From positions 24,267-88,266 of the forward strand of contig QZKU01000115.1 in NCBI GenBank assembly GCA_003598085.1: DNA of 64,000 bases, read 5' to 3'. Source of the DNA: Candidatus Abyssobacteria bacterium SURF_5. Its GTDB lineage: Bacteria > Abyssobacteria > SURF-5. This document shows, piece by piece, positions 1 to 64,000 of the stretch (positions within the stretch are counted from its first letter, which is position 1; the number at the start of each line of letters is the position of its first letter). Under the pieces are notes generated by a model. The model did not search any database and had not been told where the DNA came from. It saw only the letters and a program-made list of their open reading frames with translations. Position numbers and translations under genes: made by a program.

Positions 1-73
1 CGTCGATGATCCGCCTCATCTCGGCGGACATGAGTTTCTCTTCCCAGATATGGCAATGGGCGTCGATGATCAT
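1..73 (-). CDS. Amidohydrolase family protein, N-terminal fragment
   Basis: Only the first 24 codons lie in the window; the rest runs off the left edge. The peptide begins MIIDAHCHIW, with the Asp-Ala-His-x-His metal-binding motif that opens the TIM-barrel metal-dependent hydrolases of the amidohydrolase_2 (ACMSD/decarboxylase-like) type. The start ATG overlaps the stop codon of the upstream transporter gene in an ATGA, so the two are probably translationally coupled. The fragment is too short to give a substrate. Its position last in an acyl-CoA ligase, acyl-CoA dehydrogenase and transporter operon suggests a hydrolase or decarboxylase acting on the same imported organic acid, which is inference. 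Confidence 0.7.
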   Translation of the reverse strand, partial: MIIDAHCHIWEEKLMSAEMRRIID

Positions 74-1323
74 ATTCCGATTTCCTCTCTCTCCACCATT
101 GGTACCGATATCGCCGCTCGCTTCGCGCTCACTCCGCAATAAGCGGCGGCGGAAATGAGGACGATGAACAGCGTGAAAGCGGGCCAGTAGCCGCCGGCCA
201 AATCATAGATTACGCCGGTGAGCGTCGCTCCGATGGCCGCTCCCGCGGTGTTGAGCAGGGTCAGGATCCCGAAGATCGCGCCGAAGTGAGCGAGTCCCAT
301 GCATTCCGCAGTCAGTCCCGGATTGATCAGAAGAGGAGCGCCTATCGCAAACCCGTACACAATGGCGAAGACAACCGCAACTCCGAAAATGTCGGCCCTC
401 ATCAGCAGGACAATCCCCACGAGTATCATTGCGCACGTAATCATGACCGCCGAGCGCAATCCCCATCGATCAGCGACAAATCCGGTCCCGATCTTGCCGA
501 GAACGGTCATGCCTGAAACGGTAGCGATAAGCAGTCCGGCCGTAGTCTCGCGGTGCCCGATGTCGGTCAGGTACGGCATCAAATGCACGCCGACGCCCAT
601 CGCGACCAGTCCGAACAACAACATCATTGCTCCGATGAGCCAGAATCTCCTGGTGTGAAAAGCCTCGGATATGCTCAGCCCGCTGGCAGGGATTGGCTTG
701 GAATCGCCTATGAGTCCGCCATCGGGAAGGAGGCCTTTTTCAGACGGCTTTGTTCGGATCACGAGCAGGTTTAGCGGCGCCACGAGGAGGATGATGCAGC
801 CCATGATCATGTAGCTGGTGCGCCATCCCCAGTTGACGACGATCAGGCTGGTGACCGGTACCATGACCATTGCGCCGAGGCCGGTGCCGGTCATCACGAT
901 GCCGAGCGCCATTCCGCGTTTGGCGCTGAACCAGTTGGAAATGACGAGGGAGATCGGGATCAGCGTTGCGCCCGCCTGGGCGACGCCCGCCAGAGCGTAG
1001 AGTCCGAGGAAGTACGGCAGCGACCGTGATTGCGAGAGCAGGATCGACAGGACGCCGATGGCTGACGCTCCGGCAGCCATGACCCACCGTGCGCCGACCC
1101 GATCGATTAATCTTCCAATGAATGGAGCGGACATTCCCATCGCGATAGCTGAGATAGTGACTCCGAACGCAATTTTACCGCGCGACCAGCCGAGGTCCTC
1201 CTGGATGGGCTTGATGTAGACGGTGAAGGTATTGACCGAAATGCCGAAGACGATAAACGCAACGACGAAACATGCCGCCACGATATACCAGCCGTAGAAG
1301 ATTTGGTGTTTAGCCGTCTGCAT
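70..1323 (-). CDS. Major facilitator superfamily transporter
   Basis: This 417-residue membrane protein has the usual MFS length and about 12 hydrophobic segments. The loop between helices 2 and 3 reads GRLIDRVGAR, the classic MFS G-x-x-x-D-R-x-G-R motif, and a second copy, GFVADRWGLR, follows in the second half. The first helix starts FYGWYIVAACF, a form common in MFS carboxylate permeases of the oxalate/formate and monocarboxylate kind. I chose the ATG at 1321-1323, with GGAAAGGG upstream, over a start 17 codons earlier. It probably imports an organic acid for the CoA ligase and dehydrogenase encoded upstream. The substrate itself cannot be read from the sequence. Confidence 0.9.
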   Translation of the reverse strand: MQTAKHQIFYGWYIVAACFVVAFIVFGISVNTFTVYIKPIQEDLGWSRGKIAFGVTISAIAMGMSAPFIGRLIDRVGARWVMAAGASAIGVLSILLSQSRSLPYFLGLYALAGVAQAGATLIPISLVISNWFSAKRGMALGIVMTGTGLGAMVMVPVTSLIVVNWGWRTSYMIMGCIILLVAPLNLLVIRTKPSEKGLLPDGGLIGDSKPIPASGLSISEAFHTRRFWLIGAMMLLFGLVAMGVGVHLMPYLTDIGHRETTAGLLIATVSGMTVLGKIGTGFVADRWGLRSAVMITCAMILVGIVLLMRADIFGVAVVFAIVYGFAIGAPLLINPGLTAECMGLAHFGAIFGILTLLNTAGAAIGATLTGVIYDLAGGYWPAFTLFIVLISAAAYCGVSAKRAAISVPMVEREEIGI

Positions 1324-1432
1324 GAGACGAATCCCTTTCCGGGGTGGGTTCTCTCCAGATGCAGGAAATAGCATCTACAATTTTTTGCGGCCGCTGGTCA
1401 AACGATCCAGGCTCACGTGCGCCGGCACGAGA

Positions 1433-2656
1433 TCATGTCACATGGTACGGGTAATATCCTCTGGCGATGTCGAAGCGGCCGAGTTGTGCGCCGCCCAGCC
1501 AGAGCTGGATTTCCTTCACATCGCGCCAGTACTTCTCGACGTGATAGTCGCGGATGTAGCCGTAGGAGCCCATCAGCTCCATCGCCTTGTTTGTTACCAT
1601 TATGGCCATTTCGGTTGCGTAATTCTTGCTGATGCTGGCCTGGCAGAGCATCTGTTCCGAGTATGCCGGCGGGTACTGATCGCGGTGGCTGAGCATGTAT
1701 GCCACCTGCAGGTAATGAGCGCGCGCGGTCTCGATACCGGTAGCCATCTCGGCGAGCATACCGGCTGCGATCGAATGTTCGCGGAGGGGTTTGCCTTCGG
1801 CGACTCGTTCGCCGGTATATCGAAGGACTTCTTCGAAAGCTCCTTGTGCGCAGCCGACGGCCGCCGCCGCGCTGCAGACTCTTCCAATGGTGAGGTTGCT
1901 CTTGAAGAGTTGGGTGTCCATGCCCGGTTCGCTGGCGCGGTACGTTCTCGGAACGCGCACGTTATCGAAGTAGATGTCGGCGTTGCGGTCCGATTGCATG
2001 CCCGCCTTTTTCTCGAATTTGCCGAAACTGAGGCCGGCAGTCTCGCGCGGCACGTAGATCAGTGCGATGCCTTCCTCTTTTTTGCTCGGGTCGGTCTGGC
2101 AGACGACGCAATACAGGCAGGCGACGTTGGCGCTGCTCGGGAATCGCTTGGCGCCATTGATCACCCACTCGTCTCCGTCGAGCACGGCGCGCGTGTGAAT
2201 AGTCTTCCCGTGAAGCGCCGGGATGTTTTCGATATCGCATCCGCCGGCGGGCTCGGTCATCGCGAAGCATGCGAGGCAGGGCGATTCCTTCTGGCCGAGC
2301 GATTCGAAGAGGTCGAGCACTTCCTTGTTTCCGGTCTGAGAAGCGGGAGCGAGCGCCCATCCGTTGACGCCGGCGACGATTCCGATGCCGGCATCGCCGC
2401 GCGACATTTCCTCGAGGACGATGCACGATGTCACGAGGGAGGGGCCTGCGGCGTCCGGCTCGGCCTGCTCGTCGCGCGCGCGAACGCGGAAGACGCCGAG
2501 ATCGGACAGCTTGCGCAGAATGTCATTGATGATGATGTGTTCGTTGTCATCGTCGAGCAAATGGCGCACCGGCATGATTTCGCGATCGACGAACTGGCGG
2601 ATCATCTGCACGATCATACGGTCCTGGTCCGATACGATCAGCGGAAAGTAATCCAT
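1433..2656 (-). CDS. Acyl-CoA dehydrogenase family protein
   Basis: This 407-residue FAD enzyme matches acyl-CoA dehydrogenases along its full length. Residues 1-120 form the N-terminal helical domain. The flavin-contacting stretch FAMTEPAGGCD lies near 131-141, the DEWVINGAKRF beta-domain segment near 162-172, and the C-terminal helical domain ends with YHVEKYWRDVK near 371-381. The family would oxidise an acyl-CoA to the 2,3-enoyl-CoA and pass electrons to ETF. The usual catalytic Glu in the Y-E-G-T segment is replaced: the segment reads W-L-G-G (Leu387). A Phe-Glu-Glu at 274-276 sits where long-chain and isovaleryl-CoA dehydrogenases carry their base. The gene starts one base after the CoA ligase stop. 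The acyl substrate is unknown. Confidence 0.92.
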   Translation of the reverse strand: MDYFPLIVSDQDRMIVQMIRQFVDREIMPVRHLLDDDNEHIIINDILRKLSDLGVFRVRARDEQAEPDAAGPSLVTSCIVLEEMSRGDAGIGIVAGVNGWALAPASQTGNKEVLDLFESLGQKESPCLACFAMTEPAGGCDIENIPALHGKTIHTRAVLDGDEWVINGAKRFPSSANVACLYCVVCQTDPSKKEEGIALIYVPRETAGLSFGKFEKKAGMQSDRNADIYFDNVRVPRTYRASEPGMDTQLFKSNLTIGRVCSAAAAVGCAQGAFEEVLRYTGERVAEGKPLREHSIAAGMLAEMATGIETARAHYLQVAYMLSHRDQYPPAYSEQMLCQASISKNYATEMAIMVTNKAMELMGSYGYIRDYHVEKYWRDVKEIQLWLGGAQLGRFDIARGYYPYHVT

Positions 2657-2657
2657 A

Positions 2658-4166
2658 TTATCCCTCTGCTTTCTGGCGGCCGATGTCCTGCCGCCGTTCC
2701 TGAGACACTCTGAGAAGAAACTGTCTCCTCTCGATCAGCCGTTTGGTCGCTTCAACACCTCTCCTGAAACTGGGATAGGGGAATACTCCCTGTGACTCCA
2801 AATATTCGAGAGAACCTTTGCGGTCCTCCGCCGAGAACATAGCTCCTTCCGAAACAACGAGGATCGGTTTTTGGAATTTATCAATGCATTCGACAACGAC
2901 CTTGGCCGAATTGATGTCCTCCTCAATGGTCCTGTTACACATTTCGCGGAGAGCGGTATCACTATAAAAAGCCGTCTTCTCCAAAAGTTTTGCACGGGTT
3001 GTGCCGAATCCCATCCCGAGCATGAGGATGCAATCGACCTCATCGGCGCTCGCGAGGGCTTCGAGGCACCCGCGCACGCTGCTGCGCGAGAGGCCGGCCA
3101 CGAGGTCGACCGGATTCCCCCGGTTCCACCATGGCGGCAGGACCGCATCGAGTTTGGCAATCGTCTGCGGGCTAAGCCGGGAGACGTTCAAGCCCATATT
3201 GTAGCAGACGTCGGAACAGAGGACTCCGAGCCCGCCGCCTGTCGTCAATATGGCAACCCGATCTCCCTTCGGCAGGGGCTGGCGCCTGAGTGCAAGCGCG
3301 ATGTCGAACAATTCGTCGATATCGCTTACGAGCAGGATTCCCGCCTGTTTGCACATGGCGGAGAAGACGGCATCGGAGCCGGCGAGCGAGCCGGTGTGCG
3401 AACTGGCGGCGATGCTGCCCGCAGGGGTGCGCCCGCCCTTGATCATGGCAATCGGTTTTACCGTAGAGACTTTTCTCGCGACCTCCATGAGGCGTTTGCC
3501 GTCGCGCGCTCCCTCGACATACGACAAGATTACTTCGGTGTCGGGATCATGGAGGAAATACTCGAAGTAATCTTCCATATGCAGGTCGGCCTCGTTCCCG
3601 CTGCTGACGTACTTGCCGAAGCCGCAATTGCGGAGCATCGACATTCTGAGCGTGATCCCGCCGATGTTTCCGCTTTGCGAGGCGAGGCTGATCTTGTTGG
3701 GGCTCGGAAAGTACGGCGGCATGAGCGCGTACAGGCTCGAGGGAGACGAGCACATAACTCCGTTGCAGTTCGGGCCGACGACGCGGATGCCGGCTTCGCG
3801 CGCCGCCTGCACGAGCGCATCCTCGAGTTTTTTCTCTTCGGCTCCGAGTTCACCAAACCCGGCTGTAATCACGAGAGCTACTTTCGCCCTTCCCTTGCAT
3901 TCGTGGATAGCGGGCGGTACTTTGGGGGGCGGCAGAACGACGAACACCAGGTCCACCGGCTCGGGGACGGCTGCTATCGAAGGATAGACTTTCAGGCCGA
4001 GTATTTCGCTTTCGCTCGGGTTTATCGGATAGATGCGCCCCTTGTATCCCCCGAGGAGAAGGTTCATCAAGATGAGGCATCCCCATTTGCCGGGGTTTCT
4101 GGAGGCGCCGATAAAGGCGATGGATTTCGGTTTGAAGAGGTGGTCGATCGTGTTATTCGAATCCAT
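2658..4166 (-). CDS. NDP-forming acyl-CoA ligase, alpha-type chain
   Basis: This 502-residue protein matches the alpha part of NDP-forming acetyl/acyl-CoA synthetases, the succinyl-CoA synthetase superfamily. A CoA-binding Rossmann domain begins near SIAFIGASRNPGKWG (15-29), and GPNCNG follows at 131-136. Two succinyl-CoA-ligase-like domains come next. The phosphohistidine loop is ASSHTGSLAG, with His257 as the expected phosphorylated residue. No ATP-grasp (beta) domain is present, and no beta gene lies in the window, so activity would need a partner encoded elsewhere. First gene of a minus-strand operon with the dehydrogenase, MFS carrier and amidohydrolase. A role in activating an imported carboxylate is likely. 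Confidence 0.9.
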   Translation of the reverse strand: MDSNNTIDHLFKPKSIAFIGASRNPGKWGCLILMNLLLGGYKGRIYPINPSESEILGLKVYPSIAAVPEPVDLVFVVLPPPKVPPAIHECKGRAKVALVITAGFGELGAEEKKLEDALVQAAREAGIRVVGPNCNGVMCSSPSSLYALMPPYFPSPNKISLASQSGNIGGITLRMSMLRNCGFGKYVSSGNEADLHMEDYFEYFLHDPDTEVILSYVEGARDGKRLMEVARKVSTVKPIAMIKGGRTPAGSIAASSHTGSLAGSDAVFSAMCKQAGILLVSDIDELFDIALALRRQPLPKGDRVAILTTGGGLGVLCSDVCYNMGLNVSRLSPQTIAKLDAVLPPWWNRGNPVDLVAGLSRSSVRGCLEALASADEVDCILMLGMGFGTTRAKLLEKTAFYSDTALREMCNRTIEEDINSAKVVVECIDKFQKPILVVSEGAMFSAEDRKGSLEYLESQGVFPYPSFRRGVEATKRLIERRQFLLRVSQERRQDIGRQKAEG

Positions 4167-4252
4167 ATATAATAGCTGCTCCCGCTTTTGGGTGCATGAT
4201 AAAGAGGAATCCTTTTGCTGGACAGGGGTTCACGCGCCGGGAGCCGGACGCT

Positions 4253-4281
4253 ATTCTATCAATCCGGCCCGTGTTGGTCAA
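4253..4281 (-). promoter_or_regulatory. Sigma70-type promoter for the CoA ligase operon
   Basis: Reading on the minus strand, TTGACC (plus positions 4276-4281) is followed after exactly 17 bases by TAGAAT (4253-4258). Both are five of six matches to consensus. The predicted transcript would start about 80 bases before the ligase ATG at 4166. Confidence 0.55.
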
Positions 4282-4324
4282 GGGGAATCGGTGTGCATGT
4301 AAGTGATCGGATTAGTGCAGCGCC

Positions 4325-4353
4325 TTGCGAATTTGCATGCAAGAGTATATATT
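4325..4353 (+). promoter_or_regulatory. Sigma70-type promoter candidate for nuoA-N
   Basis: TTGCGA at 4325-4330 is followed after 17 bases by TATATT at 4348-4353. It faces nuoA and would leave an unusually long leader of about 275 bases before the ATG at 4635. It diverges from the CoA ligase promoter about 45 bases away. Confidence 0.45.
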
Positions 4354-4634
4354 TTTGTAACACTTCTTTATCTCCTCCGGGTGAATCAGAGATGCCGGCC
4401 GGGTGAAAATTCCCCGACTCGTCAGAAGAGCCCTGGAAAAGATGAGAAAGCAGTCGATCGATCCGACAGGTCTGATCTTTCCGACACTGACAAAGAAGAA
4501 ATCGGCGGCCGGGGCTTGTGCGATTCATGCCAGAGACGGCGCTGGCAGAATGTCTGAACAGCATGTGGCCGGTCCCGGGGCTCGCTGCTCTTGCTATTTG
4601 AAGAACAAGCCTTCTGAATTCAGGGAATTGTAGA

Positions 4635-5090
4635 ATGGACACTGTTTACTGGCCGTTTATGGCATATCTGGGGCTTGTCTTTGTGCTGGTGGCTTCCATA
4701 CTCGGGATATCGCATTTTCTGGGCGAGCGGCATATCGAGCGGACGACACCCGATCCATTTGAATCCGGAATTGTCGGAACGGGCACCGCACGCTCTCGCT
4801 TATCTATCAAGTTCTATCTCGTTGCTCTGTTCTTTGTTATTTTCGATGTCGAATCGGTTTTCATTTTCGCCTGGGCAATAGCGTTTCGGGAAGTCGGTTG
4901 GACGGCGTATATTGAAGTCCTTTTCTTTATAGCGGTTCTGGTAGCGGCATGGGTATATCTCTGGCGGCAGGGGGCGCTTGATTGGGGGACCACGTGGCAT
5001 CAGAAGCTGGAGCGCCAGAGGCGGGCGCGCGGAGAGGAGAAAGGCGGACTTGGAAGTGGACCATCAGCGACAGAGCGGGCAGACCTTTGA
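4635..5090 (+). CDS. nuoA: NADH-quinone oxidoreductase subunit A
   Basis: This 151-residue membrane subunit of complex I has three hydrophobic helices (about 10-30, 60-82 and 90-112). The conserved loop [10 protein letters not shown] lies near 41-50 and [12 protein letters not shown] near 70-81, the NuoA signature. In complex I it caps the junction between the peripheral and membrane arms and helps form the quinone site. AGGGA lies nine bases before the ATG. The Arg- and Gly-rich C-terminal tail is longer than usual and its coding end overlaps the probable nuoB start by 35 bases. It opens a complete 13-gene nuo operon. Confidence 0.96.
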
Positions 5091-5664
5091 GCAGGCAGCA
5101 CAGGGGAATTTTCTTTTCGCCCGATTGCAGCAGTTGATCTCATGGGGGCGGAAGAACTCGATTTGGCCGTTTAACTTTGGACTTTCCTGCTGCTACGTCG
5201 AGATGGCCACCAGCATCACAAGCAAGTACGACATCGCGAGGTTCGGGTCGGAGGTGATCAGGGGGACACCTCGCGAGGCCGACACGATGGTGATAGCCGG
5301 GACCGTATTTATCAAGATGGCGCCGGTGATCAAGCGTTTATATGAGCAAATGATGCAGCCCCGCTGGGTCATCTCGATGGGTTCGTGCGCCAATTCCGGC
5401 GGCATGTACGACATCTACAGCGTCGTTCAGGGAGTAGACAAGTTTCTGCCCGTCGACGTCTATGTGGTCGGATGCCCGCCGCGTCCCGATGCCTTTATGG
5501 AAAGCCTTCTTCTCTTGCAGAATGCGGTGGGCGCGGAAAAGCGCCCGTTGAGTTGGGTGGTTGGGCCGCAAGGGGTACATCGAGCAACCATGCCCTCTCT
5601 GAGAGACATCAAGCGATCCGACAGACAGAAGGCGACGGAGCTGCGCACACCTGATCACGTCTAG
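5056..5664 (+). CDS. nuoB: NADH-quinone oxidoreductase subunit B
   Basis: This subunit carries iron-sulfur cluster N2, the last electron donor to quinone. Counting from the GTG at 5056 (202 residues), the N2 ligands are the adjacent pair Cys45-Cys46 in GLSCCYVEM, Cys111 in [10 protein letters not shown] and Cys140 in [11 protein letters not shown] prefer the GTG start because GAGGAGAAAGG lies about ten bases upstream. The open frame extends to an ATG at 4978, but that would overlap nuoA by over 100 bases and add a non-conserved basic stretch; TTG at 5050 is also possible. The body is strongly conserved, so identity is not in doubt; only the start is. Confidence 0.93.
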
Positions 5665-5683
5665 ACCAGCGGAAGAAGATCGA

Positions 5684-7429
5684 ATGCATTCCAATGCGAT
5701 TGTAGCGGAACTCGGCGAGCGATTTGGAGCGGAATCGATCCGGCCTCAGCAAACGCGTGACGGCGTGTCAACCGCCTGGGTTGCGCGCGATCTGGTTCAC
5801 GATGTTCTCCGGTACCTGAAGTGGGATGCGAGCAAGCCGTACAAAATGTTGTACGATCTGACCGCAATCGACGAAAGAACCCGTATAAACAGGAATGGCG
5901 AACCTGCCGGCGATTTTACCGTTGTCTATCACCTGTATTCGTTTGACCGGAACGAATACGTGCGCCTGAAGGTCGCTCTTGAGGACGAGCATACCGCGAT
6001 TCACACGATTACCGATTTGTGGCCGTCGGCCAACTGGTACGAGCGCGAAATCTGGGACATGTTCGGCATCAAGGTGGAGGGACACCCCTATCTTGCGCGC
6101 ATCCTGATGCCGCCGTGGTGGGAAGGTCATCCGCTGAGGAAAGATCATTATGCGCGGGCGACCGAAGCCGAACCGTTTCGTCTGCCGGAGGAAAAACACG
6201 AGGAGGACGAGAACCTGCTCCGGTTTCAGCCCGAACAGTGGGGATTGAAACGTCAGAGCGAGGATACCGACTTCATCTTTCTGAACATGGGTCCGCAGCA
6301 TCCGGGAACGCATGGAGTGCTTCGACTGGTCCTCCAGCTTGACGATGAGGAGATTGTTGACGTGGTGCCCGACATCGGATTTCATCATCGCGCCGCCGAG
6401 AAGATGGGGGAGCGGCAGTCGTGGCATACATATATCCCGTACACCGACCGCGTCGATTATCTCGGCGGCGTCATGAACAATCTTGCTTACCTGATGGCGC
6501 TCGAGCTTCTGGCGGGCATTGAGGCGCCCGACCGCGCGAAAGTTGTCCGAGTCATGATGTCGGAACTGTTCCGGATCGCGAGCCACCTGGTATGGTACGG
6601 CACGTTCGCGCAGGACGTCGGCGCGCTCTCGCCGGTGTTCTACATGTTCACGGACCGCGAGCGAATCTTCACGATTGTCGAGGCGATCTGCGGCGGACGC
6701 ATGCATCCGAACTGGTTTCGCATCGGCGGCGTGGCCCAGGATTTGCCGGTCGGCTGGGATGACCTCATGCGCGATTTCCTGGATTATCTGCCGAAGCGGA
6801 TGAAGGAGTACGACAGGCTGGTGATGCAGAACAGCATCTTCAAGGCGCGCACGAAAGGGATCGGGACTTACACGCTGGAGCAAGCGATTGACTGGGGAGT
6901 GACGGGGCCGAATCTGCGCGCCTGCGGTCTGAATTGGGATTTCCGCAAGAAGACGCCGTATTCAGGCTATGAGCAGTTTGATTTCGAGATACCGACTGCG
7001 CGGAACGGAGACAGCTATGACCGGGCTGTGGTCCGAGTCGAGGAGATTCGGCAGAGCCTGCGCATCATTCGGCAATGCGTCGAAAATATGCCGTCGGGGC
7101 CGTGGATGGCTGATCACCCTGCCGCGACGCCTCCCATGAAGCCGCGCACGATGCGCGATATTGAAACGCTGATCGTCCATTTTCTGAACGTGAGTTGGGG
7201 GCCGGTGATCCCGCCGGGCGAGGCTTTTTTCGGGATCGAGGCAACCAAAGGCAATAATGGTTATTACCTGATCAGCGACGGGGGAACGATGGCGTATCGA
7301 TTACGAATTCGCACGCCTTCGTTCCCGCATATTCAGACGGTGCCGTTGCTGGCGCGGGGGTTGATGGTTTCGGACCTGATCACGATCTTGGGAAGCATTG
7401 ATTTTGTCATGTCGGATGTCGACCGATAG
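5684..7429 (+). CDS. nuoCD: Fused NADH-quinone oxidoreductase subunit C/D
   Basis: This 581-residue protein joins NuoC (about residues 1-185) to NuoD (about 200-581) in one chain, as in E. coli and relatives. The NuoC part ends with the [18 protein letters not shown] and HPLRKD signatures. The NuoD part starts [16 protein letters not shown] and has [17 protein letters not shown], which reads almost like the enterobacterial protein. The C-terminus [18 protein letters not shown] is the standard NuoD ending and helps line the quinone cavity near N2. The fused form, rather than two genes, is a useful lineage marker for this operon. The gene follows nuoB by 19 bases. Confidence 0.97.
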
Positions 7430-7445
7430 GAGCGGAGCAAGAAAC

Positions 7446-7910
7446 GTGTTGTCAGAGGAAGAACGGGCGGAGATAGAAGAAGAGGCAACCAAGTATAAAT
7501 ACAGGAAGGCTGTCGGTCCCGAAGCGTTAAAGATCGTTCAGAAAAATCGGCGGTGGATATCCGATGAGACGCTGAAGGAAGTTGCTGCTTTTCTCGGGAT
7601 GACCGCTGACGAACTGGACAGCGTGGCCACGTGCTACAACCTGATTTTTCGCCGACCGGTCGGCAGGCACGTCATCTTTATTTGCGACAGTGTTAGCTGC
7701 TGGATCATGGGTTATGAAGACGTTCGCGACTACTTGTTCCAGCGGCTCGGGGTCTCATTCGGGCAAACGACTTCCGACGGCCGGTTTACGCTTTTGCCGA
7801 TTGCCTGCTTAGGCGCATGCGATGAGGCGCCCGCTATGATAGTTGACGAGCAGCTTTACACAATGCTTGACGCCGCCCAAATAGATGCGATTCTGGAGCG
7901 ATATCAGTAA
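7446..7910 (+). CDS. nuoE: NADH-quinone oxidoreductase subunit E
   Basis: This peripheral subunit carries the [2Fe-2S] cluster N1a beside NuoF. From the GTG at 7446 it has 154 residues, and all four ligands are present: Cys80 and Cys85 (CDSVSC), Cys121 and Cys125 (CLGAC). I chose GTG because GGAG sits eight bases upstream and the peptide then starts VLSEEERAEI, like the family. An ATG at 7416 inside the nuoCD end is the alternative. Its last base is shared with the nuoF start (TAATG), which implies coupled translation. The segment FGQTTSDGRFTLLP is very close to the enterobacterial protein. Confidence 0.95.
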   Translation: MLSEEERAEIEEEATKYKYRKAVGPEALKIVQKNRRWISDETLKEVAAFLGMTADELDSVATCYNLIFRRPVGRHVIFICDSVSCWIMGYEDVRDYLFQRLGVSFGQTTSDGRFTLLPIACLGACDEAPAMIVDEQLYTMLDAAQIDAILERYQ

Positions 7911-9184
7911 TGGATAAGCCGCTGACTCAGAATTTTCGCATTGAAGAAGAACCACCGAGCATACAGGAGTACGAGAAGAGCGGTGGTTACATGGCTTTGC
8001 GTAAAGCGCTGGAAATTCCGCCGCAGGACGTGCAGCGTCTGGTCAAAGAGTCCAATTTGAGGGGAAGGGGAGGCGCCGGTTTTCAAACAGGGATGAAATG
8101 GAGCTTTGTCCCGATGGGGCCCGATGCTCCCCGCCCGAAATATTATGTGGTGAATGCCGACGAAATGGAACCGGGCACCTTCAAAGACCGGTACCTGCTG
8201 GAGAACGATCCCCATCAGATTATCGAAGGCGCGATAATCGGCGCCTATGCCATCGAAGCGGAATTCTCATACATTTTTCTTCGATGGGAATACAGAAGAG
8301 CGGCGCGGCGGATCGAGAAGGCGATTGCTGAGGCGTATCAGCGAGGATATTTGGGAAAGAATATTCTCAAATCGGGAATGAATCTTGAGATGCACCTGCA
8401 CGTCAGCGCGGGCCGCTATATGTGCGGTGAGGAATTCGGGCTGCTTGATGCGCTGGAGGGCAGACGCGCACACCCTCGCGCGAAACCGCCGTTCCCGCAA
8501 GTGTGCGGGTTATGGGGCAGGCCGACCGTGGTCAACAACGTGGAAACAGTTGCGAACATCCGCCACATCATCATGAACGGCCCCGAGTGGTACAGGGGTC
8601 TGAGCCTGAGCGGCGATGGGGGAACGAAGCTGTTCGGCGTCAGCGGAAAGGTGCGGCGGCCGGGCCTGTGGGAGCTGCCGATGGGCATTTCTCTTGAAGA
8701 GCTTCTTGTCGAGCACGCGGGCGGAATGCAGGAGGGATATCGGCTGAAAGGCCTGCTTCCCGGCGGGGCATCGACGGACTTTCTCACCCATGAGCATCTT
8801 CAGGTGAAACTGGATTTTGATTCCGTCCAGCAGATTGGCAGCCGGCTTGGAACCGGCACAGTCGTGGTTCTTGATGATAAGACATGCCCGGTTGGAATGG
8901 TGCATAACCTGATGGAATTCTTTGCCCGGGAATCCTGCGGCTGGTGCACGCCGTGCCGGGAAGGGCTTCCGTGGATCGAGAAGACGATGGCTGCGATTGA
9001 GAATGGGAATGGCAAGCCGGGCGATATAGAAATGCTGGAGGAGCAGACTCGTCTCATGGCGCCCGGAAACACGTTTTGTGCGCTTGCGCCGGGAGCGATG
9101 GAGCCGCTTCAGAGCGCGATCAAACATTTTCGTGATGATTTCGAGAGACATATCAGCGAGCGTCGTTGCCCGTGGAGAAAATAA
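7910..9184 (+). CDS. nuoF: NADH-quinone oxidoreductase subunit F (NADH/FMN-binding)
   Basis: This 424-residue subunit is where NADH reduces FMN. The glycine-rich NADH/FMN loop GRGGAGFQTGMKW is at 52-64. Cluster N3 is bound by ESCGWCTPC (Cys343, 346 and 349) and a distal cysteine near 390 in NTFCALAPG. The Trp in SCGWC is shared with E. coli NuoF, where many other families have Lys. The start codon overlaps the nuoE stop by one base, and the gene is directly followed by the GTG of nuoG. Length and motifs are complete. Confidence 0.97.
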   Translation: MDKPLTQNFRIEEEPPSIQEYEKSGGYMALRKALEIPPQDVQRLVKESNLRGRGGAGFQTGMKWSFVPMGPDAPRPKYYVVNADEMEPGTFKDRYLLENDPHQIIEGAIIGAYAIEAEFSYIFLRWEYRRAARRIEKAIAEAYQRGYLGKNILKSGMNLEMHLHVSAGRYMCGEEFGLLDALEGRRAHPRAKPPFPQVCGLWGRPTVVNNVETVANIRHIIMNGPEWYRGLSLSGDGGTKLFGVSGKVRRPGLWELPMGISLEELLVEHAGGMQEGYRLKGLLPGGASTDFLTHEHLQVKLDFDSVQQIGSRLGTGTVVVLDDKTCPVGMVHNLMEFFARESCGWCTPCREGLPWIEKTMAAIENGNGKPGDIEMLEEQTRLMAPGNTFCALAPGAMEPLQSAIKHFRDDFERHISERRCPWRK

Positions 9185-11920
9185 GTGCCGGTCATTTACA
9201 TTGAAAATGCGCCCTATGAGGTGAAAGACGGCCAGAACCTTTTAGCGGCATCGCTGTCGCTCGGATTTAATGTGCCGTACTTCTGCTGGCATCCGGCGAT
9301 GCATTCGATTGGCGCATGCCGTCTGTGCGCGGTAAAGCAGTTTCGGGACGAGAACGATCACAAAGGGAAAATCGTGATGTCCTGCATGACACCTGCGACC
9401 GAGGGCACGCGCATCTCGATCTCCGATCCCGACGCCGTGAAATTTCGCAAGAGCGTGATCGAGTGGCTCATGGTTAATCACCCGCACGATTGTCCGGTCT
9501 GCGATGAGGGCGGCGAATGTCATCTGCAGGATATGACGCTGCTGACGGGCCACGTTTACCGCAGATTCCGCTTCAAGAAACGGACTTACCGGAACCAGTA
9601 TCTTGGGCCGTTCATCAACCACGAGATGAACCGGTGCATCCAGTGCTACCGCTGCGTGCGGTTCTATTGCGACTATGCCGGCGGGCGCGACTTGAACGTT
9701 TTCGGCTGGCACGACAACGTGTACTTCGGGCGGCATGAAGACGGATTTCTGCAGAGCGAATTTGCCGGGAACCTTGTCGAGGTATGTCCGACGGGCGTAT
9801 TTACCGACAAGACGCTGAAGCAGCATTATGCGCGGAAATGGGATTTACAGACGGCGCCATCGGTCTGCGTTCACTGCAGTCTGGGCTGCAACACGATTCC
9901 CGGCGAGCGGTATGGCATGCTTCGCCGCATCCGCAACCGGTACAACCGCGAAGTGAATGGTTATTTCCTGTGCGATCGCGGCCGCTTCGGCTATGAATTC
10001 GTGAACCATTCGGCCCGCATAAAGCAGCCGCTCATTCGCAGGAACGGGAATCTTGAACCGATCGCGCGCGAAAACATCCTGAGCGAGCTCGAGCCGATAA
10101 TCAAGAGCGAGGCGCATATTATCGGAATCGGTTCACCGCGGGCGTCGGTGGAGGCCAACTATGCGCTACGCGCGCTGGTGGGTCCGGAGAATTTCTATCA
10201 GGGAACGACGCAAATCGAATTCGACGCGGTTTCACTTATGGTTGATGTTCTGCGAAGAGGTCCGGCGCCTTCCGCTTCTTTGCATGATGTCGAGCGCGCC
10301 GACGCCGTGCTGGTGCTGGGGGAGGATGTGCCGAATACCGCGCCCATTGCCGCGCTGGCGCTGCGCCAGTCTGTGATGAAGAAGCCGCTCGCGATCTCCC
10401 GGCAGATGAAGATTGATGACTGGCATGATATGGCCATGCGCGAGGCGATTCAGGATGACTATGGCCCGTGTTTTGTGGCTGCGCCACGTGCAACCAGGCT
10501 TGATGATATTGCAACGGCTGTATACCGGGCGGCGCCGGACGATATCGCCAGATTCGGATTTGCCGTTGCCCATGAACTGGATGCACAGGCGCCCGCTGTT
10601 CCCGATTTATCAGACGATGCGCTCGGACTTGCCAAACGAGCGGCGGTCGCGTTGAGAAATGCGGAGCGTCCTTTGGTCGTTTCCGGCAGCGGCTGCATGA
10701 ATGCTTCATTGATCGAGGCGGCGGCACGCGTGGCGTTCGCCCTCGACTCTGTGGGAAAATCCTCGAACATTTTCCTTGTGCCCTCGTCGTGCAACAGCAT
10801 GGGCGCGGCCATGCTGGGCGGAAAGCCGTTGGATGAGGTAATGGAGGCGGCGGAAAAGGGAGCGGTGGATACCGCCATTATTCTCGAGAACGATCTTTAC
10901 AGCAAGCTGGGATTTGCGCGCGCGGAGAAGTTCTTATCGGCAGTCGGAAAAGTTATCGTTCTCGATTCGCTGGCCACCTTTACGACGGAAAGAGCCGATA
11001 TCGTTTTGCCCGCTGCGACATTTGCCGAATCCGATGGGACTTTGATGAACAATGAGGCGCGGGCGCAGCGTTTTTTCAAAGTGCTCGCGCCGGAGGCCGA
11101 TGTCCAAGAAAGCTGGAGATGGCTGAGCGATCTCCTTTCTTTCTCGGGTAACAATCACCACGCCGGGTGGAAAACGCTTGACGAACTGATCGCTGATATC
11201 GCAGCACATGTGCGGATATTCCGTCTTCTTCCTGAAGTTGCGCCGCCCGCGGACTTCCGTATTTCCGGCCAAAAGGTTCCACGCCAGCCGCATCGATACA
11301 GCGGCCGCACCGCAATGCATGCGCATATCGCCGTGCATGAAGCGGAGCCGCCCGAAGATATCGATTCGCCTCTCGCTTTTACGATGGAAGGATATCAGAG
11401 TCAGCCGCCTTCCTCTTTGATCGCCCATTTCTGGGCGCCGTACTGGAATTCGATCCAGTCGGTCACCAAATTTCAAAGCGAGGTTAATGGGGAGTTGGCG
11501 GGAGGAGACCCGGGGAAACGGCTTATTGAACCGGCGAGAGACAAGTCAATCACTCTTCCAGGTCGAGTTCCCGCCGCACTCAAAGTTCGTTCTGGCGAAG
11601 TGTTGGTTGTGCCGGCGTATCATGTTTTCGGATCGGAAGAGCTGAGCAGCCGCGCCGCCGGAATAGCGCAGCTTTCGCCGGCGCCTTATGTCGCGCTGAA
11701 TCAAGCGGATGCGGAAGCCCAACGGCTGACTGACGGCGACGCGCTCGAGCTGGAGATATCGGGCAAGAGCCACAGGCTGTTCCTCAAAGTCGATCCCTCT
11801 TTGCCGCCGGGGGTTGCCGCATTGCCTGCAGGTCTGTCGGGTGTGCCATGGGATCGTTCACCGTTTTGGTATGAATTGAAAAAAATGAAAAAGGTTTCGG
11901 CCAATGTTGGAGACGGCTAG
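9185..11920 (+). CDS. nuoG: NADH-quinone oxidoreductase subunit G
   Basis: This 911-residue iron-sulfur subunit belongs to the molybdopterin-oxidoreductase fold. The N-terminal [2Fe-2S] ligands are Cys34, 45, 48 and 67. The His-Cys3 cluster is in [14 protein letters not shown] (about 99-112), followed by CIQCYRC and the [15 protein letters not shown] segment. A further set, VCVHCSLGC with a cysteine in [10 protein letters not shown], matches the extra cluster N7 found in E. coli-type NuoG. The C-terminal region resembles the formate dehydrogenase fold without a cofactor role. GTG starts directly after the nuoF stop. The N-terminal third is extremely similar to enterobacterial NuoG; the C-terminal half is more divergent. 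Confidence 0.96.
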
Positions 11921-12857
11921 ATCGATCATCATTGTCTTCGGCATCCTGTTCGGGGCGTTCACGATCGCCTCAGGTCTGATCTGGCTTGAGCGGCGGCTGC
12001 TGGCCTTATGGCAGGACCGATACGGCCCGAACCGTGTCGGCGCGTTCGGCTCGCTTCAGGTGGTAGCCGACATAATCAAGATATTCATGAAGGAGGATTG
12101 GATTCCTCCATTCGCCGATAGACCGGTTTTCGTTATTGCCCCGGCAATCATTGTGATTACCACGCTGATGGCTTTTGCCATTATTGTTGTTTCGCCGGGA
12201 ATAACCGTTGTCGATATGGGAGTCGGATTGTTATTCTTTCTGGCGATGTCTTCGATGGGGGTATACAGCCCGTCGCTGGGTGGCTGGTCTTCGAATAATA
12301 AGTACGCTCTTCTTGGGGGTCTTCGCGCGGCGGCGCAAATGCTGAGTTACGAAGTCTTCATGGGGCTTTCGCTCATGGGCGTGGTGATGCTGGCGGGCTC
12401 ATTCAATATAACCGACATAGTCGAAGCTCAAGAGGAGGTGTGGTTTTGCATTCCGCAAGTGTTGGGGTTCATCGTATTTTTTGTAGCAGGAGTTGCCGAG
12501 ACGCGGCGGCTGCCTTTTGATCTGCCGGAAGCGGAGAACGAGTTGATTGCGGGATATCACGCCGAATATTCGGGAATGAAATTCGGGATGTTCTTCGTTG
12601 GGGAATACATCGGGATTACCTTGATATCGGCGTTGCTGACGACCCTGTTTTTCGGGGGATGGCTCGGGCCGCTCTTTCCGGGCATCGTCTGGTTCGCGCT
12701 CAAGACGTTCTTTTTCATCTGTATTTTCATTCTGCTGAGAGGTACTCTGCCGCGTCCCCGGTACGACCAGCTCATGGCGATCGGCTGGAAGGTGATGCTT
12801 CCGCTGGCGCTGTTGAACCTGGTGATAACGGGGGCGGTCCTGCTGGCGCGCGGATAG
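11904..12857 (+). CDS. nuoH: NADH-quinone oxidoreductase subunit H
   Basis: This 317-residue membrane subunit has about eight helices and forms the entrance of the quinone tunnel. Conserved loops include [18 protein letters not shown] (about 29-46) and [18 protein letters not shown] (about 200-217), with [11 protein letters not shown] just after it; their acidic residues line the start of the proton pathway. The ATG at 11904 overlaps the last 17 bases of nuoG. The gene stops eight bases before the nuoI start and shares its AGGAGG region. Confidence 0.96.
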
Positions 12858-12865
12858 GAGGATTA

Positions 12866-13381
12866 ATGTTCAGCTTGCTGAAGGCGATGGCGATCGTTTT
12901 CTCGCACATGTTTCGCAAGCGCGAGACGGTCCTGTATCCCGAGGAGAAGCCGTCGATCCCGCCGCGGTGGCGGGGGCGCATCATTTTGTCGCGCGATCCG
13001 GACGGAGAGGAACGATGCGTCGCCTGCTATTTATGCGCCGTTGCGTGTCCGGTGGATTGTATCGCGCTTCAATCAGCCGAGGACGAGCACGGCAGGCGCT
13101 ACCCCTCGTTTTTCCGAATCAATTTCTCGCGGTGTATCTTCTGCGGTTTCTGTGAGGAGGCATGTCCCACGTATGCGATTCAATTGACTCCTGACTTTGA
13201 GATGAGCGAGTATCGCAGGGAGAGCCTGGTTTATGAGAAGGAAGACCTGCTGATCAGCGGGACAGGCAAATATCCCGGCTACAATTTCTACAGGGTCGCG
13301 GGACTGGCGATTGGCGGAAAAGACAAAGGCGAAGCCGAAGGCGAAGAACCGCCGGTCGATGTGCGCGAATTGATGCCCTGA
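12866..13381 (+). CDS. nuoI: NADH-quinone oxidoreductase subunit I
   Basis: This 171-residue ferredoxin-like subunit holds clusters N6a and N6b, bound by [12 protein letters not shown] and [12 protein letters not shown], two complete C-x2-C-x2-C-x3-C-P motifs. I chose the ATG at 12866 because AGGAGG lies four bases before it and the peptide then begins with the expected amphipathic membrane-associating helix. A longer open frame upstream overlaps nuoH and is not conserved. The Glu/Lys-rich C-terminal tail after about residue 145 is slightly longer than usual. Confidence 0.96.
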
Positions 13382-13395
13382 AGGAAGGATGAGAA

Positions 13396-13908
13396 ATGAA
13401 CACGACGTTTTATGTTACGGCTGCGGTGGGCATCTTATCGACGTTATTCGTCATCACCAGTCTGAATGCGGTGCATGCGCTCTTGTTCTTCATCGTTTCG
13501 CTTTTGGCGACTTCTCTCATTTTTTATATCCTCGGTGCCCCATTCGCGGCGATGCTGGTGATCATCATCAACGCGGGCGCAATCATGGTTTTGTTCGTGT
13601 TCGCCATCATGATTCTGAACCTGGGGCCGCATATGACGGAATACGAAAAGCCGTCGTTTCAGCCGCGACAATGGGTGTTTCCCGTGTTCCTGGCGCTCAT
13701 CCTCATTGGAGAATTCGTTTTCACCTTCTTTCAACATAGTCCCGGCGTTGGAGTGCGCGAGATTGTGGACGCAAAACGAGTGGGCATCGCGCTGTTCGGG
13801 CCGTACGTGCTTGGAGTCGAAATGGCGTCGCTGCTCCTGCTGGCCGGACTGCTTGGCGCATATCACCTGGGGCCATATGCGATTAATCCAAGGGAGGCGA
13901 AGAAATAA
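13396..13908 (+). CDS. nuoJ: NADH-quinone oxidoreductase subunit J
   Basis: This 170-residue subunit has five hydrophobic helices and the central family segment GAIMVLFVFAIMIL (about 56-69), the helix that carries the pi-bulge in NuoJ. It belongs to the membrane arm next to NuoK and NuoA. AAGGAAGG lies about seven bases before the ATG. Its stop codon is immediately followed by the nuoK ATG, so nuoJ and nuoK are almost certainly co-translated. Confidence 0.95.
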   Translation: MNTTFYVTAAVGILSTLFVITSLNAVHALLFFIVSLLATSLIFYILGAPFAAMLVIIINAGAIMVLFVFAIMILNLGPHMTEYEKPSFQPRQWVFPVFLALILIGEFVFTFFQHSPGVGVREIVDAKRVGIALFGPYVLGVEMASLLLLAGLLGAYHLGPYAINPREAKK

Positions 13909-14217
13909 ATGGTGTCCATACCGCTTGAAGCCGGCCTTCTTCTTGCCGCTGTCTTATTCGTCATCGGTCTCGTCGGCATCCTGATACGGCGCAATATCCT
14001 GTTCATTCTCCTCTCGATCGAGATATTGCTGAACGCGTCCGGCCTGGCCTTTATCGTGGCGGGATACCATTGGAACCAGCCGGACGGGCAGGTAATGTTT
14101 TTCTTCATACTAACCATGGCGGCGGCGGAAGTTGCAGTCGGGCTCGCGCTGGCGCTTCTTATGTTTCATGAATTCAAGACACTTAATATCGATCAACTGA
14201 CCAGGATGCAGGGATAA
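13909..14217 (+). CDS. nuoK: NADH-quinone oxidoreductase subunit K
   Basis: This 102-residue, three-helix subunit is related to MrpC. The two membrane glutamates needed for proton transfer are present: Glu38 in LLSIEILLN and Glu74 in TMAAAEVAVGLAL. The length is typical. It starts directly after the nuoJ stop and is followed one base later by nuoL. No oddities are visible. Confidence 0.96.
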   Translation: MVSIPLEAGLLLAAVLFVIGLVGILIRRNILFILLSIEILLNASGLAFIVAGYHWNQPDGQVMFFFILTMAAAEVAVGLALALLMFHEFKTLNIDQLTRMQG

Positions 14218-14218
14218 C

Positions 14219-16108
14219 ATGCTAAAGGTTCTGTGGCTGGTGCCGGCATTGCCGCTGGCGACCTTTTTCCTGCTGGCGGTAGCGGGCGCGCGGATGCCGC
14301 GGCGCATGACGGCGATAATCGGCGTAGGCTCGGTGGGGCTTTCTGCGATACTGACAATACTTATAGGATTGGAGTTCATAAACACGCCCCCGCCGGATTT
14401 CCGGTTCACGCAAACGCTCTGGACGTGGATGCTGGTGGGCGATTTCCGGGCTGATTTCGGCCTGCATCTCGATGCGCTTTCTCTGGTCATGATATTCGTT
14501 GTTACGTTTGTCGGCTATTTCATCCATTTCTATTCGACTGATTTCATGCATGATGATGACGGGTTCAGCCGTTTTTTCGCTTACATGAATCTGTTCGTTG
14601 CCTCGATGCTCATCCTGGTACTTGCGGACAACCTGCTCTTTCTGCTGCTCGGCTGGGAGGGCGTCGGCCTGTGCAGTTACCTGCTTATCGGGTTCTGGTA
14701 CAGAAATTCCGAAAACGGAAAAGCGGCCATAAAGGCTTTTGTCGTTACGCGAATCGGCGATGTCGCTTTTCTCATCGCTCTGTTTGTCATTTTTACGAGT
14801 CTGGCAACGCTGGACATTCGGGAGGCGATGGAGCGCGCGGGGCTGCAGTGGACGCCAAATTCGGCGGTCGCGCTGTGGGCGGCGCTCCTCCTATTGATTG
14901 GAGCGATCGGCAAATCCGCTCAGCTTCCGCTGCAGGTGTGGCTGCCGGACGCGATGGCGGGCCCGACTCCCGTCAGCGCATTGATTCATGCCGCCACCAT
15001 GGTTGCCGCAGGCGTATACCTGGTGGCGCGAATGAACGGGCTCTTTGTGCTGGCGCCTTCGATTCAGCAGCTCATCTTGATTCTTGCAATCGCGACGGTA
15101 TTGATGGCAGGGTGCAGCGCTCTGGTGCAGGAAGACCTTAAGCGGGTGCTCGCGTATTCCACGATCAGTCAGATGGGCTACATGTTCCTTGCGCTCGGAG
15201 CGGGGGCGTGGGCGGCGGCCATCTTTCATTTTCTGACGCATGCTTTCTTCAAGGCGCTCCTGTTCTTGTGCGCGGGCGTCGTCATTCTGGCGGTCCATCA
15301 CGAGACCAGCATCTTCAAGATGGGGGGGCTGCGAAACAAGATTCCGCTCGTCTTCTGGACCTTTCTGATTGGCGCATTGACGACATCGGGAATTCCGCCG
15401 ACAGCCGGTTTTGCGAGCAAGGATCTGATCATGTATAGCGTGTGGAACCTTCCCAACGGAGGCCCGATCCTCTGGGGAGCCGCACTGCTCGGAGTCTTCA
15501 TCACTTCGTTGTACAGTTTTCGGATGCTATTCCTGGTCTTCTTCCGGGAGACCAAAGCGGAACCGGCGAGGCGAGCCGGCTTCTATATGGGGATGCCGCT
15601 TGCTGTGCTTGCAACATTTTGTTTCCTGACCGCGGTTCTCGATTGGCCCCATGCCTTTTTCGGATCGCCGATCCTTTCCAATTTTTTGGCTTCCTCATTT
15701 CCTCCAATGCCCGCGAGTCAGCCCTCGGTTTCAGTGGAATCAATAACCGGAGCAGTTTCGGTTGCGGCGGGCATCTTGGGGATTTTTGCGGCATGGCTGT
15801 TCTTCCTGGCCAAGCGTGAGTACGTGAATGCCATCATTTCAACAAGGGCGGGCTCGCTTGTGCATCGGTTCTGGTTTTCCGGATGGGGTTTCGATTGGCT
15901 TTACGAGCGGGTATTCATCCGGCCGTATGTCCGGGCGACGCGCAGGAACAGGAATGATGTTATTGATCGTTTCTATGACGGAGTTGCCGCCGTTATGGAG
16001 AATGTGCACGGGTTGCTCTCCCTCACGCAGAACGGAAACCTGCGCTGGTATGCGATGAGCATAGTGATCGGCGCAATCGTTTTTCTGGCGGTGATAATCT
16101 TCTCATGA
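14219..16108 (+). CDS. nuoL: NADH-quinone oxidoreductase subunit L
   Basis: This 629-residue antiporter-like subunit forms the far end of the membrane arm. It has about 14 core helices plus the C-terminal lateral helix and anchor. The channel motifs LGWEGVGLCSYLL (the essential Glu of helix 5) and GKSAQLPLQVWLPDAMAGP (the Lys of helix 7) are intact. The extra C-terminal 100 residues after about 530 and the full nuo context separate it from MrpA/MrpD antiporters. The last four bases overlap the nuoM start (ATGA). Confidence 0.96.
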   Translation: MLKVLWLVPALPLATFFLLAVAGARMPRRMTAIIGVGSVGLSAILTILIGLEFINTPPPDFRFTQTLWTWMLVGDFRADFGLHLDALSLVMIFVVTFVGYFIHFYSTDFMHDDDGFSRFFAYMNLFVASMLILVLADNLLFLLLGWEGVGLCSYLLIGFWYRNSENGKAAIKAFVVTRIGDVAFLIALFVIFTSLATLDIREAMERAGLQWTPNSAVALWAALLLLIGAIGKSAQLPLQVWLPDAMAGPTPVSALIHAATMVAAGVYLVARMNGLFVLAPSIQQLILILAIATVLMAGCSALVQEDLKRVLAYSTISQMGYMFLALGAGAWAAAIFHFLTHAFFKALLFLCAGVVILAVHHETSIFKMGGLRNKIPLVFWTFLIGALTTSGIPPTAGFASKDLIMYSVWNLPNGGPILWGAALLGVFITSLYSFRMLFLVFFRETKAEPARRAGFYMGMPLAVLATFCFLTAVLDWPHAFFGSPILSNFLASSFPPMPASQPSVSVESITGAVSVAAGILGIFAAWLFFLAKREYVNAIISTRAGSLVHRFWFSGWGFDWLYERVFIRPYVRATRRNRNDVIDRFYDGVAAVMENVHGLLSLTQNGNLRWYAMSIVIGAIVFLAVIIFS

Positions 16109-17673
16109 TTCTGGCATGGCTGTTGATAGTGTTACTCGCCGGCGCCGCGCTCTCGTGGTTGGTGAGTCGATGGAGCTCGCAGGCGAGCCGGTGGATTGCG
16201 CTCGCGGCGCTTGCAGTCGACTTTGCGCTCGTGGTTTTCCTTTGGGCTCGGCATCCCATTTCGCCTTCTCTCGATCCAACTGTGCTCGCGGAAATAAATT
16301 GGCGATGGATTCCGCAGATAGGCGCATCGTTCCATCTCGCCGCGGATGGGCTGAGCCTGATTCTCGTGACGCTCACGCTGTTTCTGGGTGGCGCGGCGGT
16401 GGCGGCCTCCTGGACCGAAATACGACATCGAGTCGGCTTCTTCCATTTCAATTTGCTTCTCACGCTCGCCGGCATTATCGGCGTGTTTACCGCGCTGGAC
16501 TTATTCCTCTTTTATTTTTTCTGGGAATTGATGCTTGTCCCGATGTATTTCCTCATCATTCTGTGGGGACATGAAAATCGAGTTCGGGCCGGGCTGAAGT
16601 TTTTCATTTTCACACAGGCCAGCGGCCTCCTGATGCTGGTATCGATTCTCGCGCTGTATTTTCTTTATGCGGAAGGCGGAGGAGTCTACAGCTTCGATTA
16701 CAGAGAATTGCTGCAGGTTGCAGTCGAGAGGAAGCCGCATGCCGTTTGGCTTATGCTTGGCTTTTTCGCCGCCTTCGCGGTCAAGCTTCCTGTTGTTCCG
16801 TTGCATGTGTGGTTGCCGGACGCTCATACGGAAGCGCCGACGGCGGGAAGCGTTATTCTTTCCGGACTGATGTTAAAGACGGGAGCTTACGGATTCTTGC
16901 GTTTTTTGGTCCCATTCTTTCCCGGAATCGCAGCCGAATTCATGACCGCCGCATTTGTTCTCGCCGTTGTTGGGATTCTATATGGAGCGGCGCTCGCGTT
17001 CGCACAAACCGATCTAAAGCGGTATGTCGCTTTTTCGAGTGTGAGCCACATGGGCTTTATCCTGCTCGGTATTGCTGCCTGGAACGAGCTGGCCCTGCAG
17101 GGCGTGGTTATTGTCATACTCGCTCATGGTTTGAGCACGAGCGCACTGTTTATTCTGGTTGGCGCGCTTCAGGAGCGGATACACACGCGCGATCTCGGCG
17201 TAATGGGCGGCCTGTGGGATGTCCTTCCGAAAATGGGGGGGGCAGGCACGTTTTTCGCGCTGGCATCGCTTGGTTTGCCCGGACTTGCCAACTTCGTGGG
17301 CGAATTCCTCGTACTGTTGGGAACATACCAGGTGAATCCCACTCTTGCCATTCTTTCCGCGTTGGGTCTTGTTTTCTCGGCTGTGTACTCCTTATGGCTG
17401 GTGCAGCGCGCGTTTCACGGATCGGTTATCCGGCAGTGGGATTTGCCGAGAACCAGTATTCGCGAGATGACCGTCTTTGGGCTTTTTATGGCCGGGCTCA
17501 TTTGGATCGGGTTGTTTCCCCAGCCTGTATTTCGTGCGGCTGGGCCCGCACTGGAAGCGCTTCGTGCGGGTACGGCGAAAAAGAGTCAGCGGGATTCTCA
17601 CAGAGATTCAGCCGCAGCAGTCCCTGATCCCGTTGCTGAAGACAGGTTGCCTCCGGCAAAGGCCTTTCAATGA
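16105..17673 (+). CDS. nuoM: NADH-quinone oxidoreductase subunit M
   Basis: This 522-residue antiporter-like proton channel subunit has about 14 helices. The key motifs are FFWELMLVPMYFLI, with the helix-5 Glu, and KLPVVPLHVWLPDAHTEAP, with the helix-7 region. The last 40 residues form a hydrophilic, Lys/Ser/Asp/Pro-rich tail not seen in most NuoM proteins. Both ends overlap neighbours by ATGA (nuoL before, nuoN after), so translation is coupled. Confidence 0.96.
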   Translation: MILAWLLIVLLAGAALSWLVSRWSSQASRWIALAALAVDFALVVFLWARHPISPSLDPTVLAEINWRWIPQIGASFHLAADGLSLILVTLTLFLGGAAVAASWTEIRHRVGFFHFNLLLTLAGIIGVFTALDLFLFYFFWELMLVPMYFLIILWGHENRVRAGLKFFIFTQASGLLMLVSILALYFLYAEGGGVYSFDYRELLQVAVERKPHAVWLMLGFFAAFAVKLPVVPLHVWLPDAHTEAPTAGSVILSGLMLKTGAYGFLRFLVPFFPGIAAEFMTAAFVLAVVGILYGAALAFAQTDLKRYVAFSSVSHMGFILLGIAAWNELALQGVVIVILAHGLSTSALFILVGALQERIHTRDLGVMGGLWDVLPKMGGAGTFFALASLGLPGLANFVGEFLVLLGTYQVNPTLAILSALGLVFSAVYSLWLVQRAFHGSVIRQWDLPRTSIREMTVFGLFMAGLIWIGLFPQPVFRAAGPALEALRAGTAKKSQRDSHRDSAAAVPDPVAEDRLPPAKAFQ

Positions 17674-19127
17674 CGATAAATGACATTGTAACGCTGCTGC
17701 CACTGATCGCGTTGAGCGTATCAGCGGCGACGATCATGCTGGTGATTCCGTTCCGGCGTTCTCACCGGTTGACGTTCGGCTTGACGCTGGGAGCGTTGCT
17801 CGTGTGTTTCGCTCTGCTGCCGGTATCATTATTTTGGGGATCTGCCCGTGTTTGTCCCCTCCTGACAGTTGACGGGTTCGCGCTCTTCTATATGGGCCTC
17901 TTTCTTCTTACGACTGCGGTAGTGGCGGGTCTTTCATACGAATATATCGAGGGACGAGAGACAAAGAAAGAAGAGTTTTATGTTTTGCTGCTGATTGGGA
18001 CGCTGGGTGCCTCAATTATTGTCTCGAGCGCGCATTTTGCATCTCTTTTTCTCGGACTGGAATTGCTGAGCGTGGCGCTGTATGTTCTGATCGCCTACCT
18101 GCGGTCGATTAATCTGCACTTTGAAGCCGCGATTAAATATCTGATTCTGGCGTCAACATCGGTTGCTTTTCTGTTGTTCGGCATGGCGTTGATCTACGCG
18201 GATGTCGGCACGATGAGCTTTCGCGGCATTGCGGATGCAATAACGATGTCGGAAAGGTTGGATGCGTTGCTGCTGGCGGGCTCGGTCCTGTTGCTTATCG
18301 GCATTGGATTCAAACTCGCGGTCGTGCCGTTCCATTTGTGGACGCCGGATGTGTATCAGGGTGCTCCTTCGCCGGTTGCGGGATTCATTGCCACTGCCTC
18401 GAAAGGTTCCATTGTGGCGCTGCTGTTGCGGTACTTCTCCATAGTGGGGAGCGAGCGGTTCGACTCTCTTTTCATGATGCTGTCGATCATCGCAGTCGCC
18501 TCAATGCTCGCGGGCAATATACTGGCGCTCTTGCAGCGGAACGTCAAGCGGCTGCTGGCATACTCATCGATTTCTCATATGGGGTACATGCTGGTGGCCT
18601 TGCTGGCGAGCGGAAACGCAGCGATTTTTGCGATCAGCTTTTATCTGATCGTATATTTTATCGCCACTTTAAGCGCGTTTGGAGTGATAAGCGTGCTTTC
18701 CGCGAAAGAGAGGGATTATGATGAGCTTTCGGAATATCGCGGGCTCGCGTATCAGCATTTTTGGCTGTCGGCGCTGATGACCGGAGCGCTCCTATCTCTG
18801 GCGGGGATTCCGATAACTGCGGGATTTATCGGGAAGTTCCTTTTGGTTTCGGCCGCTGTCGGCGCCCGGCTCTGGCTGTTGATTATCGCGCTTATCATAA
18901 GCAGTGCAATCAACGTGTTTTATTATCTTCGAGTGGTTGTTTATCTGTACTCGAGACCGGGAGAAGAATACGTGTTGTTGCCGGAAGAGACGCGCGAAGT
19001 TCTTCCTTCGTTTTCAATTTGTGCCGGTTTTGCGCTCGCAGCGCTTGCATTCCTTCTGGTGCTAGTCGGAATTTTCCCTTCGCCGCTAATCCGGTTGATT
19101 CAGATTCTGGCGATGCAGTTGGAATGA
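17670..19127 (+). CDS. nuoN: NADH-quinone oxidoreductase subunit N
   Basis: This 485-residue antiporter-like subunit, the third proton channel, ends the operon. FLGLELLSVALYVLI carries the helix-5 Glu, FKLAVVPFHLWTPDVYQGAP the helix-7 region, and RLLAYSSISHMGYML the helix-9 to 10 loop typical of NuoN. Its stop lies only five bases from the stop of the convergent M20 peptidase gene, and no terminator hairpin is visible between them. Antisense read-through of the two transcripts is therefore likely. Confidence 0.96.
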   Translation: MTINDIVTLLPLIALSVSAATIMLVIPFRRSHRLTFGLTLGALLVCFALLPVSLFWGSARVCPLLTVDGFALFYMGLFLLTTAVVAGLSYEYIEGRETKKEEFYVLLLIGTLGASIIVSSAHFASLFLGLELLSVALYVLIAYLRSINLHFEAAIKYLILASTSVAFLLFGMALIYADVGTMSFRGIADAITMSERLDALLLAGSVLLLIGIGFKLAVVPFHLWTPDVYQGAPSPVAGFIATASKGSIVALLLRYFSIVGSERFDSLFMMLSIIAVASMLAGNILALLQRNVKRLLAYSSISHMGYMLVALLASGNAAIFAISFYLIVYFIATLSAFGVISVLSAKERDYDELSEYRGLAYQHFWLSALMTGALLSLAGIPITAGFIGKFLLVSAAVGARLWLLIIALIISSAINVFYYLRVVVYLYSRPGEEYVLLPEETREVLPSFSICAGFALAALAFLLVLVGIFPSPLIRLIQILAMQLE

Positions 19128-19132
19128 TCTCC

Positions 19133-20329
19133 TCAAGAGCCGAGCAACTCGATCGCAAGAAGCGCGTACAGTTTCGTTGCCTCAATAATCGCATTGACCG
19201 GCACATGCTCATCAGGTGTATGCGCGAGCTCGGCTACTCCCGGCCCGAGCAGCATCGTGAGAATTCCGCGGTCGGCGAAGAAGCGTCCGTCACTTACCTG
19301 TTGATAGCCGATCGGCTCAGGGTTAAGGTCGAGAAGACTGCAGACGTATCCGGCGGATTTAACGAGAGGGCTGTCCGCGGGCGTTTCGAAGGCATTTGCG
19401 CGATGCAGAATCGTATAGTCGGCTTCGAAGGAAGGGTCTTGTGCTTTGAGTCGTTGCAGTATGCCGCCGATTTCCCGCTCGGCCTCCTCGAGCGATTCAC
19501 CCGGGATACAGCGGCGGTCGAGGGTGAGCCTGCAATTATCAGGCACGACATTAATCGCGATGCCGCCCTCGATGATCCCGAAATTGAACGATGGCGGCGG
19601 CGTCAATGGATGTCGCTTGTTTTTGAACGATGACTCGAGGGCTTCCTCGATCTCGCGCGCCAGCTTGAGCATTTGACGGATCGCGCTGACGCCTTCCCAC
19701 GGCGTGCTCGCATGCGCTGTGCGCCCGTGGGTGTTCAGGGTAAACACCAGCAGCCCCTTCTCGGCAATCGCGACCCGATTTGAAGTTATCTCTCCAATGA
19801 CGGCAAAATCCGGCTTTAGTATTTCCTTTTCCAGGAGGTACTGCGTCCCGAGCGCTCCGCCGGTCTCTTCATCGCTGACTATCGCGATATCGAGTTCTCC
19901 GTTCAAATCAAGTTTCATCCTTTCGAGAACGAGCGCAGCCATCAGCATGGCGGCGGCGCATCCTTTGGCGTCGGCACTGCCGCGGCCATAGACATTGCCG
20001 CCTGCGATCTCGCCGCCGAACGGGTCGAATTTCCAGCGACTGCTGTCGCCCACCGGAACAGTGTCCATGTGAGAATTGAAGCAAAGCGACTTGCCGCCGC
20101 GCCTCCCGACCCGCAACACGATGTTGGGTTTCAGATCGTCGAAGGCATGGATTTCGAGGTCTCCCTTCATCTGTGACGCGGCTTCGCGGACGACGTTTGC
20201 GGCCGGTGTGGTATCGCCGGGCGGATTGAATGATTGCGCTTTCACCAGTTGAATCAAGAAATCAACGACTTCATCCGCCATTGCCTCAGTCGTTTTCTCA
20301 ACCTGTTCAACCAATTCACTTGTGCGCAT
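19133..20329 (-). CDS. M20 family metallopeptidase (ArgE/DapE-like)
   Basis: This 398-residue di-zinc amidohydrolase has the M20 metal sites in order: His87 and the catalytic-site Asp89 in NSHMDTVP, Asp120 in GRGSADAKG, the catalytic and metal Glu154-155 in SDEETGG, and the C-terminal His in AHTPDEHVP. The central dimerisation domain, from about 190 to 300, includes GRTAHASTP. The family includes acetylornithine and succinyl-diaminopimelate deacylases and carboxypeptidase G2-like enzymes, and sequence alone does not choose among them. It lies downstream of a flavin reductase-like gene (61-base gap) and a D-aminoacylase-like gene, so a role in N-acyl amino acid turnover fits but is inference. 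Confidence 0.88.
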   Translation of the reverse strand: MRTSELVEQVEKTTEAMADEVVDFLIQLVKAQSFNPPGDTTPAANVVREAASQMKGDLEIHAFDDLKPNIVLRVGRRGGKSLCFNSHMDTVPVGDSSRWKFDPFGGEIAGGNVYGRGSADAKGCAAAMLMAALVLERMKLDLNGELDIAIVSDEETGGALGTQYLLEKEILKPDFAVIGEITSNRVAIAEKGLLVFTLNTHGRTAHASTPWEGVSAIRQMLKLAREIEEALESSFKNKRHPLTPPPSFNFGIIEGGIAINVVPDNCRLTLDRRCIPGESLEEAEREIGGILQRLKAQDPSFEADYTILHRANAFETPADSPLVKSAGYVCSLLDLNPEPIGYQQVSDGRFFADRGILTMLLGPGVAELAHTPDEHVPVNAIIEATKLYALLAIELLGS

Positions 20330-20390
20330 GGAGCACCTTAAGATTAACTGATCGGAGCATTCGGGAAAGGGAGAATTGGGCGTTCATATT

Positions 20391-20864
20391 TCAGGAATCG
20401 CCCTGATAAATCTTTCCATAATCCCAGCCGGTCATGGGGGCGCCTTTACCGGACACGCCGGCGGAGACAACCTCGCCGATAAATAGGGTGTGATCGCCGG
20501 TATCAAACGTTTGCCGCAGGCGGCATTCCGCGTAAGCCGGTACGTTCTTTATTATCGGCGCGCCGGTCGCTCCTGTGGCGCACTCGACGCCGGCAAATCT
20601 CTCTGCCGGTGAAGGATATTTGAAGCGGCTGACAATCTGTTTCGCGTCCTTGTCAAGCACGTGCAGAACGAAAGAGCCGGCTTCTTCCACAATGGGATGC
20701 ATTCGACGATTCTTGCGAATGGCGGCCATTACGAGCGGCGGATCGTGCGAAATTTGGGACACCCACGACACGATCATGCCGTGTTTTTCGTCTCCCTTTT
20801 GGCTCGTGAGGATATAGATGCCGTAGGTGAATAGTCCTAACGCCTCGTGAATCTGTTCTTTCAT
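20391..20864 (-). CDS. Flavin reductase-like, FMN-binding split-barrel protein
   Basis: This 157-residue protein has the split-barrel flavin-binding fold of the flavin reductase-like domain family. It begins with a short helix and the GLFTYGIYILTSQKG strand, followed by WVSQISHDPPLVMAAI, which normally contacts FMN. Near the end, TGDHTLFIGEVVSAG is the conserved G-D-H-x-x-x-x-G-E-V motif. Members reduce flavin with NAD(P)H for partner monooxygenases or bind FMN for other redox roles. The partner is unknown: no monooxygenase lies nearby. It sits in a loose minus-strand operon with the amidohydrolase upstream and M20 peptidase downstream. Confidence 0.88.
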   Translation of the reverse strand: MKEQIHEALGLFTYGIYILTSQKGDEKHGMIVSWVSQISHDPPLVMAAIRKNRRMHPIVEEAGSFVLHVLDKDAKQIVSRFKYPSPAERFAGVECATGATGAPIIKNVPAYAECRLRQTFDTGDHTLFIGEVVSAGVSGKGAPMTGWDYGKIYQGDS

Positions 20865-20948
20865 GGGAAGCCTCTTTTCTTTCCGGAAAAGCTTGGCTAT
20901 GCCGCGTTGTGAGATAGAAGATGTTCACGCGAGCGGCAATTTCAGGGT

Positions 20949-22604
20949 TTAGCTTCTGCGCAAAACTTTGCCATGGAGTTGCCGCGATTTGTATGTGCCG
21001 TTATCCACCACGACGTGCCCGTTCAGCAGCACGTATTTGATTCCCTCCGACTCTGCCGTCGGATTCTTCAGGGTCGCATGATCGATGACAGTCTTCGGAT
21101 CGAACGCGACCACGTCAGCCGCATAAGCCTTCTTCAGCAGGCCGCGGTCCTTCAACCCGGTCCGAGCAGCCGGCAGCGAGGTCATTTTGCGAACAGCCTC
21201 TTCGAGCGACATCAGCTTCAATTCGCGCACGTAATGTCCGAGGATGCGCGGATAATTTCCCCATGAGTTCGGATATTGCCACCCCTTGCGCGTGATCATG
21301 CAATCAGTCTCAAACGAATTCAGCGGATGCGCCAGCACACGCCGCAGGACGGCCTCATCACGCTTGTTTCCGCTGTACTGCGCGAGGAAAATGCGCGCCA
21401 GCACCTTGCTTTCCACGACCAGATAGCAATAAGCATCGAATGGGTCTTCATTTCGCATCTCGGCGATTTCGCGAACATTTTTCCCTTCATATTTTTCCAG
21501 GCTCGGAACACCGCCCCACATGAGCACCAGGTCGTCGTAGTCGAATTGAAGCAGCACCTTTGCCGTGTCCATTTCCGCGCGAATCCGCTCCCTTGTCTGG
21601 GGGTTCTTCAGATTATTCACCAAATCGGGCAGCGCCCATGCCGGGAAAATGACGGCGATGGTGGAGATGCCGACGGTGTAGGCGTAGGCATCGAAGCCGA
21701 CGTCGATTCCCCGCTTAACGGCCGCTTCGATCTCGTTGATGACGGCATCGGTCGTCGATTGCCATGTATTCTGCCCGACAAAGATCAGGTGTGAAATCTG
21801 CAGCGGCTGGCCCGTCAATTCGCCCACCTTGATGAAATCTTTCACCGAGCGCAGGTTATGCGGCTCGCCTCCGATTTCTTCGTATGCCGGCGAAACCCAA
21901 CTGTAGGCCTGCAGGTGCGACGGGAACATCGCGTTGTATTCTTTCACGATTTTTGCGAACTCGATAACTTCCTCCTGCGGACTGAAGATGCCGGGCGAGT
22001 ACCCAAGGCCTGTCGAGATGCCGAAAGCTCCCTCCTCGAGGCTCCGGCGCACCAGTTGCTTCATTTTTTCGAGTTCTTCCTTGTTCGGCGGCGCCGTATC
22101 CTCCCCTTTAACCGCGAAATGAAGCGCTGCGTGTCCTACAAGTTCAGCTACATTGAAGGAGACGCCCTGCCTGTCGATATGATCGAGAAACTGCCCCATC
22201 GAGTGCCACGGGAAAACTTCATCCAGGTTTTTTCCGGCCGGCATGTCTCCGAGCAGTAGCGAGATGGCGCGCCTCATCGCGATCTCTTTGAACCGGCTCG
22301 ACAGCGGCGCCGGCGAGAAACCGCAATTGCCGGTGACCATCGTGGTGACGCCCTGCTTGAGCAACGGACTGAGGAGGTCGCTGTGGTCGGGGTCGAGGAT
22401 CGGCCAATCGAAATGGGAATGGATATCGATAAATCCCGGGGTTACCACCATGCCGGAGGCATCGATTACGCGATCGGCCTGAGCGCCTGCGAGATCGCCG
22501 ACGTCCGCTATTCTGTCGCCGGAAATCCCGACGTCCGCCCGAAATGCCGCCTTCCCACTGCCATCGATAACGTTTCCGTGCTTGATCAGTACATCGAAAG
22601 TCAT
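20949..22604 (-). CDS. D-aminoacylase-like amidohydrolase
   Basis: This 551-residue protein belongs to the N-acyl-D-amino-acid deacylase branch of the amidohydrolase superfamily. The N-terminal beta-sandwich is followed by PGFIDIHSHFDW with the metal pair His62 and His64. The diagnostic Cys94 sits in TGNCGFSPAP, and GISTGLGYSPG follows near 195-205. QISHL supplies a later metal-site His. The family removes acyl groups from N-acyl-D-amino acids, though many members have other amide substrates. The GAG after the HxH differs from dihydropyrimidinases, which I considered less likely. It heads the minus-strand trio and has a good promoter upstream. Confidence 0.88.
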   Translation of the reverse strand: MTFDVLIKHGNVIDGSGKAAFRADVGISGDRIADVGDLAGAQADRVIDASGMVVTPGFIDIHSHFDWPILDPDHSDLLSPLLKQGVTTMVTGNCGFSPAPLSSRFKEIAMRRAISLLLGDMPAGKNLDEVFPWHSMGQFLDHIDRQGVSFNVAELVGHAALHFAVKGEDTAPPNKEELEKMKQLVRRSLEEGAFGISTGLGYSPGIFSPQEEVIEFAKIVKEYNAMFPSHLQAYSWVSPAYEEIGGEPHNLRSVKDFIKVGELTGQPLQISHLIFVGQNTWQSTTDAVINEIEAAVKRGIDVGFDAYAYTVGISTIAVIFPAWALPDLVNNLKNPQTRERIRAEMDTAKVLLQFDYDDLVLMWGGVPSLEKYEGKNVREIAEMRNEDPFDAYCYLVVESKVLARIFLAQYSGNKRDEAVLRRVLAHPLNSFETDCMITRKGWQYPNSWGNYPRILGHYVRELKLMSLEEAVRKMTSLPAARTGLKDRGLLKKAYAADVVAFDPKTVIDHATLKNPTAESEGIKYVLLNGHVVVDNGTYKSRQLHGKVLRRS

Positions 22605-22841
22605 GGCGTCACCTTCTTGTTCTTGACGATGTTGTTATCGCTTCGCGAGTTGTCGCCGGCGTCACCCAAGGCCCACGATTAACCTTCCCGGCAAAGCGCC
22701 TTCAGTATAACATCTCACCCCTGATTCGTCGAGAGGATTTGCCGGCGGCCGGCTCTTTCGGCGTTGCTCGCGGGCCGCGGAAACTCCGGGTGTTTCACAT
22801 TTCTTCTAAAAAGGACACGCTGGGGGTAAGGACATCCTGCA
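22605..22841. other. Divergent intergenic region
   Basis: These 237 bases separate the D-aminoacylase-like gene from the beta-helix protein gene. A minus-strand promoter is visible and listed separately. I found no convincing -35/-10 pair for the plus-strand gene, though AAGGA precedes its ATG. Confidence 0.5.
22704..22732 (-). promoter_or_regulatory. Promoter for the D-aminoacylase-like gene
   Basis: On the minus strand, TCGACG (plus 22727-22732) is followed after 17 bases by TATACT (22704-22709), a five-of-six -10 box. It lies about 100 bases before the ATG at 22604 and points into the amidohydrolase, flavin reductase and M20 peptidase genes. Confidence 0.5.
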
Positions 22842-24713
22842 ATGAGTTCAAAAAAATGCAGATACTGCCGGAATGCCGTACCGCTTTCGTGCCTCCCCCA
22901 AGGGGAAGAACCGAAAGACGTATGCATACTGCACGATCCCGACGCGAGGAAGGATGTCGCTCAGTTTTTGGCGCTGGTTCATGCACGGCTGAACAGCGGC
23001 AATTATAATTTCTCCGGCTTTGTGTTTCCTGAAGGGGCGTCAGATTTCAGAGGACAAAATTTTGGCGCCGACGCGGACTTTTCGAAAGCCGTATTTTTGG
23101 GAGACGCCTCATTCCGATCAACTCGATTCGGCGGGACGTCGGTTGATTTCAGCGGGGCCGAGTTTCGAGGAAGAGCCGATTTTAGCGATTCGACCTTCGA
23201 ATGCGGGACGCTTTTTTTTTCGCACGCCATTTTCTCCGGCTCGACCGCCGAATTCAGCCGCGCTTCTTTCCGGAGCGAGACGACGAACTTTAATGGAGTC
23301 AGCTTTGAAGCGGCCGCCGATTTCAGCGGAGCTTGTTTTGAGGGCATGGGGACATACTTCACCGAAGGCATTTTTTCCGGACGCCGCGCCGACTTTTCGC
23401 GGTGCTATTTCGACGGTGAAATGACAAATTTCAAATGGTTGCAATTTTTGTGCGACATCGATTTCAGCGAGTCCCGATTTACCGGGAGAGAGGTCAATTT
23501 TCAGGAGACAAGATTCTCGCGAGGAGTCGCTCGATTTGAGAAGGCTTGTTTTCTCGGGAACAAGACTGTCTTCGCCGAGTGCCGCTTCTCGGGCGGCGGG
23601 TGCAGTTTCAGCAGAGCGCACTTTGGCGGAGAGGAAGTCGTTTTTCACGGGACTCAGTTTGCCGGCGAGACAGCCTCATTCTCCGATGCGAAATGCACGT
23701 GCTCAAAGATCAGTTTTCATCCCGCTCTATTCTCAGCCGAGCAGAGCGATTTCTCAAAAATGCAGTTTCATCTCGCATCTGCCGATTTCCGTGAAACCGT
23801 CTTCTCCGGCGCGTCCACCACATTTGCAGGGGCTGAATTCAATGGGAAGGCGGAGTTTGACGGCGCCACATTTTCAATGGAGTATCCTCCACTCTTTGAC
23901 GATGTCCAGTTTTGCGATTCCGCCTCATTCAGTAAAGTCCGGTTGGATTACGGAGCGAGTTTTGATGGCGCGAAGTTTCTCGCGGAGGCGGATTTCTCGC
24001 ACGCACGCTTTGCCGGCAAATCCGGCAGACCGATCAGCTTTCAGCGGGCGCGTTTTTCAGGGGCTTGCTCATTCGAACGCGTCGATCTGCGGCACACGCT
24101 GTTCGGCGATTTTCAGATGCAGTCGCAGTTTCGGGCCGACCGAGCCGCATGGCCTTCCATCCGATATTTCCTTTACCTAAGAAAGCGCTACACCTGCGCC
24201 GACGAAATCGAGGCTCGCGATCCCGGGGCGCAACGGAGCGCGGCGGCCGCCCTGGAAATTCTGGAACAGGCTGCCCGAACAGAATCAAACAAGCGTCTTG
24301 CAAACGATTTTGCATTCTCGGCGCACGAATGCCGTCGAAAAGCACGCCTGCTATTTTCGCTTCGCCGCTATTTGGAACTCGTGTTTGGCGCATGGCTCAG
24401 CGGGTATGGCCGGAAAATCGGAAATATTGCGCTGTCAGCCGTGTTCATTATTCTTATTTTCGCTGCCATATTTTTTCTTGTAGGCGAAATGACTTCAGCC
24501 GCGGCTGCCGGTATGGGCGGAAACGGTGAATGGGCAATTTGTCGGTTCGCGGGGTGCGTGGCGAAGAGTATGTACATATTCTTTTCGGCCGGTCTGACTG
24601 ATCTGGAGGCAGCGACGAAGCCAGGCGATTTGCTGGTGAGACTGGAGGGCGTCATCGGCTTTTTGATCATGTCTATATTCCTTTTTGTGGTCCTTCGGAA
24701 CCGCAAAACCTAG
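22842..24713 (+). CDS. Pentapeptide-like beta-helix protein with two-helix pore-like C-terminus
   Basis: This 623-residue protein has three parts. Residues 6-31 carry Cys6, Cys9, Cys17, Cys28 and His31, a possible small zinc site. From about 50 to 410 there are around 30 repeats of 11-12 residues of the form A-D-F-S-x-A-x-F-x-G, with Phe at alternating spacings of five and six; this is the Phe-rich pentapeptide-related type expected to form a right-handed beta-helix. After a basic helical linker come two hydrophobic helices, about 526-548 and 601-618, with a short re-entrant-looking stretch AKSMYIFFSAGL (574-585). That layout resembles two-helix potassium channels, but the T-V-G-Y-G filter is absent. 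Function unknown; a membrane sensor or pore is inference. A cytochrome c gene follows after 65 bases. Confidence 0.8.
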   Translation: MSSKKCRYCRNAVPLSCLPQGEEPKDVCILHDPDARKDVAQFLALVHARLNSGNYNFSGFVFPEGASDFRGQNFGADADFSKAVFLGDASFRSTRFGGTSVDFSGAEFRGRADFSDSTFECGTLFFSHAIFSGSTAEFSRASFRSETTNFNGVSFEAAADFSGACFEGMGTYFTEGIFSGRRADFSRCYFDGEMTNFKWLQFLCDIDFSESRFTGREVNFQETRFSRGVARFEKACFLGNKTVFAECRFSGGGCSFSRAHFGGEEVVFHGTQFAGETASFSDAKCTCSKISFHPALFSAEQSDFSKMQFHLASADFRETVFSGASTTFAGAEFNGKAEFDGATFSMEYPPLFDDVQFCDSASFSKVRLDYGASFDGAKFLAEADFSHARFAGKSGRPISFQRARFSGACSFERVDLRHTLFGDFQMQSQFRADRAAWPSIRYFLYLRKRYTCADEIEARDPGAQRSAAAALEILEQAARTESNKRLANDFAFSAHECRRKARLLFSLRRYLELVFGAWLSGYGRKIGNIALSAVFIILIFAAIFFLVGEMTSAAAAGMGGNGEWAICRFAGCVAKSMYIFFSAGLTDLEAATKPGDLLVRLEGVIGFLIMSIFLFVVLRNRKT

Positions 24714-24778
24714 CGATTCTGTAAAAAGATGTTAATACTCTATGCAACCGGGTTGGAATGGTTCGGGAGGGAGCGCGT

Positions 24779-25453
24779 ATGAGGTTCTTATGGGGATTTT
24801 TGGCGGCGATTCTGATTGTTGTCATTGTGGTGATTATTTTTGGCATCGATTCGATTCGAGGCGGCGCAATAGAGGAACCACCGGCCTACCAGTCCGCCGT
24901 TATCAATCAAGTGAAGCTCTGGTTTATACCCGAAGCCCGGGAAGTCCTGCCTCCACCCGAAAAGACCCGGGAAGCGCTTCTTGAGGGCGGCGAACATTTT
25001 AACCATCACTGTGCTGTCTGCCACGATCTGAGCGGTGATGCGGATTCCTTGTTAGCCGAGTCATTCCATCCTCAAGTGACTGACCTGACGGATGACGTGG
25101 TGCAGGCGTATTCCGACGAACAGTTGAAATGGATCACCGACAACGGCATACGCTACACCGGAATGCCGGGATGGGCGAAGCTGATAGATGATGATGTCCA
25201 GTGGAAGATCGTCTATTATATGCGGGTTCTGGGCGATCCCGATCAGAAGGGGAACTATGAAGAGATGCTGAAGGAGAGGGGCTTGTGGAAAATAGGCCTG
25301 CCGGTCGGAGAGCACGAGCATGAAGAAGAGCCCGGGCGGCAGCCTTCTGAGCAGCAGCCTTCCGAGCAACAGCCCGCGGCGCCGTCGCAACAGGAACCCG
25401 TTCCCGAGCGGGACCATTCGCACGAGCAGGAGACGGATGACCATGAGCATTGA
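24779..25453 (+). CDS. Membrane-anchored mono-haem cytochrome c with His-rich tail
   Basis: This 224-residue protein starts with an uncleaved-looking signal anchor (residues 4-22), so the haem domain should face the periplasm. One haem site, CAVCH (78-82), is present, and Met129 in RYTGMPGW is the likely sixth ligand, as in class I cytochromes c. After about residue 178 comes a low-complexity tail with two QPSEQ repeats and many His and acidic residues, ending DDHEH, which could bind metal ions. ATG at 24779 is preceded by GGGAGGGAG. It could carry electrons to a terminal oxidase or reductase, but no partner oxidase is nearby. It may be co-transcribed with the beta-helix gene. Confidence 0.88.
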   Translation: MRFLWGFLAAILIVVIVVIIFGIDSIRGGAIEEPPAYQSAVINQVKLWFIPEAREVLPPPEKTREALLEGGEHFNHHCAVCHDLSGDADSLLAESFHPQVTDLTDDVVQAYSDEQLKWITDNGIRYTGMPGWAKLIDDDVQWKIVYYMRVLGDPDQKGNYEEMLKERGLWKIGLPVGEHEHEEEPGRQPSEQQPSEQQPAAPSQQEPVPERDHSHEQETDDHEH

Positions 25454-25569
25454 GATTTTTTGCCGGAGTTGAATTCTCTGCTCAAACACTTTTTGGAAGT
25501 GAGCAGGGCCTCAAGAGGGGATGCGAAACGTCACAACAAAAGAAGCTTGATCGAGAGTCCCCTCCTTTC

Positions 25570-25599
25570 TTGACGGTGGTTTCACGGCTTTGATAAAAT
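25570..25599 (+). promoter_or_regulatory. Promoter for the TMTC-like gene
   Basis: TTGACG at 25570-25575 and TAAAAT at 25594-25599 are separated by 18 bases, both five of six to consensus. They lie about 50 bases before the ATG at 25649. The rest of the gap 25454-25648 shows no gene and no clear terminator. Confidence 0.5.
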
Positions 25600-25648
25600 A
25601 GCCACAGAATGAAACCGCTTCCCACACGCACCTTCCGTAAACATTTTC

Positions 25649-27169
25649 ATGCATAAAATTCACTGGACCCTTATCTTCTGCCTGCTCGCCGGAGCAGTCT
25701 CTCTGGTTTACATGAATTCTTTGACGGCTGATTTTGTCTACGACGATTATGCTTTCATCTGCAACAATCACGCGATCCGCACGCTCACACCGTTATCGAA
25801 GTTCTTGTTCTCGCCCGAGGCTTTTTCTCAGCCGGTCAGTTACCATGTCTTTCGACCGCTTGCATCCTTCAGTTTTGCCTTGAATTATGCCGCCCACGGG
25901 CTGGAGCCGGCGGGCTTCCGTGCGGTGAACGTTTTGTTTCATATTTTGAACGCCTTCCTGTTGTTCCTGGTGCTGCGGCGGATCGGTCTCGCGGAACTGC
26001 CTTCAGTTCTGGGCGCCTTGGTGTTTGCAGTGCATCCGGTGCATACGGAGGCGGTAACCTGGATTTCGGGACGCGGAAATGTGCTTTTTTTGTTTTTCTT
26101 TTTGCTCTCGTACCTGATGTATGCAGGCATCGATGAGGCGAAGGGGCCAGGAAGATGGCTGTTGCTGGCCGGCGCGGTCGGCGCATACTTGCTCGCTCTC
26201 TTGGGAAAGGAAATGGCGCTGCCGCTGCCGGCACTCTTGCTGGGCCACGATCTGTACGTGCACGGCAGGCGCGAACTGAAAAGGCGTCTGAAGTTGTATC
26301 TGCCGTTTGTCGCAGTTGCGGCGGCGTACCTGATATTGCGGGCGGAGGTGCTGGGAAGGGTTGGGCAGGTGGAGTATCATGGAGGAAGCAGCTACACGAC
26401 TTTTCTCGCCATGCTGCGCGCGGCGGCGGTTTACATGAGGCTGCTCTTTGTCCCGGTGGAGTTGTCGCTTTCGCGTCATTTCGAACCGCCCCAGACCTTC
26501 TTTGACGCCGGCATCCTCTTCAGCCTCTTCCTGGTGACGGCGGTTATCCTTATGGCTTACTTCCTGTATAGGCGAGTCCCGCTGGTTTCTTTCGGGATTT
26601 ACTGGTTTGCTGCGGCGATGGCGCCCGTTTCAAATATCATTCCCGTTAACGCGATTGTGGCTGACAGGTTCCTCTATGGCCCGTCTATTGGATTCTGTAT
26701 TGTCGCGGCGACGGCGGTGCAGGCGGCCGCCGGAATTCCTTTGCGCTACAGGCGCCTTTCGGTTTCGGCTGTCGTCGTGCTGCTGTTCCTGCTGATGACC
26801 TTGGCGATCAGGCGGAATATTGATTGGAGACACCCCGTATTGTTATGGTCGAAAACCGCACAATTATCACCTACAAGTTACGTCGCCTGGAATAACCTGG
26901 CGCTTGAGTACATGAAGCTGGGGCAAGCCGAGGAATCGGTGGAAGCCCTTCAGAAGGCTCTGGCATTGCGGGATGATTTGCCCCAGACTCACGTGAATCT
27001 CGCACGCTGCTATTCACAACTTGGGCGGGTAACGGAGGCGGCGGTTCATTATTCGATTGCACTTGACCTCATGGGAGACGACCCGAAAATAAGGGAAGAA
27101 CTGCAGGCGCTTCGGCGGCAGCATTCGGCCATTCCGCCGCCGCCGCGAGCTTCGAGCGATCTCGAATAG
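25649..27169 (+). CDS. TMTC-like GT-C membrane glycosyltransferase with TPRs
   Basis: This 506-residue protein has about ten transmembrane helices followed by TPR units. FVYDDYAFICNN, an acidic first periplasmic loop (about 28-40), HPVHTEAVTWISGRG (about 129-143) and VADRFLYGPSIGFC (about 340-353) match the TMTC/DUF1736 family of GT-C glycosyltransferases, whose animal members O-mannosylate proteins. From about 405 to 480 there are two or more TPR units (AWNNLALEYMKLGQAEESVE and a following one). In bacteria the acceptor is unknown, but transfer of a lipid-linked sugar to a periplasmic acceptor is the family expectation. No good ribosome binding site precedes the ATG. Confidence 0.82.
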   Translation: MHKIHWTLIFCLLAGAVSLVYMNSLTADFVYDDYAFICNNHAIRTLTPLSKFLFSPEAFSQPVSYHVFRPLASFSFALNYAAHGLEPAGFRAVNVLFHILNAFLLFLVLRRIGLAELPSVLGALVFAVHPVHTEAVTWISGRGNVLFLFFFLLSYLMYAGIDEAKGPGRWLLLAGAVGAYLLALLGKEMALPLPALLLGHDLYVHGRRELKRRLKLYLPFVAVAAAYLILRAEVLGRVGQVEYHGGSSYTTFLAMLRAAAVYMRLLFVPVELSLSRHFEPPQTFFDAGILFSLFLVTAVILMAYFLYRRVPLVSFGIYWFAAAMAPVSNIIPVNAIVADRFLYGPSIGFCIVAATAVQAAAGIPLRYRRLSVSAVVVLLFLLMTLAIRRNIDWRHPVLLWSKTAQLSPTSYVAWNNLALEYMKLGQAEESVEALQKALALRDDLPQTHVNLARCYSQLGRVTEAAVHYSIALDLMGDDPKIREELQALRRQHSAIPPPPRASSDLE

Positions 27170-27372
27170 GCGCTTCAGATCAGTAACCTGCCAGGCTTTT
27201 CTGTTTCCATTCAGCAGATTTAACCTTTTTAGAACTAATGGCTTACGCTTTCCATGCGGGGATCGATTCTCCTTTGGGCGAGTGGAAAGGGAAGGTTTTT
27301 CCTGCATAGAACAAATTTATCATTGACACCGTCCGTAAATGTGTGTTAGTATAAATCGCCAAAGGAGTTAGG
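27170..27372. other. Intergenic region upstream of lysA
   Basis: About 200 bases between the TMTC-like gene and the lysA leader. Apart from the promoter at 27323-27352 I see no gene, no rho-independent terminator and no recognisable lysine riboswitch; the space between promoter and start is too short for one. Confidence 0.5.
27323..27352 (+). promoter_or_regulatory. Promoter for lysA and downstream genes
   Basis: A perfect TTGACA at 27323-27328 is followed after 18 bases by TAGTAT at 27347-27352; TATAAA at 27350 overlaps it. Transcription would start near 27359, right before the AAAGGAG of the small leader ORF. Confidence 0.65.
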
Positions 27373-27426
27373 ATGAAGATGGCACGGCAGCCGAGTGGCG
27401 GTTGGAAAACCTATCTCCTTGTCTGA
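27373..27426 (+). CDS. Putative 17-codon leader peptide upstream of lysA
   Basis: ATG at 27373 opens a 17-codon frame, MKMARQPSGGWKTYLLV, ending with TGA at 27424-27426. AAAGGAG lies five bases before the ATG, a much better ribosome binding site than that of lysA itself, whose ATG is 26 bases beyond the stop. The peptide has only two Lys codons, so classical lysine attenuation is doubtful. It resembles no family I know. Translational coupling, in which ribosomes ending here re-initiate at lysA, is one reading; a chance frame is the other. Confidence 0.4.
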   Translation: MKMARQPSGGWKTYLLV

Positions 27427-27452
27427 TTTTGAATTGCAACGCGGTGGCTCCG

Positions 27453-28700
27453 ATGAACCTGTTCGCGTACAAAGATGGAATTCTGCACTGCGAAGACCTG
27501 CCGATCCCCTCAATCCTCGATCGCGTTGGAAGCCCGTTTTATCTTTACAGCAAAAACACACTGTTGCGCCATTATCGGCATCTGGACCAATCTCTCGCCC
27601 GCATCGAACATGTGATTTGTTACGCGATGAAAGCCAATTCATCGATGGCGATTTGTTCCCTGTTGGCCGGCGAAGGCGCCGGCGCCGACGTGGTGTCAGG
27701 CGGCGAGCTTTTCCGTGCGCTTCGAGGTGGAATTCCGGCGTCGAAAATAGTTTTCAACGGGAACGGGAAGACGGCTGAGGAAATAAGGTCTGCCCTTGAG
27801 CATGACATTTTGATGTTCAACGTCGATTCAGAAAGTGAACTGTATTTGCTCGATGGCATCGCGGGAGAGATGGGCCGTCGGGCAAAGATCGCCCTGCGGG
27901 TCAACCCCGACATCGATCCTCGAACGCATCCGTATATTTCCACCGGGTTACGCGAGAACAAGTTCGGCATCCCGATAGAACAGGCGCTCGAATATTACCG
28001 GAAGGTTCTTTTATTGCGGAACGTGGACGTCGTTGGCATCCACAAGCACATTGGGTCTCAGATCATTCAACTGTCGCCGTTTGTCGAGAGCCTGGAGCGA
28101 GTTGTGGCGCTGGTGGCCCAATTGAAAAATGAAGGGGTCAAGCTGCGATACATTGATATGGGCGGCGGTATCGGGATCACATATGATGGAGAGCAGCCGC
28201 CTTCCTTGGAGGAATATGCGGAGGCCATCCATCCGTTGATTGCGGAGTCGGGCTGCACCTTGATAGTTGAGCCGGGCCGCGTGCTTGTGGGCAATGCCGG
28301 AATTTTGGTCACGAAGGTGTTGCATGTGAAAGTAACGCCGAACAAGATATTCATTGTTGTTGATGCCGCCATGAACGACCTGATCAGACCCAGCGTGTAC
28401 GGTGCGTACCATCGCATTCTTCCGATCCACGAAGCGGGAGAGGAGCGCGCGATGATAGTAGCCGATGTGGTCGGCGGGATTTGTGAATCGGCGGATTTCT
28501 TCGCCCGCGGCAGAAGCATGCCCGAGGTCAAGCCGGGTGACGCACTGGCGATCATGAGCGCAGGCGCGTACGGGTCGGCGATGTCTTCCAATTATAATTC
28601 GCGTCCGCTCATTGCGGAAGTGCTTGTTGACGGCGCGCAGATGAAGGTGATTCGCCGCCGCCAGACATTTGAGGAGATGATCGCCCTGGAAAGCTGCTAA
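27453..28700 (+). CDS. lysA: Diaminopimelate decarboxylase
   Basis: This PLP enzyme turns meso-diaminopimelate into lysine plus CO2. From ATG 27453 it has 415 residues. The PLP lysine is Lys60 in YAMKAN, and GADVVSGGEL, HKHIGSQI, the GGGIGITY phosphate-binding loop and EPGRVLVGNAG follow in family order. The C-terminal DVVGGICESADFF carries the substrate-binding Cys-Glu, and MSAGAYGSAMSSNYNSRP closes the site. A TTG 17 codons upstream is possible but would overlap the leader peptide. It is the first substantial gene in a run leading to disA and the pyr genes. Confidence 0.96.
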   Translation: MNLFAYKDGILHCEDLPIPSILDRVGSPFYLYSKNTLLRHYRHLDQSLARIEHVICYAMKANSSMAICSLLAGEGAGADVVSGGELFRALRGGIPASKIVFNGNGKTAEEIRSALEHDILMFNVDSESELYLLDGIAGEMGRRAKIALRVNPDIDPRTHPYISTGLRENKFGIPIEQALEYYRKVLLLRNVDVVGIHKHIGSQIIQLSPFVESLERVVALVAQLKNEGVKLRYIDMGGGIGITYDGEQPPSLEEYAEAIHPLIAESGCTLIVEPGRVLVGNAGILVTKVLHVKVTPNKIFIVVDAAMNDLIRPSVYGAYHRILPIHEAGEERAMIVADVVGGICESADFFARGRSMPEVKPGDALAIMSAGAYGSAMSSNYNSRPLIAEVLVDGAQMKVIRRRQTFEEMIALESC

Positions 28701-28718
28701 CACAAGGCCGGAAGGAAA

Positions 28719-29825
28719 GTGAAAGATCAGCCAAAACATATGACCCCAACAGACAAGGCGAGTTTATACGAAGACAGGAAATTTCTTGAAGCCCTTCGAA
28801 AGGTGGCGCCGGGAACAATGCTTCGTGAGGGGCTTTCCTATATCATCCAGGGCAGTACCGGCGGATTAATCGTCATCAGCAGCAGCCCGAAGGCTCGCGC
28901 CTTGGCCGAGGGTGGAGTGAAAATCAACAGTCCTTTCCAGCCGACACTCCTCTATGAACTGGCGAAAATGGACGGCGCAATCTTCGTGGACAAGGATGTC
29001 ACCAAAATCATTTCCGCCAACACTTTTCTTGTTCCCGATGAGACCATCTATTCGGAAGAGACCGGCACGCGCCATCGGGCCGCCCAACGCTTCGCCTGTC
29101 AAACGGGGGAGATAGTGATAGCGATCTCGCAGCGGCGTTCGACAGTCACGTTGTACGTCGGCGAGATCAAGCACGTGATGGATAACATTGCGACTCTGCT
29201 GAACAAGGCGAGCCAGGCGCTTCAGACCCTCGAGAAATACAAGGCGACGCTCGACCGCCTGCTGGTCGAGCTGAGCGTGCGCGAGTTGGAAGACCTGGTG
29301 ACCATTTACGACGTTGCACGCACGATCCAGCATACCGAGATGGTGCTGAGGATTGTAAAAGAGGTCAAGTACTATATCGTCGAACTCGGTGTCGAGGGAC
29401 GCCTCCTCGAAATGCAGTTGCGGGAGCTCGAAGAGAGCGCGAATGAGGGGCTGATGGTGATTCGCGATTACTTCCGCGACAAGGAGATTCGCAGCGAGAA
29501 GGAAGTGCTTAACCGGTTGAGCAAGTTCTCGTCGATGGAACTTCTCAACCTGGGGAACATCTCGAATGCGCTCGGGTTCGGCCTCAACATCAGTGCGGTT
29601 GATGAGTACCTGATCCCGCGCGGCTATCGCATATTGATGAAAACCCACCGGCTTCCGCGGCCGGTTATCGAAAACCTGGTGAATACGTTCAGCAATCTCA
29701 GAGCAATTGTGCAGGCGCCCCGTGAGAAGCTGACCGTCGTCGAGGGAATGGGCGACGTCCGGGCCGAGAAATTGAAGGAAGGCCTGAAGCTGCTCCGCAA
29801 CCAACTCATCTTCGACCTCCACTAA
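28719..29825 (+). CDS. disA: DNA integrity scanning diadenylate cyclase
   Basis: This 368-residue protein makes cyclic di-AMP from two ATP. The N-terminal DAC domain contains the catalytic D-G-A at 85-87 (KMDGAIFVD) and R-H-R at 118-120 (TGTRHRAAQR). A helical linker follows from about 165 to 300. The C-terminal helix-hairpin-helix region (VVEGMGDVRAEKLKEGL) binds branched DNA, which stops synthesis in studied DisA proteins. Full length and complete. I took GTG at 28719 as the start; an ATG at 28740 is the alternative. It lies 18 bases after lysA and 20 before pyrK, so it is probably in the same operon. Confidence 0.95.
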   Translation: MKDQPKHMTPTDKASLYEDRKFLEALRKVAPGTMLREGLSYIIQGSTGGLIVISSSPKARALAEGGVKINSPFQPTLLYELAKMDGAIFVDKDVTKIISANTFLVPDETIYSEETGTRHRAAQRFACQTGEIVIAISQRRSTVTLYVGEIKHVMDNIATLLNKASQALQTLEKYKATLDRLLVELSVRELEDLVTIYDVARTIQHTEMVLRIVKEVKYYIVELGVEGRLLEMQLRELEESANEGLMVIRDYFRDKEIRSEKEVLNRLSKFSSMELLNLGNISNALGFGLNISAVDEYLIPRGYRILMKTHRLPRPVIENLVNTFSNLRAIVQAPREKLTVVEGMGDVRAEKLKEGLKLLRNQLIFDLH

Positions 29826-29845
29826 GAGAAGGCGGTTCCATCGAA

Positions 29846-31237
29846 GTGACAAAAAAAAAGCCGAATTCCGCCCGCGGAAGAATCCGCTCAGAGCTTGCCG
29901 ACTTTCTCGCCGATTACGCCCGAAAACATTATATGGATGCGGAGGCCGGTCTGCGCCTCAAGGGGGCGCCGGCCAAACGTGCTGCAGTCGCTCGCAAGAG
30001 AAGCCCTTTGCCGGAGCCTGACCTCTCATGGGCGGAGCGGGGGAGTGCAATCTGGAAATTTTATATTCTGCCGGAGCCGTCTGCCGTGCGTCGTTTGGCT
30101 GAAGGCGTTCCTTTTCTGAAAGACACGATCGTATACTCCGATAAGGCGGGCAGCATCGGTTTTATCGAACCGCTCCCGTTTCTTCGCTTCCTCGATGAGG
30201 AATCAGCGGGAGAAGATCATGCGAGAATACTGGCGCTGATGGAATGCCTGCCTGCGGCGGCGCCGCTGCAGCCGCCTTCCCAATTCAACGGCACCGTCGT
30301 CGACTCGGCTGAATTCATTCGCGATCACTTCTCGCTGAAGGTGAAAGCGCCTTATGCGCAGAGGCCTTTGCCCGGCCAGTTCCTGCAAGTGATGTGCGAT
30401 CCTGTCCCGCATGTCTCTGATCCGAAGTACCGCTCGTTCGAGTATTCTGAAAAGACACTGCCCCGCCTGCGCGGGATCGAACTGCTCGAGCGGCGTCCGT
30501 TCCTGCGGCGCCCTTTCAGCATTGCCTCCTATAAAGCAGGTCCGGCTGACGCGAATGAGGCGTGGCTTGATCTGGTGACGTGGCTTGGGGCGGAATTCGA
30601 GATAATTTATAGACGGATTCCCGGCGGACCCGGTACCGGAGCATTGAGCCGGTATGCCGCCGGTGACAAGATAGATATTGTCGGGCCGCTCGGGAAAGGA
30701 TTTGCCGTTGGTCCCATTCCTGAAATCGCTCTCCTGGTCGGCGGCGGCATTGGAGCGCCGCCACTCATATTTCTTGCGGAAGAGCTCAGCCGGAGAGGCT
30801 GCGAAGTCAAGCTTTTTCTGGGCGCTGTCTCGAAAGATAGAATTCCTTTTTGTCTTGAAGGAGAGAATGGTGATACCATAGAGCGATTCGAGCGAATGGG
30901 GCTCTGTCCGGCCGTCTGCACCGACGACGGCAGCGCCGGCATCCATGGGCTGGTCACGAAGCCGTTGTTGGAGTATCTCGAACAAAATCAGGGGCGGCTT
31001 GCCTCGATGAAAATGTTCGCGTGCGGTCCGCGCCCGCTCTTATCGGCACTGAACGGGATCGCCAATCGTTTTCACCTGCCGTGCGAAGTCTTGCTGGAAG
31101 AACGAATGGCCTGCGGTATCGGCGCCTGCATCTCATGTGTGTGCGCGGTGAAGGAGCCGGGCCAGAAAGCCCATTTCACGCGCATCTGCGTTGAAGGGCC
31201 GGCTTTTGATGTTAGAAAAGTGATGTGGCATGCATAA
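29846..31237 (+). CDS. pyrK: Dihydroorotate dehydrogenase electron-transfer subunit with long N-terminal extension
   Basis: This protein moves electrons from the class 1B dihydroorotate dehydrogenase to NAD. Residues from about 146 on match PyrK: LPGQFLQVMC, RRPFSIASY (FAD binding), LVGGGIGAPPLIFL (NAD binding) and a C-terminal [2Fe-2S] motif with Cys423, 428, 431 and 448. The pairing with pyrD directly downstream, overlapping by eight bases, settles the assignment. At 463 residues it is far longer than the usual 250-270: there are about 145 unrecognised residues in front and a roughly 35-residue insert between PGQF and RRPFSI. GTG at 29846 is the start. Confidence 0.88.
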   Translation: MTKKKPNSARGRIRSELADFLADYARKHYMDAEAGLRLKGAPAKRAAVARKRSPLPEPDLSWAERGSAIWKFYILPEPSAVRRLAEGVPFLKDTIVYSDKAGSIGFIEPLPFLRFLDEESAGEDHARILALMECLPAAAPLQPPSQFNGTVVDSAEFIRDHFSLKVKAPYAQRPLPGQFLQVMCDPVPHVSDPKYRSFEYSEKTLPRLRGIELLERRPFLRRPFSIASYKAGPADANEAWLDLVTWLGAEFEIIYRRIPGGPGTGALSRYAAGDKIDIVGPLGKGFAVGPIPEIALLVGGGIGAPPLIFLAEELSRRGCEVKLFLGAVSKDRIPFCLEGENGDTIERFERMGLCPAVCTDDGSAGIHGLVTKPLLEYLEQNQGRLASMKMFACGPRPLLSALNGIANRFHLPCEVLLEERMACGIGACISCVCAVKEPGQKAHFTRICVEGPAFDVRKVMWHA

Positions 31238-32189
31238 ACCAAGTCTTCGAGTAAATGTCGGCGGCATCGACATGAAGAACCCGGTAATGACCGCCTCGGG
31301 CACGTTCGGGTATGGGCTCGAGTTCTCGCGCTTCATAGACCTGTCGCGCCTCGGCGCCTTTGTCACCAAGGGCGTCTCGAGTCGTCCCTGGGCGGGAAAC
31401 CGGCCGCCCCGCATCGTTGAAACGCGCGCGGGCATGTTGAACGCAATCGGGTTGCAGAACGTGGGGCTGGATGCCTTTCTTACCGATAAGCTTCCGCGCA
31501 TTCGGAAATTAAAAACCGCAGTCATCGCGAACGTCGTGGGCCGCGAGATTGATGATTATGTTGCGGTCGCGAAGCGATTGAATTCCGAGGAGGGAATCGC
31601 CGGCATCGAGCTAAACGTTTCCTGCCCGAACATCAAACAGGGCGGCATCTCATTCGGCCAGAATCCGAACCTCTGCGCGGAGATCACGCAGGCGGTAAAG
31701 AACGCGGCGCCGGATAAGCCGCTTATCGTCAAACTGACTCCCAATGTTACCGATATAACCGCAATTGCATTGGCGGTTGAGCGCGGGGGCGCCGACGCGG
31801 TTTCCCTTATCAATACCATAACCGGCATGGCCATCGATATCGCCACCCGCAGGCCCGTGCTTGCAAATATTACGGGCGGTCTTTCCGGGCCGGCCATAAA
31901 ACCCGTTGCGCTGCGGATGGTTTGGGAAGTAGCCCATACCGTGAAAATTCCGGTGGTGGGTATCGGTGGAATTTCCTGCTGGCAGGACGCGGTTGAGTTT
32001 CTCATAGCGGGCGCAACCGCGATCGCTGTAGGAACGGCCAATTTTATCAACCCGAAGATCACCATTGAAATAATTGAAGGAATCGAGCGGTACCTGATCG
32101 AGAACGAGATGAGCGATGTCTATCAGCTCATCGGGAGCATCATATCTGATGAACCTGGACCCCAGAGAAAAACTAATTGTTGCGCTTGA
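31230..32189 (+). CDS. pyrD: Dihydroorotate dehydrogenase, class 1B catalytic subunit
   Basis: This 319-residue FMN enzyme oxidises dihydroorotate to orotate in pyrimidine synthesis. ASGTFGYGLEF opens the barrel, and NVSCPN carries the catalytic base Cys132, which marks class 1 (class 2 has Ser). VKLTPNVTDI, SLINTITGMAID and GIGGISCWQDAVEFLIAGA follow, the last binding the FMN phosphate. Adjacent pyrK makes this the NAD-linked 1B type. Its end overlaps pyrF by 41 bases, and the last residues read TNCCA. Confidence 0.96.
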   Translation: MHKPSLRVNVGGIDMKNPVMTASGTFGYGLEFSRFIDLSRLGAFVTKGVSSRPWAGNRPPRIVETRAGMLNAIGLQNVGLDAFLTDKLPRIRKLKTAVIANVVGREIDDYVAVAKRLNSEEGIAGIELNVSCPNIKQGGISFGQNPNLCAEITQAVKNAAPDKPLIVKLTPNVTDITAIALAVERGGADAVSLINTITGMAIDIATRRPVLANITGGLSGPAIKPVALRMVWEVAHTVKIPVVGIGGISCWQDAVEFLIAGATAIAVGTANFINPKITIEIIEGIERYLIENEMSDVYQLIGSIISDEPGPQRKTNCCA

Positions 32190-32880
32190 TTTCGCGCGCG
32201 CCGAGCAGGCTCTAACCTTTGTCGAGGAGATGGGAGATGCTGTGCTCTTTTACAAGATCGGGCTGGAGCTCTTTTCAGCGAGCGGTCCCGCTATCGTGAA
32301 GGATATCAAATCGTTGGGAAAGAAGGTCTTTCTGGATTTGAAATTCCATGACATTCCGGCTACGGTTGCTGCCGCTTCCGCACGGGCGGTGGAGATTGGC
32401 GCAGATATGTTCAACGTGCATTCGCTGGGCGGCGTCGCCATGATGAGAGCGGCCGCGGCCTCGGCGCTTGAAGCGTCGGAGGCGCTGGGGACGGAACCTC
32501 CCGTCGTGCTGGCGGTGACCGTGCTGACGAGCCTGGATATTCGCACTCTGCAGGAGGAAATCGGCATTTCCACGGATAATCTGCGCGAGTTTGTTGTTGA
32601 GAAGGCGCGGCAGGCGCGGGAGGCCGGACTCGGCGGAGTTGTGGCCTCGGCGCAGGAAGCGGCCGACATCAGGAGCGCCTGCGGAAGCGAACTCGAAGTC
32701 GTCACACCCGGCATTCGGCCTGCGTGGGCTCCGACTGACGATCAGCGCCGAATAACGACGCCCTCTGAAGCAGTCGCACTGGGAGCTTCCAGGATAGTAG
32801 TCGGACGTCCCATAACCAGAGCGGACGATCCATTTGAAGCAATAGAAAAAATAGTTGCCGAATTGGCGGAAAAAGCATGA
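32149..32880 (+). CDS. pyrF: Orotidine 5'-phosphate decarboxylase
   Basis: This 243-residue enzyme makes UMP from OMP. The catalytic tetrad region VFLDLKFHDIPATV has Asp63, Lys65 and Asp68. TPGIRP and the phosphate-binding GRPITRADDP lie near the C-terminus. The start at 32149 (MNLDPREKLIVALD) fits the family; an upstream ATG at 32116 would overlap pyrD even more and adds a non-conserved stretch. Its last four bases overlap pyrE (ATGA). Confidence 0.96.
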   Translation: MNLDPREKLIVALDFARAEQALTFVEEMGDAVLFYKIGLELFSASGPAIVKDIKSLGKKVFLDLKFHDIPATVAAASARAVEIGADMFNVHSLGGVAMMRAAAASALEASEALGTEPPVVLAVTVLTSLDIRTLQEEIGISTDNLREFVVEKARQAREAGLGGVVASAQEAADIRSACGSELEVVTPGIRPAWAPTDDQRRITTPSEAVALGASRIVVGRPITRADDPFEAIEKIVAELAEKA

Positions 32881-33482
32881 ATCGGAAATCCACAGGCGCA
32901 GATAGGAAACTCACTTCGGTCCAGGTGCTCGAGATGTTCGAGAAAAGAGGGGCATTGCTCTCCGGACATTTTCAGTTGACTTCAGGCCTTCACAGCGATC
33001 GATACCTGCAGTGCGCGCTCGTGTTGCAGTATCCGGAAACAGCCGGAGAACTGGGGGCCGCTATCGCGGCAAAGTTTCAGGGAGATGAAATCGACTGTGT
33101 TGTCGGGCCCGCTGTTGGCGGAATCGTCATTGCTCACGAGGTTGGCCGCGAGTTGGGAGCGCGCGTGATGTTCTGCGAGCGCGAGGCCGGATCGATGAAA
33201 CTGAGGCGGGGATTTGCCATAGCTGGTAATGAGCGTGCGCTTGTAGTCGAGGACGTTACGACGACCGGTGGATCAGTGCGCGAGGTTATGTCCGCCCTCG
33301 AAAAAGCCGGCGCGGTCATCGTCGGAGTCGGCGCCATTATCGACAGGAGCGGCGGCGGCATAAAATTCGGGGTGCCGTTCAAGCCGCTCGCGAAGCTTGA
33401 AGTCTCGACATTCGAGCCTCGCTCCTGCCCGCTCTGTAAACAAGGGCTGCCGCTTTCCAAACCCGGCAGCCGTCAAATCTGA
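32877..33482 (+). CDS. pyrE: Orotate phosphoribosyltransferase
   Basis: This 201-residue enzyme joins orotate to PRPP. The PRPP loop ALVVEDVTTTGGSV (about 119-132) has the acidic pair and T-T-T-G-G of type I phosphoribosyltransferases. SGHFQLTSGLHSDRYLQC is the N-terminal orotate segment of the archaeal/thermophile-like short PyrE. A C-terminal C-P-L-C motif may be a remnant metal site or structural disulfide. Overlap with pyrF and three bases to the next gene mark it as part of the operon. Confidence 0.95.
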   Translation: MNRKSTGADRKLTSVQVLEMFEKRGALLSGHFQLTSGLHSDRYLQCALVLQYPETAGELGAAIAAKFQGDEIDCVVGPAVGGIVIAHEVGRELGARVMFCEREAGSMKLRRGFAIAGNERALVVEDVTTTGGSVREVMSALEKAGAVIVGVGAIIDRSGGGIKFGVPFKPLAKLEVSTFEPRSCPLCKQGLPLSKPGSRQI

Positions 33483-33485
33483 GAT

Positions 33486-34040
33486 ATGAATTCGGAATAT
33501 CCTGAACAATATAAGAGACGCGTGACGCTTGCCGATGGGACAGAAATCTCTTTGCGCCCTATCAAGCCGACCGACGAAGACTTGATGATCGAATTATTCA
33601 ATTCGTTTTCGAAGGAGACCATTTACTTCCGCTTCTTCTCTACATTGAAATACATGCCGAAGGACCAGTTGGAGAAGATGACGCACATCGATTATGAGAA
33701 GCAGATGGCGATCGTTGCGCTGGTGGACGAGGACGGCCGCGAGCGAATGGTTGCGGTCGGCAGGTACACCCTGGAGAAGGACAATCCCGATGAAGCTGAA
33801 TTTGCGATCGTGGTTCAGGATTCCTACCAGAAACGGGGGATCGGGACTGAAGTGCTGCGGCATCTTGCGCACGTGGCCAAGCTGCAAGGCGTGCGCGTAA
33901 TCGTCGGGTATATCATGAACGAGAACGTGCGCATGTTCGGCGTGCTCCGCAAGAGCGGCCTGATAATGAGCAAACACAACTGGGACCGGGGGGTCACCAG
34001 AGTCGATATCCCTATAGAGGCGAACGTGCAGATTCAGTAA
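33486..34040 (+). CDS. GNAT family N-acetyltransferase
   Basis: This 184-residue protein has the GNAT fold. The acetyl-CoA pyrophosphate loop is QKRGIGTEVL (about 117-126), which follows the strand AEFAIVVQDSYQ. The N-terminal RRVTLADGTEISLRPIKPTDE and ETIYFRFFSTLKY resemble the acetyltransferase domain of Pat-type protein lysine acetylases, without their large acyl-CoA-ligase-like domain. The substrate could be a protein or a small molecule; I cannot tell. It begins three bases after pyrE without its own clear ribosome binding site. Confidence 0.85.
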   Translation: MNSEYPEQYKRRVTLADGTEISLRPIKPTDEDLMIELFNSFSKETIYFRFFSTLKYMPKDQLEKMTHIDYEKQMAIVALVDEDGRERMVAVGRYTLEKDNPDEAEFAIVVQDSYQKRGIGTEVLRHLAHVAKLQGVRVIVGYIMNENVRMFGVLRKSGLIMSKHNWDRGVTRVDIPIEANVQIQ

Positions 34041-34060
34041 TGATTCGAGCGGAAACTGCT

Positions 34061-34089
34061 TTGACAGCGCACATCGAAAATGGTAAAGT
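34061..34089 (+). promoter_or_regulatory. Promoter for the SPOR-domain gene
   Basis: A perfect TTGACA at 34061-34066 is followed after 17 bases by TAAAGT at 34084-34089 (four of six). It lies 37 bases before the ATG at 34126, with GAGGA just upstream of the start. Confidence 0.55.
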
Positions 34090-34125
34090 GCAGGTAAGCG
34101 GGCGGGAAGATCGTAGAGGATATTC

Positions 34126-34827
34126 ATGAACTCCAGACTTGTACAGATATTGTGCTTGATCACAGGTGTTTTCCTCCTCTCGTTGGGAGCGGGGCTTATC
34201 GGCGGGCGGATCAGTTCGCAGAAGCCGGTCGATTCAATTCCGCCTCTCGCTGCCGAGGAACCTGCGGCCAAAGAAGGCGTCGGCGCTCATGTCGCCGAGG
34301 ACGAGGCTCCGGTTGAACAGCCGCTGCAGCCGCTGGAACCGGTCGGAATCCCCGAAATAAGTGATGCGCCAATAGAAGTTTCTTCTTCTTCTTCTTCTTC
34401 TTCTTCTTCTCCTCCTCCTCCTCCTCCGATGAAACGGCCAATATTTTCGCAGCCGGTTCCTCCCGCTGTGTCGCCGCTGGATTCGCGTGTTTCTGCGTCC
34501 ATGAAGGAGCCATCTGCTCCCGGAGAGAACGCAATAATTACGAGAGGGCTCCCACTCCCTGTCAAAGAAGTGGGGCGGCAGGTGGAGAAACGATATGTGA
34601 TCCAGGTGCATTCAACCACAACCCGCGCGGATGCCTCAGAGGCGCGAAACGAGATGATTGGCGCCGGCTTCCCTGCCGGCATTTTTGAAGCCGATCTTGG
34701 CGAGAGGGGCCTGTGGTACAGGATTTACGTAGGCCCATATGATTCGGAATACGAGGCGCAAATCCAGCTCGAATCAATAAGAGAGATGGCGGGTTACGGT
34801 TCGAGTTTTATAAAAGCGCTGGACTGA
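34126..34827 (+). CDS. SPOR-domain envelope protein with Ser/Pro microsatellite linker
   Basis: This 233-residue protein has one N-terminal membrane helix (about 8-28), a long acidic and proline-rich linker and a C-terminal SPOR-like domain (about 155-233). In that domain YVIQVHSTTTRADASEAR and GLWYRIYVGPYDSEYEAQ match the two halves of the SPOR fold, which binds glycan strands of peptidoglycan lacking stem peptides, mostly at the septum. The linker contains ten consecutive Ser and six Pro, coded by a TCT/CCT tract. A role in cell division or peptidoglycan tethering is likely from the family. GAGGA precedes the ATG. Confidence 0.82.
   Translation: MNSRLVQILCLITGVFLLSLGAGLIGGRISSQKPVDSIPPLAAEEPAAKEGVGAHVAEDEAPVEQPLQPLEPVGIPEISDAPIEVSSSSSSSSSSPPPPPPMKRPIFSQPVPPAVSPLDSRVSASMKEPSAPGENAIITRGLPLPVKEVGRQVEKRYVIQVHSTTTRADASEARNEMIGAGFPAGIFEADLGERGLWYRIYVGPYDSEYEAQIQLESIREMAGYGSSFIKALD
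34381..34428 (+). repeat. (TCT)10(CCT)5 triplet microsatellite in coding sequence
   Basis: Ten TCT codons (34381-34410), then five CCT (34411-34425) and one CCG, encode Ser10-Pro6 in the linker of the SPOR protein. The unit is three bases, so slippage would change linker length without shifting the frame. Confidence 0.9.
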
Positions 34828-34850
34828 AAAATTTCCGGAGGGAGACAGGC

Positions 34851-35576
34851 ATGAAAGGTGTTGTTCTGGCCGGCGGGTTGGGCACTCGGTTGTATCCGCT
34901 TACAAAAGTGACCAACAAGCACTTGCTTCCGATCTACAACAAGCCAATGATCTACTATCCGATCGAGACGCTGGTGGAAGCGGGTTTCACAGATATCCTT
35001 TTGGTGACCGGCGGCAACAGCGCGGGTGACTTCTTGCGACTTCTTGGGAATGGCAAGGAATTCGGGCTTAAGCACTTTAATTACACGTATCAGGAAGGCG
35101 AAGGCGGCATCGCCGAGGCGCTTGGACTTGCAGAACATTTCGCGGCCGGTGACGATGTTACCGTAGTCTTGGGCGATAATCTCATTGAAGGTTCCATAAA
35201 AAAAGCTGTCCTTGATTTTCAGCGGCAGGGCGGGGGGGCCAAGATCTTTCTAAAAGAGGTCCCGGATCCTGAGCGCTTTGGAGTCGCTGTACTCTCAGGG
35301 GACAAGGTCGTCAGAATCGACGAGAAACCGAAGAACCCGCAGTCGAAATATGCCGTTATCGGAATCTACATGTACGACAACGCAGTCTTCGACATCATCA
35401 AGACGCTCAAACCCTCCGATCGCGGGGAACTTGAGATAACCGACGTCAATAACGCCTACATCGAGCAGGGAAACATGACGTATGAAATTCTGCAGGGATG
35501 GTGGACTGACGCCGGCACGTTCCCTTCACTCGTCCGCGCAAACAAACTCGTCGCTAAACGGTACGGTATCGAATAA
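34851..35576 (+). CDS. Sugar-phosphate nucleotidyltransferase (RmlA-like, short form)
   Basis: This 241-residue enzyme has the glucose-1-phosphate thymidylyltransferase fold. The nucleotide loop is LAGGLGTRLYPLTKV (6-20), followed by NKHLLPIYNKPMIYYP (the substrate-binding lysine) and VVLGDNLIEGS with the metal-binding Asp. DERFGVAVL-like and VIRIDEKP-like segments (PERFGVAVLSG, VVRIDEKPKNP) complete the core. It lacks the longer C-terminal part of classical RmlA. Likely product: dTDP-glucose or another NDP-sugar for the glycan locus that follows on the other strand. GGAGGGAG lies about eight bases before the ATG. Confidence 0.88.
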   Translation: MKGVVLAGGLGTRLYPLTKVTNKHLLPIYNKPMIYYPIETLVEAGFTDILLVTGGNSAGDFLRLLGNGKEFGLKHFNYTYQEGEGGIAEALGLAEHFAAGDDVTVVLGDNLIEGSIKKAVLDFQRQGGGAKIFLKEVPDPERFGVAVLSGDKVVRIDEKPKNPQSKYAVIGIYMYDNAVFDIIKTLKPSDRGELEITDVNNAYIEQGNMTYEILQGWWTDAGTFPSLVRANKLVAKRYGIE

Positions 35577-35647
35577 TGCGATGGGGACTGTCCCAAGGAT
35601 TACGGGCCGCATCTTTTCGGCCGTAGATTCGGGCCTGTCCCATCGCA
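35577..35647. repeat. Nested palindromic REP-like element between convergent genes
   Basis: A perfect 9-base outer stem joins TGCGATGGG (35577-35585) to CCCATCGCA (35639-35647). Inside lie the palindrome GGGACTGTCCC (35584-35594) and a second hairpin, TACGG-CCG (35601-35609 with one bulged G) against CGGCCGTA (35618-35625). It starts one base after the nucleotidyltransferase stop and ends 39 bases from the stop of the convergent DUF2723 gene. No T-run follows on either strand, so a simple terminator is not obvious; a REP-type dispersed element is possible. I saw no second copy in the window. Confidence 0.6.
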
Positions 35648-35685
35648 AAAGCCACTCGCTCCAATCGTCGAACACTCTCTGTCTG

Positions 35686-37815
35686 CTACTTTTTCAGGGA
35701 CTGTGCGAAGGCGTGTGCGCTCGTATTCCAGGTATCGCGCTGCAGATACTCGTCAAAAACCCTCACCGCTTTGGCTGGATCTCCCTGCTCCTTGTAAACA
35801 AGCGCAAGATAGGCATACGCCTCGATGTTCCTGTCGGAGAATCGAATCGCCTGCTCCAGCGCTTTCTCTGCTTCCGAATACATTTTTCTGCGCAGATACA
35901 AATACCCGATATTGGAGCGACACTTGGAGAATTTCTGCCGGGCGGCGGCATCATGGTAGAAATGGGGGTTGTCAAAAAGATTTGACTCCAGGGTCTGCCA
36001 GTACTGTCGATCAGAGGCTATAAGCTGTGGAGAGAGGCGCTCAATCTTGGAAGCCTTCAATTCCATCAGCAATCCTGAGGGAACGGCGTAGTCGGCAATC
36101 CAATCAATCGGAAGCCCTTGATCGTAATACACCGGCCTCTCTGAGGCGAGTTTGCGATACAGCTTGAGCAGCAGGTAGGCGTTCAGCCGTCCCACCTTTC
36201 CGGCTCCATAGATGCCGTCGCTAGTATTCGGTGCGGCGCCATACTGTGAAAAAGCTTCTGCATAATCCTGTTCCGTCAAAAACGGCATTTCGGGAGCGTT
36301 GCGGCCAGCCTCGGTCCTGTACGAAAAATCGGAAAGCTTATTGACGCTGAGAATGGTTATATCGGGCCTCCTGCCCTGCACCCATTTGATGTACATCGGT
36401 ATGGCGTAAGCGGAATCAGTTCCTGCAAACAGGACTGTATCCGCGCGAAGACCGTTCACCAGCAACTGGCCATATCTTCTTCCAAAATCGTGTCCGCGCA
36501 GGCTTGCCGTGCGATAGTTGCCGATAGCGGCGCTGATCGGCAACAAGAGCCAAAGCGCCGCCAGCAGAACGGCCGGGAATGCATGCCGCCGCATCGTGCG
36601 CGACGCCCGTAGCGCCAGAAGATTTACCGCGCCAATCCCATATGCTATCCAGATGGAAGCGAATATCCAGGGCGGCAGAAAATATATCCGCAGAAGGTCT
36701 TGAGCGTTCAGATCGAGTTCGGTATTTGCAACGACAACGAGAAGGATGCCGGTGCAGGCGAATGCGGCCAGCGTGAAAACAAGCCATTTCCTTCCCTCTG
36801 CCCCGGCAAATCCAAGGGTGATGAGCGCGGGCACGATGAGAACAAGCGGGAGCGTCTCGCTGGCGCTCGCGGTGAAAAAGAATTTGAGCTGGCCGGTGAC
36901 CACCTCAAGCGGCCGCATCATGTCGAGGCTTCGATATTGTTTTCGCAGCATGTGGAACCAGAACGCATCCCAATTTGCGGGATTGCCCCAATTGATGGGC
37001 GGATTTGCTGCAGCCCGAATCGGCAGGTACAGATATATCGAGAGCCCGAGCAGGAACAGAACCAGACAACCCGCCAGTACGCGCGGCGACAGCGCGGCCT
37101 TCGGCTTGACGAGCACAACGTACAGCGCAACGGGAGGGCCGAGCAATGCGAGGGTCTGATGATTTCCCAGGCCCAGCCCGAAGAGGAGTGCGATCAGGAA
37201 AAGCAGTCCGATCTTCTGTGGAAGTGTGCTCCAGAGAACGACGAGCAGGAGAATCAGGCAGATAATGAAATTATTCAGAGCATAAACTTCGGCGGATAGC
37301 GACTGCTGCCAATACGTAGGTGAAAATGCGAAACAAAGAGCGGCCGCAGCCGATGCGGACCCGGTCAATATGCCGCCGATGGGAGATTCGACCAGATCGC
37401 GCGGCACAATTCGCGCGCTTACGTGCGGAAGCGTTTTGATGATTACCAGGGCCAGAAGCCCCGCCGCGGCGGAATTGAAAAGAGCCGACATCAAGTTAAA
37501 GCGGTAAGCGACGCTTCCGATCGGTAGCAGCGAAAACAGTTTCCCAACCAGCAGATATAGGGGATACCCCGGCGGGTGCGCCACTCCGAGATGGACCGCC
37601 GCCGTTATGAGCTCTCCCGAATCGCCGAATGTAATGGCCGGTGCGAGCGAGAAAATGTATACGAATGCCGCGCCCCCGAAAGAGAGAAGCGCAAACAACA
37701 GTTCGAACGGGCGAAAAAGCGCCGCGACCTCTACAGGGAAAAGCGGGCGATCGAGGAACGGCGGAGTTATCCGCTTCACGCGGCGCTCTATTTTCTGAAT
37801 GGGGGGAATTTCCAC
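35686..37815 (-). CDS. DUF2723 family GT-C membrane protein with TPR tail
   Basis: This 709-residue protein has about 12 transmembrane helices followed by a soluble tail. FGDSGELITAAVHLGVAHPP (about 63-82) and the following GYPLYLLVGKLFSLLPIG are the DUF2723 signature, with the acidic residues of the first periplasmic loop expected in GT-C glycosyltransferases. Residues from about 630 to 700 form two TPR units (NIGYLYLRRKMYSEAEKALE, AYLALVYKEQGDPAKAVRVF). It probably moves a lipid-linked sugar onto an acceptor in the periplasm. It is the last gene of the glycan operon and overlaps the radical SAM gene before it by 28 bases. Confidence 0.85.
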   Translation of the reverse strand: MEIPPIQKIERRVKRITPPFLDRPLFPVEVAALFRPFELLFALLSFGGAAFVYIFSLAPAITFGDSGELITAAVHLGVAHPPGYPLYLLVGKLFSLLPIGSVAYRFNLMSALFNSAAAGLLALVIIKTLPHVSARIVPRDLVESPIGGILTGSASAAAALCFAFSPTYWQQSLSAEVYALNNFIICLILLLVVLWSTLPQKIGLLFLIALLFGLGLGNHQTLALLGPPVALYVVLVKPKAALSPRVLAGCLVLFLLGLSIYLYLPIRAAANPPINWGNPANWDAFWFHMLRKQYRSLDMMRPLEVVTGQLKFFFTASASETLPLVLIVPALITLGFAGAEGRKWLVFTLAAFACTGILLVVVANTELDLNAQDLLRIYFLPPWIFASIWIAYGIGAVNLLALRASRTMRRHAFPAVLLAALWLLLPISAAIGNYRTASLRGHDFGRRYGQLLVNGLRADTVLFAGTDSAYAIPMYIKWVQGRRPDITILSVNKLSDFSYRTEAGRNAPEMPFLTEQDYAEAFSQYGAAPNTSDGIYGAGKVGRLNAYLLLKLYRKLASERPVYYDQGLPIDWIADYAVPSGLLMELKASKIERLSPQLIASDRQYWQTLESNLFDNPHFYHDAAARQKFSKCRSNIGYLYLRRKMYSEAEKALEQAIRFSDRNIEAYAYLALVYKEQGDPAKAVRVFDEYLQRDTWNTSAHAFAQSLKK

Positions 37816-39251
37816 AGGCTTCGCCTAAAGTTGTACCACATGTCCTTGTGAAATGGCATCTGGATCAGGCGCGGAAGTATGAAAAACAGGTGAAACGACT
37901 GCAATAGTAGTTTGTGCAGGTTGCGCCGCAGCAGCATTTCGATGACGCGCGGCTTCACAAACGGAATGAGCGTGAAAAGCGTCTGCACTTGCGCCAGCGG
38001 ACGAACGTCCTTCACGGAGCCGCCGCGGAAATAGTTGCGCTCACCCCCTTCTTCGATCGCTTCGATGTCGCCCGCCGTAAGAAGGCCTTCTCGGAGGGCG
38101 ATATCGATGATCTGCGTGCCGGGATAGTAACGCATCCAGAAGCAGTTGATATGGTCCGGCCTGACCCGCGCATACTGGCGAACGGCATCAACATAATCCT
38201 GCTGTTGATGGAGCGGAAGCCCGAAGATATGATCCACGTCGAGATAAATTCCCGCGCTTTTCACCGCCTCACACGCCCGCATTACCTGTTCATTCGTCTC
38301 GTTCCGATGGCATACTTTTCGCTTCAATTCTTCGTTCCAGGTCTGGATCCCGATTTGGATCCGTTTGCACCCTGCGTCGGCGAGAAGAAAAGCCACCTCG
38401 GCGTCGACGTTTTTCGCGCTTCCGATGCAGCGGAATATGACGCCGATCTCCTCCTTGTAGATTTTGAGGAAATCGGCCAGCCATTTCTTATCGCTCAGGA
38501 AATCGTCGTCAACGAAGAAGACCATTTTAAACGGGTACCGCCTGCGGCCCTGGACAAGTTCCTCGATCACATTCTGCGGGGAACGCTTTCGCAGAAACTT
38601 TCTGCCCCCGTACAGGCGGTGAAGGATATTGTTGCAGCAATAGGTGCAGGCAAACGGACATCCCCGGCTGGTAAGGACGTAGTAGATCTCGTCGTAGATC
38701 GGCACTTGCTTGCTGAAGATGCCCTTGTCGGGGAACGGAAGCGAGTTTATATCTTCGATCGGGGGACGCGGCGGATTCTGAATGATGGTTCCATTTGCTT
38801 TCGACCAGAGATTGGCGATCTCCGATACGCTTTTTCCGTCTCGCAGCGCATTCACCAGATCGAGCAGCGCGTATTCGCCTTCGCCTACTACTACGTAATC
38901 GACGAAGGGCTTCTGAATCACTCTTGTCGGCAGCGCTGTGGTGTGGATGCCGCCGAAAACAGTCGGCACGTCGCTCAGCTTTTTCAGCTCTTCCGCCACC
39001 GCGCACATCCACTGGTAATAATCGGTGACCACCGAGAAGGCGACAAGGTCGGGCTTCTGTGCCAGGATGCGCCGGGCTGTTCTTGCCGGTCGATTCGCGT
39101 ATTTATAGACGGCAGGTATGTAGAGATAGTTTGTGTCGAAAAGAAAGGATTCGAAGACAAGCGACGTCTCGTGGCCGTGCTGCTTGAGGACGGCCGAGAG
39201 GTATTCAATGGCGAGCGATTCAGCTTCTTTGTATACGAAGACAACTTTCAT
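37788..39251 (-). CDS. B12-binding-domain radical SAM protein
   Basis: This 487-residue protein has an N-terminal cobalamin-binding-like Rossmann domain (1-130: FGGIHTTALP, VDYVVVGEGE) and a radical SAM domain. The [4Fe-4S] motif is RGCPFACTYC, Cys198, Cys202 and Cys205. FVDDDFLSD and QIGIQTWNEE lie on the barrel. No D-x-H-x-x-G for base-off cobalamin is visible, which many family members also lack. The C-terminal 90 residues are basic and hydrophobic and may touch the membrane. Related enzymes methylate or rearrange lipids, antibiotics or hopanoids; the substrate here is unknown but probably glycan or lipid given the operon. Confidence 0.88.
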   Translation of the reverse strand: MKVVFVYKEAESLAIEYLSAVLKQHGHETSLVFESFLFDTNYLYIPAVYKYANRPARTARRILAQKPDLVAFSVVTDYYQWMCAVAEELKKLSDVPTVFGGIHTTALPTRVIQKPFVDYVVVGEGEYALLDLVNALRDGKSVSEIANLWSKANGTIIQNPPRPPIEDINSLPFPDKGIFSKQVPIYDEIYYVLTSRGCPFACTYCCNNILHRLYGGRKFLRKRSPQNVIEELVQGRRRYPFKMVFFVDDDFLSDKKWLADFLKIYKEEIGVIFRCIGSAKNVDAEVAFLLADAGCKRIQIGIQTWNEELKRKVCHRNETNEQVMRACEAVKSAGIYLDVDHIFGLPLHQQQDYVDAVRQYARVRPDHINCFWMRYYPGTQIIDIALREGLLTAGDIEAIEEGGERNYFRGGSVKDVRPLAQVQTLFTLIPFVKPRVIEMLLRRNLHKLLLQSFHLFFILPRLIQMPFHKDMWYNFRRSLWKFPPFRK

Positions 39252-39263
39252 CGGCGTCCGCGG

Positions 39264-40340
39264 TTAATTCACCTTCTCCCATTGTGCGGATGCCCGTACC
39301 CTGGCCGTCAGCACGTCGTACCAGCCGAGGACGATTCCCATCTGCTGGATAAGCGGAAAATATTGACCCGTAAGAATGATCGCGGGTAACGAAATTATGC
39401 CGCCCGCAACCGCCAGCTTCCAATCCCACCAGAAAACAAAGGAGACGACGTAGAGAAAAATCAGCGGAGAGAAGACCGCAAACATCCGGCGAATAGGAAA
39501 GATGAGCAGCCCGAAACCGCCGTAGCGGGGATTGAACAGCATGTGAATGTAATTGAAAAGAACCGGAATGGTGAGCGCCACTCGCCGGCGAATCTGTCTT
39601 ATCTCCGCTCGAAGCGTTTGAGGACCGGTCTCGTATACGATCGATTGATCGTCGATGACGGAACGGAACCCCTGCGAGCGCAGCCGGAAGGTTATCTCGA
39701 GGTCGTCGACCACAACGTCCGGCGGCAGGGCGGGCAGAACGCCCTTTCGAAAAGCCATCAGCTTGCCGTCCAAACTGATGCAGGAATCAAGCCTCCCCTC
39801 GAGCGTGCGCAGCTCCCAATCGGCGGCATGATATTTCATCTTGCTCCGTCCGAAGAAAGAGCGGGTATCTTCCACGATGGCCTTTCCTCCAACGGCGCCA
39901 ATGAGGTCGTGCGAAAAGCAGGTGACCAGCGATTTGATCGCATCCGGCTTGAGCAGGGTATCGGCATCGGTGACGACAACGATGTCGGAAGCGGCTTGCC
40001 TGATGCCGGTATTAATTGCATTAACTTTTCCGCGCGGCGATTGAAACACCTCGACGGGATATGTCGACGCTATCGAATGCGTCCGATCCGTGGAGGCGTT
40101 GTCCACAATTATGATCTGAAGCTTTTCGGACGGATAAACGAGGGCGCGAAGGTCCTTGATCTTCCGCGCGATGTTCCTTTCTTCATTGAATGCCGGCACC
40201 ACGATTGTGACCGGAGGCTCCTGTTGCACCCTCTGGATTTTCCTGTTGCGCACGAGATATCTCATCAGGAAGCGGTAACCGAAAAACAGAAAGCCTATAT
40301 AGAAGAGGAACAAAAAGAAAATGACGGTTGCCACATTCAT
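39264..40340 (-). CDS. Membrane-bound family 2 glycosyltransferase
   Basis: This 358-residue protein has one N-terminal helix (about 4-24), a GT2 catalytic domain and two or three C-terminal helices (about 285-340). TIVVPAFNEERNI opens the domain, VVVTDADTLLKPDAI carries the D-x-D metal motif, VVDDLEITFRLRSQG the acidic acceptor-side residue, and RQIRRRVA a Q-x-x-R-R-like motif. This is the layout of processive or membrane-associated GT2 enzymes such as poly-GlcNAc or hyaluronan synthase relatives. It lies 12 bases before the radical SAM gene downstream. Confidence 0.88.
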   Translation of the reverse strand: MNVATVIFFLFLFYIGFLFFGYRFLMRYLVRNRKIQRVQQEPPVTIVVPAFNEERNIARKIKDLRALVYPSEKLQIIIVDNASTDRTHSIASTYPVEVFQSPRGKVNAINTGIRQAASDIVVVTDADTLLKPDAIKSLVTCFSHDLIGAVGGKAIVEDTRSFFGRSKMKYHAADWELRTLEGRLDSCISLDGKLMAFRKGVLPALPPDVVVDDLEITFRLRSQGFRSVIDDQSIVYETGPQTLRAEIRQIRRRVALTIPVLFNYIHMLFNPRYGGFGLLIFPIRRMFAVFSPLIFLYVVSFVFWWDWKLAVAGGIISLPAIILTGQYFPLIQQMGIVLGWYDVLTARVRASAQWEKVN

Positions 40341-40359
40341 ATGTTTTGATTGTTCCGGT

Positions 40360-41436
40360 TCAACCGGCCGCCACGCGCCGGGCCAGCGTCCGGACTACGC
40401 TCGCAGGTCGAAACAGCACATTCAGCGTTTGATAGCATGAATGATAACAGTAGCATTTTCCGCTGGAAACCCGCTGCCGCGCCTCTTTCGAGGCTTTGCT
40501 CGCGCAGAGCCGGCCATAGTCATAGTCGAACTCGCGGAATAAGCCGAAGGGCTCGAGCATTTCGCACAGCGACGCCTCGCCCGACGCTCCGAGCACGAGC
40601 GTCATCGAGTCGGCGACACAGGGAATCACCTGCCGCCTCTCCCGGCGGATGCGCAGGAACTCGTCATAGTATCCCTGCATGATAATGTCGTAGACCGATT
40701 TCATCAGGGAGTGGTGCTTGCGCAGGCGCTCGAAGCCGCCGTAAAATCGCAAGACCTCTTTGATTTTCCGGATGAGCGGAACCAATTCCTCATCGGGCGG
40801 AAGGGCGAGCGATGCGTCCGCAGGTTTGCCGCGGATGAAATCGAAAGTGTGCAGGTCGGGCCGCAGCTTCTTGACGTGGTCGCGGATTTCATCAAAATGC
40901 AGATAATTGTCGGAACTGAGCACCGTATGGAATTTGATTGACAGGTTCGGCAACTCGTCTCGCAGCGGAGAAACGCGCCCCCACGTCTCCATCAATGAAT
41001 CGAAATTATTCGGGGTCCCGCGCATGCGGTCGTGCTCGGCGCCGATGCCATCGATCGAGAGGACGAGGTTGACCGTCGCCTCGCTCGCGGTAGAACAGAT
41101 TTTCTTGATCATCGACTCGATTCTCTCGGGCAACAGCGCGTTTGTCGGAAGCGTGATGTGTCGAATGTCGCTGTTTCGATAGAACAGCGAAACCGTTTCC
41201 GGAAGGTCTTCCCTCAGGAACGGCTCGCCGCCCGAAAGCAGAAGCCACGGAAAGGGGGGCATCGAATGGATTATTTTCTCCAGCTCAATCAGGTTCAATT
41301 CCGGATCGTCGGTAAGGGTCCTCTTCCAACTGAAGCATGAGCGGCAGCGGGCATTACATCGGCGCGTGACGTGGTAGATAACTTGAAATAATTCGCGCTT
41401 CTGAATCAGCGTGATATAATCGTGCAAAGCGCTCAT
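40360..41436 (-). CDS. Radical SAM protein with SPASM-like C-terminus
   Basis: From the ATG at 41436 this is a 358-residue protein; the frame extends further upstream but the start fits the ATGA overlap with the Dol-P-Man synthase-like gene. VTRRCNARCRSC has the radical SAM cysteines 27, 31 and 34, and LLLSGGEPFLREDLPE is the G-G-E-P SAM-binding motif. Six or more further cysteines lie in the last 90 residues (VIPCVADS, EASLCEMLE, GRLCASK, GKCYCYHSC), spaced as in SPASM/twitch domains that hold auxiliary clusters. Such proteins modify peptides, sugars or cofactors. The substrate is unknown. Confidence 0.85.
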   Translation of the reverse strand: MSALHDYITLIQKRELFQVIYHVTRRCNARCRSCFSWKRTLTDDPELNLIELEKIIHSMPPFPWLLLSGGEPFLREDLPETVSLFYRNSDIRHITLPTNALLPERIESMIKKICSTASEATVNLVLSIDGIGAEHDRMRGTPNNFDSLMETWGRVSPLRDELPNLSIKFHTVLSSDNYLHFDEIRDHVKKLRPDLHTFDFIRGKPADASLALPPDEELVPLIRKIKEVLRFYGGFERLRKHHSLMKSVYDIIMQGYYDEFLRIRRERRQVIPCVADSMTLVLGASGEASLCEMLEPFGLFREFDYDYGRLCASKASKEARQRVSSGKCYCYHSCYQTLNVLFRPASVVRTLARRVAAG

Positions 41437-42170
41437 CTGTTGTCCACCATGTACTTGAATTTCAGCGCCCACACCCGCCAAATCGCTTCCCAAACGATGC
41501 CGTAGGTGATCTTCGACTCGCCGATCGTTCGATCCACGAACACGATCGGGACCTCTTTCACGCGAAACCCTTTCTTCCAGGCTTTGTAGCTCATCTCGAT
41601 TTGGAAGGAATATCCGTTGGAATGGAAGCTGTCCAGATCGATTTGCTCGAGCAGTGAGCGGCGGAAACATTTGTAGCCGGCGGTCACATCCGTGAGGGGA
41701 AGGCCCGTAATGGTGCGCGCGTACCAGTTTCCGATTTTGCTGATGATAAGCCTGTTCAGCGGCCAGTTAACAATGCTGATCCCTTTCAGGTAACGGGAGC
41801 CTACCACCAGATCGGCTTCACGGATAACCTCGAGAAAATCCGGGAGGTACTTCGGGTCGTGCGAGAAATCGGCATCCATCTCAAAAACGTACTGGGCGTC
41901 TGTACTTTTCAGGGCATATTTGAAGCCGTCGATATAAGCTGAACCGAGTCCCATTCTCGCCGGACGGTGGAGCACATGCACCCGGCCGGTCTCGAGCGCG
42001 AATTGGTCGGCAAGCTCGCCGGTTCCATCGGATGATTTGTCATCTACGATGAGGATATGGTACTCTTCGCCCATCTCGAGTACCGCCGGAAGCAGCTTCT
42101 CGATGTTCTCGCGCTCGTTGAGAGTTGGTATGACGACGAGTGCCTTATTCGAGTTTGCCGGGCTGTTCAT
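41433..42170 (-). CDS. Dolichyl/polyprenyl-phosphate mannose synthase-like GT2
   Basis: This 245-residue GT2 enzyme is of the DPM1 kind: VVIPTLNERENIEKLLP (12-28), IVDDKSSDGTGE (41-52), FEMDADFSHDPKYLP with the Asp99-x-Asp101 metal site, VGSRYLKG, and GNWYARTITGLPLTDVTAGYKC. The family transfers mannose or glucose from an NDP-sugar to a polyprenyl phosphate, giving the lipid-linked donor used by GT-C enzymes such as the DUF2723 and TMTC-like proteins in this window. It overlaps both neighbours by four bases. No C-terminal membrane helices are present. Confidence 0.92.
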   Translation of the reverse strand: MNSPANSNKALVVIPTLNERENIEKLLPAVLEMGEEYHILIVDDKSSDGTGELADQFALETGRVHVLHRPARMGLGSAYIDGFKYALKSTDAQYVFEMDADFSHDPKYLPDFLEVIREADLVVGSRYLKGISIVNWPLNRLIISKIGNWYARTITGLPLTDVTAGYKCFRRSLLEQIDLDSFHSNGYSFQIEMSYKAWKKGFRVKEVPIVFVDRTIGESKITYGIVWEAIWRVWALKFKYMVDNR

Positions 42171-43306
42171 CCGGTTGCCTTTTTCCTCTCTTTTCGGTTC
42201 GTTGCCGCGCGCTCAATTGTCATTTCGATCTTCTCGACCGCTCTATCCCACGTAAATTCTCTGGACCACTCCAGGCTCCGCATCCCCAGTTGCTTTCGCA
42301 GCCTCTCGTCCTTCAGCAGGCGAACTATGTGTTTCGCCATGGCTTCCGTATCGGAATGGGGGTAGAGGAATCCCGTTTCTCCATCGAGGACCGACTCGAC
42401 CAATCCGGGCACTGCCGCGGCAACAACCGGTGTCGCGCATGCATTCGCTTCCGTCACGGTAAGTCCCCATCCTTCCTTCGCCGAAGGATTCACCACGACC
42501 TGCGCCCGGCGGTACAGGTCCATTTTCTGATCGTTCGCGAGGAATCCGGCGAACTCGACGCAGCCGTTGAGGCCGAGGCGCCGAACCATGCGATGCAGTT
42601 CAGGCTCGTAGTTTCCGCTGCCGGCGATCACCAGTCTTGCATTAGGGACCTCTTCCAGCACCTTTTTCATCGCATGGAGAAGCAGATGCACGCCCTTGTA
42701 TTTTTTGAGTCTGGTGACGCAAACAACGAGCGGCGATTTGGATCGCACGGACTCGTCGGGCGTGTAATTCAAATGATCGACGCCGTTGTAAACCACCTCT
42801 ACGTCTTCAGCCTTCAATCCTTTTTGAACGAGCTCGTTTTTTGTGCTCTCGCTGACGGCGACAAAGGGGACGCCTCTATAAAAAAAGGGAATAAGGAATT
42901 CCGTAAAGTGCACGTAGAGCGCAGCCGGAAGAAGCGTATCGCCATAGATCGACGTTCCATGAAGATGGTGTACCATCACGAAGAGCGGCTGGCGGACGTA
43001 CAATGGAGTGTAAAAGGGAATCTTGCTGCAGTCCTCCACCACGATATCGACGGAGTTCTTGAATTCGCGCATATATACGACTGGAACCGTATAATTGAAT
43101 GTATACCGATTGCCGCGCCTCACTATCCGAATCCCGTCAATTTGCTCCTCTTCCGGGAAAGATCTGTTGTGGCGGCTGCACAAGAGAGTTACCCGGTGTT
43201 CCCGGCGCACAAGCCGTTTGAAAATCTCCTGGAAATTCACCTCTGCCCCGCCCATATCGGGATTCCTGATGTCTCTCCAATTGATGACAAGGATTCTGTA
43301 ACTCAT
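42167..43306 (-). CDS. GT4 family glycosyltransferase
   Basis: This 379-residue GT-B fold enzyme starts MSYRILVINWRDIRNPDMGG; the G-G-A-E nucleotide-side loop follows. The C-terminal domain has VTRLKKYKGVHLLLHAM, the VVNPSAKEGWGLTVTEANAC stretch with the conserved E-x7-E donor-binding pair, and GLVESVLDGETGFL. I chose the start at 43306; the frame runs further upstream without family resemblance. The enzyme uses an NDP-sugar in the cytoplasm. The sugar and linkage cannot be read. Confidence 0.92.
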   Translation of the reverse strand: MSYRILVINWRDIRNPDMGGAEVNFQEIFKRLVRREHRVTLLCSRHNRSFPEEEQIDGIRIVRRGNRYTFNYTVPVVYMREFKNSVDIVVEDCSKIPFYTPLYVRQPLFVMVHHLHGTSIYGDTLLPAALYVHFTEFLIPFFYRGVPFVAVSESTKNELVQKGLKAEDVEVVYNGVDHLNYTPDESVRSKSPLVVCVTRLKKYKGVHLLLHAMKKVLEEVPNARLVIAGSGNYEPELHRMVRRLGLNGCVEFAGFLANDQKMDLYRRAQVVVNPSAKEGWGLTVTEANACATPVVAAAVPGLVESVLDGETGFLYPHSDTEAMAKHIVRLLKDERLRKQLGMRSLEWSREFTWDRAVEKIEMTIERAATNRKERKKATG

Positions 43307-43340
43307 ATAGAAAGTTGATCTTAGAGCCGGATTAGTACCA

Positions 43341-43937
43341 TTATACCACATCTCGCCGGGCGATCGGGCCGACATCGAGCCTCTTCTTATCGACCCGGAG
43401 GATGAAACAGACTTCGCTCGCCGGCAGCCAGTGGCAAAAGAACATGTCGTAGATTGAAGGAAAGAGATTGATGAAAAAGCCGATCCACTTGAGCACTCTG
43501 AAGCTGGAAAATACAAACCAGCGTTTTTCCATTACCAGCGGAAATCCTGCGCCGTAATTGGTGGAATTGCGCACCAGTTTCCATTTTTCATATATTTTGG
43601 GTCTTCCTACGATCTTGGTGTATCCGTCAAACGTTCTCCATCCGAACGGGATTTTATGGTCCGGATCGCCAAACCATTTGGAAGAAGGAAAATAGCTGGC
43701 AAAAACACGCAGAGTGCCGCCGTCCCGCGTAATCCTGATTATCTCCATGACGGTCTTGTGAAAGCTGTTCAAGTGGGCGAGCACGTGGTTGCAGACAACC
43801 TCGTCAAAGGAATCATCCTTGAACGGGAACGGCGTATGGTTGAGATCGGCGATAACATCCACACCCTCGTACGGCACGATATCGAGGTTCACGTGGGTTT
43901 CAGTCGCCAGGCTCCCACACCCAATGTTTAATTTCAT
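43341..43937 (-). CDS. Class I SAM-dependent methyltransferase
   Basis: This 198-residue protein begins MKLNIGCGS, a SAM-binding motif I, and has DDSFDEVVCNHVLAHL (motif post-I to II) typical of small glycan-cluster methyltransferases. A hydrophobic stretch WIGFFINLFPSIYDMFF (about 151-167) may attach it to the membrane. The C-terminal RVDKKRLDVGPIARRDVV is basic. It probably methylates a sugar or lipid head group in this locus. The acceptor is not evident. Confidence 0.82.
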   Translation of the reverse strand: MKLNIGCGSLATETHVNLDIVPYEGVDVIADLNHTPFPFKDDSFDEVVCNHVLAHLNSFHKTVMEIIRITRDGGTLRVFASYFPSSKWFGDPDHKIPFGWRTFDGYTKIVGRPKIYEKWKLVRNSTNYGAGFPLVMEKRWFVFSSFRVLKWIGFFINLFPSIYDMFFCHWLPASEVCFILRVDKKRLDVGPIARRDVV

Positions 43938-43979
43938 CTCGCTCCTTCAGTGCCGATATCGGTTTCCCGAGCAAGACAG

Positions 43980-45170
43980 TCAATTATTTTGAACGACCCA
44001 GCACTCGAACGTGCGCCCGAACGCTCTGTCGAAGATGCCGATCCAATCGAATTTCTTGCCGAGCTCGAGCGCGTTTTCGCGCATCGCGGAAATTTTTCCG
44101 GGCGATAACAAAAGATTTTCCAAAGCCGATCCTATTTCGTTCACGGCGGGTTCGACTGCGATTCCGGCGCCGCTCCTCTCGATCAGTTCGGCCACGGGCG
44201 GAACGCGCGAGATTACGACCGGCAGTCCCGCCGCGAGGTACAGCTTTACCTTGCCCGGATCGGCGAAGCGCTTGAATATGTTATCTCCATAAAGATAAGG
44301 GGCAACGGCTACGGCGCCTTCCGCAAGCAGAGCGGCCGCCTTTGCGCCGTCTTGAATGAAACCCAGGAACTCGACCGAATCGGCAACGCGCATTTCATGC
44401 GCCAGCGATTTAAGCGGTTCCATTTCCGGTCCGCTTCCGATCACCCTTAATCTGGCGTTCGGAATGCGTTTTCTTATTTTCGGCAGCGCCTCAATCACCA
44501 GGTTCAGGCCTTGCTCTCGCGCCAGGGTCCCGAGAAATACGATGAGGCCGTTGTCGCTCCCGTTTGGAGACGTTTTGGGCGATTCATCATACCAGTTGCC
44601 AAGCGGAACCTCGATTTGGGGAGCGGACCGCCCGGAATCAAAGCCATGTGCTTTCCGCGCGTCCTCCATCGCGGCTGAAACGTTCCAGACTGCGTCAGCA
44701 TCATAGCAGCACCAGCGGTCCAGCCTGCGATACAGCGACTGCATGAACGGGCGGCGAAACCTGTCGGGGGCATAATCGATCACGTAATAGACTACGCGAT
44801 CGACGACTCCGAGCCGCCTGAGCACAATTCCGGAGAAGGCGTTCAAATTATCCACGCCGAAGTAGAGATGAATTCGACGGCGCATCTTTTTCAGGTACCA
44901 GACGGTGAATATGATATCCTTCATTGCCATGAGCGGGAACGGGCCTCTGAAAAGAGGTGCGGAAATCTCTTTCCTGAGTTCGCCGTTCTCAAACATCGAG
45001 ATTTGTGTATTCAGAGGCACGTCGCGCGCATCTCTGAATGGGTGGCTGATGTACGTTACTGACTTCGCTTTTGGGAGCACATATCGCAGCAGTTCCTGTT
45101 CCGCTCCGCCTGTGGGAGTGTAGGTATGCTTCACAATCGCTATGTCCATTTGCGACAACCGGCCGTTCAT
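43980..45170 (-). CDS. GT4-like glycosyltransferase
   Basis: This 396-residue GT-B enzyme opens with MDIAIVKHTYTPTGGAEQEL after a short leader and has the C-terminal GT4 elements IVFLGTLAREQGLNLVIEAL, RLRVIGSGPEMEPLK, VEFLGFIQDGAKAAALL and GKVKLYLAAGLPVVISRV. The usual second Glu of the E-x7-E pair is not clear (DPGKVKLYLAAG), which suggests a divergent subgroup. M1 and M8 are both possible starts. It probably adds a sugar in the cytoplasmic phase of glycan assembly. Confidence 0.87.
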   Translation of the reverse strand: MNGRLSQMDIAIVKHTYTPTGGAEQELLRYVLPKAKSVTYISHPFRDARDVPLNTQISMFENGELRKEISAPLFRGPFPLMAMKDIIFTVWYLKKMRRRIHLYFGVDNLNAFSGIVLRRLGVVDRVVYYVIDYAPDRFRRPFMQSLYRRLDRWCCYDADAVWNVSAAMEDARKAHGFDSGRSAPQIEVPLGNWYDESPKTSPNGSDNGLIVFLGTLAREQGLNLVIEALPKIRKRIPNARLRVIGSGPEMEPLKSLAHEMRVADSVEFLGFIQDGAKAAALLAEGAVAVAPYLYGDNIFKRFADPGKVKLYLAAGLPVVISRVPPVAELIERSGAGIAVEPAVNEIGSALENLLLSPGKISAMRENALELGKKFDWIGIFDRAFGRTFECWVVQNN

Positions 45171-45194
45171 GCGAATTTCCTTTTGCCAACTGAA

Positions 45195-46595
45195 TCAACG
45201 GCGGGATGAGCGGCGCCAGATGCTTGCGAAAGATCGCAGGCCTGACAGGTTCGCCCTGACGTCGGCCCACCTTCGAACCCTCAATAAACGCCGAAGTAGA
45301 TAGCGGGGGCGCAGATAGAATTGCCGAACCGCCCTTCGATGATACCGCCTGACTAATTCAGGAGGGAGCGAGGTATCCGTATATGTCGGCCGCATATAAT
45401 CGAAACGCGACAAATCCTGCTCGACGGCTTTCCCTCTCTGCTCCGCCCGCGCGGCCAGTTCCGTGCCCGGCAGCGGCATGTAAATGGAAAATTCCGCGAT
45501 ATCTGAGTCGAGCTCCCGCGAGAAGGCAAGAGTTTTCTTCATGCTTTCCTCGGTTTCGCCCGGGAAACCAAGGATGTAATTTGCGACCGTCGCGATGCCG
45601 ATTTCCCTGGTCAACTTCATGTTTTCCCGTATGATCTCGAGTTTCAATCCCTTTTTGAGCACCTTGCTCAGCATCTCTTGATCGCCCGATTCAATTCCGT
45701 AGGAGATCAAAACGCAGCCGGAGTCGCGCATCATCTCAAGAACAGGGCGGGAGACCCTATCCAGCCGGGTCCCGCAAATCCATTTGAGACGCAGTTCCTT
45801 TAACATCGCGCACAGTTGCGTGAACCAATCAAGATTGAACGTCAGCGTATCGTCGTAAAAATACGCCCCCCGGATGCCGTACGCATTAATCAGAGACTCC
45901 AGTTCGGCGCGAATATTATCGACCGTTCGCAGCCTGATCTGCTTGCCGTGAACAAGTTCAGATGCGCAGAACGCGCAGCGGTAGGGACATCCGCGCGAGG
46001 CAATCAACGGTAAAGACGGCTGCGGAAGCGACCATTTGATGCGGTCGTGTCCGGAGGCGGCGAAATACCGCTGGATATCAACCAGGTGCCGTGCCGGCAT
46101 CGGCAACTCGTCAAGATTCACGATTCGGACAGGCGGCGGACCGATTGCGATCTCGCCGTTTGTCCTGATCAGGATGCCCGGTGTTTCGGCTGCTGCCTTG
46201 CGCACAGGATAAGCTTGAGCAAGTAATGGCATCACGTGTTCGCCCTCTCCGATTGCGACCATATCGGCTGAGCAGCCCTCGATCGCTTGTCGCGGAACGA
46301 CTGAGGGATGTATTCCGCCGAGGACTATCCAGCTTTCCGGCACAAGAGATTTCGCGAATGCCGCTATTTCCTTCGCATGCGGAAATAAGGGCGTAGTGCA
46401 GGTTATGCCGATCAGCTCCGGATTCCAGTCCCGCAACAGGCGGCGAAGTTCCACTCGGCCGGGGTCAAAGCCCAGATCATGTACTTTTACCGGCGCCTGC
46501 GCCTTCTCGAGAGCCGCCGCTATATACAGCAGTCCCAGCGGGGGATTCGCCGCGACGTGTGGGCTCGGGTTTATCAGGAGCGTCTTTGCAGTCAT
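45195..46595 (-). CDS. B12-binding-domain radical SAM protein
   Basis: From the ATG at 46595 this is a 466-residue protein. MTAKTLLINPSPHVAANPPL followed by GLLYIAAALE is the typical start of cobalamin-binding radical SAM enzymes, and VLGGIHPSVVP plus GEGEH complete the N-terminal domain. The cluster motif ASRGCPYRCAFC has Cys203, 207 and 210. YIFDDTLTFN-like (YFYDDTLTFNLDWF) and SYGIESGDQEML lie on the barrel. The Arg-rich last 60 residues look membrane- or nucleic-acid-associated. It is the second of two B12-type radical SAM genes in the locus. Substrate unknown. Confidence 0.87.
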   Translation of the reverse strand: MTAKTLLINPSPHVAANPPLGLLYIAAALEKAQAPVKVHDLGFDPGRVELRRLLRDWNPELIGITCTTPLFPHAKEIAAFAKSLVPESWIVLGGIHPSVVPRQAIEGCSADMVAIGEGEHVMPLLAQAYPVRKAAAETPGILIRTNGEIAIGPPPVRIVNLDELPMPARHLVDIQRYFAASGHDRIKWSLPQPSLPLIASRGCPYRCAFCASELVHGKQIRLRTVDNIRAELESLINAYGIRGAYFYDDTLTFNLDWFTQLCAMLKELRLKWICGTRLDRVSRPVLEMMRDSGCVLISYGIESGDQEMLSKVLKKGLKLEIIRENMKLTREIGIATVANYILGFPGETEESMKKTLAFSRELDSDIAEFSIYMPLPGTELAARAEQRGKAVEQDLSRFDYMRPTYTDTSLPPELVRRYHRRAVRQFYLRPRYLLRRLLRVRRWADVRANLSGLRSFASIWRRSSRR

Positions 46596-46639
46596 TTTAT
46601 TATAATTAATTGCATTATGAGATTCTGTGACCTCAATCC

Positions 46640-47650
46640 TCATTGACTCCAGTTGGAGCGATCGAGTTCTTGTGCCAGGAAGAGCGACCGGATCGTCGCA
46701 AGACCGTACGTCATCAGAGTGACCCAACAGACAACCGGATGAATGAACCACGCCAAATCTCTTTTGCGAGAATATCCGAGAAGCGCCTGAGCCAGCAGGG
46801 GAAAAAGAAGAAGTGTGCTCACAATGAATTTCAGGTAGCCCCAGAAGTACTGTTGATGCGGATACGTTCGGCGCCCGAGCTGTTTATAGTAAAGGAAATC
46901 CGAAATGCGCCGCTTTTGCTTCCGAACAAAAGTCTTGAGGTTCGGACAGTACAGATGGACAACCCCCTTCTTGACAAATGCAGCTTTTCGCCGGCCTTTG
47001 TGAACAAGTTGATGGATGATGTCGATATCGAAATAATAGGGGCGGTAATCAACTTCCTGGATCGCTTTTTTCCGGATCAGGCACCCATTGGCTCCCATTG
47101 TCGGAATGCAATTCTCGGTCAGGAGGACCTCGTAGTAATCCTCCCGATCGTGCATTTCGAGCGGCAACCCCGTCCATTTACCGGTCAACGTATTGAACCG
47201 GTCGTAGTTGCCGAGGAAAAGGTGGATTGGGTCGTTCATTCCGATTAACGCGCAGTAGCGGTCGATGATCGAATCTGAGAGCCGGTATGTGAGCGCGTAG
47301 CTTTCCGAACAGAAAATCTCATCATCTTGAAAGGGGATCGCCATCTTTTCCAGCCAATCCTCGCTATCGAGAATGTTATCGCTATCGATCAAAGCCACGA
47401 TTTCGCCCGAAGCCGCATCGATGCCGACTGCTTTGCCGGCCTCCCCCGTTTTCAGGGGATTCTGAAGGATTTTGTCGACCTTGAAGGAAGACGCGATTTC
47501 GAGCGTGCCATCATGCGAGCCGGCATCGACAAGGATAATTTCCACTCTTTCACGGGGATAGCGCTGCATCCTGATACTGGCGAGGCAAGCGGTGAGTGAC
47601 CGGCAAGAATTGTAGGTGGGAATAATGACGCTGACGAAGGGCGCGTACAC
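46640..47650 (-). CDS. Family 2 glycosyltransferase with C-terminal membrane helices
   Basis: This 336-residue GT2 enzyme has FVSVIIPTYNSCRSLTACL (5-23), a second motif IILVDAGSHDGTLEI, and VALIDSDNILDSEDWLEKM with the D-x-D metal site. GANGCLIRKKAI lies before the acceptor-side region, and the last 80 residues contain two hydrophobic helices (about 265-285 and 298-318). It probably acts at the inner face of the cytoplasmic membrane on a lipid-linked acceptor. It lies between another GT2 (12 bases) and a radical SAM gene (44 bases). Confidence 0.88.
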   Translation of the reverse strand: MYAPFVSVIIPTYNSCRSLTACLASIRMQRYPRERVEIILVDAGSHDGTLEIASSFKVDKILQNPLKTGEAGKAVGIDAASGEIVALIDSDNILDSEDWLEKMAIPFQDDEIFCSESYALTYRLSDSIIDRYCALIGMNDPIHLFLGNYDRFNTLTGKWTGLPLEMHDREDYYEVLLTENCIPTMGANGCLIRKKAIQEVDYRPYYFDIDIIHQLVHKGRRKAAFVKKGVVHLYCPNLKTFVRKQKRRISDFLYYKQLGRRTYPHQQYFWGYLKFIVSTLLLFPLLAQALLGYSRKRDLAWFIHPVVCWVTLMTYGLATIRSLFLAQELDRSNWSQ

Positions 47651-47662
47651 CGACCAAACCCC

Positions 47663-48721
47663 CTAGCTGTCCAAATGCTTCAGCATCAGTCCCCGAATAA
47701 AAGTTATTCCATATACAAAATGGGTCAACATCACTCCGATTGCGCCCAGCAACGCCACGTCGAGCCGACTTGCCGGCAAAAGCGAGACCAGCGCGAAACC
47801 AAAATAACAGAGCAGGCTGATGACGAGGATTGCGGCAACGACGTTCGAGAAGACTGAAAGGATAGACCCGAAGAACAAGATGGTCACCACAATGCTGGGC
47901 AGGAAATAGAACATGCGTCGCGACGTTTCGGGATACGTCTTGGCGAAGTATCCCCGATGCAGGCCGACATTGGCGATCTGTTTCAGGTGATCGAAGAAAA
48001 GGCTGCGCCGATGGTGAAAGACCACCACCTCGGGGCGGTAAAGAATCTTCTTGCCAAGCCTGATGATTTCGAGGCACATCTTCGTGTCTTCGCCTCCGTA
48101 GAACGTGGAGGAAAAGCCGCCGATCTTGCGCAAAATGTCCGTGCGCACCAGCAAGTTGAAGGCGGGAAAATCATCAACCTCTCGGGCTTTGCGCTGAATG
48201 AAGCGGTACAGCGCCTGTCCGCTCCCCATCGGAGAACTGTAGACGGCCCCGCTTGCTTGCGCCAGCAGGCCGTCCTCGGGAGGAGTAACGCCCGGCCCGC
48301 CGACAGCCGCGATTTCCGGCTTATCCAGGTAAGGAACGGCGCTGCGCAGCCAGTCGGGACGGGGATATGCATCATCATCGATGAACGCGCATATCTCGCC
48401 GGCGGCGTTCTTGATGCCGATATCCCTTTTTTCACCCGGACCAGTAATCTGTTTGCCGGTCGAAATGATCGAAACCAGCCCTTCCTTCCTTAGGCGCTTC
48501 AAATTGCCGACCCGCGGATTTGTCGCCTCATTGAGGTTCGGCTCGTCAACTATGATCAGAATCTCGAAATTCGGATATTCCAGATTGCGGAAATGGCCGA
48601 AGTCTTTCAGGAATCTCTCGCTGCACGTGTGAAGCGCTATGATCACGCTTACCTTCGGAACGGGCGGACCCTCCTCCTGCGGCTGATGAAACAGCCGGAC
48701 ACGCATATCAGTATCTGTCAT
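47663..48721 (-). CDS. Family 2 glycosyltransferase with C-terminal membrane helices
   Basis: This 352-residue GT2 enzyme has VPKVSVIIALHTCSERFLK (21-39), AAGEICAFIDDDAYPRPDWL with the D-D-D metal motif near 116, AVGGPGVTPPEDG, and YGGEDTKMCLEIIRLGKKIL, the E-D motif before the acceptor side. Three hydrophobic helices follow (about 265-345). The N-terminal MTDTDMRVRLFHQPQEEGPP is an unusual hydrophilic leader. Its start overlaps the preceding GT2 gene by 14 bases. Confidence 0.88.
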   Translation of the reverse strand: MTDTDMRVRLFHQPQEEGPPVPKVSVIIALHTCSERFLKDFGHFRNLEYPNFEILIIVDEPNLNEATNPRVGNLKRLRKEGLVSIISTGKQITGPGEKRDIGIKNAAGEICAFIDDDAYPRPDWLRSAVPYLDKPEIAAVGGPGVTPPEDGLLAQASGAVYSSPMGSGQALYRFIQRKAREVDDFPAFNLLVRTDILRKIGGFSSTFYGGEDTKMCLEIIRLGKKILYRPEVVVFHHRRSLFFDHLKQIANVGLHRGYFAKTYPETSRRMFYFLPSIVVTILFFGSILSVFSNVVAAILVISLLCYFGFALVSLLPASRLDVALLGAIGVMLTHFVYGITFIRGLMLKHLDS

Positions 48722-49520
48722 AATGCCTCAGAATATACAGTCTGTAGAAGATGGCCATGGTGTCCCACCACGTTGTGTAGATATCGGTCGGACGAACCCA
48801 GCGCCTGATCTTCTTGCCGATATTGGGTCGGTAATCCACAACCACCGGCGCCTCAACGATCGTAAAATCGTGCCGGTGCGCCAGGACCAGCAATTCCAGG
48901 TCAAAAGCGAATTTCTTCACCAGCATTTGCGGAAATACTTTTTCGAGCACTTGCCGCTTGAAAAGTTTCAATCCCGTCTGGGTATCATGGATCGGCAGGC
49001 GGAACAGCAGCTTGACCATGAAGAAATATACCATGCTCACAATCTTGCGGTGAAACGGATAATAGAGCTTTGATTGCGGGTGCCTCTTGGAGCCAATGAC
49101 GACGTCAGCGTCCGCCCCCCTCATGTGATCAAAAAAAAGCTGCAACTGGCTCGGATGCAGGTCGAGGTCCGCATCGATGAAAACGATAGTATCTCCCTCG
49201 CTGTACTTGAAGCCTTCCCGCAGGGCGCCGCCTTTTCCGAGGTTCGTTTTGTTTTTAACCAGCTTGACGCGCGAGTTGTCGGCCGCAAAACGAGCAGCCT
49301 CTTCGTACGTATTGTCGGAGCTGCCGTCGTCAATTACGATAATCTCGAAGTCACGGCTGGTTTCGCGCAAGAACGCAAACGTCTCTCCGAGGTTGTCATA
49401 AATGCCGGCCCCTTCATCATGAGCAGGCATCAACACCGAGAGTTTGCCCGGAAATTCGTTTTTTGTCCGGGTGCCGCAAATGCAGGGTTCGGACTGTTTC
49501 ATTTTGAGGGATTTTAGCAT
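48708..49520 (-). CDS. Family 2 glycosyltransferase, polyprenyl-phosphate sugar synthase type
   Basis: This 270-residue GT2 enzyme has LSVLMPAHDEGAGIYDNLGE (28-47), IVIDDGSSDNTYEE, NLGKGGALREGF and TIVFIDADLDLHPSQLQ with Asp116-x-Asp118. HDTQTGLKLFKRQVLEKVFP (about 178-197) is the loop seen in DPM/ALG5-like enzymes, which load a sugar onto a polyprenyl phosphate. An N-terminal Cys-x-Cys (EPCICG) is unusual. The start could be ATG 49520 or the ATG six codons later; neither has a clear ribosome binding site. Confidence 0.88.
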   Translation of the reverse strand: MLKSLKMKQSEPCICGTRTKNEFPGKLSVLMPAHDEGAGIYDNLGETFAFLRETSRDFEIIVIDDGSSDNTYEEAARFAADNSRVKLVKNKTNLGKGGALREGFKYSEGDTIVFIDADLDLHPSQLQLFFDHMRGADADVVIGSKRHPQSKLYYPFHRKIVSMVYFFMVKLLFRLPIHDTQTGLKLFKRQVLEKVFPQMLVKKFAFDLELLVLAHRHDFTIVEAPVVVDYRPNIGKKIRRWVRPTDIYTTWWDTMAIFYRLYILRHYDRY

Positions 49521-49553
49521 AAATGCTTGTCACAATTCAAGATTAACAGTTTG

Positions 49554-50879
49554 CTAGATCGACGTGCGGGGAACGGCGGAAGCTTCGGGCAGCGGCTTTT
49601 TTGCCTTTGCCGGATGGAATGTAACGATGGAAATCGAAATGAATAAGGCAAAGCCGCCGGCTGTTAATGTCAGCAGAACGGACATCGGCGTCTGATGAAA
49701 GACTGAAATGGCGGCGAACGTCAACAACGTGAGCGGCAGCAGGAGCCACAGAAAAGAATAGCGTTCATTCGCGAGATTATAATTGACCAAAATAGTCGTG
49801 GCGGCAACTGGAGTGATAGCGATTCCGAACAGTTTAATCAGCGCAACTAATTCAGGCGAATCGGTTTTTCCGAGAAACAGCGCCACATAGCGCGCCAGCG
49901 CAAAACAAATGACAATGCCTCCTAAAGACAGGACGATCTCTATAAGCAGTCCGCGTTTTAGTATCGGCAGCGTATTTTCGCCCGTCGCCTTCTTCCGGGC
50001 CACCTTTGGGAAAAGCGCCAGGGTGATGCCCAGTGGAAGAAACAGAAAGCTCTTTCCCACGATCGAGGCGGTGGCGTAGTAACCCGCCAGTCGGAGACCG
50101 TCGCCCACGTCGCCGTAGAAATGCCGAACGAGCGCAATGTCCAGATTGCAGAAGAAGCTCAAGAAGAAAAGCGCCGCGACCACAGGCAAAGCGAAGAGAT
50201 ACATCTCCTTCATCTGCACTTCGGCGCTTTCAGCGACCGGCGCCAGAACAGGACGAAAGGCCGGGAAGCCAACCATGAAGGAGAGAATGAACGAAAGAAG
50301 AACCCCGAATAATACGCCGCCCACGCCCCACCCGATCAAGGCGAACAGTATCCCCAACCCGCACTTTGAAATGAAGCCGACGAAGTAGGATATCCCCAGA
50401 TAATTGAACCGTTCTCGACCTTGGAGAACCGCCCAGAAAACGGGCAATAGATACATGAAGAAAAGCAGGAATCCAGCCACTATGATCGGGGCAGTGCTTC
50501 GAATTTTGAAGAAGTCGCCGATCAAGGGAGCGCCGAGAATTGTTCCGACCATCAACACACATGCGACGATGCCGACACGCTTCAAGCTTCCCAGAAACAG
50601 TTGTCGCACTTTCGCGGCTTCTCCCGTTGCGGAATACTGCGCAATAAACTTTGTTATCGTTGTCTGGATGGTCACGATCGGAATTGAAATGATGTAGAGG
50701 AGCGACAGCAGAGAGTTTAATGCGCTGTACCCTTCCGGCCCGAGATTTCGGCTCATGAAGATGTGAAAGTAGAAATTAAAAAGATTGCCCAGCCCGATGA
50801 TGATGATCAGGAACCCTTCATCGAAGAGGCTCTCTCGGCAACGCGCCGGCGCGGGCATTTGGATTGCTGTATCAGACAT
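49554..50879 (-). CDS. Polysaccharide flippase (Wzx/MATE-like)
   Basis: This 441-residue protein has about 12-14 hydrophobic helices and the N-terminal segment HIFMSRNLGPEGYSALNSLL (about 37-56), typical of the polysaccharide-biosynthesis (RfbX/Wzx) branch of the MOP superfamily. Family members flip lipid-linked oligosaccharides from the inner to the outer face of the plasma membrane. It is the first gene of the 13-gene glycan operon, behind its own promoter. No Wzy polymerase with clear signature is seen in the locus. The final residues are hydrophilic. Confidence 0.85.
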   Translation of the reverse strand: MSDTAIQMPAPARCRESLFDEGFLIIIIGLGNLFNFYFHIFMSRNLGPEGYSALNSLLSLLYIISIPIVTIQTTITKFIAQYSATGEAAKVRQLFLGSLKRVGIVACVLMVGTILGAPLIGDFFKIRSTAPIIVAGFLLFFMYLLPVFWAVLQGRERFNYLGISYFVGFISKCGLGILFALIGWGVGGVLFGVLLSFILSFMVGFPAFRPVLAPVAESAEVQMKEMYLFALPVVAALFFLSFFCNLDIALVRHFYGDVGDGLRLAGYYATASIVGKSFLFLPLGITLALFPKVARKKATGENTLPILKRGLLIEIVLSLGGIVICFALARYVALFLGKTDSPELVALIKLFGIAITPVAATTILVNYNLANERYSFLWLLLPLTLLTFAAISVFHQTPMSVLLTLTAGGFALFISISIVTFHPAKAKKPLPEASAVPRTSI

Positions 50880-50914
50880 GTCTTGATGAATGCTCCGAAG
50901 ATTTCAATTGAATC

Positions 50915-50944
50915 ATTGTAGCCGGGAATCCAAAAGGTTTGCAA
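50915..50944 (-). promoter_or_regulatory. Promoter for the glycan operon
   Basis: On the minus strand TTGCAA (plus 50939-50944) is followed after 18 bases by TACAAT (50915-50920), a five-of-six -10 box. It sits in the 122-base gap between hemW and the flippase, both read leftwards, so the operon could also receive read-through from lepA-lepB-hemW. Confidence 0.5.
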
Positions 50945-51001
50945 CAATTCCATTGCCAGAACCGGGCATGCCGAATACCTGCAGGCGAGGAACGAGGGAA
51001 C

Positions 51002-52126
51002 CTATGGCAGGAGCCGCATCGCAACCTCGTTCGCGAGCCGCCACCCGTCAAATGTGGAACGGATCGTGTCATCCTCGTACTCGATGTATCCTTCTGTGAC
51101 CATTTGCTCGAACGAACCTCCGAATAGCTCGACCGGGTGGACTCCAAACTTCGTCCTGAAAGAAGAGCAATCGATCCTCTCGCTCAATCGCAGCCGCTGG
51201 ATCATGGTCTCGATAGCCTGCATCCGAAGCGGAATATATTCTGCCTCCTCCACGGCATGTCCTCTCCGGCACACCGCTTCCATGTAGCGGACGGGGTCAC
51301 GGACGTTTACCACCCGTTTTCCGTCGAGATATGAGACGGCGCTTGCACCCAGGCCCAGATATTCTCCGTTCGACCAATAGACAAGATTATGGCTCGCGCG
51401 TCTGCCCGGCTTGGCGAAGTTCGAGATCTCGTAATGCTCGTATCCCGCTCGAATAAGAATTTCCCGCGCCGCCTGATACAGTTCGAGTTCCTCTTCCGCC
51501 GTTTTCCTTCGAAATGTCCCCGCTTCCACGAGGGAATCGAAGGGAGTCCCCGGCTCAACAGTCAGGCAGTAGGTGGAAAGATGCTCCGGCGCGAGCGAAA
51601 CGGCTTCTTCAAGCGAATGCCGCCAGCTTTGTATCGTTTGGTCCGGGATCGCAAAAATCAGGTCAAAATTGAGGTTCTTGATGCCGCTGCCGCGGATGAT
51701 TTCGTTCGCCCGGTAAATGTCCTCGCTTCCGTGCAGTCTGCCGAGTGTCGTCAGCTCGCTGTCAATGAAGCTCTGGGCGCCAAGGCTTACGCGGTTGCCG
51801 CCAGCCGAGATAAAAGCATCTATTTTTTCCCGCTCTACGGTGCACGGGTTGGCTTCAAGCGTGATTTCGGCGCCGGTAGAAATATGGAAAGAAGAACGCA
51901 ACGAATGAAAAAGGCGGGTTATCTGAGCGGCGCTTAAGACGGTGGGTGTTCCGCCGCCTATATGGAGTGTTCTGACTGTTGAAACGTGCTTCGCCCTCTG
52001 CCGGATTTCCTCGCCAAGCGCCTCAAGGTATCGATCGACGGAACCAGCGGCCGGCACGGACGCGAAATCGCAGTACGGACATTTGGAACTGCAGTAAGGA
52101 ATGTGTACATATACGGCTTCTGCCAT
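51002..52126 (-). CDS. hemW: HemW-like radical SAM haem-handling protein
   Basis: This 374-residue protein has the oxygen-independent coproporphyrinogen oxidase fold but the HemW pattern: VHIPYCSSKCPYCDF with cysteines 12, 16 and 19 (C-x3-C-x2-C) and no N-terminal extension of true HemN. LHIGGGTPTVL, the G-A-Q-S-F barrel strand (VSLGAQSFIDSEL) and HYEISNFAKPG follow. HemW binds haem and is thought to insert it into respiratory proteins, fitting a respiring host. The gene is 15 bases downstream of lepB, an arrangement seen with lepA in many bacteria. Confidence 0.92.
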   Translation of the reverse strand: MAEAVYVHIPYCSSKCPYCDFASVPAAGSVDRYLEALGEEIRQRAKHVSTVRTLHIGGGTPTVLSAAQITRLFHSLRSSFHISTGAEITLEANPCTVEREKIDAFISAGGNRVSLGAQSFIDSELTTLGRLHGSEDIYRANEIIRGSGIKNLNFDLIFAIPDQTIQSWRHSLEEAVSLAPEHLSTYCLTVEPGTPFDSLVEAGTFRRKTAEEELELYQAAREILIRAGYEHYEISNFAKPGRRASHNLVYWSNGEYLGLGASAVSYLDGKRVVNVRDPVRYMEAVCRRGHAVEEAEYIPLRMQAIETMIQRLRLSERIDCSSFRTKFGVHPVELFGGSFEQMVTEGYIEYEDDTIRSTFDGWRLANEVAMRLLP

Positions 52127-52141
52127 GATGGGTCAATTTGG

Positions 52142-52870
52142 TCAATCAATGAGTCCGAGCCGTTTGGGCGGCCAGTAGATGGCAACAGCCTTCCCCAGAA
52201 TGTTCTCGCGCGGCACGAAACCCCAATACCGGCTGTCGCGGCTGTTCAAGGAATTGTCGCCGAGCATAAAATAGGAATCAGGCGGCACCGTTACTCCCCC
52301 TTCGCCGAACGCACCGGCGGGGAAATAGACCCTGTCGGCGACGGATGCCGGCTCTTCAAGCCGCTCGCCGTTGATGTAGATGTGGCCGCCTCCTTCGATA
52401 AGCGAATCGAATGCCGGGTTCCAATTGGGATCGTCCGATACAATCTGCACATGATCTCCGCCGACCGCGACGATGCGCTTTATGAAATCCTTTCGCTGGT
52501 CCAACCCCTCAATTCCTTTGGTCTCGAACACGACAACGTCTCCGCGTTTGGGATCGGACAAGGGCAGAATTCGTTCGTCGCTAAAGGGAATTCGGAGACC
52601 GTAGATAAATTTGAGCACGATGATTTTGTCTCCATGTCCGTAGTTCATTGCCCCACGCAGGGTCGGCTCCATACTTCCGGTCGGAATCTTGAACGTCTGC
52701 AGGAAGAAAGTCCTGATAAAGAGGGCCAGGACAACGGCGTAGATGATGGTCTTCGTCCATTCCCACAGGAGAGACTCGCGCTGGTTTTCCGCCTCGACCT
52801 TCTCTTTCACATCAGAGACAGCCTTTGACATTCTGCCGGGTCCTTTCTTTCTCTTCTCGAACGGTCTCAT
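52142..52870 (-). CDS. lepB: Signal peptidase I
   Basis: This 242-residue protease removes signal peptides from exported proteins. After a basic cytoplasmic tail there is one clear membrane helix (about 40-56). The catalytic Ser66 sits in PTGSMEPTL and the general base Lys131 in [13 protein letters not shown]. The C-terminal [17 protein letters not shown] is the last family box. Its start overlaps the lepA stop in ATGA, the usual lepA-lepB pairing. Confidence 0.96.
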
Positions 52871-54669
52871 TCAACTTCAAAAACCGCCATGAAGGCCTCT
52901 TGCGGCAGTTCAACGTTACCCACCTGTTTCATCCGCTTCTTGCCTTCCTTCTGACGCTGCAAGAGTTTTCGTTTCCTGGTGATGTCGCCCCCGTAGCACT
53001 TTGCGGTAACGTTCTTGCGAAGCGCTTTGATGGTTTCGCGCGCGATCACGCGGTTGCCGATTGCGGCCTGAATGGCGACTTCAAACAACTGCCGGGGGAT
53101 CACCTTTCGCAGCTTTTCCGCGAGTTGTTTTCCCCTCAGGTATGCTTTTTCCTTGTGCACGATACAGGACAAAGCGTCCACCGGGTTTCCGTTAAGCAGC
53201 ACGTCAAGCTTCACCAGGTCCGATTGACGAAACCCGCTGACTTCGTAATCAAACGAGGCGTAACCGCGTGTGGCGGATTTCAAGCGGTCATAGAAATCGA
53301 GGACCACTTCGCTGAGCGGGAGGTCATAGTTGACCAACACCTTTTGCGGTCCCAGATAATGTGTCCGAATATGTTCTCCCCTTCGAGAGGAGCAGAGCTG
53401 GCAGATGGTGCCGATGTACTCGGGTGGAGACAGGATAGTGGCGTGAATGTACGGTTCCTCGAGATACGCCACCCGCGAAAGCTCCGGCAACCGTGCGGGA
53501 TTATCAATGTCGAAAAACCCGCCGTCGGTCGTGTGGACGCGGAAAACAACTGAGGGAGCCGTGGTGACAAGGGCAAGATCAAACTCGCGCTCCAGGCGCT
53601 CCTGAATGATCTCCATGTGGAGCAGCCCCAGAAATCCGCACCGGAAACCGAAGCCGAGCGCCTGGGAGGTCTCCGGCTCGAAATAGAACGAGCTGTCGTT
53701 CAGACTCAGCTTTTCCAGCGAAGACCGCAACGTGTCGAATCCACCGGGTTCAGTCGGATACATGCCGCAAAAAACCATCGGCTTGACCGGCTTGACACCT
53801 GGCAACGGTTCCCGAGCCGGATTCGACGCATCCGTCAGGGTGTCACCTATTTTGATGTCGCGGATGCTTTTCATGTTGGCAATGACATATCCGACATCAC
53901 CCGCATTCAGTTTGTCGACCGGAACCTCTTCAAGTTTGAAAATGCCGACTTCCTCAACCTCATACGAGCGGTCCGATGACATTGCAGTGATTTCCTGCCC
54001 CGGCTTGATGCAGCCGTCGACGACGCGAATGTATCCGATCGCCCCCCGGAATGAATTATAGATGGAATCGAAAAGCACCGCCCTCAAAGGAGCGGCGTCG
54101 TCGCCGCCGGGGGGCGGAATCCTCCTTACGATTGCCTCCAGTATTTCAGGGACACCGATGCCGTTTTTTGCGCTCGCCAATATTGAATCCTGCGGGTCGA
54201 GCCCAATAATGTCAGAAATCTGTTGCCTCACTTCTTCGATTCGCGCGTTTGGCAGGTCGATCTTGTTGATGACCGGTATGATCACCAGGTTTCGATCCGA
54301 GGCCAGGTAAGCGTTCGCCAGCGTCTGTGCCTGTACTCCCTGTGATGCGTCTATCAGGAGAAGCGCCCCCTCACAGGCTCCCAGGCTCCGCGCAACTTCA
54401 TAGGAAAAATCGACATGGCCGGGGGTATCGATAAGATTCAGAAGATAGTTGTTTCCGTCTGCGGCCGTGTAATTGACTCTGATGGCAGCTGCCTTGATCG
54501 TGATTCCGCGCTCCCGCTCAATGTCCATGCTATCGAGCGTTTGTTCGCGTAGCTCACGCTCGGGAATAGCGTGTGTATATTCAAGTATCCGATCGGCCAG
54601 GGTCGATTTGCCATGATCGATATGCGCGATAATACAGAAATTTCTTGTTTTACTTCTTAAGTTGTTCAT
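52867..54669 (-). CDS. lepA: Elongation factor 4 (back-translocating GTPase)
   Basis: This 600-residue translational GTPase has full family length. The P-loop AHIDHGKS lies at 15-22, DTPGHVDF and NKIDLPNA complete the G-domain, and [14 protein letters not shown] and the C-terminal [19 protein letters not shown] with a final [13 protein letters not shown] are LepA-specific. It acts on stalled ribosomes and helps initiation and biogenesis. It is the first gene of the lepA-lepB-hemW operon, with a strong promoter 36 bases upstream. Confidence 0.97.
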
Positions 54670-54704
54670 CTTGAAAATTTAAGGGAAACGGAAAAAGCCA
54701 ACTT

Positions 54705-54733
54705 ATTATAACAAAATTGACCGGCGCATTCAA
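54705..54733 (-). promoter_or_regulatory. Promoter for lepA-lepB-hemW
   Basis: On the minus strand TTGAAT (plus 54728-54733) is separated by exactly 17 bases from a perfect TATAAT (54705-54710). It lies 35 bases before the lepA ATG at 54669. Confidence 0.7.
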
Positions 54734-54805
54734 TGATTTCGCGGAAGCGGACGGAAGTGGGTTGTGCAGGCATAAGAACATTTGTTTCTGAGACCGATCC
54801 GCCCT

Positions 54806-55588
54806 TTAGCCGGCGCCGTTCAGGTTGGGCTTCGCGGGAACCGCGTCAAAATGGGGGCAGTTAACAAGGCACTCGCAGCAACTGTATGAGTAACGCGCGC
54901 CAAGGGTGCCGGTAACCAACTCGAAGTTCCTGTTCAGGGGGAGCGATGCGCTGAACCATTGTGACAGGAATGCGGTAGAAAGGAGGGGATGCCTTGTGCT
55001 TTTCCGAAGGCATTTGTACTGGTTGATCCCTCCCCGCCCGTCCAGAGCGCCGACGGGGCAAACCTCCACACAGGTCCGGCAAGCGCCGATGCAAAGCGAG
55101 TGCTGGAGCGGTTTGTCCGCGGGCAGGGGAGCCGTCGTCAATACTCCTCCCAAACGCAACCTGTTGCCAAAGCGTTCATTGATCAACAGTGTGTTTTTTC
55201 CGATACTGCCCACGCCCGCCCTCTCGGCGGCATGCTTGAGGGAAACCATTCCCCAGTACTTGCCGTTGCGCATCAAGAGAGGCAGATAAGACCCCAAAGG
55301 GACCGAGGCGAATCCCTCCCGCGTCAGCAAAAGAGCAACCTCCATTGCGGCGGCATCCATTGTTTGATAGTAGTTTTGTGAAAAATGTCCGTACAATTCA
55401 AGCGAATGCCGCTGGGTGACGTAAACCGGCCGTGGAATCTCTTTTCCGAAAACGATTATGCGAGCGCAGTCTTTCAGGATTTCGTCGGGCCTGCATTCAA
55501 CGCGCGGGCTGGCCCAGTCGCCTGAATTAGCCACGCCAACCACGTCCATTTTGTGCTCATACAGAATATTCTTTAAACTTTCGAGCAT
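54806..55588 (-). CDS. Epoxyqueuosine-reductase-like 4Fe-4S protein
   Basis: This 260-residue protein looks like the core of QueG. HAAERAGVGSIGKNTLLINE (about 119-138) is the conserved cobalamin-loop region, and two iron-sulfur motifs follow: CIGACRTCVEVCP and CCECLVNCPHF. True QueG has an Asp-Thr-x-Pro-containing motif with the proton-donor Asp just before this region; here the equivalent reads GMVSLKHAAERAG, without Asp. The C-terminal HEAT domain is also absent. It may be a redox protein of another pathway that shares the fold. I chose ATG 55588, preceded by GGAAAG, over a TTG seven codons earlier. Confidence 0.75.
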   Translation of the reverse strand: MLESLKNILYEHKMDVVGVANSGDWASPRVECRPDEILKDCARIIVFGKEIPRPVYVTQRHSLELYGHFSQNYYQTMDAAAMEVALLLTREGFASVPLGSYLPLLMRNGKYWGMVSLKHAAERAGVGSIGKNTLLINERFGNRLRLGGVLTTAPLPADKPLQHSLCIGACRTCVEVCPVGALDGRGGINQYKCLRKSTRHPLLSTAFLSQWFSASLPLNRNFELVTGTLGARYSYSCCECLVNCPHFDAVPAKPNLNGAG

Positions 55589-55778
55589 ACGTTTTTCTTT
55601 CCAAAGCAATCTCGCGGGGCTGTTTCTTTCTTCGGATGTATTGCCATTCCACCGTTAATCTCCTTTGAAAAGAGAACACGCCGCCGCAGTCGAATCCGTT
55701 CCCTTTTGCGGCTGAAGGCATTCGTAGCCGCGCCCGGTCGCTCGATCCGCGGCGCAACATCTCACGGCGGCCGTTCGG

Positions 55779-57362
55779 CTATAACTCAATTGGTTTGACC
55801 GAGATAATGTTCGGGAGGTTTGCCAATTCCTCCACGATAGCTTTGGTCGTCGGGGAATCAACACGCCATAACGAAATGGCTTTTCCGCCGACAGCATCCC
55901 GGCCGAGAAACATGGTCGCTATATTGATATGATGCCGTGCGAGAACGGTGCCGATGTTCCCGATAACGCCGGGGCGGTCGTAGTTAAAGATAAACAGTAT
56001 GCTTCCCTCGGGAACGGCCTCAATCTGAAAGTCGTTAACCCGCACAATTCGAATTTCCTTTTTGCCGAATGTTGCGCCGGCCGCATAATGATGTTTGTCT
56101 CCCGATCGAATCCTGATGCCGATGAGGCTGACGAAGTCTTCGGCCGTCCTGCTGGTGGTTTCCCGGACGCTCACCCCGCGCTCCCGCGCGATCGCAGGCG
56201 CACTGATGATATTGATGCGGTTGCCGAGGATCGGGCTGAAAATTCCTTTCAATACGCTCGAAGTGATAGGGGAGACACCATGCTCGACAACTTCTCCTTG
56301 GTATTCGATCATCACTTCTTCAATGGGAAAATCGCAGATCTGGGCAAGAAAACTGCCCAACTTCTCTCCCAGACTGAGAAATGGCCCGATAACAGGAAGT
56401 ATCTCGGGACTCACCGACGGGACATTGACTGCGTTGCGGATGTTTCCCCTTAACAGGTAATCCGCCACCTGCTCCGCGATGGCAACCGCCACGTTCTCCT
56501 GTGCCTCAATCGTGCTGGCGCCCAAGTGCGGCGTGCAGATAACGTTCGAGAGCTTGCACAGTCGGTGGTCGGTCGGTGGCTCATGCTCGAACACGTCCAA
56601 CGCGGCCCCCCCTATGCGCCCCGACGAAAGGGCGTCGTAAAGATCCTTTTCATTGACGATGCCGCCGCGGGCGCAGTTGATGATCATGGCGTGAGTTCTC
56701 ATTTTGTTAAGGGCGCGCGCATCGATCAGATTCCGCGTCTCCTCGATGAGCGGCACGTGAAGAGTGACGAAATCTGAATCTTTCAGTAATTCATCCAGGG
56801 GCACGAGTGGAATCGCTCTTCGCGACGCCGTCTGAGGCGGGATGTATGGGTCGTACGCGATGACCTTCATCTTCAGGCCGGACGCCCGCTCCGCCACGAT
56901 ACTGCCGATGGTGCCGACCCCGATGATTCCCAGGGTTTTGTTGAAGATCTCGGTCCCGACGAATTTGCTTTTTTCCCACCGCCCGGCCTTCATTGAGGCA
57001 TCGGCCTGAGCGATTCTGCGGGCCAGCGCCATCATGAGCGAAATTGCATGTTCAGCCGCCGCAATGGCATTTTCGAGAGGAGTGTTCATTACGACGATGC
57101 CGCGACGAGTTGCTGCGGGAACATCAATGTTATCAACCCCAATGCCCGCTCTGCCGATAACTTTCAATTTGTCGGCCTGAGTCAAAATGTCGGCCGTCAC
57201 CTTTGTTGAGCTCCTGACAACCAAAGCGTCGAATTCCCGAAGTGCGTCCTTCAGTTGTTCGGGATTCAAGCTTTTCTCGACCGTGACGTCAATTTCCTTT
57301 GCGCGAACAAAGACCTCTATACCCGCAGGTGATAACTTCTCTGCCACGAGCACCTTGAACAT
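55779..57362 (-). CDS. serA: D-3-phosphoglycerate dehydrogenase (long form)
   Basis: This 527-residue enzyme starts serine synthesis. The NAD-binding site GIIGVGTIGSIVA (145-157) and the active-site residues Arg232 (NCARGGIVNE), Glu261 (DVFEHEPP) and His279 (TPHLGAST) are in place. After about 320 come the ASB (intervening) domain and a C-terminal ACT domain (FNYDRPGVIGNIGTVLARH), making it the type I form that often senses serine. AAGGAGAT lies before the ATG. The gap of about 190 bases to the next minus-strand gene holds nothing I can identify. Confidence 0.96.
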   Translation of the reverse strand: MFKVLVAEKLSPAGIEVFVRAKEIDVTVEKSLNPEQLKDALREFDALVVRSSTKVTADILTQADKLKVIGRAGIGVDNIDVPAATRRGIVVMNTPLENAIAAAEHAISLMMALARRIAQADASMKAGRWEKSKFVGTEIFNKTLGIIGVGTIGSIVAERASGLKMKVIAYDPYIPPQTASRRAIPLVPLDELLKDSDFVTLHVPLIEETRNLIDARALNKMRTHAMIINCARGGIVNEKDLYDALSSGRIGGAALDVFEHEPPTDHRLCKLSNVICTPHLGASTIEAQENVAVAIAEQVADYLLRGNIRNAVNVPSVSPEILPVIGPFLSLGEKLGSFLAQICDFPIEEVMIEYQGEVVEHGVSPITSSVLKGIFSPILGNRINIISAPAIARERGVSVRETTSRTAEDFVSLIGIRIRSGDKHHYAAGATFGKKEIRIVRVNDFQIEAVPEGSILFIFNYDRPGVIGNIGTVLARHHINIATMFLGRDAVGGKAISLWRVDSPTTKAIVEELANLPNIISVKPIEL

Positions 57363-57395
57363 ACGTATCTCCTTGGTGAGCGAAAACGTCTGAAT

Positions 57396-57425
57396 AAGTT
57401 AGCACAAAATGAGGCTATGAGTCAA
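57396..57425 (-). promoter_or_regulatory. Promoter for serA
   Basis: On the minus strand TTGACT (plus 57420-57425) and TAACTT (57396-57401) are 18 bases apart, about 35 bases before the serA ATG. Confidence 0.5.
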
Positions 57426-57537
57426 TCGCATCAATGGAAACGATGATTTCCCGCCGCCGATTGCGCAGCAATGTGAAGAGCGGATGTAGTATCAGCAGGA
57501 CAGAGGCGCCGCGCAACCTGCTTAAGAAGGCTCGTGC

Positions 57538-57566
57538 TTGACTGAAACGGGATCGGATGGTATACT
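57538..57566 (+). promoter_or_regulatory. Promoter for pilC
   Basis: TTGACT at 57538-57543 and TATACT at 57561-57566 are spaced by 17 bases, each five of six to consensus. They lie about 45 bases before the pilC ATG and diverge from the serA promoter. Confidence 0.65.
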
Positions 57567-57608
57567 TATTGCGAAAGCTGACAACGCAATACCAGCGGGG
57601 GATCGACC

Positions 57609-58841
57609 ATGCCAATTTTCTCCTACCAAGCCACCGACAAAAAAGGCCAAGAAGTTACGGGAATGGTTGAAGCCGATAGTTTGGCGCTGGCTATCAACCA
57701 GGTCAGAAGTCTTGGATACTTCCCCACAAAAGTAAAAGAAGACGCCGGAAAACTTGCCCGCCGCCAAAAGGTGAAGACCAAAGGCGGTTTTAATTTATCT
57801 ATTGGCGGCCGGGTCAAGAAGAAACAGATAACGCTGTTCACGCGGCAGTTGGCGACGCTCATCGATGCCGGCTTGCCGCTATTGCGCAGTCTCTCGATAT
57901 TGTATGACCAGCAGAAACCGGGGAAACTGAAAAACATTCTGGACGATCTGGTGAACGACGTTCAAAGCGGCACCACCTTTTCGGAAGCGCTCGCGAAACA
58001 TCCCAAGGTCTTCGACAAGTTGTATGTGAATATGGTGCGCGCGGGTGAAGTCGGCGGTATGTTGGAAATCGTTCTTAATCGTCTGGCTGAATTTGCGGAA
58101 CGAAGAGAAGCTCTTGCGAGAAAAGTGAAAGGCGCGATGGTTTATCCTATCATGGTGCTCTTGGTTGCCGGCGGTATCGTGACCTTCCTGCTGATCCGGG
58201 TCGTCCCCACATTCGCGGAAATCTTCTCCGACCTCGGCGGTGCATTGCCGGCGCCGACGCAGTTTCTTGTAAACACGAGCGAGGCTTTGAAGCAGTCGTA
58301 TCTGAAGATCCTAGCTATTGGCGGCGGCATTATCGTAGGATTGAAACTGATTTTCAAAATTGAGTTGGTACGCGCAATTCGGGACCGGGTGGTTCTCAAG
58401 TTGCCCTTGTTCGGACAGCTCACCCGAAAAATCGGCGTGGCCCGCTTCTCGAGGACGCTCGGCACGCTCATCACCAGCGGTGTTCCGATTCTTCAGTCGC
58501 TCAGTATTGTGAAGGAAACAATCGCAAATCGGGTGATTGCAAACGCGGTGGCCGAGGTGCATGACAGTATTCGTGAGGGGGAAACCATCGCCGGACCGCT
58601 GGAGGAGTCAAAGGCCTTTCCTCCGATGGCGGTCAACATGATCGACGTCGGCGAGGAAACCGGAAACCTCGACTCGATGTTGCTCAAGGTGGCCGATATT
58701 TATGATGCTGAAGTGGAAGTGGCTATCGGTGGTATGCTTCAGATGCTTGAGCCGACCATGATGGTTGTTCTTGGCGGCATTGTAGGTTTTATCGTGATCT
58801 CGATGTATCTGCCCATCTTCAGCATGGGCGATCTCATCTAG
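57609..58841 (+). CDS. pilC: Type IV pilus inner-membrane platform protein
   Basis: This 410-residue GspF-family protein is the membrane platform that the assembly ATPase turns. It begins MPIFSYQATDKKGQEVTG and has two T2SSF domains: about 70-195 (FTRQLATLIDAGLPLLRSL, VYPIMVLLVAGGIVTFLLI) and about 275-400 (RFSRTLGTLITSGVPILQSL, MLEPTMMVVLGGIVGFIVIS). Three long membrane helices are visible. It could serve a type II secretion system, but the nearby pilB-like gene and lack of gsp genes favour pili. A clear terminator follows. Confidence 0.92.
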   Translation: MPIFSYQATDKKGQEVTGMVEADSLALAINQVRSLGYFPTKVKEDAGKLARRQKVKTKGGFNLSIGGRVKKKQITLFTRQLATLIDAGLPLLRSLSILYDQQKPGKLKNILDDLVNDVQSGTTFSEALAKHPKVFDKLYVNMVRAGEVGGMLEIVLNRLAEFAERREALARKVKGAMVYPIMVLLVAGGIVTFLLIRVVPTFAEIFSDLGGALPAPTQFLVNTSEALKQSYLKILAIGGGIIVGLKLIFKIELVRAIRDRVVLKLPLFGQLTRKIGVARFSRTLGTLITSGVPILQSLSIVKETIANRVIANAVAEVHDSIREGETIAGPLEESKAFPPMAVNMIDVGEETGNLDSMLLKVADIYDAEVEVAIGGMLQMLEPTMMVVLGGIVGFIVISMYLPIFSMGDLI

Positions 58842-58904
58842 ACGTCGGCCATCTTATTCTGTCGAGGTGCTTGCCGAATACAGAGGAAGACGGAAACATA
58901 ATTG

Positions 58905-58937
58905 ATGGCGAAGCCGGTTTCGGGCTTCGCCATTTTT
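58905..58937 (+). terminator. Rho-independent terminator after pilC
   Basis: A perfect 11-base stem, ATGGCGAAGCC (58905-58915) with GGCTTCGCCAT (58923-58933), encloses a 7-base loop and runs into TTTTT. It lies 64 bases after the pilC stop. Confidence 0.9.
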
Positions 58938-59065
58938 CTGCATGCCAGACCCTCCCGCCGGCGTTCGATGTTGCCTGTCATTCGAAGCAGATATTGCGTT
59001 GAGAACCCGCCGGTACTTGCCGTGTCCTCGATCACTTAAAACGCTGAATAGTCAAAAAATTTCTA

Positions 59066-59094
59066 TTGACGGGCCGCCTGATTTTTGTTAACAT
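59066..59094 (+). promoter_or_regulatory. Promoter for the agmatinase gene
   Basis: TTGACG at 59066-59071 and TAACAT at 59089-59094 are 17 bases apart. Transcription would start near 59101, inside or next to the hairpin at 59097-59124, leaving a leader of about 150 bases. Confidence 0.5.
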
Positions 59095-59096
59095 AA

Positions 59097-59124
59097 CCCC
59101 CCGTAGTCGATCATCTACAGGGGG
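59097..59124 (+). promoter_or_regulatory. Strong hairpin at the start of the agmatinase leader
   Basis: CCCCC-C-GTAG (59097-59106) pairs with CTAC-A-GGGGG (59115-59124), nine pairs with one C/A mismatch, around the loop TCGATCAT. No T-run follows, so it is not a simple terminator. It could protect the 5' end or act as an operator. Confidence 0.5.
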
Positions 59125-59253
59125 AGGAAAACAGAAGGTTTGCTTCCCCAAACGTTTGCAATATAGTCAGCCGCACAACCGGCCTTCCCTCCGGACACAT
59201 TGCCGGCCCGGACGTCATTGCAACGGTCGAATCGGCCGGAGATTCTCTTACCG

Positions 59254-60168
59254 ATGGCAAAGAAACTCGATCTACCGGAAGAATGGTTTTTCCATACGCA
59301 TAATTATGCGGGACTTCCGCCGAATCTGAGCGATATCGAGGAGAGCAGGATCGTGATCCTGTCTGCTCCCTATGAAACTTCCACCACCTACCGCCCCGGT
59401 TGCCGATTAGGTCCGGCCGCAATTATCGAGGCTTCGGCCAATATGGAACTTTACGATGAAGAATGCGCCGTAGAACCATATGCGATCGGCATCGCAACAC
59501 TCAGCCCGCTGGAGCCGGTAGACGACCCTGAGGAAATGGTTAAGCGGATCGAGAGTGCGACCACGGTTTTACTGGAGCAAGAAAAGCTTGTTGTTCTGCT
59601 TGGAGGAGAACATACCGTCAGCGTCGGGACGGTCCGCGCAATGAGCCGCAGGCATAGAGACCTCAGTGTTCTTTTTCTTGATGCCCATGCCGATTTCAGG
59701 GAAAACTACCACGGAAACAGGTTGAACCATGGATGCGTCGCGCGGCGCATTTCTGAGATTTGCAGATTCACGCACGCCGGCACTCGAAGTCTGAGCAAAG
59801 AAGAAGCTGCGGCCTTGAAAGAAAACGGCATTGCCCCATACTGGGCTCAACAATTCCGCGCCGCGCGCTCCGACGGCGGCCGAAGCCGCCTGATTGAACG
59901 GATCGTTGAGGGTCTCTCGCAGCACGTATATCTGAGCATTGATGCGGACGTGTTCGACCCTTCAATTATGCCCGCGGTCGGCACTCCCGAGCCGGGGGGG
60001 CTTCTGTGGGACGAAGTGCTGGACTTAATTAAAGCAGTCACGAAGGCGCGAACCGTTGTCGGTCTGGACTTTGTGGAACTGGCGCCCATTGCGGGATTGG
60101 TCCACCCGGAGTTCATGGCAGCGCGGCTCCTGTATAGGATTTTTGCGCACGTCAAGGACAACAGATAA
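59254..60168 (+). CDS. speB: Agmatinase (ureohydrolase family)
   Basis: This 304-residue di-manganese enzyme belongs to the arginase/agmatinase family. Metal ligands are His120 in LLGGEHTVS, Asp143, His145 and Asp147 in LDAHADFRE, and Asp230 and Asp232 in YLSIDADVFDP. The agmatinase assignment, rather than arginase or formiminoglutamase, rests on the arginine decarboxylase gene just downstream: agmatine would be split to putrescine and urea. I chose ATG 59254 (MAKKLDLPEEWFF), with CGGAG upstream; ATG 59200 would add a non-conserved stretch. Confidence 0.9.
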   Translation: MAKKLDLPEEWFFHTHNYAGLPPNLSDIEESRIVILSAPYETSTTYRPGCRLGPAAIIEASANMELYDEECAVEPYAIGIATLSPLEPVDDPEEMVKRIESATTVLLEQEKLVVLLGGEHTVSVGTVRAMSRRHRDLSVLFLDAHADFRENYHGNRLNHGCVARRISEICRFTHAGTRSLSKEEAAALKENGIAPYWAQQFRAARSDGGRSRLIERIVEGLSQHVYLSIDADVFDPSIMPAVGTPEPGGLLWDEVLDLIKAVTKARTVVGLDFVELAPIAGLVHPEFMAARLLYRIFAHVKDNR

Positions 60169-60180
60169 GGCGGCGCTCTC

Positions 60181-60276
60181 ATGGCGCGGCTTGAATATGC
60201 TCAATTTCCGATCATGCGATTTGTCGGAGAGCTTTCAGCCCATGAGGTCCGGTTTTGCTTTGCTGATGTTTTCTGA
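60181..60276 (+). CDS. Putative 31-codon small ORF between speB and pdaD
   Basis: ATG at 60181, with AAGGCGG seven bases upstream and 12 bases after the speB stop, opens a 31-residue frame beginning MARLEYAQFPIMRFVGEL and ending with TGA at 60274-60276. The stop lies two bases before the AGGAG of pdaD, which is itself paired in a small hairpin. Ribosomes finishing here would melt that hairpin. The peptide resembles no known family. A second overlapping frame (60197-60280) also ends at the same spot and weakens the case. Confidence 0.35.
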   Translation: MARLEYAQFPIMRFVGELSAHEVRFCFADVF

Positions 60277-60278
60277 AT

Positions 60279-60291
60279 AGGAGAACCTCCT
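60279..60291 (+). promoter_or_regulatory. Ribosome binding site of pdaD within a small hairpin
   Basis: AGGAG (60279-60283) pairs with CTCCT (60287-60291) across the three-base loop AAC, directly before the ATG at 60292. The pairing would hide the ribosome binding site unless the stem is opened. Confidence 0.6.
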
Positions 60292-60837
60292 ATGGAACTT
60301 GTTCCGAAAAAAGTATTCCTTACAAAAGGCCACGGCACACACAAAGAAGAGCTGCGTTCTTTTGAGCTTGCCTTGAGAGACGCAAACATCGAAATCTGCA
60401 ACCTCGTGTCGGTCTCGAGCATTCTTCCGCCCGGCTGCAAGATTATCAGCCGCCGTGAAGGTGTGAAATCGTTGAAACCGGGTATGCTTACTTATTGTGT
60501 GATGGCCAGATGTGCGAGCAACGAACCGCGCCGGCTGATTGCCGCTTCAGTGGGCTGTGCCGTCCCTCAAGACCGCTCCATGTACGGATACTTGAGCGAG
60601 CATCATGGATACGGTCAGACCGACACAGTAGCGGGGGACTATGCCGAGGACTTGGCCGCCGCCATGCTTGCCTCCACCCTCGGAATCGAGTTCGACGAAG
60701 ATGTGAGTTGGGACCAGAAAAAAGAAGTATTCAGAATCAGTAATAAAATAGTGAGAACCACAAATATCACTCAATCGGCGGTCATTAAGGGACACGAGTA
60801 TACCACTGTCCTTGCCGCAGCAGTGTTCCTGTTTTAG
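60292..60837 (+). CDS. pdaD: Pyruvoyl-dependent arginine decarboxylase
   Basis: This 181-residue proenzyme cleaves itself to make a pyruvoyl group and decarboxylates arginine to agmatine. The cleavage site is NLVSVSSILPPGC, between Ser42 and Ser43, exactly the motif of the archaeal and chlamydial enzymes. VFLTKGHGTHKEEL opens the beta chain, and HHGYGQTDTVAGDYAEDLAA and GHEYTTVLAAAVFLF are conserved in the alpha chain. With agmatinase upstream it forms a two-step arginine-to-putrescine route. The ribosome binding site is part of a hairpin. Confidence 0.94.
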   Translation: MELVPKKVFLTKGHGTHKEELRSFELALRDANIEICNLVSVSSILPPGCKIISRREGVKSLKPGMLTYCVMARCASNEPRRLIAASVGCAVPQDRSMYGYLSEHHGYGQTDTVAGDYAEDLAAAMLASTLGIEFDEDVSWDQKKEVFRISNKIVRTTNITQSAVIKGHEYTTVLAAAVFLF

Positions 60838-60849
60838 CTCCCGGATAAC

Positions 60850-61572
60850 ATGCCGTTAGCCCCTGCCCTGAAGGAAAAAAAGCGGATTTGCCGGACTATT
60901 GAGCGGCTTCTGCGGAAGAACATCGGGCAGCCTCGTCGATATCCGCATAAAGATCCACTGGACGTCCTGATTCAAACGATTCTCTCACAAAACACGAGTG
61001 ACAAGAACAGTCATCGAGCCTTTCTGACCTTGAAACGTCGCTTCAAAACGTGGGAGTCCGCAAGAAAAGCTGGCGCGGCTGTAATCGAAGATGCCATTCG
61101 CATCGGCGGACTGGCGCACACAAAAGCGGCTCGAATCCAGGATATTCTCTCTACTATTCACAGCGAGTGGGGCGAAATATCTCTTCGATTTCTCTGCGGG
61201 ATGAATACTGAGAAAGCTGCGGCACTGCTGGGAGCATTCCACGGAGTCGGACTGAAAACAATTAATTGCGTGCTTCTTTTTGGATGCGGGCAGGACGTAT
61301 TTCCTGTGGACACTCACATTCTTCGTGTCTCAAAGCGGCTCGGACTGATCGGGGAAGCCGAATCTTCCGGCCGCGCTCACCGCGAATGGGCGCAGATGGC
61401 ACCGCGCGGTCGGTGCTATTCACTTCATATCAATCTTATCGAACACGGGCGCAGAGTCTGCCGGGCCCGCAACCCGCGCTGCCCTTCCTGCTGCCTTGCC
61501 GATCTGTGCGCTTATTATCAACGAAAAGCCGTCACGAACGCTTCCCTCACACCGTCCGTCCAACAAAACTGA
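60850..61572 (+). CDS. nth: Endonuclease III-like DNA glycosylase
   Basis: This 240-residue HhH-GPD glycosylase has the active-site Lys136 in FHGVGLKTINC and the catalytic Asp154 in FPVDTHILRVS, so glycosylase and AP-lyase activity are expected. Four cysteines, 204, 211, 214 and 220, give the C-x6-C-x2-C-x5-C iron-sulfur loop of endonuclease III. It removes oxidised pyrimidines in base excision repair. The hairpin motif has Leu-Lys where E. coli has Arg-Lys. It is 12 bases after pdaD and probably rides on the same transcript. Confidence 0.92.
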   Translation: MPLAPALKEKKRICRTIERLLRKNIGQPRRYPHKDPLDVLIQTILSQNTSDKNSHRAFLTLKRRFKTWESARKAGAAVIEDAIRIGGLAHTKAARIQDILSTIHSEWGEISLRFLCGMNTEKAAALLGAFHGVGLKTINCVLLFGCGQDVFPVDTHILRVSKRLGLIGEAESSGRAHREWAQMAPRGRCYSLHINLIEHGRRVCRARNPRCPSCCLADLCAYYQRKAVTNASLTPSVQQN

Positions 61573-61903
61573 CGACACCCTCTCCTCCCTGTTTGCCTCC
61601 TTCGCTTGTTCGGCTTGGCACAAGATTTGCCCTTTACTCGTTTGACGTATTCTTACAGGATCATCATTGAGATTTGATGAAAGATCGCGCCCGGCAAAAA
61701 GCGCGCAACCCTCTGCGGATGCTGGGGAAAGAAAGAAAAGAGAATAGATTTCACTGGCTTAGCGTTTCTTATTGTCCCAAAAAGAGGAGCAGCCTGCCGG
61801 AACATCTGTGCACCTAATTGTACCGGCGGCATAAATTCTTCTGGTTTGAAGAGCGCTCCTTCTGTTGGTTGAGAAGCAACATTACTGCTGAGGATCGACG
61901 GCC
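61573..61903. other. Intergenic region between nth and pilB
   Basis: These 331 bases contain no convincing gene, RNA or terminator. GAGGA lies ten bases before the pilB ATG. A TTGACG at 61642 lacks a good -10 at the right distance, so I do not call a promoter. Confidence 0.5.
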
Positions 61904-63817
61904 ATGCAGATGCGACTTGGTGAATTGCTTGTGCGCCATCAATTGATAACAGAGGAGGAACTTCGAAGCGCCCTGGAGAACCAGAAATCGAACAGGAGGC
62001 GATTGGGCGAAATTCTGTTGGAGTGCGAAAAGGTTTCGCGCGTGGACCTGCTCAAGGTATTGGCGCTCCAGTTGGAAATCCTGTTTCTGGACCTGGAAAA
62101 GACCGAAATAGATGTTGAAGTGGTAAAACTGTTCCCGGCCAAATCCGCATCCAAATACTGCTGCCTCCCGATTCGAAAAGAGGCGAAGAAATTGCTTGTG
62201 GCGATGGCGGACCCGCTCAATCTGCAGGCAATCGACGACCTTAACCTGATCACCAAATGTGAGATAAAGCCGGCAGTTGCCGACCCCAAACAGATTCAGG
62301 CTGCCATCAAGAAAATCCATTCAAAAAAGAAAGTCGCGGATTTGGAGATCTCCACGCCCGAACTGGAAGTCCTCTTTCAGATAGTCCATCAAAACGACAT
62401 GGAAAACGGACAGGATCTGAGTGTTGCTGATCTGAAGATGCAAAGTGAACAAGCGCCGATCATCAGCATTGTAAATGTGGTTATCCATGAGGCGATACAG
62501 GAGCGGGCAAGCGATATTCACATTGAACCGCAAGCAGATTCGCTCATTGTTCGCCAGAGAGTGGACGGAGTTTTATATGAAAAGCATCAGTTGCCCCAGT
62601 GGATTCATCCGGCCGTTGTTTCTCGCGTAAAGATCATGGCAAATATGGACATTGCCGAAAAAAGAATTCCCCAGGACGGCAAGATACGCATTTTCGTGAA
62701 CTCGCTTTACTATGATCTTCGCATCTCCACGATGCCAACCATCTTTGGCGAGAAAGTCGTCATCAGGATACTGAACAGAAAAGAAACTCATGTTCGATTG
62801 GTCGATCTGGGCCTTGATGAGGGGAAGGTCGGCAAAATGAGGGGCCTGAACGCTCGGAAACAAGGGTTGATCCTGATGACCGGCCCCACGGGATCCGGGA
62901 AAAGCACTACCTTAAACGCGATTCTTCATGAGCTGAGATCGCCCGAAGTGAATATTGTCACCGTCGAAGATCCGGTGGAATACGACATCCCGAAAACGAA
63001 CCAGGTACAAATTAATCCAAAGGCGGGACTCACGTTCCCGGCCGCGCTTCGATCCATCCTGCGCCAGGACCCTGATATCATTATGGTAGGTGAAATCCGG
63101 GACATGGAGACAGCGGAAATCGGCATCAGAGCGGCGATGACCGGGCATCTGGTTCTGAGCACGCTGCACACAAATGATGCCGTATCAGCGGTAAGCCGGC
63201 TCTTAAACCTTGGGATCCCCGGCTTTCTCATAAGCTCCACGCTGTTGTATGTCCTTGCCCAGCGACTCGTGAGAAAGCTGTGCCCCGATTGCACCGTTGA
63301 ATATGAGCCGACGCCAAGCCAGCTACATGAGATCCAACGCTTGGTCACGGAGCCCCGCAAGCTCCCCTGGAGGCGCGGTGAGGGATGTCCAAAATGCAGG
63401 CAGAAGGGCTTTCAAGGCAGAGTAGCCGTCGGCGAGATATTTGTCGTAGACGATGAGATCCGTAAGTCCATAGAAATGCTCGAGCCGGAATCAACTCTCC
63501 TGGAAATTGCCTTCAAGAACGGAATGAACTCCCTCCTCGCGGATTTTTTGGAGAAAGTGAAGGCCGGCGTCACTGCAATGACCGAAATATGGAATGTGGT
63601 AGTGAGCCAGGATTCAGGTTCCCTGGTCTGTCCCGCTTGCGGCTGGCGCATCGAGCGCTCCTATGCGGCCTGCCCTTCATGCGGCTCGCTGTTAAAAGCC
63701 AAATGTCATGCCTGTAACCAGATCATCGACAGTTCCTGGCGTTTCTGCCCGTTTTGCCAGCACGAGCAAGAACCAAAACATGCGCCCGTCCCCGCGAATC
63801 TTATTGTTTCAGGGTAA
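61904..63817 (+). CDS. pilB: Type IV pilus assembly ATPase with C-terminal double zinc ribbon
   Basis: This 637-residue GspE/PilB ATPase powers pilus extension. Residues 1-140 form the N-terminal MshEN-type domain (MRLGELLVRHQLITEEEL). The ATPase core has Walker A GPTGSGKST (327-335), the Asp box VTVEDPVEY, Walker B IIMVGEIRDMETAE and the His box LSTLHTNDA. The zinc-binding CM-type motif has Cys460, 463, 495 and 498. After about 570 an unusual addition follows: Cys576/579/590/593 and Cys601/604/615/618, two adjacent zinc ribbons of the double zinc ribbon kind. This tail is not part of standard PilB. Confidence 0.93.
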   Translation: MQMRLGELLVRHQLITEEELRSALENQKSNRRRLGEILLECEKVSRVDLLKVLALQLEILFLDLEKTEIDVEVVKLFPAKSASKYCCLPIRKEAKKLLVAMADPLNLQAIDDLNLITKCEIKPAVADPKQIQAAIKKIHSKKKVADLEISTPELEVLFQIVHQNDMENGQDLSVADLKMQSEQAPIISIVNVVIHEAIQERASDIHIEPQADSLIVRQRVDGVLYEKHQLPQWIHPAVVSRVKIMANMDIAEKRIPQDGKIRIFVNSLYYDLRISTMPTIFGEKVVIRILNRKETHVRLVDLGLDEGKVGKMRGLNARKQGLILMTGPTGSGKSTTLNAILHELRSPEVNIVTVEDPVEYDIPKTNQVQINPKAGLTFPAALRSILRQDPDIIMVGEIRDMETAEIGIRAAMTGHLVLSTLHTNDAVSAVSRLLNLGIPGFLISSTLLYVLAQRLVRKLCPDCTVEYEPTPSQLHEIQRLVTEPRKLPWRRGEGCPKCRQKGFQGRVAVGEIFVVDDEIRKSIEMLEPESTLLEIAFKNGMNSLLADFLEKVKAGVTAMTEIWNVVVSQDSGSLVCPACGWRIERSYAACPSCGSLLKAKCHACNQIIDSSWRFCPFCQHEQEPKHAPVPANLIVSG

Positions 63818-63832
63818 ATGATCGGAATTTCC

Positions 63833-63868
63833 AAATAAAAAGAAGGGGAAGAATTTCTTCTCCCCCTT
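63833..63868 (-). terminator. Terminator for the minus-strand gene at the window edge
   Basis: AAGGGGAAGAA (63843-63853) pairs with TTCTTC-T-CCCCCTT (63855-63868, one bulged base). Read on the minus strand, the stem is followed by CTTTTTATTT, a proper T-tract. It lies 35 bases past the stop of the minus-strand fragment and could also slow pilB transcripts. Confidence 0.7.
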
Positions 63869-63903
63869 CCGGGCGTGCAGGAGAGGATCGGCGAACGGTT
63901 TAC

Positions 63904-64000
63904 TTATGGACAGTACTCCAGACTAACGTCTCTGATTCCGCCGTTAATAGCGGCATAGATCGGCGACATCGGGAACTTCGAAACGTTCTTGTCGTAGCGC
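63904..64000 (-). CDS. Hypothetical protein, C-terminal fragment
   Basis: The last 31 codons of a minus-strand gene entering from the right, ending with TAA at 63904-63906. The visible peptide includes KFPMSPIYAAINGGIRDV and ends SLEYCP. The frame is open to the edge and a terminator follows, so a real gene is likely. I do not recognise the family. It converges on pilB, so it is not part of the pilus operon. Confidence 0.5.
   Translation of the reverse strand, partial: RYDKNVSKFPMSPIYAAINGGIRDVSLEYCP

Follow-up and report, generated by a model that had tools for sequence, protein, structure and literature searches.

Radical SAM (rSAM) enzymes that act on sugars are known mostly from antibiotic pathways, and a literature search on rSAM enzymes in connection with glycan loci found nothing relevant. 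Likewise, no paper was found that treats rSAM enzymes in Abyssubacteria, the word "radical" being absent from the SURF paper (PMC6121073). The locus considered here, from Candidatus Abyssobacteria bacterium SURF_5, invites comparison with two further systems: O-antigen and capsule loci, which likewise contain rows of GT2 and GT4 glycosyltransferase genes, and eukaryotic TMEM260/dolichol-P-mannose O-mannosylation, which employs the same GT-C domain with its GDSGEL...HPPGYPL motif and whose DPM1-like synthase has a counterpart in the same locus. The present system differs from the eukaryotic one in being bacterial and in standing among GT2, GT4, and radical enzymes. The region from 49520 down to 35686 is probably a surface-glycan assembly locus. 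The pathway most likely depends on polyprenyl-P-mannose and leads to a surface glycan or glycoprotein; a GT2/rSAM pair would form its core, and B12-rSAM enzymes would tailor the product in an exchangeable manner.

The locus lies in the window, i.e., the whole 64,000-nucleotide stretch of contig QZKU01000115.1 that was analysed and to which all positions refer unless another contig is named; the genome comprises 5,103,455 bases in 145 contigs (SURF_5 is described as 5.1 Mb in 145 scaffolds, with a GC content of 54.7%; PMC6121073). ORF analysis of the window confirmed the order and strand of the thirteen-gene row put forward by the sequence-only reading, all genes being on the minus strand in the same direction, with intergenic distances of -28 to +44 bp that fit co-transcription; internal ATGs are the probable starts of B12-rSAM1 (46595), GT4b (43306), and the SPASM-like rSAM gene (41436). 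By Pfam, the row holds five GT2 and two GT4 enzymes (the seven glycosyltransferases of the sequence-only reading), an eighth glycosyltransferase of the TMEM260-like GT-C type, a methyltransferase-like protein, and the three rSAM proteins. Two of these combine a B12-binding with a radical SAM domain, the third has cysteines near its C terminus, and all three retain CxxxCxxC; they correspond to the two B12-type and one SPASM-type enzymes of the sequence-only reading. Five of the glycosyltransferase genes are GT2a (48708-49520; PF00535, 1.3e-34; 77-79% identity to syntenic genes in both relatives described below), GT2b (47663-48721; PF00535; syntenic, 70-74%), GT2c (46640-47650; PF00535; syntenic, 69%), GT4a (43980-45170; PF00534; syntenic, 58-61%), and GT4b (42167-43306; PF00534, 1e-42; syntenic). 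The expected methyltransferase (MT, class I-like, 43341-43937) was recovered as a PF08241 match (5e-9), which is weak and covers a short stretch, though the gene is conserved in relatives (syntenic, 72-76%). Three rSAM genes among 13 exceed the genome-wide density of approximately 65 among 4482 genes (hypergeometric P 0.0008, indicative only because post hoc); about 15 of the 65 rSAM domain matches in the whole genome are long B12-rSAM proteins.

Comparison with the other two Abyssubacteria genomes (G001, a groundwater assembly labelled Poribacteria, and G002, SURF_17) separates constant from variable genes, with the limitation that the genomes analysed are fragmented assemblies. The order GT2a, GT2b, GT2c, GT4a, MT, GT4b, DPM1-like, SPASM-like rSAM, GT2d, TMEM260 is identical in both (tblastn identities of approximately 56-83%), whereas B12-rSAM1 (45195-46595; PF02310, PF04055) has a 70% ortholog in the same place in SURF_17, making two of three genomes, and none that could be found in the groundwater assembly (best match 34%). 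B12-rSAM2 (37788-39251; PF02310, PF04055) occurs at this place in the present genome only; no ortholog was found in place in either relative, where GT2d and the TMEM260 gene are directly adjacent. Conversely, a gene for a YfhO-like large membrane protein lies between GT4a and MT in both relatives (L091 6921-9281 and L092 15465-17978) and is missing here, and a GT87 gene precedes B12-rSAM1 in SURF_17. Because the core order is kept while B12-rSAM1, B12-rSAM2, YfhO-like, and GT87 genes vary, the locus consists of a constant core interrupted by slots whose content is exchangeable. In the groundwater assembly, conservation extends to the downstream block (nucleotidyltransferase, SPOR protein, and pyrimidine genes). 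The sequence-only reading had proposed looking for the same gene set in relatives, with rSAM genes that fail to travel with the glycosyltransferases counting against its interpretation. The glycosyltransferase core (syntenic in two of two relatives) and the SPASM-like gene (in the same place in three of three genomes, and accompanied by GT2d in two more phyla) support that interpretation, B12-rSAM1 does so in one of the two relatives, and B12-rSAM2 does not; only one of the three rSAM genes, the SPASM-like one, is a core member.

At the upstream end, the supposed flippase fared less well. This multi-spanning membrane protein (49554-50879), flippase-like by eye, had no match in Pfam, even at E = 1, or in NCBIfam and resembled none of the solved flippases (also by PDB sequence search and hhalign), and its AlphaFold model (pLDDT 42.6) was discarded; the flippase reading rests solely on hydrophobic sequence and was set aside. 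Its ortholog in the groundwater assembly (69% identity) sits on contig C220 behind lepA, signal peptidase (lepB), and hemW, away from the contig with the glycosyltransferase locus, and the gene therefore belongs to that side: it adjoins the locus and is outside the conserved core. A HemW-like rSAM gene immediately upstream of the row (51002-52126) brings the count to four rSAM genes in 14 and, as a member of the lepA-lepB-hemW row, is probably unrelated to the glycan core.

The glycan role of the locus is supported by the synteny of the core glycosyltransferases together with two informative homologies. The DPM1-like GT2 (41433-42170; syntenic, approximately 80% identity) is a near full-length match to dolichol-P-mannose synthase (5mlz, E 7e-31, residues 7-236 of 245), and the TMEM260-type GT-C with C-terminal TPRs (35686-37815; syntenic, 56-58%) carries a PF11028 domain (1e-42), matches the TMEM260 structure 9rql (1e-32), and has in common with it the motif GDSGELITAA..LGVAHPPGYPL. 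Both genes point to polyprenyl-phosphate-hexose (polyprenyl-P-mannose) chemistry, as judged from these matches, and their proximity in a bacterium offers a setting in which to ask what the TMEM260 family does outside eukaryotes. By homology, the DPM1-like enzyme would make a polyprenyl-phosphate-linked hexose, probably mannose; the GT2 and GT4 enzymes may assemble a lipid-linked glycan; and the TMEM260-type enzyme, acting outside the membrane, would take a hexose off the polyprenyl carrier and attach it to an acceptor, either protein or glycan. The contrast drawn with O-antigen and capsule loci is reasonable: of the hallmarks of a Wzy-dependent locus (Wzx, Wzy, and an initiating transferase), profile searches of the locus proteins matched neither a polymerase nor an initiating phosphoglycosyltransferase and gave no match for the flippase-like gene, and the DPM1-like and TMEM260-like genes indicate polyprenyl-P-mannose chemistry.

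The most interesting part of the locus is the pairing of the SPASM-like rSAM with GT2d. The rSAM protein (40360-41436; syntenic, 68% identity) has its radical SAM cysteines (C27, C31, and C34) invariant in 13 homologs, and C-terminal cysteines at C273, C291, C328, C330, and C334. SPASM/twitch auxiliary-cluster cysteines are defined by the motif CX9-15GX4C, which is present as C273-X12-G286-X4-C291 and is likewise invariant. Since only C328-x-C330-xxx-C334 is found besides this motif, in place of the full SPASM pattern CX2CX5CX3C-gap-C, the protein probably has one auxiliary cluster and is closer to the twitch type than to a complete SPASM protein. Against the curated models of known SPASM-type equivalogs (NirJ, AhbC, PqqE, and others) it stayed below cut-off, the best score being that with NirJ1 (58 of 650 bits). 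The predicted model (pLDDT 86.7) resembles two enzymes with sugar substrates, BlsE (Z 21.9 over 294 residues) and DesII (Z 19.1 over 302 residues), each at 14-15% identity, although the substrate here is perhaps lipid-linked. The peptide-acting SkfB (Z 22.6) and SuiB (Z 21.6) match as well as BlsE, so that a sugar substrate is unproved by the fold; anSME is similarly placed, GDGT-MAS synthase scores lower (Z 16.7), and, with different functions tied in Z, the comparison singles out none of them. The fold does not reveal the substrate; a sugar or glycolipid as substrate is argued from the constant GT2d partnership.

GT2d (39264-40340; PF13641) resembles a membrane GT2 of known structure (PDB 6yv7, 4e-19). 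Besides the three Abyssubacteria, the SPASM-like subfamily was present in four of four Coatesbacteria genomes examined (one of which, G064, is G035 under a second label, with an identical contig) and in Nitrospinaceae AH-679-O07, and GT2d orthologs (238-584 bits) occur in all eight of these genomes, including the other two Abyssubacteria. No ortholog was found in the 31 other genomes searched (top score 124 bits; best paralog anywhere 134 bits), giving a Fisher P of 1.6e-8 in which genomes within a phylum are non-independent and the 31 were picked among genomes with previous rSAM matches. What truly supports the pairing is its presence in three of three lineages, only about three being independent, together with adjacency in the Nitrospinaceae genome. 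There, GT2d and the SPASM-like gene overlap by 4 bp next to a DPM1-like gene; in Coatesbacteria, the two lie on separate contigs, several of which bear other glycosyltransferase genes, and GT9 and flippase-family genes adjoin the SPASM-like gene. Synteny and co-inheritance thus show the SPASM-like enzyme and GT2d to be a pair; in a putative reaction, the former may modify a sugar or lipid that is either product or substrate of GT2d. It is tentatively proposed, at somewhat less than even confidence, that an undescribed rSAM/GT2 pair common to Abyssubacteria, Coatesbacteria, and one Nitrospinaceae performs radical chemistry (e.g., epimerisation, dehydration, or dehydrogenation) on a polyprenyl- or lipid-linked sugar, with the B12-rSAMs adding genus-specific changes. 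If true, such a constant partnership, found in the surface-glycan loci of three phyla, would make it possible to test radical tailoring of structural glycans on a defined set of two genes.

The expected C-methylated or carbon-linked sugars are one possibility among several: the rSAM proteins of the locus scored below cut-off with every characterised rSAM family, and what they resemble ranges from methylases and a diol dehydratase to cyclases, a decarboxylase, and peptide maturases. Both B12-rSAMs fall far under the curated cut-offs of known equivalogs (HpnJ, BchE, AprD4, PhpK, and others): the nearest solved structure to B12-rSAM1 is the radical SAM diol dehydratase AprD4 (E 1e-30), but its family score is 137.9 bits against a cut-off of 500. 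An unlikely alternative is that the rSAM enzymes act on the glycan-carrying lipids (a polyprenol or membrane lipid), in the manner of hopanoid-, ladderane-, or tetraether-type enzymes, rather than on sugars. It draws on the top NCBIfam scores of B12-rSAM1 (BchE, 178 of 481, then HpnJ) and B12-rSAM2 (HpnJ, 116 of 578), on a score with the lipid family TIGR04072, on the GDGT-MAS fold match, and on the lipid-facing nature of GT2d and the DPM1-like enzyme. The BlsE and DesII fold matches exceed that of GDGT-MAS, however, and the locus neighbours are sugar transferases with no lipid-synthesis gene matched among them. Membership in an HpnJ/hopanoid locus was rejected on the scores; a setting rich in glycosyltransferases also distinguishes the B12-rSAM proteins from the HpnJ and BchE families.

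Less probable still is protein modification, whereby the TMEM260-type and DPM1-like enzymes would O-mannosylate exported proteins and the rSAM enzymes would modify peptides or proteins. The conserved TMEM260 motif and the similar Z of SkfB, SuiB, and anSME speak for it, but the SPASM-like gene goes with GT2d even in the Nitrospinaceae genome, which has no TMEM260 match at 1e-15, and the pair is for this reason independent of TMEM260.

In the glycan-assembly reading preferred here, the two B12-rSAMs would be optional tailoring enzymes that genera gain or lose, comparable to the YfhO-like and GT87 genes in the relatives' slots. Among the matches listed for the three Abyssubacteria genomes, 27 of 50 B12-rSAM genes have a GT2 or GT4 match no more than 10 kb away, a distance that covers 12-14% of the genome (P 1.5e-5, 1.2e-5, and 0.003 per genome, under a null of uniform placement that contig ends make conservative and with the window's own two genes counted). 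That rSAM genes are merely abundant in this lineage and share no function with the glycosyltransferases is very improbable overall, since the genome-wide abundance of rSAM matches, the patchiness of B12-rSAM1, and the lack of conservation of B12-rSAM2 at this place are outweighed by this enrichment and by a SPASM-like gene fixed in place and co-inherited with GT2d, chance placement being possible for B12-rSAM2 alone. The best match of B12-rSAM2 (36% identity) is from outside the Abyssubacteria family, which is suggestive only of horizontal gain; its composition (GC 0.538, GC3 0.689) resembles that of its neighbours and so gives no sign of such a gain. The proteins most similar to it, at 34-36% identity in G036, G043, and G046, are likewise encoded near GT2 genes.

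Three further observations were made in passing. On contig C9 of an unrelated genome (G043; L095 12107-17874 and L163 3416-8357), a further glycan region dense in rSAM genes holds, within approximately 25 kb, GT2 genes together with a SPASM-like rSAM gene and four or more of the B12-rSAM type. On a Nitrospinaceae contig (G060 contig C19; L158 7286-12196), a 727-aa ORF matches both GT2 and the SPASM-like rSAM, a possible fusion, and is followed by a B12-rSAM gene. Lastly, elsewhere in the window (22842-24713), a pentapeptide-repeat protein of 623 aa is encoded near a TPR protein.
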